Assembly (NCBI GenBank): GCA_019310525.1
Contig: JAFDEE010000028.1
Coordinates: 1-38,690 of the forward strand
Length of the DNA: 38,690 nt
Direction: 5' to 3'
Source: Deltaproteobacteria bacterium
GTDB taxonomy: Bacteria; Desulfobacterota; DSM-4660; Desulfatiglandales; HGW-15
Shown: positions 1 through 38,690 of the stretch, piece by piece
Numbering within the stretch: position 1 is the first letter of the stretch
Layout of the letters: each line of letters opens with the position of its first letter
The notes under the pieces: model-generated
Seen by the model: the letters and a program-made list of their open reading frames with translations, nothing else
Database searches by the model: none
What the model was told of the DNA's origin: nothing
Position numbers and translations under genes: made by a program

Positions 1-55
1 GGTGCTGGCATTGGTTGTTCTGCTTTGGGGGTTGAGAGGGTGGCGGCGAGCCTAG
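1..55 (+). CDS. Possible C-terminal end of a membrane protein (partial, cut by window edge)
   Basis: The frame starting at base 2 is open to a TAG at 53-55. It encodes a short hydrophobic stretch (VLALVVLLWGL) followed by basic residues (RGWRRA), which looks like the last membrane helix and cytoplasmic tail of an integral membrane protein. The stop codon lies inside the 9-bp sequence that is duplicated on both sides of the adjacent mobile element, so the element appears to have inserted exactly at the gene end without truncating it. Only about 17 residues are visible and the protein family cannot be named. It could be chance open frame. Confidence 0.3.
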   Translation, partial: VLALVVLLWGLRGWRRA

Positions 56-490
56 TGTCCATCCATAAATAGGCAATTTTGTTCAAGGTCAAGGAAGGCG
101 AAGATTTTAACCGCAGGAATACATTGAAGTATTTCGAGGATTAAACCCAAATTATGCGTGAACGCCTGTCTAAGGAAGGGTAAAGGGATTTTCCCGAAGT
201 GGCCTATTTTGGCTCTGGAGCAGGAGAGCGAAAGAGCCAAAATCGGCAGTGAGCGGAGCCATGGACGGCGCAGCGAACGTAGCGGAGGGAACATCCCTTT
301 ACCCTTCACCCATCAGGTGCTGTCAAAATGCTTTAACATATTGTAATAAAGATCATTTTCATTATTAATGCATAATTTGGGTTAAAATCTGAGCCTGACA
401 CAGCCTGTCCGCCGCTGTCTGGCGGGCTTGTCACGCCGTAGCCATAGCGAAGGCGGAAGATTGGGGAAAAGGGCCATTTATGGATGGGCA
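56..490. mobile_element. Non-autonomous MITE-like element A (435 bp, interrupted by element B)
   Basis: The ends are 15-bp inverted repeats, TGTCCATCCATAAAT at 56-70 and the complement of TGCCCATCCATAAAT at 476-490, matching at 14 of 15 positions. The whole is bracketed by a perfect 9-bp direct repeat CGAGCCTAG at 47-55 and 491-499, the expected target-site duplication of a DNA transposon. No transposase fits inside. Removing the inner element B and one copy of its TTAAA duplication leaves an ancestral element of roughly 194 bp. Its interior holds a small hairpin (AATAC/GTATT near 119-134). The 9-bp duplication resembles those made by several DDE transposases, but the mobilising family cannot be named from this window. 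Confidence 0.8.
146..381. mobile_element. MITE-like element B, copy 1 (nested inside element A)
   Basis: The element begins CCCAAATTATGC and ends GCATAATTTGGG, perfect 12-bp terminal inverted repeats. It is flanked by the 5-bp direct repeat TTAAA (141-145 and 382-386). Inside are two further inverted pairs: GAAGGGTAAAGGGAT (175-189) with its complement at 293-307, and ATTTTGGCTCT (206-216) with its complement at 233-243, so the RNA or single strand would fold extensively. No protein of recognisable family is encoded. A shorter relative lies at 6810-6939 in the opposite orientation. Both terminal segments and about 60 bp next to one end are shared, while the middle differs. Confidence 0.8.
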
Positions 491-623
491 CGAGCCTAGG
501 TCTTCCGGCGGCTTTTCAGCCTAACCCTTTTTGATCCGGAACTTCGATCGATGATTGGATCATACTTTGAAAGCGGTCTTGATTGGAACAGCTTTCGGAA
601 AGGCCCCTTTGTTTGGAAAAATT

Positions 624-650
624 TTGACTTTTTCTTTTGAACTCTTATCT
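624..650 (+). promoter_or_regulatory. RpoH-type heat-shock promoter of the response regulator gene
   Basis: TTG at 624-626 is followed by 17 bases and then CTTATCT at 644-650. This fits the TTG-N17-CYTATNT pattern described for heat-shock sigma factors in some Proteobacteria. The same spacing and -10 sequence precede groES (1422-1449) and hsp20 (8844-8870). It lies about 50 bp upstream of the start codon. The assignment is inferred from the shared pattern. Confidence 0.55.
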
Positions 651-700
651 ATTATTTGTTAACTTTAAATTATGATCGTGGAAAGGAGGGTCATGGCTAC

Positions 701-1195
701 ATGAGTTTAGAAAGTCCTCTTCAAGGAAAATCCATTCTGGTAGTGGATGATGAGCCTGATATTCTGGAGACCGTGGAAGAAGAGCTCGATATGTGTCTTG
801 TAGACAAGGCACCTGATTATGAAACTGCAATACAGTACCTCTCAGGGTATACTTACGACATCGTGATCCTTGATATCATGGGGGTCAACGGATTCGAACT
901 TCTCCAAAATTCGGTGGATAGGGGGTTCCCGACTGTCATGCTCACGGCCCATGCCTTGACCCCTGAGGCCCTCAAAAAATCCATTAAACTGGGTGCGGTC
1001 TCTTTCCTGCCGAAGGACAAGATCCCGGAACTGAAGACATTCCTGGAGGACGTGGTTTTGGGAGAAGGAAAGCCCGTATGGAAAAAGCTTTTTGAAAGGC
1101 TGGGCAACTATTTCAATAAGCACTTCGGCCCGGATTGGAGAGAACGGGATAAGTTTTTTAAGGAATTCGAGGAAACTTTAAAGGAGACGATGTAG
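701..1195 (+). CDS. Single-domain response regulator with short C-terminal extension
   Basis: This 164-residue protein has a complete receiver (REC) domain: acidic pair D16/D17, phospho-acceptor D58 in the ILDIMG segment, T82 in MLTAHA and K105 in LPKD. After the receiver (about residues 10-125) comes a charged, helical tail of about 40 residues without a DNA-binding or enzymatic domain, so it probably acts by protein contact. The start at 701 is chosen because AAAGGAGGG (682-690) sits ten bases upstream; an earlier in-frame TTG at 656 lacks a ribosome site. No histidine kinase gene is adjacent. The promoter resembles those of groES and hsp20, suggesting a stress-linked role. A hairpin terminator follows directly, so it is monocistronic. 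The partner kinase and target are unknown. Confidence 0.88.
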   Translation: MSLESPLQGKSILVVDDEPDILETVEEELDMCLVDKAPDYETAIQYLSGYTYDIVILDIMGVNGFELLQNSVDRGFPTVMLTAHALTPEALKKSIKLGAVSFLPKDKIPELKTFLEDVVLGEGKPVWKKLFERLGNYFNKHFGPDWRERDKFFKEFEETLKETM

Positions 1196-1231
1196 ATCAT
1201 CATATCCCCGGACGCCGAGGGTGTTGTTTAT

Positions 1232-1261
1232 GCAGGGCCGACATGGCCCTGCGTTTTTTTT
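1232..1261 (+). terminator. Rho-independent terminator after response regulator
   Basis: A perfect 8-bp stem, GCAGGGCC (1232-1239) and GGCCCTGC (1245-1252), encloses a 5-base loop and is followed by a run of eight T (1254-1261). Confidence 0.9.
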
Positions 1262-1421
1262 AATGATTCCCCGTCTGGATTCAGTACGACCCGGGTTCAA
1301 GAGAAAAACATCTTTTCTTGATTCTTCAGCTTTTTTGTCCCCTCCCAAGAAATACCCCTTTGATCAATTTTTGCCATCCAACCCCGGCCCGTCTTTTCTC
1401 GGGAAAAATCAAAATCCTGAT

Positions 1422-1461
1422 CTTGACAATTCCGAAAAGGTGCTTATTTTTTTTCCGAATT
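1422..1461 (+). promoter_or_regulatory. RpoH-type heat-shock promoter of groES-groL, with overlapping inverted repeat
   Basis: CTTG at 1422-1425, then 17 bases, then CTTATTT at 1443-1449 match the CTTG-N17-CYTATNT heat-shock pattern exactly. The hsp20 promoter shares TTGACA-N12-TGCTTATTTT with it base for base outside the spacer. An imperfect inverted repeat, AATTCCGAAAA (1428-1438) against TTTTCCGAATT (1451-1461), one mismatch, overlaps the -10 and could bind a regulator. No CIRCE (HrcA operator) was seen between 1262 and 1590. Confidence 0.65.
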
Positions 1462-1590
1462 TTTTAGTTCAGTTATATCAACATGTTACCGTGTTAGGTG
1501 GTTTTTCGGGAATCCCTTGGCGGGAGCACAAGCAGGTGGTTACAACACCCAAGATTCGGCAACAATACACAGCAAAGGAGGAGTTTGAAC

Positions 1591-1878
1591 ATGAAATTGA
1601 AGCCATTGAATGACCGGGTGCTGGTGCTAAGGATCGAGGAAGATGAAAAGACGGCCGGGGGCATCATCATCCCTGATACGGCCAAGGAGAAACCCCAGGA
1701 AGGTAGGGTGGTGGCGGTCGGGCCCGGCAAGTTGAACGATGACGGCAAGCGGATTCCTATGGAGGTTAAGGAAAACGACCGGGTGCTTTTTGGGAAATAT
1801 GCAGGCACTGAGGTCAAGATTGAAGGAGTGGAACACACCATCATGCGAGAGGACGATATTCTTGCCATTATCGAATAA
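1591..1878 (+). CDS. groES: Co-chaperonin GroES (Hsp10)
   Basis: The 95-residue protein is a standard-length GroES, which caps the GroEL barrel during ATP-dependent protein folding in the cytoplasm. It shows the family start [11 protein letters not shown], the flexible mobile-loop segment around [20 protein letters not shown] (residues about 17-36), the VVAVGPG strand and the C-terminal DDILAIIE. The start is fixed by AAAGGAGGAG at 1575-1584, seven bases before ATG. An open frame extends upstream but has no ribosome site and no family similarity. groL follows 21 bp later, so the two form one operon under the heat-shock promoter at 1422. Confidence 0.98.
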
Positions 1879-3522
<1,644 letters not shown>

Positions 3523-3537
3523 TCCTTTTTTCATGGA

Positions 3538-3581
3538 CCGCCCGGGGGAGAGATTTCCCGCCCCCGGGCGGTTATTATTTT
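3538..3581 (+). terminator. Terminator of groES-groL
   Basis: A perfect 11-bp GC-rich stem, CCGCCCGGGGG (3538-3548) and CCCCCGGGCGG (3561-3571), is followed by the T-rich tract TTATTATTTT. Confidence 0.88.
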
Positions 3582-4070
3582 ACCGCCACTTCAGGTCCCC
3601 TGGGAACAGGAAGCAAGGCCCTCTACGGTTTTCAACCATTGAAACCGGATAAATGGGCTGTAATTCAGAGAGAAAAGGGAAGAGATGTAAACCTTGATTT
3701 GCATTCCTGGTGTGTCAAGGGGACATCGAGGTGTCGAAATTTTGACGAAAAAACACTCTGTTCAGGAGCTTCTTTCCCCTTCTTATCCCTGGCCATTCGC
3801 TTTTTTTTGATCCTTCCGGAAAAAACGGACATATTTCATTTTACCGCCTCCAAACTGCCCCACCCGTTGAAGGTTTCAGTAATAAGCCCCGTGGCTCAGA
3901 AAAAGTCCAAAGGGCCGGATTTTACCACCTTTTTCGCAAAATAAAATTTCGCTTTTCTCTTGAAATTCACCGACGTCAACCTTTTCCATCTCATGGCCCT
4001 GTTTTTGCAATCCTTACGATGCAGCACAGAGGTCTGAGTACCGTAATACCAAACAAAGGAGAGAAATGAA
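3582..4070. other. Intergenic stretch without a supported gene
   Basis: About 490 bp lie between the groL terminator and the chemotaxis gene. An open frame of about 100 codons (3639-3944, + strand) exists but has no ribosome site, poor coding character and no recognisable motif. No sigma-28-like (flagellar) promoter could be identified for the downstream receptor gene. The tract is AT-richer than its neighbours and probably contains the receptor promoter and 5' leader. Confidence 0.5.
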
Positions 4071-5957
4071 ATGCGACGACAACTTACGCTCGGAAAGAGG
4101 ATTGCTTCCGGAATCATCCTGTTACTGATCCTCATGGGAATCGTGGGAGGTGCTGGTTACTTCGGGCTCCTCCGTGTGTCCAAGGTCGTCGGACTTTACA
4201 AGGATATCAGTTCGCTCCAATCCATAGTTGCCCTGGGTAAGGAACAGTTCGATCTCTACATGGTGGCCGCCCTGAGCGGGGACAGGGAGAGCATGGCCGA
4301 GACCAAGGCCAAGACCTTGGATATTCTTGGAAAAGGCTCAGCCTTTATCGAGGAGATCAAGGGAAAGGCCTCTGTAGACAGAGCGGGCAAGGAACAACTG
4401 GCCGCGGCCCAGGAGGCCATTAAGGGATATCGTAAGGCCTTCGTCCAATATACCCTTGAAGAAGACGAAAAGGAAAAGCTCGCAGGCCAAATCGAAGATA
4501 TGTACAAGGGCTTGGCTGGAAACATCGAAAAGGGCCAGTTGTGGCACCAGGAAATGATTATGGAGGCAAAGGTTCTCATGTCCAATGTCCAGGTGTATCT
4601 ACCGCGGCCATCCCCGGGGCATTGGAAAAAGGTGGAAGAGGGCTTCTCCAAGCTCCTGAAAACGATAAAGGCTTGGGCGGGGAAGGTCAATAACAGCGAT
4701 TCATTGAGAGAACTGGGGGCGACCATTCTGAAACAGTATGAAACCTTTAAATCCACCGTTGAACAATTCCACGAAAAGGTCCAGGTACAGGCCCAACTCA
4801 AGGCTTCCATGGCCCAGAACAAGGCAAAACTGGTAGCCGTGTGTGAGGACCTGGGTAATAAGAGCGAAAAGCAACTCAGGGAGGATACGAGGCTTTCAGG
4901 AAGAATCATCTTCGGTGTTATGGGAGCGGCCCTCTTGCTCGGTGTTTTCTATGCATTGATATCCATCAAGAGGATCAATGCAAAGATCAATACCGTAATC
5001 AGGGGTGTCAGCGAGGCGGCGGAACAGGTGGCCTCTGCGGCCGGGCAGGTCTCAAAGTCCAGCCAGGAACTGGCCGAGGGCTCTTCTCATCAGGCAGCGG
5101 CCATTGAAGAGACCTCTTCTTCTCTCGAAGAAATTTCTTCCATGGTCAAACAGAATGCGGAGAATGCCAATGAGGCGAAGGGCATGATGGGAGAGGTCAA
5201 AAGGATCGTGGAAGATGTTAGTCGCCATATGGGCAACATGAGCGAGGCGATCGACGATATCACCCGTTCCAGCCAGGAAACGGACAAAATTGTGAAAACT
5301 ATTGATGAAATCGCTTTTCAGACTAATCTTTTGGCCTTGAACGCGGCGGTTGAGGCGGCCCGGGCAGGAGAGGCCGGGGCGGGATTCGCCGTGGTGGCCG
5401 ATGAAGTCCGAAACCTCGCCATGCGGGCTGCCGAGGCGGCAAAAAATACTGCCCAATTGATTGGGGATACCATCCAGGCCGTTCAGAAGGGAAACGAACT
5501 CACCCTGGCGACCAAGGAAGCATTTCAGCAAAACATCGAAATCTCCTCCCGCGTAGGATCCCTGGTGGACGAGATCGCTGCGGCCTCCAAAGAACAGGCG
5601 GAGGGTATTGAACAGGTGACCCGAGCCGTGGCCGACATGGACCAGGTCACTCAACAGAATGCAGCCGGCGCTGAAGAATCCGCCAGTGCCGCCGAAGAAA
5701 TGAATGCCCAGGCCGAAGGAATGAAGGCTTATGTCAGGGATCTGATCATGCTGGTTCATGGAACCAAGGGTATGAAAGGAGATGGCTCCCACGGCAGTTC
5801 CCTTGAGACGGTTCCGGCTCGGGAGACGGATGTCTCCGCCGCGGGCTCCCTTCCTGCGCGAGAGGTGAAAAACACGAACCTGCCTGCCTCCAAGCTCAAG
5901 GAGGTGGATCCTAATCAGGTCATCCCGATGGAGGAGGATGACTTCAAGGATTTCTGA
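4071..5957 (+). CDS. Methyl-accepting chemotaxis protein
   Basis: This 628-residue transmembrane chemoreceptor signals to CheA/CheW. It has an N-terminal membrane helix (about residues 12-32), a helical periplasmic sensor region of about 240 residues, a second membrane helix (about 278-300, [17 protein letters not shown]) and a long cytoplasmic coiled coil. The highly conserved hairpin tip ([20 protein letters not shown] and [17 protein letters not shown], about 410-450) is present, with Glu/Gln-rich methylation helices on both sides. The C-terminus is an unstructured linker ending in acidic EEDDFKDF, without the NWETF-type CheR-binding pentapeptide. GGAGAG is positioned before the ATG. No other che gene is nearby, so it is an orphan receptor. 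The ligand is unknown; the sensor resembles four-helix-bundle types by composition only. Confidence 0.95.
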
Positions 5958-5960
5958 ATC

Positions 5961-5994
5961 AGATTTTGTCTTTCACGGGCAGACAAATCTTTTC
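5961..5994 (+). terminator. Probable terminator of the chemotaxis gene
   Basis: AGATTTTGTCT (5961-5971) pairs with AGACAAATCT (5981-5990) with one bulged base, followed by TTTC. It begins three bases after the stop codon. Confidence 0.55.
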
Positions 5995-5997
5995 AGG

Positions 5998-6033
5998 CTT
6001 TCAGCGGCCAATGATCCATCCGGCCGCTGAAAG
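5998..6033. terminator. Perfect 12-bp hairpin between convergent genes
   Basis: CTTTCAGCGGCC (5998-6009) is exactly complementary to GGCCGCTGAAAG (6022-6033). It has no U-tract on either strand, so it may act as an mRNA 3'-end barrier or a factor-assisted terminator between the chemotaxis gene and the leftward racemase gene. Confidence 0.45.
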
Positions 6034-6089
6034 TCCCTTGGGTTCCCCACATACCGCCCGCATGTCATTTCCTTATGCCTATCGGTCCA

Positions 6090-6791
6090 TCAAGATGCGT
6101 TCATGGAATATTCCAAGGCGCTTTCGACATGGATCCTGGATGTATCGAAAAAGGGCATTCCTATATCCTCTCCTCCCAGCAGGAGAGGAATCTCAGTACA
6201 ACCTAGGATCAGCCCTTCGATGGAATTTTCTTTTCTCATTTTCTCCGCAATGTCCAGGAACCCTCTTCGGGTTTCTTCCCGGATGATTCCAACCCCAAGT
6301 TCCCGGGAGATCTTTTCACAGATGTAGTCCCGATCCTTTTCCTCCGGAATTTCGATGGTGATCCCGTGTCGCTCAAATACATCCCGGTAAAAGGAGGAGC
6401 CCATCGTTGTGAGTGTTCCAAAAAGGCCTACCCGCGAAAGCCCCTTTTGCTTTACAGCCATGCAGGTGGCCTCCACGATGCTGATCAGGGGGATGGGGCA
6501 CTCTTCCTTTATAACGTCAAAGACTTTGTGAGGTGTATTGGCTGCGATCAAACCAAAATTCGCTCCTGCCCGAAAAAGAGAGAAAAAGGCATCCAGGATT
6601 TTCTGGGCCATCTCGGACCACCTTTCCGCCTCCATGATCTTAAGGCATTCCTGAAGATTCAGACTGTAAATGAGGATCTCCGGCATGCTTCCTTCAAGTT
6701 TTGGATTGGAGTAACACAGATTCGTGAAGATCCGGTAGTAATAGAGCGTTGACTCCGGCCCCAGTCCCCCGACGATTCCGATTTTCTTCAT
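6090..6791 (-). CDS. Aspartate/glutamate racemase family protein
   Basis: The 233-residue protein belongs to the cofactor-independent Asp/Glu racemase superfamily, in which two cysteines usually abstract and donate the alpha-proton of an acidic amino acid. The N-terminus MKKIGIVGGLGPEST is typical of the aspartate-racemase branch. The second catalytic site, GCTEIPLLL (C198), is intact. At the first site the usual Cys-Asn-Thr is Ala-Asn-Thr (A84, in AANTPH), so it may be a one-cysteine, stereo-restricted or non-racemising member. AAAGGAGGG sits just upstream of the ATG. The mobile element at 6810-6939 lies immediately behind that ribosome site, so the native promoter has probably been displaced. 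Confidence 0.88.
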   Translation of the reverse strand: MKKIGIVGGLGPESTLYYYRIFTNLCYSNPKLEGSMPEILIYSLNLQECLKIMEAERWSEMAQKILDAFFSLFRAGANFGLIAANTPHKVFDVIKEECPIPLISIVEATCMAVKQKGLSRVGLFGTLTTMGSSFYRDVFERHGITIEIPEEKDRDYICEKISRELGVGIIREETRRGFLDIAEKMRKENSIEGLILGCTEIPLLLGGEDIGMPFFDTSRIHVESALEYSMNAS

Positions 6792-6809
6792 GTTTTTCCC
6801 TCCTTTGAA

Positions 6810-6939
6810 CCCAAATTATGATCTTTATTACAATATTTGAAGCATTCTGACAGCACCCGATGGGTGAAGGGTAAAGGGATGTTCCCTCCGCTACTTCCCG
6901 TCAAACAGCCGGCGGGCAAGCGTTCATGCATGATTTGGG
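6810..6939. mobile_element. MITE-like element B, copy 2 (130 bp)
   Basis: The ends CCCAAATTATG and CATGATTTGGG are near-perfect inverted repeats, flanked by the 5-bp duplication TTGAA (6805-6809 and 6940-6944). The left half is the reverse complement of the right part of copy 1 (shared ATCTTTATTACAATAT, GACAGCACC, GATGGGTGAAGGGTAAAGGG). Its right end shares GCGTTCA next to the terminal repeat with the left end of copy 1. The middle is shorter, as in an internally deleted derivative. The duplication overlaps the first two bases of the racemase ribosome binding site. Confidence 0.8.
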
Positions 6940-7018
6940 TTGAATCGTTGTTGAAAAAAGATTTCGAAGGCATAGTCCCCTTCCCGAAATTCTTTTCCGG
7001 AACTCTGCCCTGTTTCCC

Positions 7019-7047
7019 TTGACCCATTTTCTCCCCTTCTTTACACT
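7019..7047 (+). promoter_or_regulatory. Candidate sigma-70 promoter for the 7110-8795 operon
   Basis: TTGACC (7019-7024) is separated by exactly 17 bases from TACACT (7042-7047), about 60 bp before the first start codon. The -10 is only a moderate match. Confidence 0.4.
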
Positions 7048-7109
7048 CATGCAAGTCCAGCGGCAAGTTCAAAGGCCTGAGACCAGGAAAAAGGAATAAT
7101 TCCGGAACC

Positions 7110-8303
7110 ATGAAGATCGTGTGGTCTTTTTCGTCCCAACAGGGAGATGTGCCCGTCGACGATGAAGTCCTCAAAAGGCCCTTCGTCCTCCGACTCCGAC
7201 CACTTCAGCTGCACCCCGTCCTGAGCCTGGAGGATTTCTTTTCGGCGATGGAAACAGCCGTTCTCAAAGAGGGAGGACGACAACTTGCCCTTATCCTTTC
7301 TCGAATCTGGAAAAAAGATGTGAATCCGGGGGATATCGAAAGGCTTTTATTTAGATACGAAAAATACGGCACATTGTATCAGATCGTGAGCATTGAGGTT
7401 TTTTCGGGTACCCTTAGGGTGAAACTCTCCGGAAATGTCGCCCTTTTGCCGGAGGCAAGGGCGACCTTACAGCGGGAGGCCGCTCTCTTGGAGCAATTGA
7501 ACCGGCGGTACGGCTATCCTTATCTTCCCCGGGTTTATATGCTGGATTCGGTGGATATCCGAAGGCGTGATTTTGTTCAAAGGATGGACGTGCTCCTGTC
7601 CCAGTGGTTCGAAGATTTCCATGAATGGCACTTTTGCGGGGACAAGGATCAGGCCGACGGCATCCTGATATGGGATCTAGAAGCGGGATATAGGCGGGCC
7701 TCTCAAGGGGAACGTCATGAGATCATCCGGGCGGCCTCCCGAATCCTTACCCTTTATTTCGATCCGGAGACCTATGCCCAGATCTTACCTTGGCACCATG
7801 GGGGAGGAGATTTTGTCGTTCGATCAGAGAGGGTGGGAATCCAAGTCCGTCTCGTGACTGCGAGGGGATACCAACCTCTTATCGGTTCGGCCGCGAAGGA
7901 AGGCCTTTCCCCTCCGGAGGCCCTCTTGCTTTTCTTCCTTGACATGACCGTCAGGATGCGGTTGGACAAGTTTGAGGGGTTGGGGGAGGCCGTATGGGCA
8001 AGTGATGGTATCCTTCCATCGGTCATCCTGGGATTCCTTGAGGGCTTGAAACAGATGAAGGGAGAAGGAAGAATCGCCGGGGACCTGGTTGACCGGGTGG
8101 TCCGGATGCTTTCATCCCTGAGGAAGGAAGATCTATATGGGCGATTCGAACGGTTGATGGAAATATACAGGGCCCGGGATCCTGGGGATTTTCCCTGCAT
8201 AAAAAGAAATCTGGAAGGACATACAAGGGAGTTGCATCGCTATTTGGAGTCCCGGGTAATGGAATGGGTGAGAAGACCTGAATTCGGATTGAACCAAGAT
8301 TGA
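7110..8303 (+). CDS. Protein of unknown function (397 aa), cotranscribed with OsmC
   Basis: I do not recognise the family. The protein is soluble, without signal peptide or membrane helix. Residues about 75-125 alternate strands in a way reminiscent of the N-lobe of a kinase-like fold. The middle contains an aromatic/histidine-rich segment (WFEDFHEWHF) followed by a conserved-looking ILIWDLEAGYRRAS, and the C-terminal 120 residues are helical with many Arg/Lys. A remote relation to phosphotransferases is possible, but no complete catalytic motif is visible. The ATG at 7110 has only a weak ribosome site. The OsmC gene begins 15 bp after the stop, so the two are probably one transcript. No function is assigned. 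Confidence 0.8.
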   Translation: MKIVWSFSSQQGDVPVDDEVLKRPFVLRLRPLQLHPVLSLEDFFSAMETAVLKEGGRQLALILSRIWKKDVNPGDIERLLFRYEKYGTLYQIVSIEVFSGTLRVKLSGNVALLPEARATLQREAALLEQLNRRYGYPYLPRVYMLDSVDIRRRDFVQRMDVLLSQWFEDFHEWHFCGDKDQADGILIWDLEAGYRRASQGERHEIIRAASRILTLYFDPETYAQILPWHHGGGDFVVRSERVGIQVRLVTARGYQPLIGSAAKEGLSPPEALLLFFLDMTVRMRLDKFEGLGEAVWASDGILPSVILGFLEGLKQMKGEGRIAGDLVDRVVRMLSSLRKEDLYGRFERLMEIYRARDPGDFPCIKRNLEGHTRELHRYLESRVMEWVRRPEFGLNQD

Positions 8304-8318
8304 AAACGGAGGTGTGAA

Positions 8319-8795
8319 ATGATTGAAATGAACAAAGAAAAGGATTCGGAAATTCAACCGGAACTGGAAGGTTACAAGAAGAAGATCCTGCCGGTCAATA
8401 AATCCCGGCTTCGTCTTGAACGGGATCTTTACTTCATCGGCATGACTCAGCGGGGTTACGAAGTGGAATACGATGTCAAGTACGAGGAAGGCTGCTCTCC
8501 AACCGAGACTCTGCTTCTGAGTATTGCGGGATGCATCTCTATCGACGTGGTTCATATCTTGAGAAAGATGCGTTGTGAAGTTTCCAAGTACGAAGTGGAA
8601 GCCTCAGGGACCAGGAGACCCGATCCCCCCCAATATTATACGTCCGTGGATTTGATGATCCATATATCGGGCAAAGGAATTACACCCTCCAAGATCGACC
8701 GGGCCATCGCCCTGTCTCTGGACAAGTATTGCTCTGTCTACCATTCATTAAGGAAAGACTTGAAGGTGAACATTGAGTATCAGATCGAGTCTTAG
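8319..8795 (+). CDS. OsmC/Ohr family protein
   Basis: This 158-residue OsmC-fold protein belongs to a family of dimeric thiol peroxidases that reduce organic hydroperoxides with two cysteines. Both positions are present: C72 in LLSIAGCISIDVV and C138 in DKYCSVYHSL. The preceding SPTETLLLSIAGC segment is the family hallmark. The N-terminal 25 residues are an extra charged extension compared with short family members. GGAGGTG (8308-8314) precedes the ATG at 8319. Its position in an operon with an unknown protein and beside hsp20 fits stress protection in an anaerobe. Its reductant and true substrate are not visible, and some OsmC relatives have other roles. Confidence 0.9.
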   Translation: MIEMNKEKDSEIQPELEGYKKKILPVNKSRLRLERDLYFIGMTQRGYEVEYDVKYEEGCSPTETLLLSIAGCISIDVVHILRKMRCEVSKYEVEASGTRRPDPPQYYTSVDLMIHISGKGITPSKIDRAIALSLDKYCSVYHSLRKDLKVNIEYQIES

Positions 8796-8843
8796 GCCGA
8801 TGGCGTCAGCTCGGTTTCCGGGCGATTTTCCATTTCCGTGATA

Positions 8844-8870
8844 TTGACAAACCAAACTCAATGCTTATTT
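8844..8870 (+). promoter_or_regulatory. RpoH-type heat-shock promoter of hsp20
   Basis: TTG (8844-8846), 17 bases, then CTTATTT (8864-8870). The fuller form TTGACA-N12-TGCTTATTTT is identical to that before groES. The start codon lies 46 bp downstream. Confidence 0.65.
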
Positions 8871-8915
8871 TATGGCTGATTCAGCGGGAAGGAAATCCGG
8901 AAAGGAGGTGTGATT

Positions 8916-9359
8916 ATGGACCTCGTAAAATGGAATCCTTGGAGAGAAATGGAGACTTTATCCGACCGCATTAATCAGCTTTTCAGCGGGCCTTTGTTCC
9001 CTTCCCAGTGGTTCGGTGACGAATCCATGCTGGAAGGATGGAAGCCCGCGGTCGATATCATGGACAAGGGAGACAAGATCGTTATCAAGGCCGAACTTCC
9101 CGGCGTTGACAAGAAGGACATCCGTGTGGAATTGAAGGACAACATCCTCACGTTGGAAGGTGAACGCGCCAGCGAAAATGAGGTGCAGGAAGATAGGTAT
9201 TACCGGAAGGAAAGGTTTTTCGGGAAGTTCTCACGTTCCTTTGTGGTTCCCAAGGGACTGGATCCTGACAAGGTCAAGGCGGATTACAAAGACGGAGTGT
9301 TGAATATCGAGATCCCCAAGCCGGAGGAGGAAAAGGCCAGGAAGATCACGGTTCATTAA
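8916..9359 (+). CDS. Small heat-shock protein, Hsp20/alpha-crystallin family
   Basis: This 147-residue holdase chaperone binds unfolding proteins without ATP. A short N-terminal arm (WNPWREMETLSDRINQLF) leads into the alpha-crystallin domain at about residues 45-138. The signature strands KIVIKAELPGVDKKDIRVELKD and DGVLNIEIPKP are present, and the C-terminal I-x-V anchor (KITVH) ends the chain. AAAGGAGGTG at 8901-8910 points to ATG 8916 rather than the in-frame GTG inside the ribosome site. The gene has its own heat-shock-type promoter and is monocistronic, with a bidirectional terminator following. Confidence 0.96.
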   Translation: MDLVKWNPWREMETLSDRINQLFSGPLFPSQWFGDESMLEGWKPAVDIMDKGDKIVIKAELPGVDKKDIRVELKDNILTLEGERASENEVQEDRYYRKERFFGKFSRSFVVPKGLDPDKVKADYKDGVLNIEIPKPEEEKARKITVH

Positions 9360-9382
9360 GAGCCGTTCATGTCAACCTAAAC

Positions 9383-9414
9383 AAAAAGGACGACCCTTTC
9401 GGGCCGTCCTTTTT
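9383..9414. terminator. Bidirectional terminator between hsp20 and the YbaK-like gene
   Basis: AAAAAGGACGACCC (9383-9396) and GGGCCGTCCTTTTT (9401-9414) pair with one mismatch around a TTTC loop. T-runs at the ends of both strands suit both converging genes. Confidence 0.88.
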
Positions 9415-9448
9415 GTTTGCCTCCCCTTGCCGGCTCATTCAGGCGGAT

Positions 9449-9919
9449 CTACTTGCAGACATCCACCCATTCGGCCCCGGTAACCGCGTGAAGTTCTTCC
9501 GGTGAAATCTCGATACAGGAGTTGCGGGACCCCGCAGCCGGGTATACCTTGTCAAAGGCCCTAAGGTTTTCGTCCAGGTAGATTTCCATATCTTTCTTCA
9601 ATCCAAAAGGACAGACACCGCCTACGGGATGACCGGTGGCCTCAAGGACCTCGTCGGGGGCCATCATCTTTCCCTTGGCCCGGAACTGCTGCTTGAATTT
9701 TTTGTTGTCTATTCTGGCGTCACCCCTGGTCACGACAAGGATATCACGATCCTTCACCTTGAAAGCGAGGGATTTGGCGATCCGGGCCGGTTCAACGCCC
9801 AAGGCCCGGGCCGCCAGTTCGACGGTTTCTGTGCTTTCATCAAATTCAAGGATTTCATAAGGAAGATGATTATCAATGAAATGCCTCTTAACCTCCTCAA
9901 CGCCCATAAAAACCCCCAT
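9449..9919 (-). CDS. YbaK/EbsC-type aminoacyl-tRNA deacylase
   Basis: This 156-residue single-domain protein of the YbaK/ProRS-INS family removes wrongly attached amino acids from tRNA (Cys-tRNA-Pro or Ala-tRNA-Pro editing in studied members). Family features are ARALGVEPARIAKSLAFKV, the DARIDNKKFKQ segment and the C-terminal GVCPFGL...VYPAAGSRNSCIEISPEEL substrate pocket. Two starts are possible: ATG at 9919 and an in-frame ATG at 9907 preceded by GGGGG; neither has a strong ribosome site. It converges with hsp20 and stands alone upstream. Which mischarged tRNA it edits cannot be told from sequence. Confidence 0.9.
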   Translation of the reverse strand: MGVFMGVEEVKRHFIDNHLPYEILEFDESTETVELAARALGVEPARIAKSLAFKVKDRDILVVTRGDARIDNKKFKQQFRAKGKMMAPDEVLEATGHPVGGVCPFGLKKDMEIYLDENLRAFDKVYPAAGSRNSCIEISPEELHAVTGAEWVDVCK

Positions 9920-10043
9920 TCATGAATACTTGGTCACTGAGTCTTGCACAAACAATATCGAAGTTGTCGACTACTTTCAGAAAAACAAGAAATGAGTAGT
10001 TTGTTCCCCGGACTGAGTTGTAAGATTCAACCAGGGGGCCATC

Positions 10044-11171
10044 CTAGCCGGAATCACCCGCAGGGATGTTCTTGATCTTGGAGAATCCCGGAATCAGGGT
10101 CTGGGTGCTGATCACCCCGGGGAGTTGTCGGATCTGGTTGTGGACAAAATCCCCGATGATCTCGGCGTCCGAGGAGACCAGATCCCTCGTAAGGACGATT
10201 TTTATGAGAAGATCCACATCACCGTGAACGGAGTGGATTTCCTGAACTTCCTCCAGCGAGTAAAGTTTTTCGATGATCCGGTCTTCCTTTTTGGCCGAGA
10301 CGTGCATGAGTACGAAGGCTGTTATTTTGCGAAGCATTTCCGGATATTCCGCTTCCCGCTTCTGGCTCATCTTTTCCCTGAATTCCTCCATGTCTCTGCA
10401 GATAAGCGGATCGATTCCCCTCCCGTACCTCCTCGTACTCATCCTTTCCCATTGATGGGAGGAGATGTAGGTGTAGAGATCGGCGAGAGTACGATTGGGA
10501 AAGGACTCCAGCAGTCGTCCCCTCTGAATGATGGCTGTGAGAGGCCTGTAAATCGTTTTGTACCAGTCCTCCGCTGCGGTTTCAAGGGATACCGGCGTCT
10601 TCCCTCCACTCTCCTGTTCGAGGTGCTGACGGTGCCTTGATATTTGTTGAAGGAGATAGGGGTATTTCCCGATCTCGGTCAAGTCTATCTTGTCGGAGAG
10701 TCCAGTTTGGGCCTTGAAGTCTGCCCTTTCCCGATACAGGATTCCCTCCAGGGTATCCTTTGATGGGATGAATTCCACGATATGGGCATGGATTTGGGAA
10801 TACCCCAATTCTTTGGCAGCGGCTACCCTGTGATTCCCGTCGAGAACGTAGTACTCATCCTTGATTTGATATAATTGAACAGGAGGTAGGGGCTTCCCCT
10901 CCTTCATGGTCTTTTTGATGAGTTCGAGCCTCTCCTGAGGAAGGTGATCCTTGAGCCTGAACTTGCTGTCGAAATCATGGTAGCGGCCCACACTTCCAAC
11001 GATCCGCTCCAGGGGGACTAGCCGGACCCCAAGATCCATGGCATCAAAGGCTGCTTCTTTTTCCTGGTCTTCCTTGAAAGACTTAACTTCGGATTTTGCG
11101 CGGCGCCTATGATCCTGGCCGGTCTTTCCCAGCCATCCGCTTATCATTGATTTCCAGGATGGTGTAACCAT
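10044..11171 (-). CDS. ParB-like nuclease-fold protein fused to a C-terminal AsnC/Lrp-type (RAM) domain
   Basis: This protein of up to 375 residues has two recognisable parts. At about residues 50-135 is a ParB/sulfiredoxin-like fold with the hallmark VLDGNHRVAAAKELGY. At about 285-365 is a sequence like the ligand-binding domain of Lrp/AsnC regulators (ITAFVLMHVSAKKEDRIIEKL...VDLLIKIVL...QLPGVISTQTLI). The middle, about 150 residues, is helical and unassigned. There is no helix-turn-helix like a true Lrp and no chromosome-partition context. The reading frame overlaps the upstream phosphoesterase gene by 65 bp if ATG 11171 is used. The internal ATG at 11039 (MDLGVRLVPLERIVGS) better matches where the conserved domain begins, but has no clear ribosome site. 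A regulatory role sensing a small molecule is an inference. Confidence 0.75.
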   Translation of the reverse strand: MVTPSWKSMISGWLGKTGQDHRRRAKSEVKSFKEDQEKEAAFDAMDLGVRLVPLERIVGSVGRYHDFDSKFRLKDHLPQERLELIKKTMKEGKPLPPVQLYQIKDEYYVLDGNHRVAAAKELGYSQIHAHIVEFIPSKDTLEGILYRERADFKAQTGLSDKIDLTEIGKYPYLLQQISRHRQHLEQESGGKTPVSLETAAEDWYKTIYRPLTAIIQRGRLLESFPNRTLADLYTYISSHQWERMSTRRYGRGIDPLICRDMEEFREKMSQKREAEYPEMLRKITAFVLMHVSAKKEDRIIEKLYSLEEVQEIHSVHGDVDLLIKIVLTRDLVSSDAEIIGDFVHNQIRQLPGVISTQTLIPGFSKIKNIPAGDSG

Positions 11172-11736
11172 AGCTGTTCACCACTTGGGTATTTCCTATC
11201 AGAGTCATGCGCTCGGAAGGATCGTTGAAAAAGGAATGGATATGTCCGTGAACGAAATATGCCGGTGAATATTTGTCGATAAGCCACCGGAACACCCTGA
11301 AGCCCTTGTGGCATGGATCCTCTTCATCGTGGACGAAGCGGGGCGGGGCATGGGTGATGATGACATCGACACCTCCGAGACGTTTGAAGTCGCGACGGAG
11401 GTTTCGAACCTTTTGCCGCATTTGTTCCTCCGTATATTGAAAGGGACCGCCGTTATACCACCGGGAACCTTCGAGGCCAAGAAAATTAAGCCCCCTGAAT
11501 CGAACGACTCGGCCGTCCAGGTTTTCGCAGCCATCAGGCGGTTTTTCCAGGTAGCGGATATCGTGATTGCCACTCACATAATAAAGGGGGACATTGAAGC
11601 CCTTGGCCAGATAGGTCAAGTATTCCGGTGGAAGGTCTCCGCAGGAAAGTATCAGTTCGATCCCGGGAAATTCGTCGATATCCAAACCGTCGTAAAGCCG
11701 GGTTTCTATGCTATCTGAAACACTCAAGATTTTCAT
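11107..11736 (-). CDS. Calcineurin-like metallophosphoesterase
   Basis: The 209-residue protein contains most metal-binding motifs of the binuclear metallophosphatase fold: SD near residue 8, CGD about 33, SGNHD about 58, ITHAPP about 130 and VHGHIH about 165. The first motif is unusual: the Asp-x-His that normally begins the fold reads D-S-I, so one metal ligand is missing or supplied elsewhere. The ribosome site before the ATG is weak. The downstream ParB/RAM gene starts before this one ends, indicating one transcript. The substrate is unknown; relatives include phosphodiesterases and protein phosphatases. Confidence 0.85.
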   Translation of the reverse strand: MKILSVSDSIETRLYDGLDIDEFPGIELILSCGDLPPEYLTYLAKGFNVPLYYVSGNHDIRYLEKPPDGCENLDGRVVRFRGLNFLGLEGSRWYNGGPFQYTEEQMRQKVRNLRRDFKRLGGVDVIITHAPPRFVHDEEDPCHKGFRVFRWLIDKYSPAYFVHGHIHSFFNDPSERMTLIGNTQVVNSYGYTILEINDKRMAGKDRPGS

Positions 11737-11938
11737 GCTTTTTTATTTCGGCTTTGTTGGTCATCTGCTCACCTTATCTATTCATGGAGATTATACCGAA
11801 GAAAGAGACGAAAGGCAGCATATTTGCTGAGCCTTTCATAAATGGAAACAAGGAAGCAGGCTGTAATGAAAGACAAATCCAGATCGGTTTTTAAAAACGG
11901 CCGCTTGAAATGCTATTGACACATGAAATGGAAGGACA

Positions 11939-11967
11939 TTGACGCAAGGGTTTCTTATCGATATAAT
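11939..11967 (+). promoter_or_regulatory. Strong sigma-70 promoter
   Basis: TTGACG (11939-11944), a 17-base spacer and a perfect TATAAT (11962-11967). It is the best housekeeping promoter seen in the window, and points right into a stretch without a gene for about 380 bp. Confidence 0.75.
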
Positions 11968-12348
11968 TCAATCAAAAGCGTTTTTTCCAACCTCATCAAA
12001 AAAGCTTAGTTCCTGTGTTGTTTCCAGATGGCCCTCAGGGCCCCTACCTTTTGGGACCTCATTATGTTTTTACTATTCCAGCGGATTTATTGGCGATTTA
12101 GGGGTGAATCGTCCTTGGCGGAACATTCGGCCCCTCGGTTTCATGGAAATTGTAGACCTGAGGTGTCGCGGGGGTATGTTTCCCTGGAGCGGTTCGGAGG
12201 AAGGATGAAAGAGAGTGATTCGCTACAGGTGTTCGTCGGTGAATGACGGTGCGTCAACTGAAGGGGTGAACGTTCAACTTTTGCGTGCCTGTCGAGCCGG
12301 CGGATAATTGCTCCGAACAGGGATCACCACAGACCAGGAGGAACAGTC
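11968..12348 (+). other. Long leader or possible small RNA region
   Basis: This is transcribed, if the promoter at 11939 is active, before the gene at 12349. Near its start, AAGCGTTTTTT and AAAAAAGCTT (about 11978-12008) can pair, and GGCCC/GGGCC flank a short loop near 12030. A 13-codon frame (12205-12246), MKESDSLQVFVGE, follows GGAGGAAGG with almost no spacing. No known riboswitch class was recognised, and no clear terminator is present within the stretch. Confidence 0.4.
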
Positions 12349-12711
12349 ATGACGAGACAGATTTCCTTTACAAAGCATGAAAACAGAGTCTTGCCCGGTT
12401 TCAGAGAGATGATGAACAAAGCCGAATCAACGGAGGACTTGAAAAAATTTTTCGTATACAGTGCAAAGGATCTTTTGGAGGGGGTTTTTGAAGGGAGACT
12501 CGATTTCAATTACGAAGACTTCGAACTCACCCTGGACAAGGAACCGTATTATAGATTAAGTGACAGGCTGTTGGCCCAGGACACCTTCAATTCGGTCTGG
12601 AATGATTCGGACCTCCCGCGGGTGATGTCCCGTCTTGCGGAATCCGCCGTCCGTCATATGAGGAGGATGGAGAAAAGGCCCGATAAGTGTGAAACCAAGA
12701 TAAGGGTATAA
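12349..12711 (+). CDS. Small conserved-looking protein of unknown function
   Basis: This 120-residue acidic/basic soluble protein is predicted mostly helical, with no signal peptide, cysteine motif or recognised domain. Codon use and composition match neighbours, and AGGAGG (12336-12341) is well placed before the ATG, so it is very likely translated. Visible features are FREMMNKAESTEDLKKFFVYSAKDLL near the N-terminus and an Arg/Met-rich helix (VRHMRRMEKRP) near the end. It is the first gene after the strong promoter at 11939. The neighbour downstream is convergent. No function is proposed. Confidence 0.75.
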   Translation: MTRQISFTKHENRVLPGFREMMNKAESTEDLKKFFVYSAKDLLEGVFEGRLDFNYEDFELTLDKEPYYRLSDRLLAQDTFNSVWNDSDLPRVMSRLAESAVRHMRRMEKRPDKCETKIRV

Positions 12712-12814
12712 ATAAAGCGACCTGACGCCGCCTCCCCCCCACGGCATTGAAGCGTAGGGAAACACCCCTACCCCCCTATTACAGAGATTGAGAGATGCCG
12801 TGAGGAGGTGGCGA

Positions 12815-13516
12815 TCAGACCGTTCCCAGGCCGGTGGCATCCCCCTTCTTGTAAAGACTGTAATATTTTATCACTTTATCGATGTAGGACCTTGTCGCCC
12901 TGTAAGGGGGAATCCCATTGTACCGCCGGACCTTGGTGATCCCGGCGTTATAGGCTGCAAGCACCATCCTCAAGTCTCCTTCGAAATAATCAAGGAGATC
13001 CTTGAGGTACTTCACCCCGCCGTTGATATTGTGCTCCGGGTTGAAGCAGTCTTTTACTCCAAGGGCCTTGGCGGTCCCGGGCATCAACTGCATCAGACCC
13101 CGCGCGCCGCGTTTCGAAACAGCCCGGGGGTTTCCCCCTGATTCCGCCATGATAACAGCCTTGATCAAGGCGGGATCCACCCCATATCGCTCCGCCGCCG
13201 CCTCGATGAGCTTGTTGAATCTTTTGTAAGGCTCACTGAACCTTAAGGGCTGTGCGGCCTTGGTAGCGGATCGGAGTTCCTGTCGGAGCGCCGTGTCGGC
13301 CGGTAAGAGTCCGGAATCATCACCAGTGGTGGAGTTGGAAGTATCAGCCGATATGGTTTCCGATGGGGCGGTGAAATGGGGAAGTGTGGGTAGGGCGAAA
13401 ATTAACAGCAACCACAAAACAAAGGTCCATTGGGCGGCATCCACCCATGAGATTTTTTGCATGGATTTCATGAAAAACGTTCCACATTCCATTTCTTGAT
13501 ATATTCCTGCACGCAT
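12815..13516 (-). CDS. Lytic transglycosylase (SLT domain), membrane anchored or secreted
   Basis: This protein of up to 233 residues cleaves peptidoglycan glycan strands. The C-terminal 120 residues form a type I SLT domain: IKAVIMAESGGNP with the catalytic Glu, GARGLMQLMPGTAKALG, NINGGVKYLKDLL and MVLAAYNAG. A hydrophobic segment, WTFVLWLLLIFALPTL (about residues 30-45), is an uncleaved anchor or signal peptide, so the domain lies outside the cytoplasm. Starts at 13516, 13492 and 13471 are all in frame and none has a strong ribosome site; the last gives the most normal signal sequence length. A spacer of about 50 residues rich in Ser/Thr separates anchor and catalytic domain. No secretion or phage genes are adjacent, so it is probably a housekeeping enzyme. 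Confidence 0.92.
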   Translation of the reverse strand: MRAGIYQEMECGTFFMKSMQKISWVDAAQWTFVLWLLLIFALPTLPHFTAPSETISADTSNSTTGDDSGLLPADTALRQELRSATKAAQPLRFSEPYKRFNKLIEAAAERYGVDPALIKAVIMAESGGNPRAVSKRGARGLMQLMPGTAKALGVKDCFNPEHNINGGVKYLKDLLDYFEGDLRMVLAAYNAGITKVRRYNGIPPYRATRSYIDKVIKYYSLYKKGDATGLGTV

Positions 13517-13548
13517 GATTTTTTTCGAATATTCGGAAGACTCTGGAT

Positions 13549-13911
13549 TTACTTGGATCTGTTACAATCACCGTTTCCTTCCCCTAACTTATTGCAAAGG
13601 GTGCTTAAATCCTGGAGGGCCGGTTGCCAGTTCCGGTAAAAGTGATCCCAGAAGAAAGTTTGGGCGAGGACAAAGCGATTGTATTGAGACCCCGCATGCC
13701 TCATTCTTTTATCCCAGGCCTCCTGAATTTCCTCTAGCCTTTCCTTTCTAGCAGGATCTTCAATGCTTTGCAAGAAGCTATTGATCATTCTCTTTCTTTC
13801 CCGCTCGAAGGCAAGCCTGTCTTCGTGGAATAAGCGATGAAGCCGGGCATGTCTTTCGAGGGCAGCCTCCCGGATTTTCTCCCTCTCTTTTTCCCAGTCG
13901 ATGGTTTCCAT
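13549..13911 (-). CDS. Small helical protein of unknown function
   Basis: This 120-residue, highly charged protein has heptad-like spacing in the first 70 residues (EKEREKIREAALERHARLHRL), suggesting a coiled coil. There is no signal peptide or membrane helix. An aromatic patch (TFFWDHFYRNW) follows at about residues 85-96. AGGA lies eight bases before the ATG. It ends 32 bp before the transglycosylase gene on the same strand, so the two are probably cotranscribed. The family is not recognised. Confidence 0.72.
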   Translation of the reverse strand: METIDWEKEREKIREAALERHARLHRLFHEDRLAFERERKRMINSFLQSIEDPARKERLEEIQEAWDKRMRHAGSQYNRFVLAQTFFWDHFYRNWQPALQDLSTLCNKLGEGNGDCNRSK

Positions 13912-14331
13912 AGTGTCTTCCTGTAATGAAAGAATCGTACCAATGGGTTTGAGCTATTTTTAATGTAATGCTAATGAGTTATAATAACTCAGGCCATATA
14001 TTGATCTAGGGGTGGAAATTTTTTCCCTTTTTTTGTGTACTGAAGTATCCATTATTGGAAAGATATTACACATAATGATCCGAAAGATCGGCCGTAAAGC
14101 CCGGGGAATCTCCCTGCAAATGAATTTCAGGGCCCTTGCATGCAGGCCTTGGTTTGAACTGGCGGTTTGGGCCTGGGTTGAAAATGCCAGGAGGAATGTG
14201 AGGAACTCAGATCTGGGGAGAAGGGGCCTTCTTTAACACCCCCACCGACAAAGATCGCTGAGAACGCGAAACAATCATCGGTACTTGAAATGCCTATTCA
14301 ATGAGATTACCTTGGTATCGCATCGAAAGAC
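13912..14331. other. Divergent intergenic region
   Basis: This 420-bp stretch separates the leftward transglycosylase unit from the rightward DUF6178 gene. GAGTTAT-A-ATAACTC (13976-13990) is a perfect 7-bp inverted repeat in an AT-rich tract and could be an operator or a leftward -10 region. A 74-codon open frame at 14012-14236 has no ribosome site or family similarity and is not called. No clear promoter for the rightward gene was found. Confidence 0.4.
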
Positions 14332-16125
14332 GTGTACGTGGATACCAAGGAGTTTGCCCCGAAGGGTTATCCTGAAAGGTCTCCCGGCATGAACAGGGGC
14401 GGATCAGGGAGAGGCAACTTGGAAAAAAAAGAAGACAAACCGATAGTCCGGGACCTCCGGAGCCTTCAAAGAGAACTCAGAAACCTTTCCGGTAGAGATA
14501 TCATGGCCCGGATTCTCGACCATGAAAACCCCATGGAGCTGGTGCGGGGACTGCCTTCAGAGGATTTCTACTGGATGATCAAGAAGGTGGGGGAGGAGGA
14601 TTGCCTTCCCCTCTTGCAATTGGCCTCCGATGAGCAATGGCAATATGTTTTAGACCTGGAAATATGGATCAAGGATCGGTTGGATATCAAAACGACCTCC
14701 CAATGGCTGAAACGGCTCCAGGAAGCGGATTGCAGGCGTCTCGTAAGGTGGTTGACGAGTGAAGGAGAGTTCCTGGCCTTCACCTATTTTTTTCGGACCC
14801 TGGATGTCATCATCGCAGGGGACAAAGACGAGGTGTACGATATCCCTGAGGGATATTTCACCCTGGATGGTGAGATTTATCAGAGGGTCCGTCTTCAGGA
14901 GTTTCGGGACAGCCTTGAGACGATTCTGCGGACCCTGGCCGCCACTGACCTTGAGCGGTACCAGGCCCTTCTCATTGGTCTTTCCGGGGTGCTCCCCGCC
15001 GAGACCGAGGAGGAAATGTACCGGAGGAGGAATGTCCGTCTGGCCGAGCATGGTTTTCTTCCTTACGAGGAGGCGGTTTCCCTTTACGCCCCCCTGGAGC
15101 CTGAAAGGCTTGTACCCGAGTCCTCCCAAGCACACCCGGAGGTGCCGGAGCCGGAAGAGGAGGTCGGGGCCCTGGTACCCCTCTCCCCGTTCCAGCATGC
15201 TGGTGGGGAGAACATCTTTCTCACCGCGGCGGGAGGGGTGCAGGATCCCGTCTTCCTGGATCGACTCACCCTTGAATTCGCCGGACTCTGCAACCAGCTT
15301 GTCTCGGCCGACAGTCTCCTTGTCCGGGACATTGACGTCCTGGTGAAAACCTGCAGGAAGGCGGCAGGATACGTGAATTTGGCCCTCGAAAAGCTTTGCG
15401 GGAAAGATCTGCGTAAGGCTCGGGAAGTGTTGAAGAACCATTCCCTGGTTGCTCTTTTCAGGGTCGGATTCGGCCTTGCCCTGAAACTGAAGTGGGAGGC
15501 CGAGCGATGGTTCAAGGGAAGCTGGTTCATAAGGCAGGACCTTGATCTCCCATTTTGGGGAGAACCTTGGTCCGGGATTCTCAAGGGACTGCTGGCGAGA
15601 AGGCCCGAATATTATACCGTGGACGGCGGGGAAGAGGAATACAGGGGTTTTGAATGGTTGTCGGAGCTGGGTGAATCCATGGCGGCCCTTCGGCACATGA
15701 TGGTCCTGGACGGCCTCCTGGAACGATTATCAGAACGCCACCCCATAGAGGGGTACATCTTGAAGAGTCCGGAATTCACCTTTCATCCCCTCCTTTTCAA
15801 TTTATGGGGACGGAGCATCCTGGGGCTTACCCCTTCCTTTGCGGGGATGACCTTGAAGCAGGTCAAGGCCCTTTTTGGCGAGTTGAGGGATTCAAAGGCC
15901 GCTCCTCCTTACACCATGGAGGAGGGGGGAAAACGTTTCATTGAGTACTTCATGGCCTATGCCACGGATTCGCCCCCTGATGTGCGCCTGCTTCTAAGAG
16001 AAGCCCTGGCATGGGTTTGGAAGGAATTTCAGGAAGAATACGCCTGGGTTTCTCTGGGGGACCTGGATGGAAGATTCCTGCGCCATATCAAAGTGGTCCC
16101 GGAGAGTGAGCGGGTGAAAGAATAG
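14332..16125 (+). CDS. DUF6178 family protein
   Basis: This protein of up to 597 residues has the recognisable pattern of DUF6178, known mainly from anaerobic Desulfobacterota and with no established function. Characteristic parts are ILDHENPMELVRGLPSEDFYWMIKKVGEEDCLPLLQLASDEQW (about residues 62-104), DRLDIKTTSQWL, and a C-terminal domain with FTFHPLLFNLWGRSILG. It is soluble and mostly helical, with a Pro/Glu-rich hinge near residues 265-290. The start is uncertain: GTG at 14332 gives the full length, while ATG 14389 has AAAGG nine bases upstream and removes a low-complexity leader. It is monocistronic. The family name is from memory of sequence patterns, and the function is unknown. Confidence 0.8.
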   Translation: MYVDTKEFAPKGYPERSPGMNRGGSGRGNLEKKEDKPIVRDLRSLQRELRNLSGRDIMARILDHENPMELVRGLPSEDFYWMIKKVGEEDCLPLLQLASDEQWQYVLDLEIWIKDRLDIKTTSQWLKRLQEADCRRLVRWLTSEGEFLAFTYFFRTLDVIIAGDKDEVYDIPEGYFTLDGEIYQRVRLQEFRDSLETILRTLAATDLERYQALLIGLSGVLPAETEEEMYRRRNVRLAEHGFLPYEEAVSLYAPLEPERLVPESSQAHPEVPEPEEEVGALVPLSPFQHAGGENIFLTAAGGVQDPVFLDRLTLEFAGLCNQLVSADSLLVRDIDVLVKTCRKAAGYVNLALEKLCGKDLRKAREVLKNHSLVALFRVGFGLALKLKWEAERWFKGSWFIRQDLDLPFWGEPWSGILKGLLARRPEYYTVDGGEEEYRGFEWLSELGESMAALRHMMVLDGLLERLSERHPIEGYILKSPEFTFHPLLFNLWGRSILGLTPSFAGMTLKQVKALFGELRDSKAAPPYTMEEGGKRFIEYFMAYATDSPPDVRLLLREALAWVWKEFQEEYAWVSLGDLDGRFLRHIKVVPESERVKE

Positions 16126-16157
16126 CACCTTTCCAGGTTCGTTTTCCAGAAAGGCTT

Positions 16158-16199
16158 AAAACCATCCTGTTGGAGGGATGGGCGGGCATACCCCCGCCC
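16158..16199 (-). terminator. Terminator of the inositol-phosphate synthase gene, with adjoining GC hairpin
   Basis: Read leftward, CCATCC and GGATGG pair around an 8-base loop and are followed by TTTT (16158-16181). Immediately beside it GGGCGGG (16180-16186) and CCCGCCC (16193-16199) form a second stem that may also serve the rightward gene. Confidence 0.6.
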
Positions 16200-16225
16200 C
16201 TGATCAGAAAAGGGCACCTTTAGAA

Positions 16226-17332
16226 TCAATCCCGGCGCTTGCCAGCGATGAATTCCTCGGTCATGCGGTAAGCCTCCGAATCGGTGAATTGCCGGGGAGG
16301 GTGTTTCATGAAAAAGGCGGACGGAGAGTAAAGGACCCCTCCGGTGCCGCGGTCAAGGGCGAGCTTACAGCAGCGGATGGCGTCAATGACGACGCCGCCG
16401 GAGTTCGGGGAGTCTTCCACGGAAAGTCTCAGTTCAAGATCCATGGGGATATCGCCGAACAGTTTCCCTTCCATCCGGATGAAACAGACCTTGTTGTCCT
16501 TTTGCCATGCGACCCAGTCGCTGGGGCCGATATGGATGTTTTCATCCTGGAGCCTGTCTTCTCCCAGTTGAGATTGCACGGCCTCTGTTTTGGATTTCCG
16601 CTTGTTCAAAAGCCGGCTACGGTCGAGCATATTCAGAAAATCGGTGTTTCCCCCGGTATTCAACTGGTAGGTTCGTTCCAATTTGACGCCCCGGTTTCTG
16701 AAAAGATTGGCAAGCACCCTGTGCACGATGGTAGCCCCTACCTGAGATTTCACGTCATCGCCGATAATAGGGAGGTTCCTTTCGCGGAACCGGTTTCCCC
16801 ATTCCGGATCGCTGGCGATGAAGACGGGCATGCAGTTGACAAAGCCCAGGCCGGCCTTTAAAGCACATTCCGCGTAAAAGCGGACCGCCCGTTCGGATCC
16901 CACAGGGAGATAATTGAGTAAAATTTCAGCCTTGGACGCCTTCAATTCCTCAACGATCTCTTCTTCTCCGGGTTCCTTTTGTTCCGAAGGGAGAAACGTG
17001 TACTTTTCGTCGTATCCCTTCATGTGTTCAGCGACCCCATCCAGGATTCTTCCCATATTTACCACGACTCCTGTTTCCTGGATGTCCGGGCAAATGGGTT
17101 TGGTGCAATTGGGAGGCTGAAAGATGGCCTTTGCAAGGTCCTGACCCACCTTTCTCTTGTCGATGTCAAAGGCTGCCACTACATCAATATCGCCGGGCCT
17201 GTATCCCCCGATGTCCCAGTGCATGAACCCGATCGCTTCCTTTTCGCTCCTGTTCCTGTAATAAGCGATGCCTTGGATGAGGGCACTGGCACAGTTGCCG
17301 ATACCGACAACGGCAATTTTGATCCTCTCCAT
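16226..17332 (-). CDS. ino1: Inositol-3-phosphate synthase
   Basis: This 368-residue NAD-dependent enzyme converts glucose 6-phosphate to myo-inositol 3-phosphate, the first step to inositol lipids or inositol-based solutes. The Rossmann motif VVGIGNCAS starts the protein. Further family signatures are LLNYLPVGSERA, the GDDVKSQVGAT segment with active-site Lys, QLNTGGNTDFLNM and SPNSGGVVIDAIRCCK. It matches the short archaeal/actinobacterial class rather than the long eukaryotic one. ATG 17332 is chosen because AAGGAGGA (17341-17349) precedes it; an ATG seven codons earlier overlaps that site. It stands alone, so the downstream inositol product cannot be inferred from context. Confidence 0.95.
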   Translation of the reverse strand: MERIKIAVVGIGNCASALIQGIAYYRNRSEKEAIGFMHWDIGGYRPGDIDVVAAFDIDKRKVGQDLAKAIFQPPNCTKPICPDIQETGVVVNMGRILDGVAEHMKGYDEKYTFLPSEQKEPGEEEIVEELKASKAEILLNYLPVGSERAVRFYAECALKAGLGFVNCMPVFIASDPEWGNRFRERNLPIIGDDVKSQVGATIVHRVLANLFRNRGVKLERTYQLNTGGNTDFLNMLDRSRLLNKRKSKTEAVQSQLGEDRLQDENIHIGPSDWVAWQKDNKVCFIRMEGKLFGDIPMDLELRLSVEDSPNSGGVVIDAIRCCKLALDRGTGGVLYSPSAFFMKHPPRQFTDSEAYRMTEEFIAGKRRD

Positions 17333-17353
17333 CAAAAGACTCCTCCTTTCCAT

Positions 17354-18068
17354 TCATTCACAACCCTATCCGGAAAACGATACGCTTAACAGAAAGATCA
17401 ATCCAATCGGAAGTTTTTAAGCACCCCATGCCGAATTGGCATTAAGATTTAGACACGATATTTCATGGGAAGGTTGGTTTATTGGAATTGCATACCGTGG
17501 CCCTCCACGTCCAAGGATCAGTTTTAACAGCACCCAAGCGGGTTCGCTTCGACGAAGAAATCGCGGCAACGGTCCTGGGATCCTGGGAAATCGTCCCTCT
17601 TGGCCGTTATGGGATGGCTGACCATCCAGGGGAGTGCCCAAAGCAGGGCTGCCGCGATTGTTTCTCCGGTCGATTTTGCGGTCATAGGACCGGGATTCTC
17701 CCTTGAAGGCGCATGGCCGGAATAGCTTCTCGGGGCGGCCTCTTGGCGAGGATTTCAAGAAGGCCTTCCCCCGGAGAAGGCCGCTCAACAAGTGGTGTCT
17801 GAACTGAAAGTTCAAAATTAGTAATATGTTGTAGGTTTTGTCAAGGTTCTTTCTGGCAACGAAACCCTGACGAACCTCTTTGTGACTCATTTTGATGTAT
17901 TCCACCATGAGCCTTACTTCCTTGGAGGGGATATATTCCCTTTGTCACACAAGTCTCTCCAGAGAATTGCCAATAAGGCTCCGATGGACTAAGATAACTT
18001 TTTTTTGGCAATGGGAATGTTCGGGCTTTTGGGCCCCGGGTAAAATAAAGGGAAAGGACAAGGAAAGA
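17354..18068. other. Long stretch without a confident gene
   Basis: About 715 bp separate the divergent inositol synthase and tatD genes. Open frames on both strands (for example 17417-17908 leftward and 17482-17706 rightward) lack ribosome sites and recognisable motifs. The first half is partly coding-like in composition (frame 17482-17706, VALHVQGSVLTAPKRVRF) and could be a decayed gene. Around 17745-17800 GC-rich segments can form stems (GAAGGCC/GGCCTTC types). The last 150 bp must contain the tatD promoter. Nothing here can be named. Confidence 0.4.
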
Positions 18069-18842
18069 ATGATCGACTCTCATGCACACCTCGATATGGA
18101 GCAGTTTGATCCGGATCGGGAAGAGGTGATCCAAAGGGCCCGGGAGTTGGGCCTTTCTCATATCGTTACCATCGGCATAGATCTGGATACCTCCGCCCGG
18201 TCTCTGGAACTGGCCGAAACCCATGATTTCATCTCCGCCACAATAGGTTGCCACCCCCATAATGCCAAGGAGTTCGGAGAATTGGAGGTTGAGGGATTGG
18301 CCGCCCTGGCCGCCCGGGAAAAGGTGGTCGCATGGGGAGAGATCGGCCTTGATTTTTTCCATAAGCATTCTCCACCGGGGCGGCAAGTGGAAGCCTTTGA
18401 AATGCAGCTCGATATGGCCAGGGATTTCGATCTTCCTGTTGTCATCCATGACCGGGATGCCCACGATGAAGTGATGGAGATCTTGAAGAAAAAACAGGCA
18501 GGTCTGTACAAGGGGGTGTTTCATTGCTTTTCGGGGGATTACGACATGGCTATGACCCTCATCGATATGGGATTCTATATTTCCATCCCCGGCACTGTTA
18601 CCTTTCCCAAGGCCCATCAGATTCAAAGAGTTGCGGCCCGAATCCCCCTGGAAAGGATGCTGGTCGAGACCGATGCGCCTTTCCTGGCGCCCGTTCCACA
18701 CCGGGGCAAGCGCAATGAACCCTCTTTTGTGGCCCATACCGTATCACAAATCGCCCGGTTGAGAGAGACCGGCGTGGAGGTGGTAGCGGAGAGGACGGCA
18801 GAGAACGCCAGGCGGGTCTTTCATCTGAGGGAGCGGGGATGA
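18069..18842 (+). CDS. tatD: TatD family metal-dependent hydrolase
   Basis: This 257-residue TIM-barrel metal-dependent hydrolase belongs to a family with DNase activities in studied members. Ligands are all present: H-x-H in MIDSHAHLD (residues 4 and 6), ATIGCHPH, GEIGLDFF with the bridging Glu, VIHDRDAHDE, HCFSGD and the final ETDAPFL Asp. The start at 18069 is where the conserved fold begins and has GGAAAG upstream; the open frame continues upstream but with non-coding character. Its stop overlaps the next ATG (ATGA), so it is translationally coupled to maf and then amn. Confidence 0.95.
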   Translation: MIDSHAHLDMEQFDPDREEVIQRARELGLSHIVTIGIDLDTSARSLELAETHDFISATIGCHPHNAKEFGELEVEGLAALAAREKVVAWGEIGLDFFHKHSPPGRQVEAFEMQLDMARDFDLPVVIHDRDAHDEVMEILKKKQAGLYKGVFHCFSGDYDMAMTLIDMGFYISIPGTVTFPKAHQIQRVAARIPLERMLVETDAPFLAPVPHRGKRNEPSFVAHTVSQIARLRETGVEVVAERTAENARRVFHLRERG

Positions 18843-19507
18843 TTGATCATAAGATCAGCGAAGAATTTCCCCTTGTCCTTGCCTCTGCCTCTCCCCGGAG
18901 AAAAAGGTTGCTGGAACAGGTGGGGATTCCCATCCGGGTCAGGCCGAGTCATATTGAGGAGAGCGGGGTGGAGGGCGTAGATCCGGAAAAGACCGTTGAA
19001 GAGCTTGCTGTTAAGAAGGCCATGGGGGCTAAGGACTTGGCCGAGGCCGAGGGACTGTGGGTCCTTGGTGCGGATACCGTGGTGGTGCTTGGAAATTCCG
19101 TTCTAGGGAAACCCGCGGATGCGGAGGATGCCCGAACCATGCTATCCAGGCTCTCGGACAGGGAACACAAAGTGATTACAGGTTTCTGTATCCTCTCCCC
19201 GGGAACTCACCGGGGTGTTTTCAGCTCGTCCGTCACCACTCATGTAAAGATAAAAGAGCTCAGTCCCCGGGAGATCGAGGCCTACATCGCGACCGGGGAA
19301 CCTTTCGACAAGGCTGGAAGCTATGGAATCCAGGGGATAGGGGCCTTCATGGTGGAATCCATCACAGGTTCCTATACCAATGTGGTGGGCCTGCCGATCT
19401 GCGCCGTGATCAAGGCGTTGGTGGCCCTAGGGGCCGTTAAGACCTTCCCGTTTGGAAAAATGGAGAGAGCGGGTTCTTTGGAAGAGAATGAAAGGAGGTG
19501 CCCATGA
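18839..19507 (+). CDS. maf: Maf-type nucleotide pyrophosphatase
   Basis: This 222-residue house-cleaning enzyme hydrolyses non-canonical or excess nucleoside triphosphates. Family motifs are LASASPRRKRLLEQVGI near the N-terminus, LGADTVVVL with the catalytic Asp, LSRLSDREHKVITGFCI and GSYGIQGIGAFMVESITGSYTNVVGLP. The overall pattern is closer to the dTTP/UTP-type (YhdE) than to the m7GTP-type. The start overlaps the tatD stop in ATGA, and its own stop overlaps the amn start in the same way, so the three genes are a tightly coupled operon. The C-terminal 25 residues are a charged tail beyond the domain. Confidence 0.94.
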   Translation: MIDHKISEEFPLVLASASPRRKRLLEQVGIPIRVRPSHIEESGVEGVDPEKTVEELAVKKAMGAKDLAEAEGLWVLGADTVVVLGNSVLGKPADAEDARTMLSRLSDREHKVITGFCILSPGTHRGVFSSSVTTHVKIKELSPREIEAYIATGEPFDKAGSYGIQGIGAFMVESITGSYTNVVGLPICAVIKALVALGAVKTFPFGKMERAGSLEENERRCP

Positions 19508-20289
19508 TGCTCAAAGAACATGAATACATAAGGCAGACCCTGGAGAGGTATACGAACTGTTCTCTTGAGGAATTTTGCGAGCACATTTTGATCACCAATT
19601 TCAGGCAGTATATTCAGGCCTTCCAAGAGATGACCGAAGGGGCCTTTTCCGAAGGCAACTTTCGCATCGTCAATGTCCCGGATATGAACTGCACCATGAT
19701 CGATTTCGGGATCGGCTCTCCCCAGGCGGCGCTTCTCATCAATTGTCTGGCCTATCTCGACAAGCTGAAATCCGTTATTATGTTGGGGATGTGTGGCGGG
19801 ATCGATGATATACTCGAAATCGGAGACTTCGTGATACCCTCAGCGGCCGTGCGGGGGGAGGGAACGAGCAGGCACTACCTGCCTCCGGAATTCCCCGCCA
19901 TACCGGCATCCTCCGTCAACCTGTTTTGTATCGGTGCGGTTAGAAAGGTTGGGCTGAATCCCCACTGCGGAATCGTCTACACGACTGATAGACGGCTTTG
20001 GGAGTTCGACGATGAATTCATCGACTACCTTCGCCGCCAGAGGATCCTGGCCATTGAAATGGAGTTGGCCACCCTTTTTTCCGTGGCCTACCGCTTCGAG
20101 GTTCCCATCGGGTCGATCATGCTGGTCTCGGATATGCCGCTTCAAAGGAGGGGAATAAAGAGCAAAAAGCTCCATCAGGAGATCTTTTCAAAACACATGG
20201 GCCCCCACCTGGACATCGCCATTGATGCGGTTCGGAACATTATCGCCAAATGGAACGACGTAGAACGAAAACTCACCAGCGAATGGTAG
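19504..20289 (+). CDS. amn: AMP nucleosidase, short form
   Basis: This 261-residue enzyme of the nucleoside phosphorylase superfamily releases adenine from AMP. The phosphorylase core is visible: MLGMCGGIDDILEIGDFVIP, the AMP-nucleosidase-like AVRGEGTSRHYLPPEFP, AIEMELATLF with the ribose-binding Glu and the catalytic Asp in LVSDMPLQRRG. It lacks the extra N-terminal domain of the about 480-residue E. coli Amn, as is usual for the short bacterial form. ATG 19504 follows AAAGGAGG (19491-19498) and overlaps the maf stop. With maf it suggests a nucleotide-pool maintenance operon. Confidence 0.88.
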   Translation: MMLKEHEYIRQTLERYTNCSLEEFCEHILITNFRQYIQAFQEMTEGAFSEGNFRIVNVPDMNCTMIDFGIGSPQAALLINCLAYLDKLKSVIMLGMCGGIDDILEIGDFVIPSAAVRGEGTSRHYLPPEFPAIPASSVNLFCIGAVRKVGLNPHCGIVYTTDRRLWEFDDEFIDYLRRQRILAIEMELATLFSVAYRFEVPIGSIMLVSDMPLQRRGIKSKKLHQEIFSKHMGPHLDIAIDAVRNIIAKWNDVERKLTSEW

Positions 20290-20325
20290 GTGGAGTGGTG
20301 AATATCGGGGGGACACTCCGGGTGT

Positions 20326-20844
20326 TCATTTCAACACGAGATCGTACCGCTCTTCCGTGATGACCTTCCCCCACATGCGGGCAGTGCTTTCCGCCGTCTT
20401 TTTGAATCCCACGGACCTGTAAAGGGAGGCGGCCGGTTTCAGGGTATTGACCGTCCAGAGAAACACGGAACTGAACCCCGATTCCCGGCAAAAAGAAAGT
20501 GCTTCTTCGACAAGGCGCCTGCCGATTCCCTTCCCCCTGAGTTCAGGGTGAACCAGGAACCATCGCAGTTGGGCCTCCTCGTCTGAGCATCTCACGATGG
20601 CCAATGACCCCATCACCCGGCCTTCCTTTTCCACAATCCAGATTTTTTTGCCTCTTCCCTGGCTGTAATTCCTGACAAACTCGACCAGGGGTTCCGCCAC
20701 ATGGATCTCAAAGGTATGGTCAAATCCGTGTTCCTCACCGTAAAGTTTTCCGTGCAGATGGATAATTGATCCCATATCGCCGGGCCGAAGATCATGCCGG
20801 ACAATTATTGAAGGATCTCTATCCATATCGGCTTTTCCATCCAT
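20326..20844 (-). CDS. GNAT family N-acetyltransferase
   Basis: This 172-residue acetyl-CoA-dependent acetyltransferase has the acetyl-CoA loop LRGKGIGRRLVEEAL (motif A, about residues 103-117), preceded by the EAQLRWFLVHPE strand and followed by FLWTVNTLKPAASLYRSVGF, which is motif B with the usual Tyr and the typical end of the fold. GGGAGGT sits eight bases before the ATG. It converges on amn with 36 bp between stops and is monocistronic. The acceptor cannot be predicted. The sequence resembles the domain found C-terminal to MarR regulators in other bacteria, but no regulator is attached here. Confidence 0.9.
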   Translation of the reverse strand: MDGKADMDRDPSIIVRHDLRPGDMGSIIHLHGKLYGEEHGFDHTFEIHVAEPLVEFVRNYSQGRGKKIWIVEKEGRVMGSLAIVRCSDEEAQLRWFLVHPELRGKGIGRRLVEEALSFCRESGFSSVFLWTVNTLKPAASLYRSVGFKKTAESTARMWGKVITEERYDLVLK

Positions 20845-21160
20845 TGTTGAATACCTCCCACCAAATATTACGGATGCTCAGAGATCGTATCCGGAGACAG
20901 GGAACAAGCTGATTTTCACTCTTACAGATTCGAGTCGATTTGACAATACCAAAAGCGGAGTCTCCCGAAAAGGCCCCGGCCCTTTCCGGATTCATCGGTC
21001 TTGAGGCGGTTGATTTTCCGGAGACCTCCGGGTAGCATGGTTAGAACGGCACCTGGGGGAATCTAGACCCGAAGGGTGTCTTTTCATAAAAGGCCGTGGG
21101 GGCTGCAAATGGAATCTGCAGCTTATCAAAGAAGAACTTCAGGATGGGGAGGTTGTGGGA
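20845..21160. other. Divergent intergenic region
   Basis: About 315 bp separate the acetyltransferase and phosphoesterase genes. TTGACA occurs at 20940-20945 but no credible -10 follows. A GC-rich imperfect palindrome lies near 20965-20995 (CCGAAAAGGCC/GGCCCTTTCCGG). No small gene is supported. Confidence 0.35.
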
Positions 21161-22444
21161 ATGCTTGTAATCGTCAGTGATTTGCATTTCACGGATGGGA
21201 CCACGAGTAATTGGAAAGACGGTGAAGATCTTTTCAATGTCCGGCCGAAGGCATTCGAGCTTTTCGTGACCAAGATTTCCGACATACTTTCAAGGAGAGA
21301 GAAGTCTCCCCGGAAGGTGACCTTCCTTTACAACGGGGATATCTTCGACCTGCTCAGAACCACTGCGTGGTTCGATGTGAAAGACCGCCCCTGGTCCGTT
21401 CCCCTGGATAAGAAAAAGGTCTATGCCCGGTGCCACACCATACTGGAGGAGATTCTCCGGAAAAACGAGGAGTCCATTTCCTGGCTGAGCGGGGACCATC
21501 CGCACTTCCAAGAGGCCTGGAGAGTGGATGCGGAGATTGAAAGGATTTATGTCCCCGGTAACCATGACCGTATAATCAATCTCTATGAACCCTGCCGGAA
21601 GCAGGTTTACCGTAAGTTGCTCGGGAAACGGGAGAGACGCCGTTTCGCCAACTTTTACATGGATCAGGATTTTCACCAGACCCTGGTCATGCACGGACAT
21701 GAGTCCGATCCTTTCAACTGCGAATATGACAAGATGGGAAACCCCGATTACAACGCGGTTCCCATCGGGGATCCTTTGACGACGGAGTTGTTCGCCCGGA
21801 TCGCATACGAGGCTGGAAAACTTCCCATTCCTGAGGAAGCAAAGGCGAGGTTCAAGGACATAGACAATGTGAGGCCGACCCTTGCAACGGTGCGGTATGT
21901 CCAGGATATCATCAACGACTTCTCCATCGGGGACAAGGTCAAGGATGTTCTCGGCAAGGTGGTGGGAGATTTCGAGGACCTTGAATTCTACCGGCAATGG
22001 AAGAGACGACACGATCGATTCAACTTGGGATTCGATGAAGCGGACAAGTTAGAGTGGGCCCTGAGGGCCGTCCGCCTTCTGGGGCCGTCTGTCCCCGCAG
22101 GACTGCTCGAAAAACTGGCAGCACTGGTGAGAGACGATTCCTGCGAGAAGCTGGCGAAGAGAAGGGTTGAAGACGTACGGGGTGGAAATCTGCGCTATTG
22201 CGTCATGGGACATACCCATGAACCCCTCCACGTCCCTCTGTGCGTGGATGAGCGACTGAACATGGAAAGACACTATCTCAATTGCGGGACATTTCGAACG
22301 ACCTTCAGCCAGACCTATGACAAACAGGAATTTTTGAGATTTCAGCGTATGTCTTTCGTTATCGTGTATGGCCCCGGGGAATACCGCCCAGACGAGGAAA
22401 GGCCCCTGTATGAAATGTGGTCCGGGTTGAGAATGCACCACTGA
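21161..22444 (+). CDS. Large calcineurin-like metallophosphoesterase
   Basis: This protein of about 427 residues has a full set of metallophosphoesterase motifs: VSDLHFTDG at the N-terminus, YNGDIFDLLR, VPGNHDR, MHGHESDPFNCEYD and VMGHTHEP. The distances between motifs are long, giving an insertion of about 150 residues (helical, charged) between the HGHE and GHTH motifs. No signal peptide is present, so it is cytoplasmic. GGGGAGG at 21146-21152 fixes the start at ATG 21161 rather than the in-frame GTG two codons earlier. UDP-2,3-diacylglucosamine hydrolase-like and DNA-repair nuclease relatives share the fold, but neither is specifically indicated. It stands alone. Confidence 0.9.
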   Translation: MLVIVSDLHFTDGTTSNWKDGEDLFNVRPKAFELFVTKISDILSRREKSPRKVTFLYNGDIFDLLRTTAWFDVKDRPWSVPLDKKKVYARCHTILEEILRKNEESISWLSGDHPHFQEAWRVDAEIERIYVPGNHDRIINLYEPCRKQVYRKLLGKRERRRFANFYMDQDFHQTLVMHGHESDPFNCEYDKMGNPDYNAVPIGDPLTTELFARIAYEAGKLPIPEEAKARFKDIDNVRPTLATVRYVQDIINDFSIGDKVKDVLGKVVGDFEDLEFYRQWKRRHDRFNLGFDEADKLEWALRAVRLLGPSVPAGLLEKLAALVRDDSCEKLAKRRVEDVRGGNLRYCVMGHTHEPLHVPLCVDERLNMERHYLNCGTFRTTFSQTYDKQEFLRFQRMSFVIVYGPGEYRPDEERPLYEMWSGLRMHH

Positions 22445-22717
22445 CCCGTGAGGCTTTTCCAAAACCCGATGGGCCCGGCGCAGGTCTCCGAGGCAGGAGG
22501 AGAAAAGATCCCATGCCCCTTTTCCGGCTATGGGGGCATTTCTCACCTTGCAAATTCTCATGAAGGGCCTGTTTGTTTTTGTTTGATCATTCAATCACTT
22601 TTTGCAACCATTGAAAAAGGGAAGGCGTTTTCCCAATTGGTCTCCGATTTTCCAAGCCTCGGATAGTATTTCGTTTCGCCTTCATTTCCAAAACCTTTGA
22701 GGGAAGGGAGGTGTGCC

Positions 22718-22918
22718 ATGGCAAGGACGGAGGAATGCCGGAATTTCCTGGTGGAAGGGAAATGCGATTCCTGGATAATCGCCCGGTTCAAAAACAACGA
22801 ATTTATCACGGGCCGGGACCGCATGGGATTTTCGGATGCCGACATAACGGAGGAGATCTGCCTGAATTGCCCTAATTTCAAAATGAATATCCGCCCCATG
22901 AGGATGAACGATCAGTAA
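22718..22918 (+). CDS. Small four-cysteine protein, unknown function
   Basis: The 66-residue protein begins [19 protein letters not shown] and ends with [19 protein letters not shown], so the four cysteines are arranged C-x8-C ... C-x2-C, as in small zinc- or iron-binding proteins. GGGAGGTG lies at a good distance before ATG 22718, which supports translation. There is no membrane segment. It lies alone between the phosphoesterase and glnS. Its codon use is like that of neighbours. Metal binding is inferred from cysteine spacing only. Confidence 0.7.
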
Positions 22919-23148
22919 GGTATCCGTGTACAGGCGGACAAAAAAAGGGCCCTTATGGCCTTTCGGCGGCCGGTGCGGCCTGTGTGGGGTGCGCACCCCC
23001 CGGGGGCGCTTTTCGCCCCTGGCAAGGGACACTGGGTGTCGGTCAGAGGGGCTTTGAAGGGGAAATCCCCTGGCGACCAACGCCTGTTTCCATGGAACCG
23101 CGGAGGTCTTCAGTGAGGGTTTTAAAGGAAGGAGGACGCAATCTCAAG

Positions 23149-25248
23149 GTGAGCGACAAGAGCCAAGCACATCCACAGAATTTCATCCGCGCTATCGTTG
23201 AAGAAGACCTCGAGAAAGGCACTTGGGGGGGGCGGGTCCATACCCGTTTCCCACCCGAACCCAACGGATATCTCCACATCGGTCACGCCAAGTCCATTTG
23301 CCTGAACTTCGGACTTGCCGAGGATTACGGGGGGCTTTGCAACCTTCGGTTCGATGACACCAACCCCGCCAAGGAAGAGATGGAGTACGTGGAGTCCATC
23401 AAGGAGGACGTCCGTTGGTTGGGCTTTGATTGGGGGGATCGTGAGTACTATGCCTCGGACTACTTCGAGCGGCTCTTTGAGTATGCTTTGCAGCTCATTA
23501 GGAAAGGGAAGGCCTATGTCTGCGATCTGAGCCCCGAACAGATCAGGGAATACCGGGGCACATTGACGGAACCGGGCAGGGAGAGTCCTTACCGGAACCG
23601 GTCCGTGGAGGAAAACCTCGACCTTTTCCAGCGCATGAGGGCGGGGGAATTCCCCGATGGATCCCGCACCCTGAGGGCCAAGATCGACATGGCCTCTCCG
23701 AATCTCAATATGCGGGATCCCGTCATGTACCGCATCCTGCATGCCGAGCACCACAGGACCGGGAGGAAGTGGTGTATCTATCCCACCTATGATTGGACCC
23801 ATGGACAATCGGATTCCATCGAGGGGATTACCCACTCTCTTTGTACCCTCGAGTTCGAGGACCACCGTCCGCTGTACAACTGGTTTCTCGAGGCCCTGGA
23901 GATTTACCATCCCCGGCAGATCGAATTCGCCCGGCTCAACCTCAGCCACACGGTGATGAGCAAGCGGAAGCTTTTGGAGCTGGTAAAAGAGGGCCATGTG
24001 CGGGGATGGGACGATCCAAGGATGCCTACCCTATGCGGCCTCAGGCGCCGGGGGTATACGCCCGAGTCGATTCGGAACTTCTGTGAGCGGATCGGGGTGG
24101 CCAAGCGGGAGAGCGTGGTGGATATCGCCTTCCTGGAGCATTGCCTCCGCGAAGACCTCAACAAGAGGGCCCAACGGGTCATGGCGGTTTTGCGACCCTT
24201 GAAGGTCATTATCGACAATTATCCCGAAGGCCGGGTGGAAGAACTGGAGGCGGTGAACAACCCTGAAGACCCGGGAATGGGAACCCGAAAGGTCCCCTTC
24301 TCCAGGGTCCTTTACATCGAGCGGGAGGATTTCATGGAAGATCCTCCGAAAAAATTCTACCGCCTGGCCCCCGGGCGGGAAGTACGCCTTCGGTATGCCT
24401 ATTTCATCAAGTGTGTCGAGGTTGTGAAAGACGGGGATACCGGCGAGATTCGAGAGATCCATTGTACCTATGACCCTGAGACCCGTGGAGGAAATGCCCC
24501 GGACGGCCGGAAGGTCAAGGCCACCTTGCACTGGGTATCGGCGGAGCATGCCTTGGAGGCGGAAGTCAGGTTGTACGATCACCTTTTCTTGAAGGCCAAT
24601 CCGGGGGAAGAAGAAGGAAAGGATTTCAAGGACGATCTGAATCCCCATTCCCTGGAGGTCCTCCCCCGTTGTTTCCTGGAGCCTAGCCTCAAGGATGCCC
24701 GGCCCGGTATATCTTACCAGTTCGAAAGGTTGGGTTACTTCTGCGTGGATTCCAAGGACTCAACGAGAGAGAAACCCGTCTTTAATCGAACGGTTACCTT
24801 ACGGGACACCTGGGCCAAGATCAGAAAGAGGGGAGCGGAGGCCGCGGGAAAGGAAGTGCCCCCGGAACCATCGGGGAAAGATAAAAAGGCGGGAAAGAAG
24901 GAACCGGCACCCTTAAAGGAAGAGATCACCATAGAGGAATTCTCCCGGATGGATCTCAGGGTGGGAATCATTCGGGAGGCCGAAGAGGTGGAGGGGGCGC
25001 GAAAACTCCTCCGGCTGCAGGTGGATCTCGGTGAAGGCCGCACGCGCCAGATCCTTTCAGGAATCCGGTCGGCCTATCCTGACCCGGGTAGACTGGTGGG
25101 CAAACGGGTCATCGTGGTAGCCAACCTGAAACCCCGGAAGATGAGGTTTGGAATTTCAGAAGGAATGATCCTTTCGGGCGGGGACGGGGACAGGCTCTGC
25201 GTAACCACCTTCGACGGCGATCCCTTGCCGGGGGACCCGGTGACCTAG
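23149..25248 (+). CDS. glnS: Glutaminyl-tRNA synthetase with fused C-terminal tRNA-binding domain
   Basis: This protein of about 699 residues charges tRNA-Gln with glutamine. The class I catalytic core has [15 protein letters not shown] (about residues 35-49, HIGH motif) and VMSKRKL (about 268, KMSKS-type), with GlnRS-specific [10 protein letters not shown] and [17 protein letters not shown]. The anticodon-binding beta-barrels extend to about residue 555. A Lys/Pro-rich linker (about 560-590) leads into an extra domain at about 592-699 ([54 protein letters not shown]), the OB-fold tRNA-binding domain seen at the end of many MetRS proteins. GTG 23149 is chosen from alignment of the N-terminus; GTG 23113 (CGGAGG upstream) is the alternative. 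A strong terminator follows. Confidence 0.95.
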
Positions 25249-25300
25249 AAAATCATCGAACAGCGGCTATCTTTTCATCCCCAACAGGATAGGTTGCCAA

Positions 25301-25336
25301 ACGGGGCGCACCTTAAGATGCGCCCCGTTCCTTTTG
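25301..25336 (+). terminator. Terminator of glnS
   Basis: ACGGGGCGCA (25301-25310) and TGCGCCCCGT (25319-25328) form a perfect 10-bp stem with an 8-base loop, followed by TCCTTTT. Confidence 0.88.
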
Positions 25337-25446
25337 GTTCTCCATTATGAGGAGACCAAGGGAGCTGCCCAGGGTTCCCGGAAGGAATGCCTGTTCCCTG
25401 CCGTGTTGTCCGGAAGGCGGGGCTGGAGGGAATGGGGATTTTTTAC

Positions 25447-25555
25447 TTGACAATGATAATGACCTATTATATCAGTCAATTAAAAGGTCATACCATTCGA
25501 TATTCAACTCGATAACAGGGCGATGCCATCCATAAGTAAGTGATTTCATGGATGG
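25447..25555 (+). promoter_or_regulatory. Promoter and candidate operators of the GntR regulator
   Basis: TTGACA (25447-25452) and TATATC (25468-25473, spacer 15) are the best promoter elements. Two inverted repeats surround them: ATGACCT (25459-25465) with AGGTCAT (25485-25491), which straddles the -10, and CCATCCAT (25526-25533) with ATGGATGG (25548-25555) in the leader. The first is well placed for autorepression by the GntR protein; this is inference. Confidence 0.45.
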
Positions 25556-25570
25556 GAATGAGGTAGTAAC

Positions 25571-26314
25571 ATGCATAATGAGGTCTTGTTTTCACCTTAC
25601 ACACCGACCCGGGCCTTCGAAGAAGTGGCCGAGCAGATCAGAGAGGTCATCCTGGCCGGAAAGCTTTCGCCCGGGGACCGTCTTCCCTCGGAACGATCTC
25701 TTGCAGAACAGTTCCAGGTAGGCCGCCTGACCATCCGGGAGGCCCTTCGCACACTCGAAATCACAGGATTTGTCGAAATCAGAAAAGGGAGCGGTGGCGG
25801 GGCCTTCGTGGCCTCCGGCAATCTGGAAGCCGTGGCGTCCATCATCAAGGACAACCTCATTTTGGAAGGGCTCACCAGCGATCAGATCACCGAGGCCCGA
25901 CTGGCCCTTGAATGCGCGGCCGTGGAGGCCGCCGTCCGCCATGCCACTGAAGAGGACCTGGAGCGCATCGCCCGGCATATCGAAGAGGCTGAAAAAACCC
26001 TGAAGGCCCCGGAGAAGGAGGGCGAAAGCGTTCCGCGAATGATCAGGTTCCATCAACTCATCGCCCGGGCTTCCCATAACCTGCCCTTCATCCTGTTCAT
26101 CCATGCCATTCTGGAATGGGCTCGAAGCAGGCCCATCCTGGCCTCGTGGGTGCCTTCCGAAAATGAAAGAAAGTTTGTTTTAAACTCCTACAAACGGATA
26201 TTCCGGGCTGTCAGGAACCGGGATGCGGACTCGGCCCGGCGTTTCATGAAGGAACACGTCTTGGCCATGGGAGAATTACTCCGGGAACCCCGCGAAAAGG
26301 CCGAGGACGCTTAA
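25571..26314 (+). CDS. FadR-subfamily GntR transcriptional regulator
   Basis: This 247-residue DNA-binding regulator has an N-terminal GntR winged helix (about residues 14-80: EEVAEQIREVILAGKLSPGDRLPSE, LAEQFQVGRLTIREALRTLE, GFVEIRKGSGGGAFV) and a C-terminal all-helical FCD ligand domain (about 95-235) with metal/ligand residues in ITEARLALE, RFHQLIARASHN and FMKEHVLAMGELL. FCD members sense small organic acids, often the substrate of the neighbouring pathway. GAGGT lies about six bases before the ATG. It is the first gene of the rightward cluster ending at 38652, about 210 bp before the ferredoxin gene, and is the likely local regulator of uptake and reduction genes. Confidence 0.94.
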   Translation: MHNEVLFSPYTPTRAFEEVAEQIREVILAGKLSPGDRLPSERSLAEQFQVGRLTIREALRTLEITGFVEIRKGSGGGAFVASGNLEAVASIIKDNLILEGLTSDQITEARLALECAAVEAAVRHATEEDLERIARHIEEAEKTLKAPEKEGESVPRMIRFHQLIARASHNLPFILFIHAILEWARSRPILASWVPSENERKFVLNSYKRIFRAVRNRDADSARRFMKEHVLAMGELLREPREKAEDA

Positions 26315-26458
26315 TTTCCCAATCTGGGAATGGGAGAAAATCCCTCGCCTTAAGGCGAAGACTTTAGTTGGATCGTTTTTTTGCGTAGGGTTCAACAAGG
26401 ATTCAAGGGGTTCAGGGTTCGAGTGGGAAATCGGGATTTAAGGAAAGATGATTTTCTC

Positions 26459-26499
26459 TTGACCCCTTGGCCTCTAAAGCTATCGGCTTCAGTCGATAG
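26459..26499 (+). promoter_or_regulatory. Candidate promoter/operator for the flavoprotein-transporter-reductase cluster
   Basis: TTGACC (26459-26464), 16 bases, TATCGG (26481-26486). The inverted repeat CTATCG (26480-26485) / CGATAG (26494-26499) overlaps the -10 and is placed as an operator. Upstream, a perfect palindrome TCGCCTTAAGGCGA (26345-26358) and a T-run at 26374-26381 may end the regulator transcript. The -10 match is weak. Confidence 0.4.
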
Positions 26500-26527
26500 T
26501 GGTTTAATTTCAAAGGGAGATCAGGCC

Positions 26528-26767
26528 ATGGCATTTTGTCACATATACTTCAATGAGAGTGTATGCGACGGTTGTGGGGTATGCGTGGAAGTCTGCATGA
26601 GCGACGTCTTCGCCCCCAACCCCGAGAAGGGGAAACCCCCGCTTGTTCGTTATCCGGAGGAGTGTTGGTTTTGTGGCTGTTGCATTACGGACTGTCCCCA
26701 TGGAGATGAAGGCGCCATCAAGATCATCACCCCATTCCCCATGCGGGGCTCTTTTAAAAGATCATGA
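26528..26767 (+). CDS. Two-cluster ferredoxin, AprB-like (Fd1)
   Basis: This 79-residue soluble electron carrier has two [4Fe-4S] motifs: C13-x2-C16-x2-C19-x3-C23 and C46-x2-C49-x2-C52-x3-C56-P, plus an additional C51. The spacing and the segment PEECWFCGCC resemble the N-terminal ferredoxin domain of adenylylsulfate reductase beta subunits, but the long AprB tail is missing. GGGAGA precedes ATG 26528. It lies 53 bp upstream of an AprA-like flavoprotein, so the two probably form a functional pair. The second ferredoxin at 30680 is a clear paralogue, sharing the segment KGKPPLV and PEECW. Confidence 0.92.
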   Translation: MAFCHIYFNESVCDGCGVCVEVCMSDVFAPNPEKGKPPLVRYPEECWFCGCCITDCPHGDEGAIKIITPFPMRGSFKRS

Positions 26768-26820
26768 GTGGGGGGAGGGTTGCCCTTCCATGTAAGAGGG
26801 GCCTGTGAGGAGGAAGCACA

Positions 26821-28596
26821 ATGTATAGACTTCGTATCGTCCCCATCGAGACGGACGTTCTGATCATCGGGGGAGGCCTCGCCGGGTGCATGGCGGCCAT
26901 TCGGGCCGCGGATCAGGGAGGGATCGCCGTGACCCTGGTGGACAAATCCAACACACGGAGAAGCGGGTGCGCAGCATCGGGAATCGATCACGTGTGGGCC
27001 TATATCCCGCCCATTCACGAGAAGATGGGATATACGATCGACGACATGGCGGAGGATCACCGGGTAGGAACGGCCTATGGATTCTTCCGGAGGGATCTTT
27101 TCGACCTTGTGGCGGGCACCATGTACGAGCGGGTGCTGGACCTGGAGCGCTTCGGAATCAGGTTCAGGTATGAGGACAGCAAGGTCCCGGGAGGGTTCCG
27201 GATCGTTCCCCAGTTCCACAGTGTTCCGACATCCTTCAACTTCGACGGCGGTCCATTGAAGCCCGTTCTCACCAGGGAGGCCAAAAAACGAGGGGTGAGA
27301 ATCATCAACCGCGTGCAGATGACCGACCTGCTCACCAATGACGGGCGGATTGCCGGGGCCGTGGGCGTGAACGTGCGAAACGCGGACATCTACTTTTTCA
27401 GGGCCAAGGCGGTGGTGCTTTCAAGCGGCCGTTCCAACCGCTTGAGCCGGAATATCAACGGGTGCGAGTTTAATACCCGCATGCCGGGACCTTTCAGTGG
27501 GGACGGAACCTCCATGGCTGTCCGTGCCGGGCTTCCCATAATCAATATCGAATTCTTGAGCAATATCCTCGGGCTCGGGCCCTGCGGCTTCTACAATCCC
27601 AATTACGGGGACCCGAGGAACACCGTTCAGCCCGCTGCCCGGATCGTGGACTGGAAGGGCAACGTTATCGTACCCAGAACCCAAGGTTACGACTGGGGAA
27701 ACCTTGGAAAGGAAAAGTGGAGTGAAGCGGTAAGAGAGGCATGGCTGGAGGACCGGAAGATGTGGAGACAGGGAAGGGCGGCCCTGGTGAAACGCCTCAA
27801 AGGGGGTGAAGGCCCTTTTTATCTGGATTTCAGTGAGGGCACGGACGAGGAGATCGCCTACATCGAGTGGTCCATTTCCCATGAGGGTAAGGGAACCCAG
27901 TTCCTCAGGTATTTCAAGGGGGAGGAGGGACTGGATTTAAAGAAGAACAGCCAGGAATACGTGGGACTCTGGCCCAGGGAGATTTCGGGGACGGCCGCAA
28001 AGGGAATCTGGGTGGACAAGGATCTCGAAACGGAGATCCGGAATCTCTTTGCCGCCGGGGACGAGGTCGGGGGGCTTCCCTGGCAGGCCTCTCCGGGCGC
28101 TTTTACACAGGGTTGGCATGCGGGGGGCGTGGCCGCCGGGAGGGCCGCTGCCCGGAAACACCTTCTTCCGGTCAAGGATGACTTGGTGGAGGCCCGCAGG
28201 CATATGTGCGAGGAGATTCTGAATCGAAAAGAGGGCTTCCACTGGCGGGAGGTGGAGATCGGGGTGCAGAACCTCATGGACTTTTACTGCGGGGACATCC
28301 GGAGCGAAGGGTTGCTGCTGAGGGGGATCGAGAGGCTCGAGGATGCCAAGGCCGCTCCCCTTAAAGCAGAAAATCCCCATGAACTGGGGAGATGCCTGGA
28401 CGTAAAATCCATAATCGACAACGCGGAACTGGTCCTTCGCTCATCTCTTGAAAGGAGGGAGAGCCGTCCCGGACCACTTGGATTTGTTCGGGCGGACTAT
28501 CCCGAGCAAGACGACAAAAACTGGCTGGCCTTTCTATCCATCCGCAAGAGAGAGGACGGGACCTTCGAGTTCAAGAGATTGCCCGTTGATCATTGA
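26821..28596 (+). CDS. AprA/fumarate-reductase-type flavoprotein 1
   Basis: This 591-residue FAD-dependent oxidoreductase is related to the alpha subunit of adenylylsulfate reductase and to fumarate reductase flavoproteins. FAD-binding Rossmann motif TDVLIIGGGLAGCMAA lies at about residues 11-26, TLVDKSNTRRSG at about 39-50, the second FAD segment FFRAKAVVLSSG at about 195 and the C-terminal FAAGDEVGG near 415. There is no signal peptide. It is not a true APS reductase: the long ferredoxin partner is absent and the AprA substrate-site segments (for example the RFIPVRFKD region) are not recognisable. GAGGAGG precedes the ATG. It is cotranscribed with Fd1 and a second homologue. Its substrate is unknown; an electron-bifurcating or transfer role is possible. 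Confidence 0.9.
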   Translation: MYRLRIVPIETDVLIIGGGLAGCMAAIRAADQGGIAVTLVDKSNTRRSGCAASGIDHVWAYIPPIHEKMGYTIDDMAEDHRVGTAYGFFRRDLFDLVAGTMYERVLDLERFGIRFRYEDSKVPGGFRIVPQFHSVPTSFNFDGGPLKPVLTREAKKRGVRIINRVQMTDLLTNDGRIAGAVGVNVRNADIYFFRAKAVVLSSGRSNRLSRNINGCEFNTRMPGPFSGDGTSMAVRAGLPIINIEFLSNILGLGPCGFYNPNYGDPRNTVQPAARIVDWKGNVIVPRTQGYDWGNLGKEKWSEAVREAWLEDRKMWRQGRAALVKRLKGGEGPFYLDFSEGTDEEIAYIEWSISHEGKGTQFLRYFKGEEGLDLKKNSQEYVGLWPREISGTAAKGIWVDKDLETEIRNLFAAGDEVGGLPWQASPGAFTQGWHAGGVAAGRAAARKHLLPVKDDLVEARRHMCEEILNRKEGFHWREVEIGVQNLMDFYCGDIRSEGLLLRGIERLEDAKAAPLKAENPHELGRCLDVKSIIDNAELVLRSSLERRESRPGPLGFVRADYPEQDDKNWLAFLSIRKREDGTFEFKRLPVDH

Positions 28597-28658
28597 TTCT
28601 CCCACAGCGGGAGGGCAGGAATCCGAATGATTCCTGGATGTGGGGAAGGGAAAATTCC

Positions 28659-30599
28659 ATGAACTGGAGACAATACGTAAAGAAATACGGATTGATTGAG
28701 TGGCCGTATCCCGTAAGGTATGGAGAAGAGAGGGAGATCGAGGCCGACGTGCTGGTGTTGGGCGGTGGTATTGCAGGATGCTGGGCGGCCATCAGCGCCG
28801 CACGAAAAGGCCTGAAGGTCGTATTGGTCGAAAAGGGGGCAACGGTAAAGAGTGGTTCAGGGGGGTCGGGTTGCGATCATTGGCTCAATACCCCCCACCC
28901 GGGCACCGATGTGACGGCCGAAGAGATCGTGGGCTGGGAACTGGAAATGACGGAGGGGTATTGCAACGCTCTTTCGCGCTACATTGCGGCCCGGGAGAGC
29001 TACGAGACCCTTTTGGAAATGGAACAGATGGGAGGCGTCATCCGGGACCTCAAGGATGAATTCAAGGGGGCCCCTTTCCGGGACGAAAAAACAAAATTTC
29101 TCTTCGCCTATGATTACAAATCTCGGATTCACTTCCGGGTCAGGGGAAGCACCTTTAAGGTGGCGCTTCATAAGGAATGCAAGCGTTTGGGGGTGAAAAT
29201 TCTGGACCGGGTGATGGCCACGGGCCTCCTGACCGAAGGAGGCAGGAACGGGGCCCGGGTGGTGGGGGCCACGGGACTTCATTGCAGGACCGGGGAGTTT
29301 TTCATCTTCAAGGCAAGGGCGGTGGTCAACGGCCTTTCCCGCCACCAGAGGAACTGGTGTTTTTCAACAGAGATCCGGGGAAACGCCAATTTTCGTCCCA
29401 CCCAGATCGTGGGGGACGGTCATGCCATGAGCTGGCGGGCCGGAGCGGAATTCACCATGATGGAGAAGTCCCTGCCCACCTCCTTTGCCAGCGGCAATGT
29501 CTTTCAACCCTATAGTCATGGAAACGGGATCAATACCTGGGTACCCTGCACCATGGTGGATGCCAACGGAAAAGAGATCCCCTGGGTGGACCGGGATGGA
29601 CGCATCCTTAAAACCGTGGAAGAGCGCTGCATGCCCGCGCCCGGGCAAAGGTTCATGGGGGAGAGAACACAGGGTTATACCCACAAGCGCCCGGAATTGA
29701 TTCCGGACCTGGAGGAGCGCATAAGGAAGGGTGAATATACCTTGCCGCTTTACGCCGACCTGACCGGGATGCCGGAGCACGAGCGGAGGGTGATCTGGGG
29801 GCTCATGGTGGGTGAGGAGGGCAAGACCCGGGTTCCAGTGTATATTTATTACAATGAAGCAGGGTTTGATCCTGCCAGGGACCTGCTTCAGAGCTACATG
29901 TTCCTCGGCGGAGACCCCATGAGGGGGAGTGTTCGGCCTCAGGACCGAACGGGAGGAGAGATTGGAGACGCCGGGGGGCTGGTGACCGATTGGAACCTGA
30001 TGACCAACTTGGAAGGGTATTTTGCGGCGGGAGACGCCTTGTTCGCCGCCAACTACCACTACCACGCCGCCGCTACGGGCCGGTATGCGGGGCGAAAGGC
30101 GGCGGAATACGCCGAGAAGACCAAGTTCTCCCCCATCGACCGCAAACAGGTGGCACGGGAGAGGCGATGGGTATACCGTCCCCTGGAAAACCGCGATGAA
30201 CTCGAATGGAAGGAGTTGAACGCAGCGGCTTGCCGGATCATGCAGAACTACTGCGGTGAGTACAAGAACGAGGAACTGCTGAAGCTCGCTTTGATCTCTC
30301 TTCGTGAACTTCAAGAACAGGATGCGCCCCGGGTCTGTGTGGACAATCCCCACAAGTTGATGAGAACCCTTGAGGTATATAATATCCTGACTTGTAACGA
30401 GATGATCGTCCATGCCTCAATGGCGAGAAAGGCAAGCAGTCAGATCCTGGGTTTCACCCGGCTGGACTACCCGGAGCTTGATCCTCCTGAATGGAAGAAG
30501 TGGATCCTGCTTCGAAACGAGGAAGGCAGCATCAAGACCAGGGATTTGCCCTTGGATTTTTGGAAGCCGTTGAAGGAAAACTACGAAAAGAACAGGTGA
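28659..30599 (+). CDS. AprA/fumarate-reductase-type flavoprotein 2
   Basis: This second AprA-like flavoprotein, about 646 residues, is longer than and clearly related to flavoprotein 1. The N-terminus MNWRQYVKKYGLIEWPYPV precedes the FAD motif ADVLVLGGGIAGCWAAISAA (about residues 29-48), with VLVEKGATVKSGSGGSGCDHW, FKARAVVNGLSRHQRNW and the C-terminal YFAAGDALFAANYHYHAAATGRYAG. No secretion signal. ATG 28659 is supported by GGAAGGG at 28643-28649. An in-frame TTG upstream overlaps the end of flavoprotein 1 but has no ribosome site. It is followed 80 bp later by the second ferredoxin. The order Fd1-flavo1-flavo2-Fd2 suggests two pairs facing each other or one larger complex. Confidence 0.9.
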   Translation: MNWRQYVKKYGLIEWPYPVRYGEEREIEADVLVLGGGIAGCWAAISAARKGLKVVLVEKGATVKSGSGGSGCDHWLNTPHPGTDVTAEEIVGWELEMTEGYCNALSRYIAARESYETLLEMEQMGGVIRDLKDEFKGAPFRDEKTKFLFAYDYKSRIHFRVRGSTFKVALHKECKRLGVKILDRVMATGLLTEGGRNGARVVGATGLHCRTGEFFIFKARAVVNGLSRHQRNWCFSTEIRGNANFRPTQIVGDGHAMSWRAGAEFTMMEKSLPTSFASGNVFQPYSHGNGINTWVPCTMVDANGKEIPWVDRDGRILKTVEERCMPAPGQRFMGERTQGYTHKRPELIPDLEERIRKGEYTLPLYADLTGMPEHERRVIWGLMVGEEGKTRVPVYIYYNEAGFDPARDLLQSYMFLGGDPMRGSVRPQDRTGGEIGDAGGLVTDWNLMTNLEGYFAAGDALFAANYHYHAAATGRYAGRKAAEYAEKTKFSPIDRKQVARERRWVYRPLENRDELEWKELNAAACRIMQNYCGEYKNEELLKLALISLRELQEQDAPRVCVDNPHKLMRTLEVYNILTCNEMIVHASMARKASSQILGFTRLDYPELDPPEWKKWILLRNEEGSIKTRDLPLDFWKPLKENYEKNR

Positions 30600-30679
30600 G
30601 TGACGGGACGTAGAAGAAGAACGAGATTCTATTATGACGATCATATGACCCTAAAAAACAGCCTGAAAAAGGGATTCCA

Positions 30680-30982
30680 ATGAGTGAGGAAAAAATCTAT
30701 GCGTTTCCAAACGGCTGTACGCCCGGGAACCCGGTTACATTCGATCCGGAAATATGCAACGGGTGCAACCTGTGTGTCGACGCCTGCCAGGTGGATGTGT
30801 TGATTCCAAATCCCGTGAAGGGAAAACCACCGCTGGTCCTTTTTCCTGAAGAGTGCTGGTACGCAGGGTGTTGCGAAGGGATATGCCCGAGGCCGGGAGC
30901 AATCCAGATTCACTTGCCCCTACCCCAGAGAGTCCGCTGGAAACGGAAAGACACGGGGGAGCATTTCCGCGTCTCCCGGTGA
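30680..30982 (+). CDS. Ferredoxin-like protein with altered second cluster (Fd2)
   Basis: This 100-residue paralogue of Fd1 has a 13-residue N-terminal extension and a basic C-terminal tail. The first motif is normal (C26-x2-C29-x2-C32-x3-C36). In the second, C59-W-Y-A62-G-C64-C65-x3-C69-P, the second ligand position of the canonical motif is Ala62, leaving C59, C64, C65 and C69. Either C64 replaces the missing ligand or this site holds a [3Fe-4S] cluster. AAAGGGA precedes the ATG. It lies between flavoprotein 2 and the transporter genes, probably serving flavoprotein 2. Confidence 0.9.
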   Translation: MSEEKIYAFPNGCTPGNPVTFDPEICNGCNLCVDACQVDVLIPNPVKGKPPLVLFPEECWYAGCCEGICPRPGAIQIHLPLPQRVRWKRKDTGEHFRVSR

Positions 30983-31095
30983 TTTCTTCCTGGAGTTTCC
31001 TCCAGGCGTAAGGAGGAAGGCCTGTATCAGGTCTTTGGAAAGGTCATGGTGCCCATGGCCCTGAAGATTCACCCACATTAAAGGAGGAGGGAATC

Positions 31096-32691
31096 ATGAG
31101 GGGACGAAAAGACGGATTTTGGTTCGGGGTTGTTTGTATCCTTGTTTGTTTCATCCTGTTTCCCCCGGCAGCCCACGCCGGGCCGAAATATGGGGGAACC
31201 CTGCGTATCGCGGTGAGGATCCCTCAGTACAATCGCCTTGATGGGCTTCAACTCACCACGGAGGGCATGGTGCCCAGCGCGACCATGATCTATGAAGGTT
31301 TATACGTGCCGGGCAGAAAAGGGGGTGCTTTCCCTGTACCGGCCCTTGCCACCGGGTACGAAACCAAGGACAACAAGGTCTGGATTTTTCACTTGAGAAA
31401 AGGGGTGAAGTTCCATAACGGCCGGGAGATGACGGCGGAGGACGTCAAGGCCAACTTTGACTGGCGGATCAAGACCCCGAAGGGCTGGAAACCGGTCAAA
31501 TACCGCCAGCAACTCAGCTGCCTTGAGAAGGTCGAAGTTCTCGACAGGTATACCGTGAAGGTCACCCTGTCAAGGCCCTTTTCACCCTTGATCGGTGTGT
31601 TCACCTGGGCCATGCGTGCAATCGTACCGCCGGAGGAAGTAGAGAAATGGGGAAAAGAGTTCACCTTGCATCCATGCGGGACCGGCCCTTACAAAATCCA
31701 GGAGATCAAGCCGAAAGAAAAGGTGGTTCTCGTCAGGAATGAAGAATACTGGGGGCCCAAGCCTTACATCGACAGGGTGGAGTATTATTTCATGCGATCC
31801 AACGACGCGCGCATGGTGGCCCTTGAAAAGGGTGAGGTGGATTTCGCCATGCTCTATGACCAGAGTCGGCCGGTGCTTAAAAAGAATCCAAAAATCCAGT
31901 GGGAGCCCGTCATCCAGAGCATGGCGATTCACAAACTCTATTTCAACATGCGGCGCTGGCCCATGAGTGACGTTCGGTTCCGGAAGGCCGTGTGGATGGG
32001 AGCGGATTGGAAAAATATCGTGATCAACGCCTTTCCTTTCAAGTCCGGAAAGCCTCTCCGCTCTCTTCTCGACTACACACCCTACTTCAGCCCCGAGGCC
32101 GAAAAATACATGCTCTCTTATAACCCGAAAGAGGCGAAGAGACTGATCAAGGAGGTGGAAAAGGATGCAGGAAAAAAGATTCCTCCCATCTATTACCTTG
32201 ATTCCAGCGCAACGACCATGAAAAGCATAGGGGAAATGGCCAAGATGCAATTGGCCCAGGTCGGAGTACCCCTTAACCTGCAGTTGATGTCCCATGCCAT
32301 CTGGTTCGACAAGCTGTTGCGGGATCCAAAGATGGAATGGGATATGGGAGGATACGGTCAGGGATTCAGCCGATCGCCGACGGTGGGGCTTGGGACGTTT
32401 CGTTCCAACGCAGGGGAGGCCCCGGACGGTAAATCCATCGGGGGGTATGCCAACCCGAAATTTGACGCCCTTGTGACAAAGGCCGAGAGGAGCATGAGCC
32501 TGGAAGAACGAAAAAAGATCTGGACTGAAATGGAGAAGATCCTCTTAAAAGACGCAGTGTGTGTCCCACTATTCCCCTTTCACGTGATCCATGCATGGCA
32601 CAAGGACCGGGTCAAGGGAGTCATCAATACGGATACCGGGAGCGTGAACGTGACCACTTGTTGGGGTGCCAATATGTGGCTTGAGGAATAA
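31096..32691 (+). CDS. ABC transporter substrate-binding protein, oligopeptide/dipeptide type (SBP family 5)
   Basis: This 531-residue periplasmic receptor delivers substrate to the permease. It has a signal peptide (basic MRGRKDG, hydrophobic core, cleavage likely after AHA near residue 28) and the family 5 fold: GGTLRIAVR at the mature start, FHLRKGVKFHNGREMTAEDVKANFD, GTGPYKIQEIKPKEKVVLVRNEEYWG and YFNMRRWPMSDVRFRKAVWMG. Family members bind peptides, nickel chelates, opines, glycans or other solutes, so the name does not fix the substrate. AAAGGAGGAGG stands before ATG 31096. A small hairpin (30989-31006) lies just upstream and a GC-rich stem-loop just downstream. Confidence 0.95.
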   Translation: MRGRKDGFWFGVVCILVCFILFPPAAHAGPKYGGTLRIAVRIPQYNRLDGLQLTTEGMVPSATMIYEGLYVPGRKGGAFPVPALATGYETKDNKVWIFHLRKGVKFHNGREMTAEDVKANFDWRIKTPKGWKPVKYRQQLSCLEKVEVLDRYTVKVTLSRPFSPLIGVFTWAMRAIVPPEEVEKWGKEFTLHPCGTGPYKIQEIKPKEKVVLVRNEEYWGPKPYIDRVEYYFMRSNDARMVALEKGEVDFAMLYDQSRPVLKKNPKIQWEPVIQSMAIHKLYFNMRRWPMSDVRFRKAVWMGADWKNIVINAFPFKSGKPLRSLLDYTPYFSPEAEKYMLSYNPKEAKRLIKEVEKDAGKKIPPIYYLDSSATTMKSIGEMAKMQLAQVGVPLNLQLMSHAIWFDKLLRDPKMEWDMGGYGQGFSRSPTVGLGTFRSNAGEAPDGKSIGGYANPKFDALVTKAERSMSLEERKKIWTEMEKILLKDAVCVPLFPFHVIHAWHKDRVKGVINTDTGSVNVTTCWGANMWLEE

Positions 32692-32703
32692 CTTTTTGCC
32701 CCG

Positions 32704-32732
32704 GGGGGAGGATGATCTCATCCTCCCCCTTT
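32704..32732 (+). terminator. Intercistronic stem-loop after the binding-protein gene
   Basis: GGGGGAGGAT (32704-32713) and ATCCTCCCCC (32720-32729) form a perfect 10-bp stem with a 6-base loop and a short TTT. Such loops after binding-protein genes commonly stabilise the upstream message or partly terminate, giving more receptor than permease; here that is inference. Confidence 0.65.
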
Positions 32733-32795
32733 AGGAATGGAAAAGGGACCACATAAGTCAGCAACGCAGAACCTCAAGACAGGACGAAAAAGAGC

Positions 32796-33737
32796 ATGAC
32801 GAGGTATATTCTCGGCCGGGTTCTTCAGATGATTCCGGTGCTTTTTGGGGTCATTCTGGCGGTTTTTTCCCTTACCCATATTCTTCCCGGGGATCCCGTT
32901 CTCTTGATGCTCGATGTTCAGTATACCCGGGAAGAATACGATGAAATGAAGTCCTACCTGGGCCTGGACAAACCCATTCCCGTCCAATTCGTGCAGTATC
33001 TGAAGGGGGTCCTTTCCGGCGATCTGGGAAGGTCGATTCATTCCGAGGAACCGGTAGCCAGGATGGTCCTTCGACGCTTTCCTGCGACCTTCATTCTCTC
33101 GATCTCGGCCCTCTTGATTTCCGCGGTGATCGCTATCCCTATAGGGCTCTTTTCCGCCCTCCGCAGGAACACCAAGGTTGATTACGCCTCAATGGTGGGG
33201 GCACAGCTGGGCATATCCATGCCCATCTTCTGGCTGGGCCTCATGATGATTCTCCTCTTCAGCCTAAAACTGGACCTTTTGCCTCCCGGGGGCAGGGGGG
33301 AGCCGCCGGACCTGGCCCATCTCATCCTGCCGGCCCTTTGCCTGTCCACCCCCTTCATGGCCATGACGGCGAGGCTGACCCGCTCCTGCATGCTGGAGGT
33401 GCTGCGGGAGAATTACATCGTATCGGCCCGGTCAAGGGGATTCGGGGAGAGCCGGATCATTCTGAAACATGCCTTGAGAAACGCCATGATTCCCGTGGTG
33501 ACGAACCTGGGGCTCCAGTTGAGCCGAATGCTGGGCGGAGCGCTGGTCACCGAGGTCATCTTTCGGTGGCCGGGAATCGGGGGGCTTGCTTATGATTCCA
33601 TCATGGAACGGGATTATCCCGTGGTCATGGGGGTCGTGCTTCTCGGGGCCATGGTATTCATTCTCATAAATCTCTTGGTGGATATTTCCTATTCTTTCCT
33701 GGACCCCAGAATTCGTTACGAAAAGGTGCGTTCCTAG
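32796..33737 (+). CDS. ABC transporter permease, DppB/OppB type
   Basis: This 313-residue inner-membrane permease has the usual six membrane helices. Signatures are MTRYILGRVLQMIPVLFGV, SLTHILPGDP, the long periplasmic YLGLDKPIPVQFVQYLKGVLSGDLGRS and the cytoplasmic coupling loop YIVSARSRGFGESRIILKHALRNAMIPVVT (EAA-type) that contacts the ATPase. It starts 104 bp after the binding-protein gene, beyond the stem-loop; the ribosome site is weak (AGGA, about 11 bases). It partners the DppC-type permease that follows. An inverted repeat, AACCGGGA/TCCCGGTT (33744-33774), lies in the 70-bp gap after it. Confidence 0.95.
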   Translation: MTRYILGRVLQMIPVLFGVILAVFSLTHILPGDPVLLMLDVQYTREEYDEMKSYLGLDKPIPVQFVQYLKGVLSGDLGRSIHSEEPVARMVLRRFPATFILSISALLISAVIAIPIGLFSALRRNTKVDYASMVGAQLGISMPIFWLGLMMILLFSLKLDLLPPGGRGEPPDLAHLILPALCLSTPFMAMTARLTRSCMLEVLRENYIVSARSRGFGESRIILKHALRNAMIPVVTNLGLQLSRMLGGALVTEVIFRWPGIGGLAYDSIMERDYPVVMGVVLLGAMVFILINLLVDISYSFLDPRIRYEKVRS

Positions 33738-33807
33738 GTGATGAACCGGGAAGAACAGGTGTCAAGTCCCGGTTAAGGAAGGGGAAAAGAAACACGGAGA
33801 TGTTGTC

Positions 33808-34638
33808 TTGAAGGAGATCCTTCGAAGATTCAGGAGACATCGGTTGGCCGTTGTGGGTGCCGGTGTGGTGTCTGTTCTCATTTTGGTGGCCGTCTTTGCT
33901 CCATTACTGGCACCCCAGGATCCCGATTACATGGACCTGGGAAGCATTCTGAATCCACCCTCCCGGCATCACTTTTTGGGAACGGATCACCTGGGCCGCG
34001 ATCTCCTGAGCAGGTTGATTTATGGAACCCGCGTGTCCTTGATCGTTGGCCTTGGATCCGTGGGATTCGCAATCGTGGTGGGGGGGCTCTGCGGTCTTTT
34101 GGCGGGTTATTTCGGGGGCCTTATCGATGTTGTGATCATGCGGCTCCTGGATATTATCTGGGCCTTCCCGCCCATTCTCCTGGCCCTGGCCTTTGTGGCG
34201 GTCCGGGGGGCCAGCCTCACGGGTGTTATTTTGGCCATCGGTCTGGTCGGGATACCCGGATACGCCCGAATTGTGAGATCCTCTGTGTTGAGCGTGAAGG
34301 AGAAAGATTTCGTCCTGGCGGCCAGGGCCTCGGGGATCAGCGATATGAGCATCCTCTTGACCCATGTGCTTCCGAACGTGGCGGCCCCCCTGATCGTTGT
34401 GGCCAGCCTGGGGGCCGCAACCGCGATCATGCTTGAGTCCATCTTGAGTTTCCTGGGGTTGGGTCTTCAACCTCCAGCAAGCTCCTGGGGGTTGATGATC
34501 AGTGAGGGCCAGAAGTACCTCAGGACTCATCCATACTATTCTCTTTTCCCCGGGATGGCGATCATGATCCTTGTTTTCGCCTTGAATGTCCTGGGAGACG
34601 GGTTACGGGACGCCTGGGATCCAAAATTGAAGAACTGA
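33808..34638 (+). CDS. ABC transporter permease, DppC/OppC type
   Basis: This 276-residue second permease subunit has its N-terminal helix at about residues 12-32, the family segment HHFLGTDHLGRDLLSRLIYGTRVSL, and the coupling loop FVLAARASGISDMSILLTHVLPN, ending in LNVLGDGLRDAWDPKLK. The only in-frame start near the conserved N-terminus is TTG 33808, with CGGAG eight bases upstream; the nearby ATG at 33800 is out of frame and stops at once. A TTG start may lower its translation. It forms the membrane heterodimer with the preceding permease. Confidence 0.94.
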   Translation: MKEILRRFRRHRLAVVGAGVVSVLILVAVFAPLLAPQDPDYMDLGSILNPPSRHHFLGTDHLGRDLLSRLIYGTRVSLIVGLGSVGFAIVVGGLCGLLAGYFGGLIDVVIMRLLDIIWAFPPILLALAFVAVRGASLTGVILAIGLVGIPGYARIVRSSVLSVKEKDFVLAARASGISDMSILLTHVLPNVAAPLIVVASLGAATAIMLESILSFLGLGLQPPASSWGLMISEGQKYLRTHPYYSLFPGMAIMILVFALNVLGDGLRDAWDPKLKN

Positions 34639-34655
34639 TCCGAAGGATTGGGGTC

Positions 34656-35621
34656 ATGGGAGCGGATATCCTGGAGGCGAGAAATCTTAAGACCTTTTTT
34701 TCCCTTCCCGAAGGAGTCCTGCGGGCGGTCGACGGGGTGTCTTTCCGTATCCGTGAAGGTGAGAGCCTGGGCCTGGTCGGCGAGTCCGGATGCGGTAAGT
34801 CGGTCACGGCTCTGAGCCTCATGCGACTGGTCCCTGACCCGCCCGGAAAGATCCTGGAAGGAGAGATCTTTTTCAAGGGATCGGATCTCATGAAACTCCC
34901 GGAAAGAGAGATGCGGAAGATCCGGGGAAGCCGAATTTCCATGGTCTTCCAGGAGCCCGCTACCTCCATGAACCCTTCCTATACCATTGGGAACCAAATG
35001 AAGGAGGTCATTCGTTTCCACCAGGGGGGAAAGGGATCCCGGGTTGAGGAAAAGGCCCTGGAGGTCCTCCGTGATGTTCAGATCCCGGATCCAAGGCGGG
35101 TTTTGTCCCAGTATCCCCACGAGTTGTCGGGTGGAATGCTTCAAAGGGTCATGATCGCCATGGCCCTTTCCTGTGAACCCGTCCTGATGATCTGTGACGA
35201 GCCTACCACCGCCCTGGACGTCTCCACTCAGGCCCAGATTATTCAACTCCTGGGGGACCTGAGGGAGCGCCGGAGAATGTCTCTTCTCTTCATCACCCAC
35301 GACCTGGGGGTCTTGTCTTGGGTTTGTACGTCCGCCGCGGTCATGTATGCGGGAAAGATAGTGGAGCACGGGGCCATTAACCAGGTGTTGAAGGATCCGA
35401 TCCATCCCTATACCCGGGCCCTGATCGGGGCCACCCCCAGGATGGACAGAGATATGGACAGGCTGAAGGTCATTTCGGGGACGGTTCCAAATCTTGTTGA
35501 CTTGCCACCGGGATGCACTTTTTGGCCTCGATGCCCCCTGTCGAGAAAGGCGTGTCGGGAGGAGGCACCGGTATTGAATGACAGGGGAGACGGCCACCAT
35601 GCCGCCTGCCATTTTTGCTAG
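34656..35621 (+). CDS. ABC transporter ATP-binding protein, DppD/OppD type
   Basis: This 321-residue ATPase subunit has Walker A GESGCGKSV (about residues 42-50), Q-loop FQEPATSMNP, signature LSGGMLQRV, Walker B VLMICDEPTTALD and the switch His in FITHDLG. A C-terminal oligopeptide-transporter extension carries four cysteines (PPGCTFWPRCPLSRKAC...AACHFC), a site that holds an Fe-S cluster in some DppD/F structures. The gene starts 17 bp after the permease stop and is followed 16 bp later by the second ATPase. Confidence 0.96.
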   Translation: MGADILEARNLKTFFSLPEGVLRAVDGVSFRIREGESLGLVGESGCGKSVTALSLMRLVPDPPGKILEGEIFFKGSDLMKLPEREMRKIRGSRISMVFQEPATSMNPSYTIGNQMKEVIRFHQGGKGSRVEEKALEVLRDVQIPDPRRVLSQYPHELSGGMLQRVMIAMALSCEPVLMICDEPTTALDVSTQAQIIQLLGDLRERRRMSLLFITHDLGVLSWVCTSAAVMYAGKIVEHGAINQVLKDPIHPYTRALIGATPRMDRDMDRLKVISGTVPNLVDLPPGCTFWPRCPLSRKACREEAPVLNDRGDGHHAACHFC

Positions 35622-35637
35622 GAGGATGCAGTAGCTG

Positions 35638-36609
35638 ATGGGTGCGGTGGATCCCCGGCCCCTGTTGGAAGTCCGGGAACTCAAAAAGTATTTTTACATC
35701 AAGAAGGGTTTTAAGCGGCCCAAAATCCTGAAGGCGGTGGACGGGATCAGTCTCCGGCTGGATGAGGGGGAGGTCCTCGGAGTGGTGGGTGAGAGTGGAT
35801 GCGGGAAGAGTACGCTGGGCCGAACTGTTCTCCGTCTCCTTCCTCCCACTTCGGGGACGATTTTGTTCGAGGGCACCCCCATACTGGAACTAAAGGGAAG
35901 GGATCTCAGGAGACTGCGGAGCAGGATGCAGATCATCTTTCAAGATCCTTACTCTTCCCTCAATCCCCGGTTGACAGTGCGCCGAATGCTGGATCAGATC
36001 CTTCGTTCCCACGGGGTGATGGACCCGGAAGAGCGCCGTGTCCGGAGTCTTGAGACCCTTGTGAGGGTAGGGCTTCAACCCATCCATCTGGACAGATATC
36101 CTCACGAGTTCTCAGGCGGCCAGAGGCAGCGGATCGCCATCGCCAGGGCCATGATCTTGAACCCGGACTTCATCGTCGCGGATGAACCATCGAGCGCCCT
36201 GGATATGTCGATCCAGGCCCAGATCCTGAACCTTATGAAGGCGCTGCGGGAGGAGTATCATATCTCTTACCTTTTCATCACCCATAATCTGGCCGCCGCA
36301 CGTTTTCTGTGCGATCGGATTGCAGTGATGTATCTGGGGAAGATAGTCGAGGAAGCCGGGCACGACGAGTTTTACGGCAACCCCCGGCATCCATACACAA
36401 AGGCGCTTCTCTCCCTCTGCCCGGTTCCGGATCCTGATCAGGTGGCCCGTGCCGTTCCCCTGAGGGGAGAGGTGCCCTCCCCCATTGATCCTCCCGGAGG
36501 GTGTCGTTTTCACCCACGTTGCCCCGAGGCGATGGCTGTTTGCAGGGAAGAAGAACCCCGCCTAAAAGAGTTGACAGCAGGCCACCTGGTTGCTTGCCAC
36601 AAAGCATGA
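35638..36609 (+). CDS. ABC transporter ATP-binding protein, DppF/OppF type
   Basis: This 323-residue partner ATPase has Walker A GESGCGKSTLG, Q-loop FQDPYSSLNPR, signature FSGGQRQRIAIARAM, Walker B FIVADEPSSALD and switch His in FITHNLAA, followed by the oligopeptide-type C-terminal Cys motif (PPGGCRFHPRCPEAMAVC...ACHKA). AGGAGG lies about 12 bases before ATG 35638 and overlaps the end of the previous gene. It completes a five-gene importer. The reductase gene starts 78 bp downstream with no terminator in between, so it is likely cotranscribed. Confidence 0.96.
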   Translation: MGAVDPRPLLEVRELKKYFYIKKGFKRPKILKAVDGISLRLDEGEVLGVVGESGCGKSTLGRTVLRLLPPTSGTILFEGTPILELKGRDLRRLRSRMQIIFQDPYSSLNPRLTVRRMLDQILRSHGVMDPEERRVRSLETLVRVGLQPIHLDRYPHEFSGGQRQRIAIARAMILNPDFIVADEPSSALDMSIQAQILNLMKALREEYHISYLFITHNLAAARFLCDRIAVMYLGKIVEEAGHDEFYGNPRHPYTKALLSLCPVPDPDQVARAVPLRGEVPSPIDPPGGCRFHPRCPEAMAVCREEEPRLKELTAGHLVACHKA

Positions 36610-36687
36610 TCAGGGGGGAGCCGTGGCATAGGGGATGGATTGGACAAAGGACCGCGGGACGGCTGGATGGCCGAGGAGGAGAACGAA

Positions 36688-37938
36688 GTGAAAAAACTGT
36701 CACTTGCTGAATGGGAAGCGAAATACATTGTAGAAAAGCTCGAACAGTTTGACCAAAAACATACCATGTTCGAACGTCCGGGATGGGATCCTGACATCCA
36801 TGGCGCGGTCGAGAGTTGGGCTATTCGGGGAACGGTGAGCCGGAAACCGGGCTACCGGCTGGAAGAATGGGCGCTCCACTGGGCAAGCCGGCGTGGAACC
36901 CTGATGAATTTTTTCAATACCTCAAAGCCTGCCAGTGGAAAAGAAGCAAAGCTGTTGGCCAAGGGTTTGGCCGGCCTTGAGACCACCCTTCTCGCCACCG
37001 CCTCCCAGGGACCTCCCCCTGGGGCGGAGCTCACGAGTCAGGATCCGGAGGAACTTTCCAGGACGATCAAGAAAGCGGCGCTCTGGTTCGGCGCCGATAT
37101 GGTGGGTATCTGCCGTCTGGATCGGCGTTTCCTTTACTCCCATGTTTACGATGCCATGCCTTATATGGGCAAGGGGTCGGATGAGCTGGTAAGGGGCGAT
37201 TCCGTGCCCCAGGAGATCCCTGAGTCCTATCAGTGGGCCGTTGTGATGGGGTTTGAACAGGACTACGATCTCATATCCCGTTACCCGACCTTCTGGTCCA
37301 ATGCCGCTTCCAGCATGGGATACAGCCGCCTTACAATTACCAATCATTATCTCTCCACCTTTATTCGAAATCTGGGATTCCAGGCCATTGATTGCGCCAT
37401 CAACGACGTGGCCCTCTCTATCCCCTTGGCAATGCTGGCCGGTCTTGGAGACCTCGGGCGAAACGGGTTGCTGATCACTCCGGCATACGGGCCGAGGGTC
37501 AGAATCAGCCAGGTGCTTACGGACATGCCCCTCGTGGCTGATCAACCCATCGATTTCGGGGTGACCGAATTTTGCGAGGCCTGCGAGATCTGCGCCGAGA
37601 AATGCCCGTCCCAGTCCATCCTGTACGGAGATCGTACGGCGGAACCCAATAATATATCCAACGCTGCCGGGGCCTTGAAGTGGCCCATCAATGCCGAGAC
37701 ATGCCGAATGTACTGGGGCAAGATCAATCAGGGATGCACGGCATGTATGGCCGCGTGCCCTTTCAACAAGTTAGACACTCCTTTTCACAGGATGGTGCGG
37801 TGGTTTGTGGACCACGCCCGGTGGGGTGATCGCTTCTACGTTTGGATGGATAAGATAATGGGCTATGGCAGGCCACGGCCGGTCGATCATTTTTGGGATG
37901 AATGGAAGCCCGGCCGGAGGAAGGGCCTTTTCCGTTGA
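36688..37938 (+). CDS. Cytoplasmic reductive-dehalogenase-like corrinoid/Fe-S protein
   Basis: This protein of about 416 residues belongs to the RdhA family, whose members use a cob(I)amide and two Fe-S clusters to reduce, often dehalogenate, organic substrates. The diagnostic core is present: GLGDLGRNGLLITPAYGPRVRI, TDMPLVADQPIDFGVTEFC, then C296-x2-C299-x2-C302-x3-C306-P and C339-x10-C350-x2-C353-x3-C357-P. A Tyr in MGYSR (Y212) is a candidate proton donor. There is no Tat signal, unlike respiratory RdhA, and no small RdhB anchor gene next to it, so it is probably soluble in the cytoplasm. It is also much shorter than the roughly 700-residue catabolic type with a fused reductase. GTG 36688 is preferred because GAGGAGGAG precedes it. 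Electrons may come from the ferredoxins of this cluster. Confidence 0.9.
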   Translation: MKKLSLAEWEAKYIVEKLEQFDQKHTMFERPGWDPDIHGAVESWAIRGTVSRKPGYRLEEWALHWASRRGTLMNFFNTSKPASGKEAKLLAKGLAGLETTLLATASQGPPPGAELTSQDPEELSRTIKKAALWFGADMVGICRLDRRFLYSHVYDAMPYMGKGSDELVRGDSVPQEIPESYQWAVVMGFEQDYDLISRYPTFWSNAASSMGYSRLTITNHYLSTFIRNLGFQAIDCAINDVALSIPLAMLAGLGDLGRNGLLITPAYGPRVRISQVLTDMPLVADQPIDFGVTEFCEACEICAEKCPSQSILYGDRTAEPNNISNAAGALKWPINAETCRMYWGKINQGCTACMAACPFNKLDTPFHRMVRWFVDHARWGDRFYVWMDKIMGYGRPRPVDHFWDEWKPGRRKGLFR

Positions 37939-38043
37939 CGGAGAGGAAAGGGGCGGGCCAAGCTGGGGGCGGCCGGGTAAGCCACATGCCAAGCGGGGGT
38001 GAATACTTGCCGGCCGTGAGGGGACGTTTTGGAAAGGAATTTC

Positions 38044-38652
38044 ATGGGGATGGGAGACAAGGAGGATCGGCGATTCGGTCCCTATGGTTTTGATGAATTT
38101 CTCCGGGTTGCAGAGGAGTTTCACGGGGCGGTCGCCCCGGGCCTGATCCTGGGGGGGTACATGGTGGAAATGGCCAAGAGCCAGATCCCGGATGGGGTCC
38201 TCTATGACGCCATCTCGGAGACGGCTTCCTGTCTTCCCGATGCTATCCAGCTTCTCACCCCCTGCACCATCGGGAATGGATGGTTGAAGGTCATCGATCT
38301 GGGGCTCTATGCCCTCTCTCTCTTTGACAAGTACACGGGAGAAGGGATCCGTGTGTCCCTTGATCAGGGGAAGCTCGCTCCTTACGGGGAAATCAGGGCC
38401 TGGTATTTCAAGCTCAAGGAAAAGCGGGACCAAGATCTCCGCTTGATCGTGGAGGAGATCCGAAAGGCGGGTGAGAAAATACTGGCTGTGAGGAAGATCC
38501 GTGTAAGCCCTGGAATACTGGGAAAGACCGGCAAGGGGGAGATCGGCGTATGCCCGGCCTGCCAGGAAGGGTATCCGGTCAAGCATGGAGCCACCTGCCT
38601 CTCCTGCCAGGGTGGAAGCCCATATGTGCCCCGGGGACGAGACCCTGCCTGA
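38044..38652 (+). CDS. FmdE-like protein with degenerate N-terminal site and C-terminal zinc ribbon
   Basis: This 202-residue protein is related to the FmdE family, named after a subunit of formylmethanofuran dehydrogenase but found widely with unknown roles. Recognisable parts are SETASCLPDAIQLLTPCTIGNGWLKVIDLGLYALSLFD (about residues 59-96) and a C-terminal four-Cys ribbon (CPACQEGYPVKHGATCLSC). The normal start motif, FHGHxCPG, reads FHGAVAPG (H27, A29, A31), so two usual metal ligands are absent. GGAAAGGAA precedes ATG 38044. It is the last gene of the cluster and lies 105 bp after the reductase gene. Its role there, for example in cofactor or metal handling, is a guess. Confidence 0.85.
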   Translation: MGMGDKEDRRFGPYGFDEFLRVAEEFHGAVAPGLILGGYMVEMAKSQIPDGVLYDAISETASCLPDAIQLLTPCTIGNGWLKVIDLGLYALSLFDKYTGEGIRVSLDQGKLAPYGEIRAWYFKLKEKRDQDLRLIVEEIRKAGEKILAVRKIRVSPGILGKTGKGEIGVCPACQEGYPVKHGATCLSCQGGSPYVPRGRDPA

Positions 38653-38690
38653 CAGATATCCTGAGAAACTTCTTATAGACAACGCGGCCC

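Follow-up and report, generated by a model that had tools for sequence, protein, structure and literature searches.

The rdhA gene and its cluster

The window, meaning the whole stretch of DNA that was analyzed, is an entire contig of 38,690 bp (G000:C28) from a Desulfatiglandales genome of 3.78 Mb that is 97% complete. From position 25571 to the contig end, twelve genes run in the same direction with gaps of 16-113 bp, in the order GntR, Fd1, FlvA, FlvB, Fd2, substrate-binding protein (SBP), OppB, OppC, OppD, OppF, RdhA, and FmdE-like protein. The gene for RdhA, a reductive dehalogenase family protein, is the penultimate one visible. A terminator scan placed a strong terminator-like hairpin at 25300-25329, upstream of the GntR gene, and the cluster is probably co-transcribed.

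25571-26314, plus strand: FadR-type GntR regulator, with which the cluster probably begins (matches of the NanR/LldR/PdhR type)
26528-26767, plus strand: Fd1, AprB-like ferredoxin (HgcB-type ferredoxin matches)
26821-28596, plus strand: FlvA, AprA/FrdA-like flavoprotein (PRK08275 257 bits, under the cut-off; nearest structure 8a8o, 150 bits)
28659-30599, plus strand: FlvB, FAD flavoprotein of the AprA/FrdA superfamily (PF00890/PF02910; PRK08275 204 bits against a cut-off of 587)
30680-30982, plus strand: Fd2, AprB-like ferredoxin of 100 aa (Fer4/Fer4_7)
31096-32691, plus strand: family-5 substrate-binding protein of the importer (PF00496, 253 bits)
32796-33737, plus strand: OppB/DppB/NikB-type permease (NF045470, 344 bits)
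33808-34638, plus strand: OppC/DppC/NikC-type permease (NF045476, 306 bits)
34656-35621, plus strand: OppD/DppD-type ABC ATPase (NF008246, 345 bits)
35638-36609, plus strand: OppF/DppF-type ABC ATPase, ending 78 bp upstream of rdhA (NF008453, 397 bits, slightly below the cut-off of 408)
36688-37938, plus strand: RdhA-family reductase of 416 aa, Tat-less (TIGR02486; alignments with PceA and 33 relatives; check of start and leader)
38029-38652, plus strand: FmdE-like protein with an FmdE domain and a treble-clef zinc finger, 90 bp after rdhA (PF02663, 115.6 bits; PF23475, 55.4 bits)

Neither FlvA nor FlvB passes a specific model. The nearest solved structure to FlvA, 8a8o, is the alpha subunit of PAPS reductase, and the nearest to FlvB are the PAPS reductase alpha subunit and APS reductase. 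With the alpha subunit of APS/PAPS reductase and with FrdA they have in common the FAD_binding_2 fold and a partner gene for an AprB-like ferredoxin, but they fall far under the AprA, FrdA, and PRK08275 cut-offs, and FlvB is the equivalog of neither AprA nor FrdA. An open-access literature search for an AprA-like flavoprotein cassette found nothing. The Fd1 start was placed at ATG 26528, which follows GGGAG, while the longest open reading frame begins at 26381. The N-terminus of the SBP looks like a secretion signal.

The FmdE-like gene beside rdhA was not seen at other RdhA loci, and none of the genes identified in the window is halogen-specific. An Rfam scan of 20000-38690 gave no match, hence no cobalamin riboswitch at the gathering threshold. 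A glutaminyl-tRNA-synthetase-like protein with an apparent C-terminal tRNA-binding (EMAP/Trbp111-like) domain is encoded at 22984-25248, as judged by reading the sequence only.

Catalytic core and N-terminus of the window RdhA

The rdhA reading frame starts at GTG 36688, with AGGAGG just upstream (GCCGAGGAGGAGAACGAA-GTG), and stops at 37938; an alternative start at TTG 36640 would add 16 residues. Its 416-aa product contains the core RDH and Fe-S domains only. It passes the model for the reductive dehalogenase catalytic subunit (TIGR02486, 243.2 bits, E 5.7e-72, cut-off 160.35). The best solved structure is PceA of Sulfurospirillum multivorans (4uqu, 207 bits), and further solved relatives are a second tetrachloroethene dehalogenase (8q4h) and NpRdhA, with QueG far lower in the ranking. 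In a family alignment of 34 sequences, the window RdhA and 33 relatives, both Fe-S motifs are complete, the first as C296-x2-C299-x2-C302-x3-C306P and the second as C339...C350-x2-C353-x3-C357P. The RdhA core and the two Fe-S motifs claimed in the earlier note are thus confirmed.

Both the PceA alignment and the family alignment equate Y212, N239, and R272 of the window RdhA with Y246, N272, and R305 of PceA, and the catalytic Tyr that the earlier note had proposed comparing with PceA is accordingly Y212 in sequence alignment. Tyr246, Asn272, and Arg305 are the residues around the cobalt in PceA, and Trp376 has also been described (PMC5500849); W343 of the window RdhA aligns with the latter. 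The Tyr/Asn/Arg set is nearly invariant across the 34 sequences, and the Fe-S ligands are conserved too. The window protein is probably a cobamide-binding enzyme. Its substrate pocket is not that of PceA, since PceA Tyr382, in the upper cavity, aligns with Gly349. An AlphaFold2 model built from two-sequence input only (the window protein and L018) reached a pLDDT of 35 and a pTM of 0.27. Scanning a viral contig collection with the 34-sequence alignment returned no relatives.

QueG, the epoxyqueuosine reductase, has the same fold and Fe-S domain, and the window protein scores 54.5 bits with the QueG model (TIGR00276), far under its cut-off of 200. QueG shares the catalytic Tyr and has its own DYH motif (PMC4646009); this motif is absent from the window RdhA, which reads GYS at its Tyr. 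In the tree QueG sits on a very long separate branch and the window RdhA is clearly outside it, and the source genome has its own QueG gene on contig C24, coding for 310 aa. By score, motif, tree, and separate gene, QueG identity was ruled out, and the probability that the protein is QueG or a QueG paralogue is negligible. The earlier note had also observed that the length matches neither QueG nor the fused enzymes, and it stands well apart from both: 416 aa compared with 310 aa for the genome's QueG, 1071-1098 aa for fused catabolic RdhAs in a plasmid collection (ORF calls), and 704 aa for NpRdhA (4ras). Elsewhere in the genome, a 253-aa RdhA/QueG-like protein (G000:C40 39893-40369; L058 9891-10652) forms a very long branch distinct from both the C24 QueG and the RdhAs.

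No choice of start can yield a Tat leader, because the in-frame stretch upstream has neither an RR motif nor a hydrophobic stretch. The preceding in-frame stop (36607-36609) is the stop codon of OppF, and the full possible N-terminal extension is about 26 residues (SGGSRGIGDGLDKGPRDGWMAEEENE). Reading this whole stretch ruled out a missed Tat leader, as the earlier note had maintained for every in-frame start. As a positive control, the same RR scan found SRRDFGKL and SRRDFMKA in RdhAs of Sulfurospirillum and Dehalococcoides. The window RdhA appears to start where mature PceA starts, as expected for a leaderless RdhA; its residue 14 aligns, as a weak match, with residue 24 of the PceA chain.

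Among open reading frames of 35-160 aa ending beyond 34500 on both strands, none has a predicted TM segment, the visible sequence downstream being the 752 bp to the contig end. Within this visible sequence, the earlier note was right that no RdhB-like small membrane protein lies on either side. Of the two features that define a respiratory RdhA, a Tat (RRxFxK) leader and an adjacent rdhB, neither is present in the visible sequence. A hybrid RdhA with an N-terminal TM region was likewise ruled out, as the window protein has no TM segment. The predicted location is the cytoplasm, and the best reading of the window RdhA is a non-respiratory cytoplasmic reductase.

It is very improbable that the protein is instead a respiratory RdhA exported by hitch-hiking without a leader of its own and anchored by an RdhB encoded elsewhere. 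Linkage to an importer would be pointless if the enzyme worked outside, none of the RdhAs of the genome has a Tat leader, and the visible neighborhood has no RdhB-like open reading frame. On the other side, its clade and PceA are in the same half of the RdhA tree, joining that clade with Tat-bearing RdhAs was not rejected (AU test, p 0.095), and one Smkt1-type rdhA has an adjacent rdhB (PMC3939436).

Relatives in the genome, the order, and the literature

The source genome encodes 11 RdhAs above the family cut-off, none of them (0/11) with a Tat leader. Those on contigs C37, C43, and C91 have three N-terminal TM helices each and the others are soluble. An order-level search found RdhA relatives in 37 of 85 genomes, with 18 matches in G071 and 21 in G081. 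The copies per genome number 11-21, and a Tat leader is missing from nearly all the relatives that were sampled in the order and phylum, these genome-wide statistics resting on searches and on sampled stretches of up to 20 kb. L018, from a Desulfatiglandales MAG (the same contig as G081:C38), is the closest relative with a name, at 54% identity in its best segment. The source genome also encodes dsrA, suggesting that the organism probably respires sulfur compounds, and CobS, consistent with cobamide assembly or salvage. On contig C26 (L049 7787-9049 and 9744-11243), two rdhA genes of different clades lie about 700 bp apart downstream of LIV-type ABC transporter genes, resembling the two neighboring cytoplasmic rdhA genes described from SAG2 (PMC6129605).

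We placed the window RdhA in a maximum-likelihood tree of 75 core domains, whose deeper branching order is tentative because only three or four reference RdhAs come from outside the phylum. It belongs to a 13-member clade with support of 100/100, made up of Desulfatiglandales and relatives, including paralogues from G071 and G081 and one member from another family of the phylum (G220). Joining this clade with the fused catabolic group (NpRdhA, BhbA, Nitratireductor, Aminobacter) was rejected by the AU test (p 1.4e-55). Membership of the NpRdhA/BhbA group was ruled out on this test, and the window protein also lacks the extra N-terminal half and the fused reductase domain. The RdhA/QueG phylogeny that the earlier note had called for therefore gives an own clade outside QueG. 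Its proposal of a distinct cytoplasmic subgroup stands in part: the clade is its own and is neither QueG nor NpRdhA/BhbA, but it is not special, as lacking a Tat leader is the rule here and has already been published.

Short RdhAs of about 400 aa, unfused and Tat-less, are encoded on four other contigs of the genome: C7 (L051 9679-10914), C35 (L052 8049-9251), C54 (L053 20-1210), and C22 (L055 9716-10900). All four branch within the group sister to the fused catabolic enzymes of the NpRdhA/BhbA type (support 100/100) and are possibly unfused relatives of that lineage.

Tat-less RdhAs have been published from Desulfatiglans-related single cells (Jochum 2018, PMC6129605) and from the marine Dehalococcoidia DEH-C11 (Wasmund 2016, PMC4959651). 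By description these resemble the window RdhA in carrying two Fe-S motifs, in lacking both RdhB and a Tat leader, and in being predicted to be cytoplasmic, and the hosts of Jochum 2018 belong to the same order as the window organism. The features of the RdhAs published from Desulfatiglans relatives (no Tat, no RdhB, two Fe-S motifs, a Desulfatiglandales host) are all found in the window RdhA. An operon of importer and flavoprotein/ferredoxin genes like that at the window is not known to have been described for them. In the Smkt1 rdhA cluster from subseafloor metagenomes, 0 of 12 had a Tat signal (Kawai 2014, PMC3939436). Smkt1, from marine sediment, is again similar by description, with an RDH motif, two Fe-S motifs, and no Tat leader, but is known only from contigs of 1.5-1.7 kb without operon context. 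Hybrid RdhAs with N-terminal TM helices (Atashgahi 2019, PMC6797604) also lack Tat and RdhB and occur in Desulfatiglans-type hosts, and the source genome has three such genes; the window RdhA differs in having no TM helix and in belonging to another clade. Since Tat-less and TM-hybrid RdhAs are published (PMC6129605, PMC6797604, PMC4959651, PMC3939436), the leaderless kind of RdhA is already known, and the window protein is a well-placed further member.

PceA shares with the window RdhA the core domain, the equivalents of Y246/N272/R305 and W376, and the same broad half of the tree, but it is Tat-exported and anchored by PceB. A relative on a Sulfurospirillum plasmid is about 38% identical to the window RdhA in the core. 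NpRdhA and BhbA are leaderless and presumed cytoplasmic, and their plasmid-borne members adjoin importer genes (TRAP/TTT transporter). Unlike the window RdhA, they are about 700-1100 aa long, have an additional N-terminal half and in many cases a reductase domain, and fall in a different clade.

Importer linkage and the proposed reaction

The order OppB-OppC-OppD-OppF-RdhA recurs in G072 (G072:C644, L070) at 62-74% identity, and in L066 a 53% relative of the window SBP is encoded upstream of the rdhA of a clade member. FlvB-Fd2-RdhA recurs in G071:C415 (L061) at 51/45/56% identity, behind a TAXI-TRAP importer and with the Fd2 relative directly upstream of rdhA. In a sample of 70 loci whose RdhAs are nearly all Tat-less, genes for uptake transporters made up 77 of 704 RdhA neighbors and 6 of 337 control genes (Fisher p 1.5e-8, with genes of one operon not independent). 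Counted by locus, they were present at 31 of the 70 and in 3 of 19 control stretches (p 0.02). Aldehyde:ferredoxin oxidoreductase (AOR) and one GntR family were more frequent near RdhAs by locus, not significantly so (p 0.22 and 0.17). Clade members L059, L060, L062, and L067 have no importer nearby, some being on short contigs.

FlvB copies with an RdhA within about 7 kb numbered 4 where 0.5 were expected (p 0.002), some G081 contigs being of estimated extent. In most cases no RdhA accompanies the FlvB-Fd cassette, which has TAXI-TRAP, Opp, LIV, or other importers and GntR genes as its neighbors. It is for this reason best seen as an import-plus-oxidoreductase cassette of its own that is joined to RdhA at some loci, and FlvA/FlvB with their ferredoxins may have their own job and not feed RdhA.

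Two clade members have neighbors that hint at aromatic substrates. In L069/L205 (G071:C279), the RdhA has 64% identity with the window protein, and its gene is found with those for a ThDP enzyme resembling benzoylformate decarboxylase, a HisC-type aminotransferase, AOR, TauABC-type proteins, and GntR. This gene set suggests that an aromatic amino acid is processed by an Ehrlich-type route. The second, L065, has AOR and a UbiD-type decarboxylase by its RdhA.

The operon context is the most informative addition to the earlier note, giving a concrete hypothesis for one subgroup, import followed by cytosolic reduction, together with candidate electron donors. The SBP5-OppBCDF importer would bring an organic substrate into the cell. 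There the cytosolic RdhA, loaded with a cobamide, would reductively remove a leaving group from it; the group is most likely a halide and the substrate a natural organohalogen, possibly an aromatic one. Downstream cytosolic enzymes would use the product. The halide is put first because of the intact Tyr/Asn/Arg set and the precedent of the family. Importers of this family take up compounds as varied as peptides, nickel, and opines, so the substrate is not constrained by the identity of the importer. Electrons would most likely come from a low-potential ferredoxin, plausibly Fd1 or Fd2 fed by FlvA/FlvB. A ferredoxin donor is plausible and the feeding by FlvA/FlvB a guess. Ferredoxin partners have been reported for truncated catabolic RdhA forms, and an in vitro attempt to reconstitute NpRdhA with cognate ferredoxin partners was unsuccessful (PMC10463259). 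The reaction, the substrate class, and the donor are all predicted from sequence. Taken as a whole, this explanation, a cytoplasmic RdhA that is the reductive step of a catabolic import operon with dehalogenation the most likely reaction, stands in our judgment at about even. Within it, the gene product is a leaderless two-[4Fe-4S] protein shown to belong to the RdhA family and predicted to be a corrinoid reductase.

The same cytoplasmic corrinoid reductase might instead cut a non-halogen bond (e.g. C-O, C-S, or C-N) of the imported compound. Such chemistry exists in the family, QueG being an epoxide reductase (PMC4646009). The 11-21 RdhA copies per genome and the diversity of the importers suggest a chemistry that goes beyond organohalide respiration, and the pocket residue Tyr382 of PceA is not kept. 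However, the PceA Tyr/Asn/Arg set is intact and no operon gene points to a particular non-halogen reaction, and we regard this alternative as unlikely. We found nothing that favors the non-halogenated substrate suggested in the earlier note, the residues around the cobalt being those of known dehalogenases and the DYH motif of QueG being absent.

An electron sink or detoxification role, with ferredoxin or cofactor reoxidation ('facilitated fermentation') and the organohalide as acceptor and not carbon source, has been proposed for Tat-less RdhAs (PMC4959651, PMC6129605). The flavoprotein/ferredoxin pairs of the operon could couple substrate oxidation to RdhA in this way. The high-affinity importer and the catabolic enzymes at related loci fit carbon use at least equally, though, and dsrA indicates that the organism has another electron sink. 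We consider this role quite unlikely for the window RdhA.

It is possible, if doubtful, that the import-and-reduce reading of the window extends to Desulfatiglandales RdhAs at large. They would then be cytosolic modules, with as many as about 20 leaderless RdhAs in a genome. Many would have an importer to themselves (Opp, LIV, TRAP, TAXI, Tau), at the window together with a dedicated AprAB-like flavoprotein/ferredoxin donor pair, and the target of each would be a different natural organohalogen or another group in the organic matter of sediments. Counts of rdhA in sediments should not be read as organohalide respiration.

FlvB-Fd2 cassettes, often with FlvA-Fd1, were seen in Desulfatiglandales (L195, L196, L197, L200, L201, L203, L204, and L211) at up to 81% identity.
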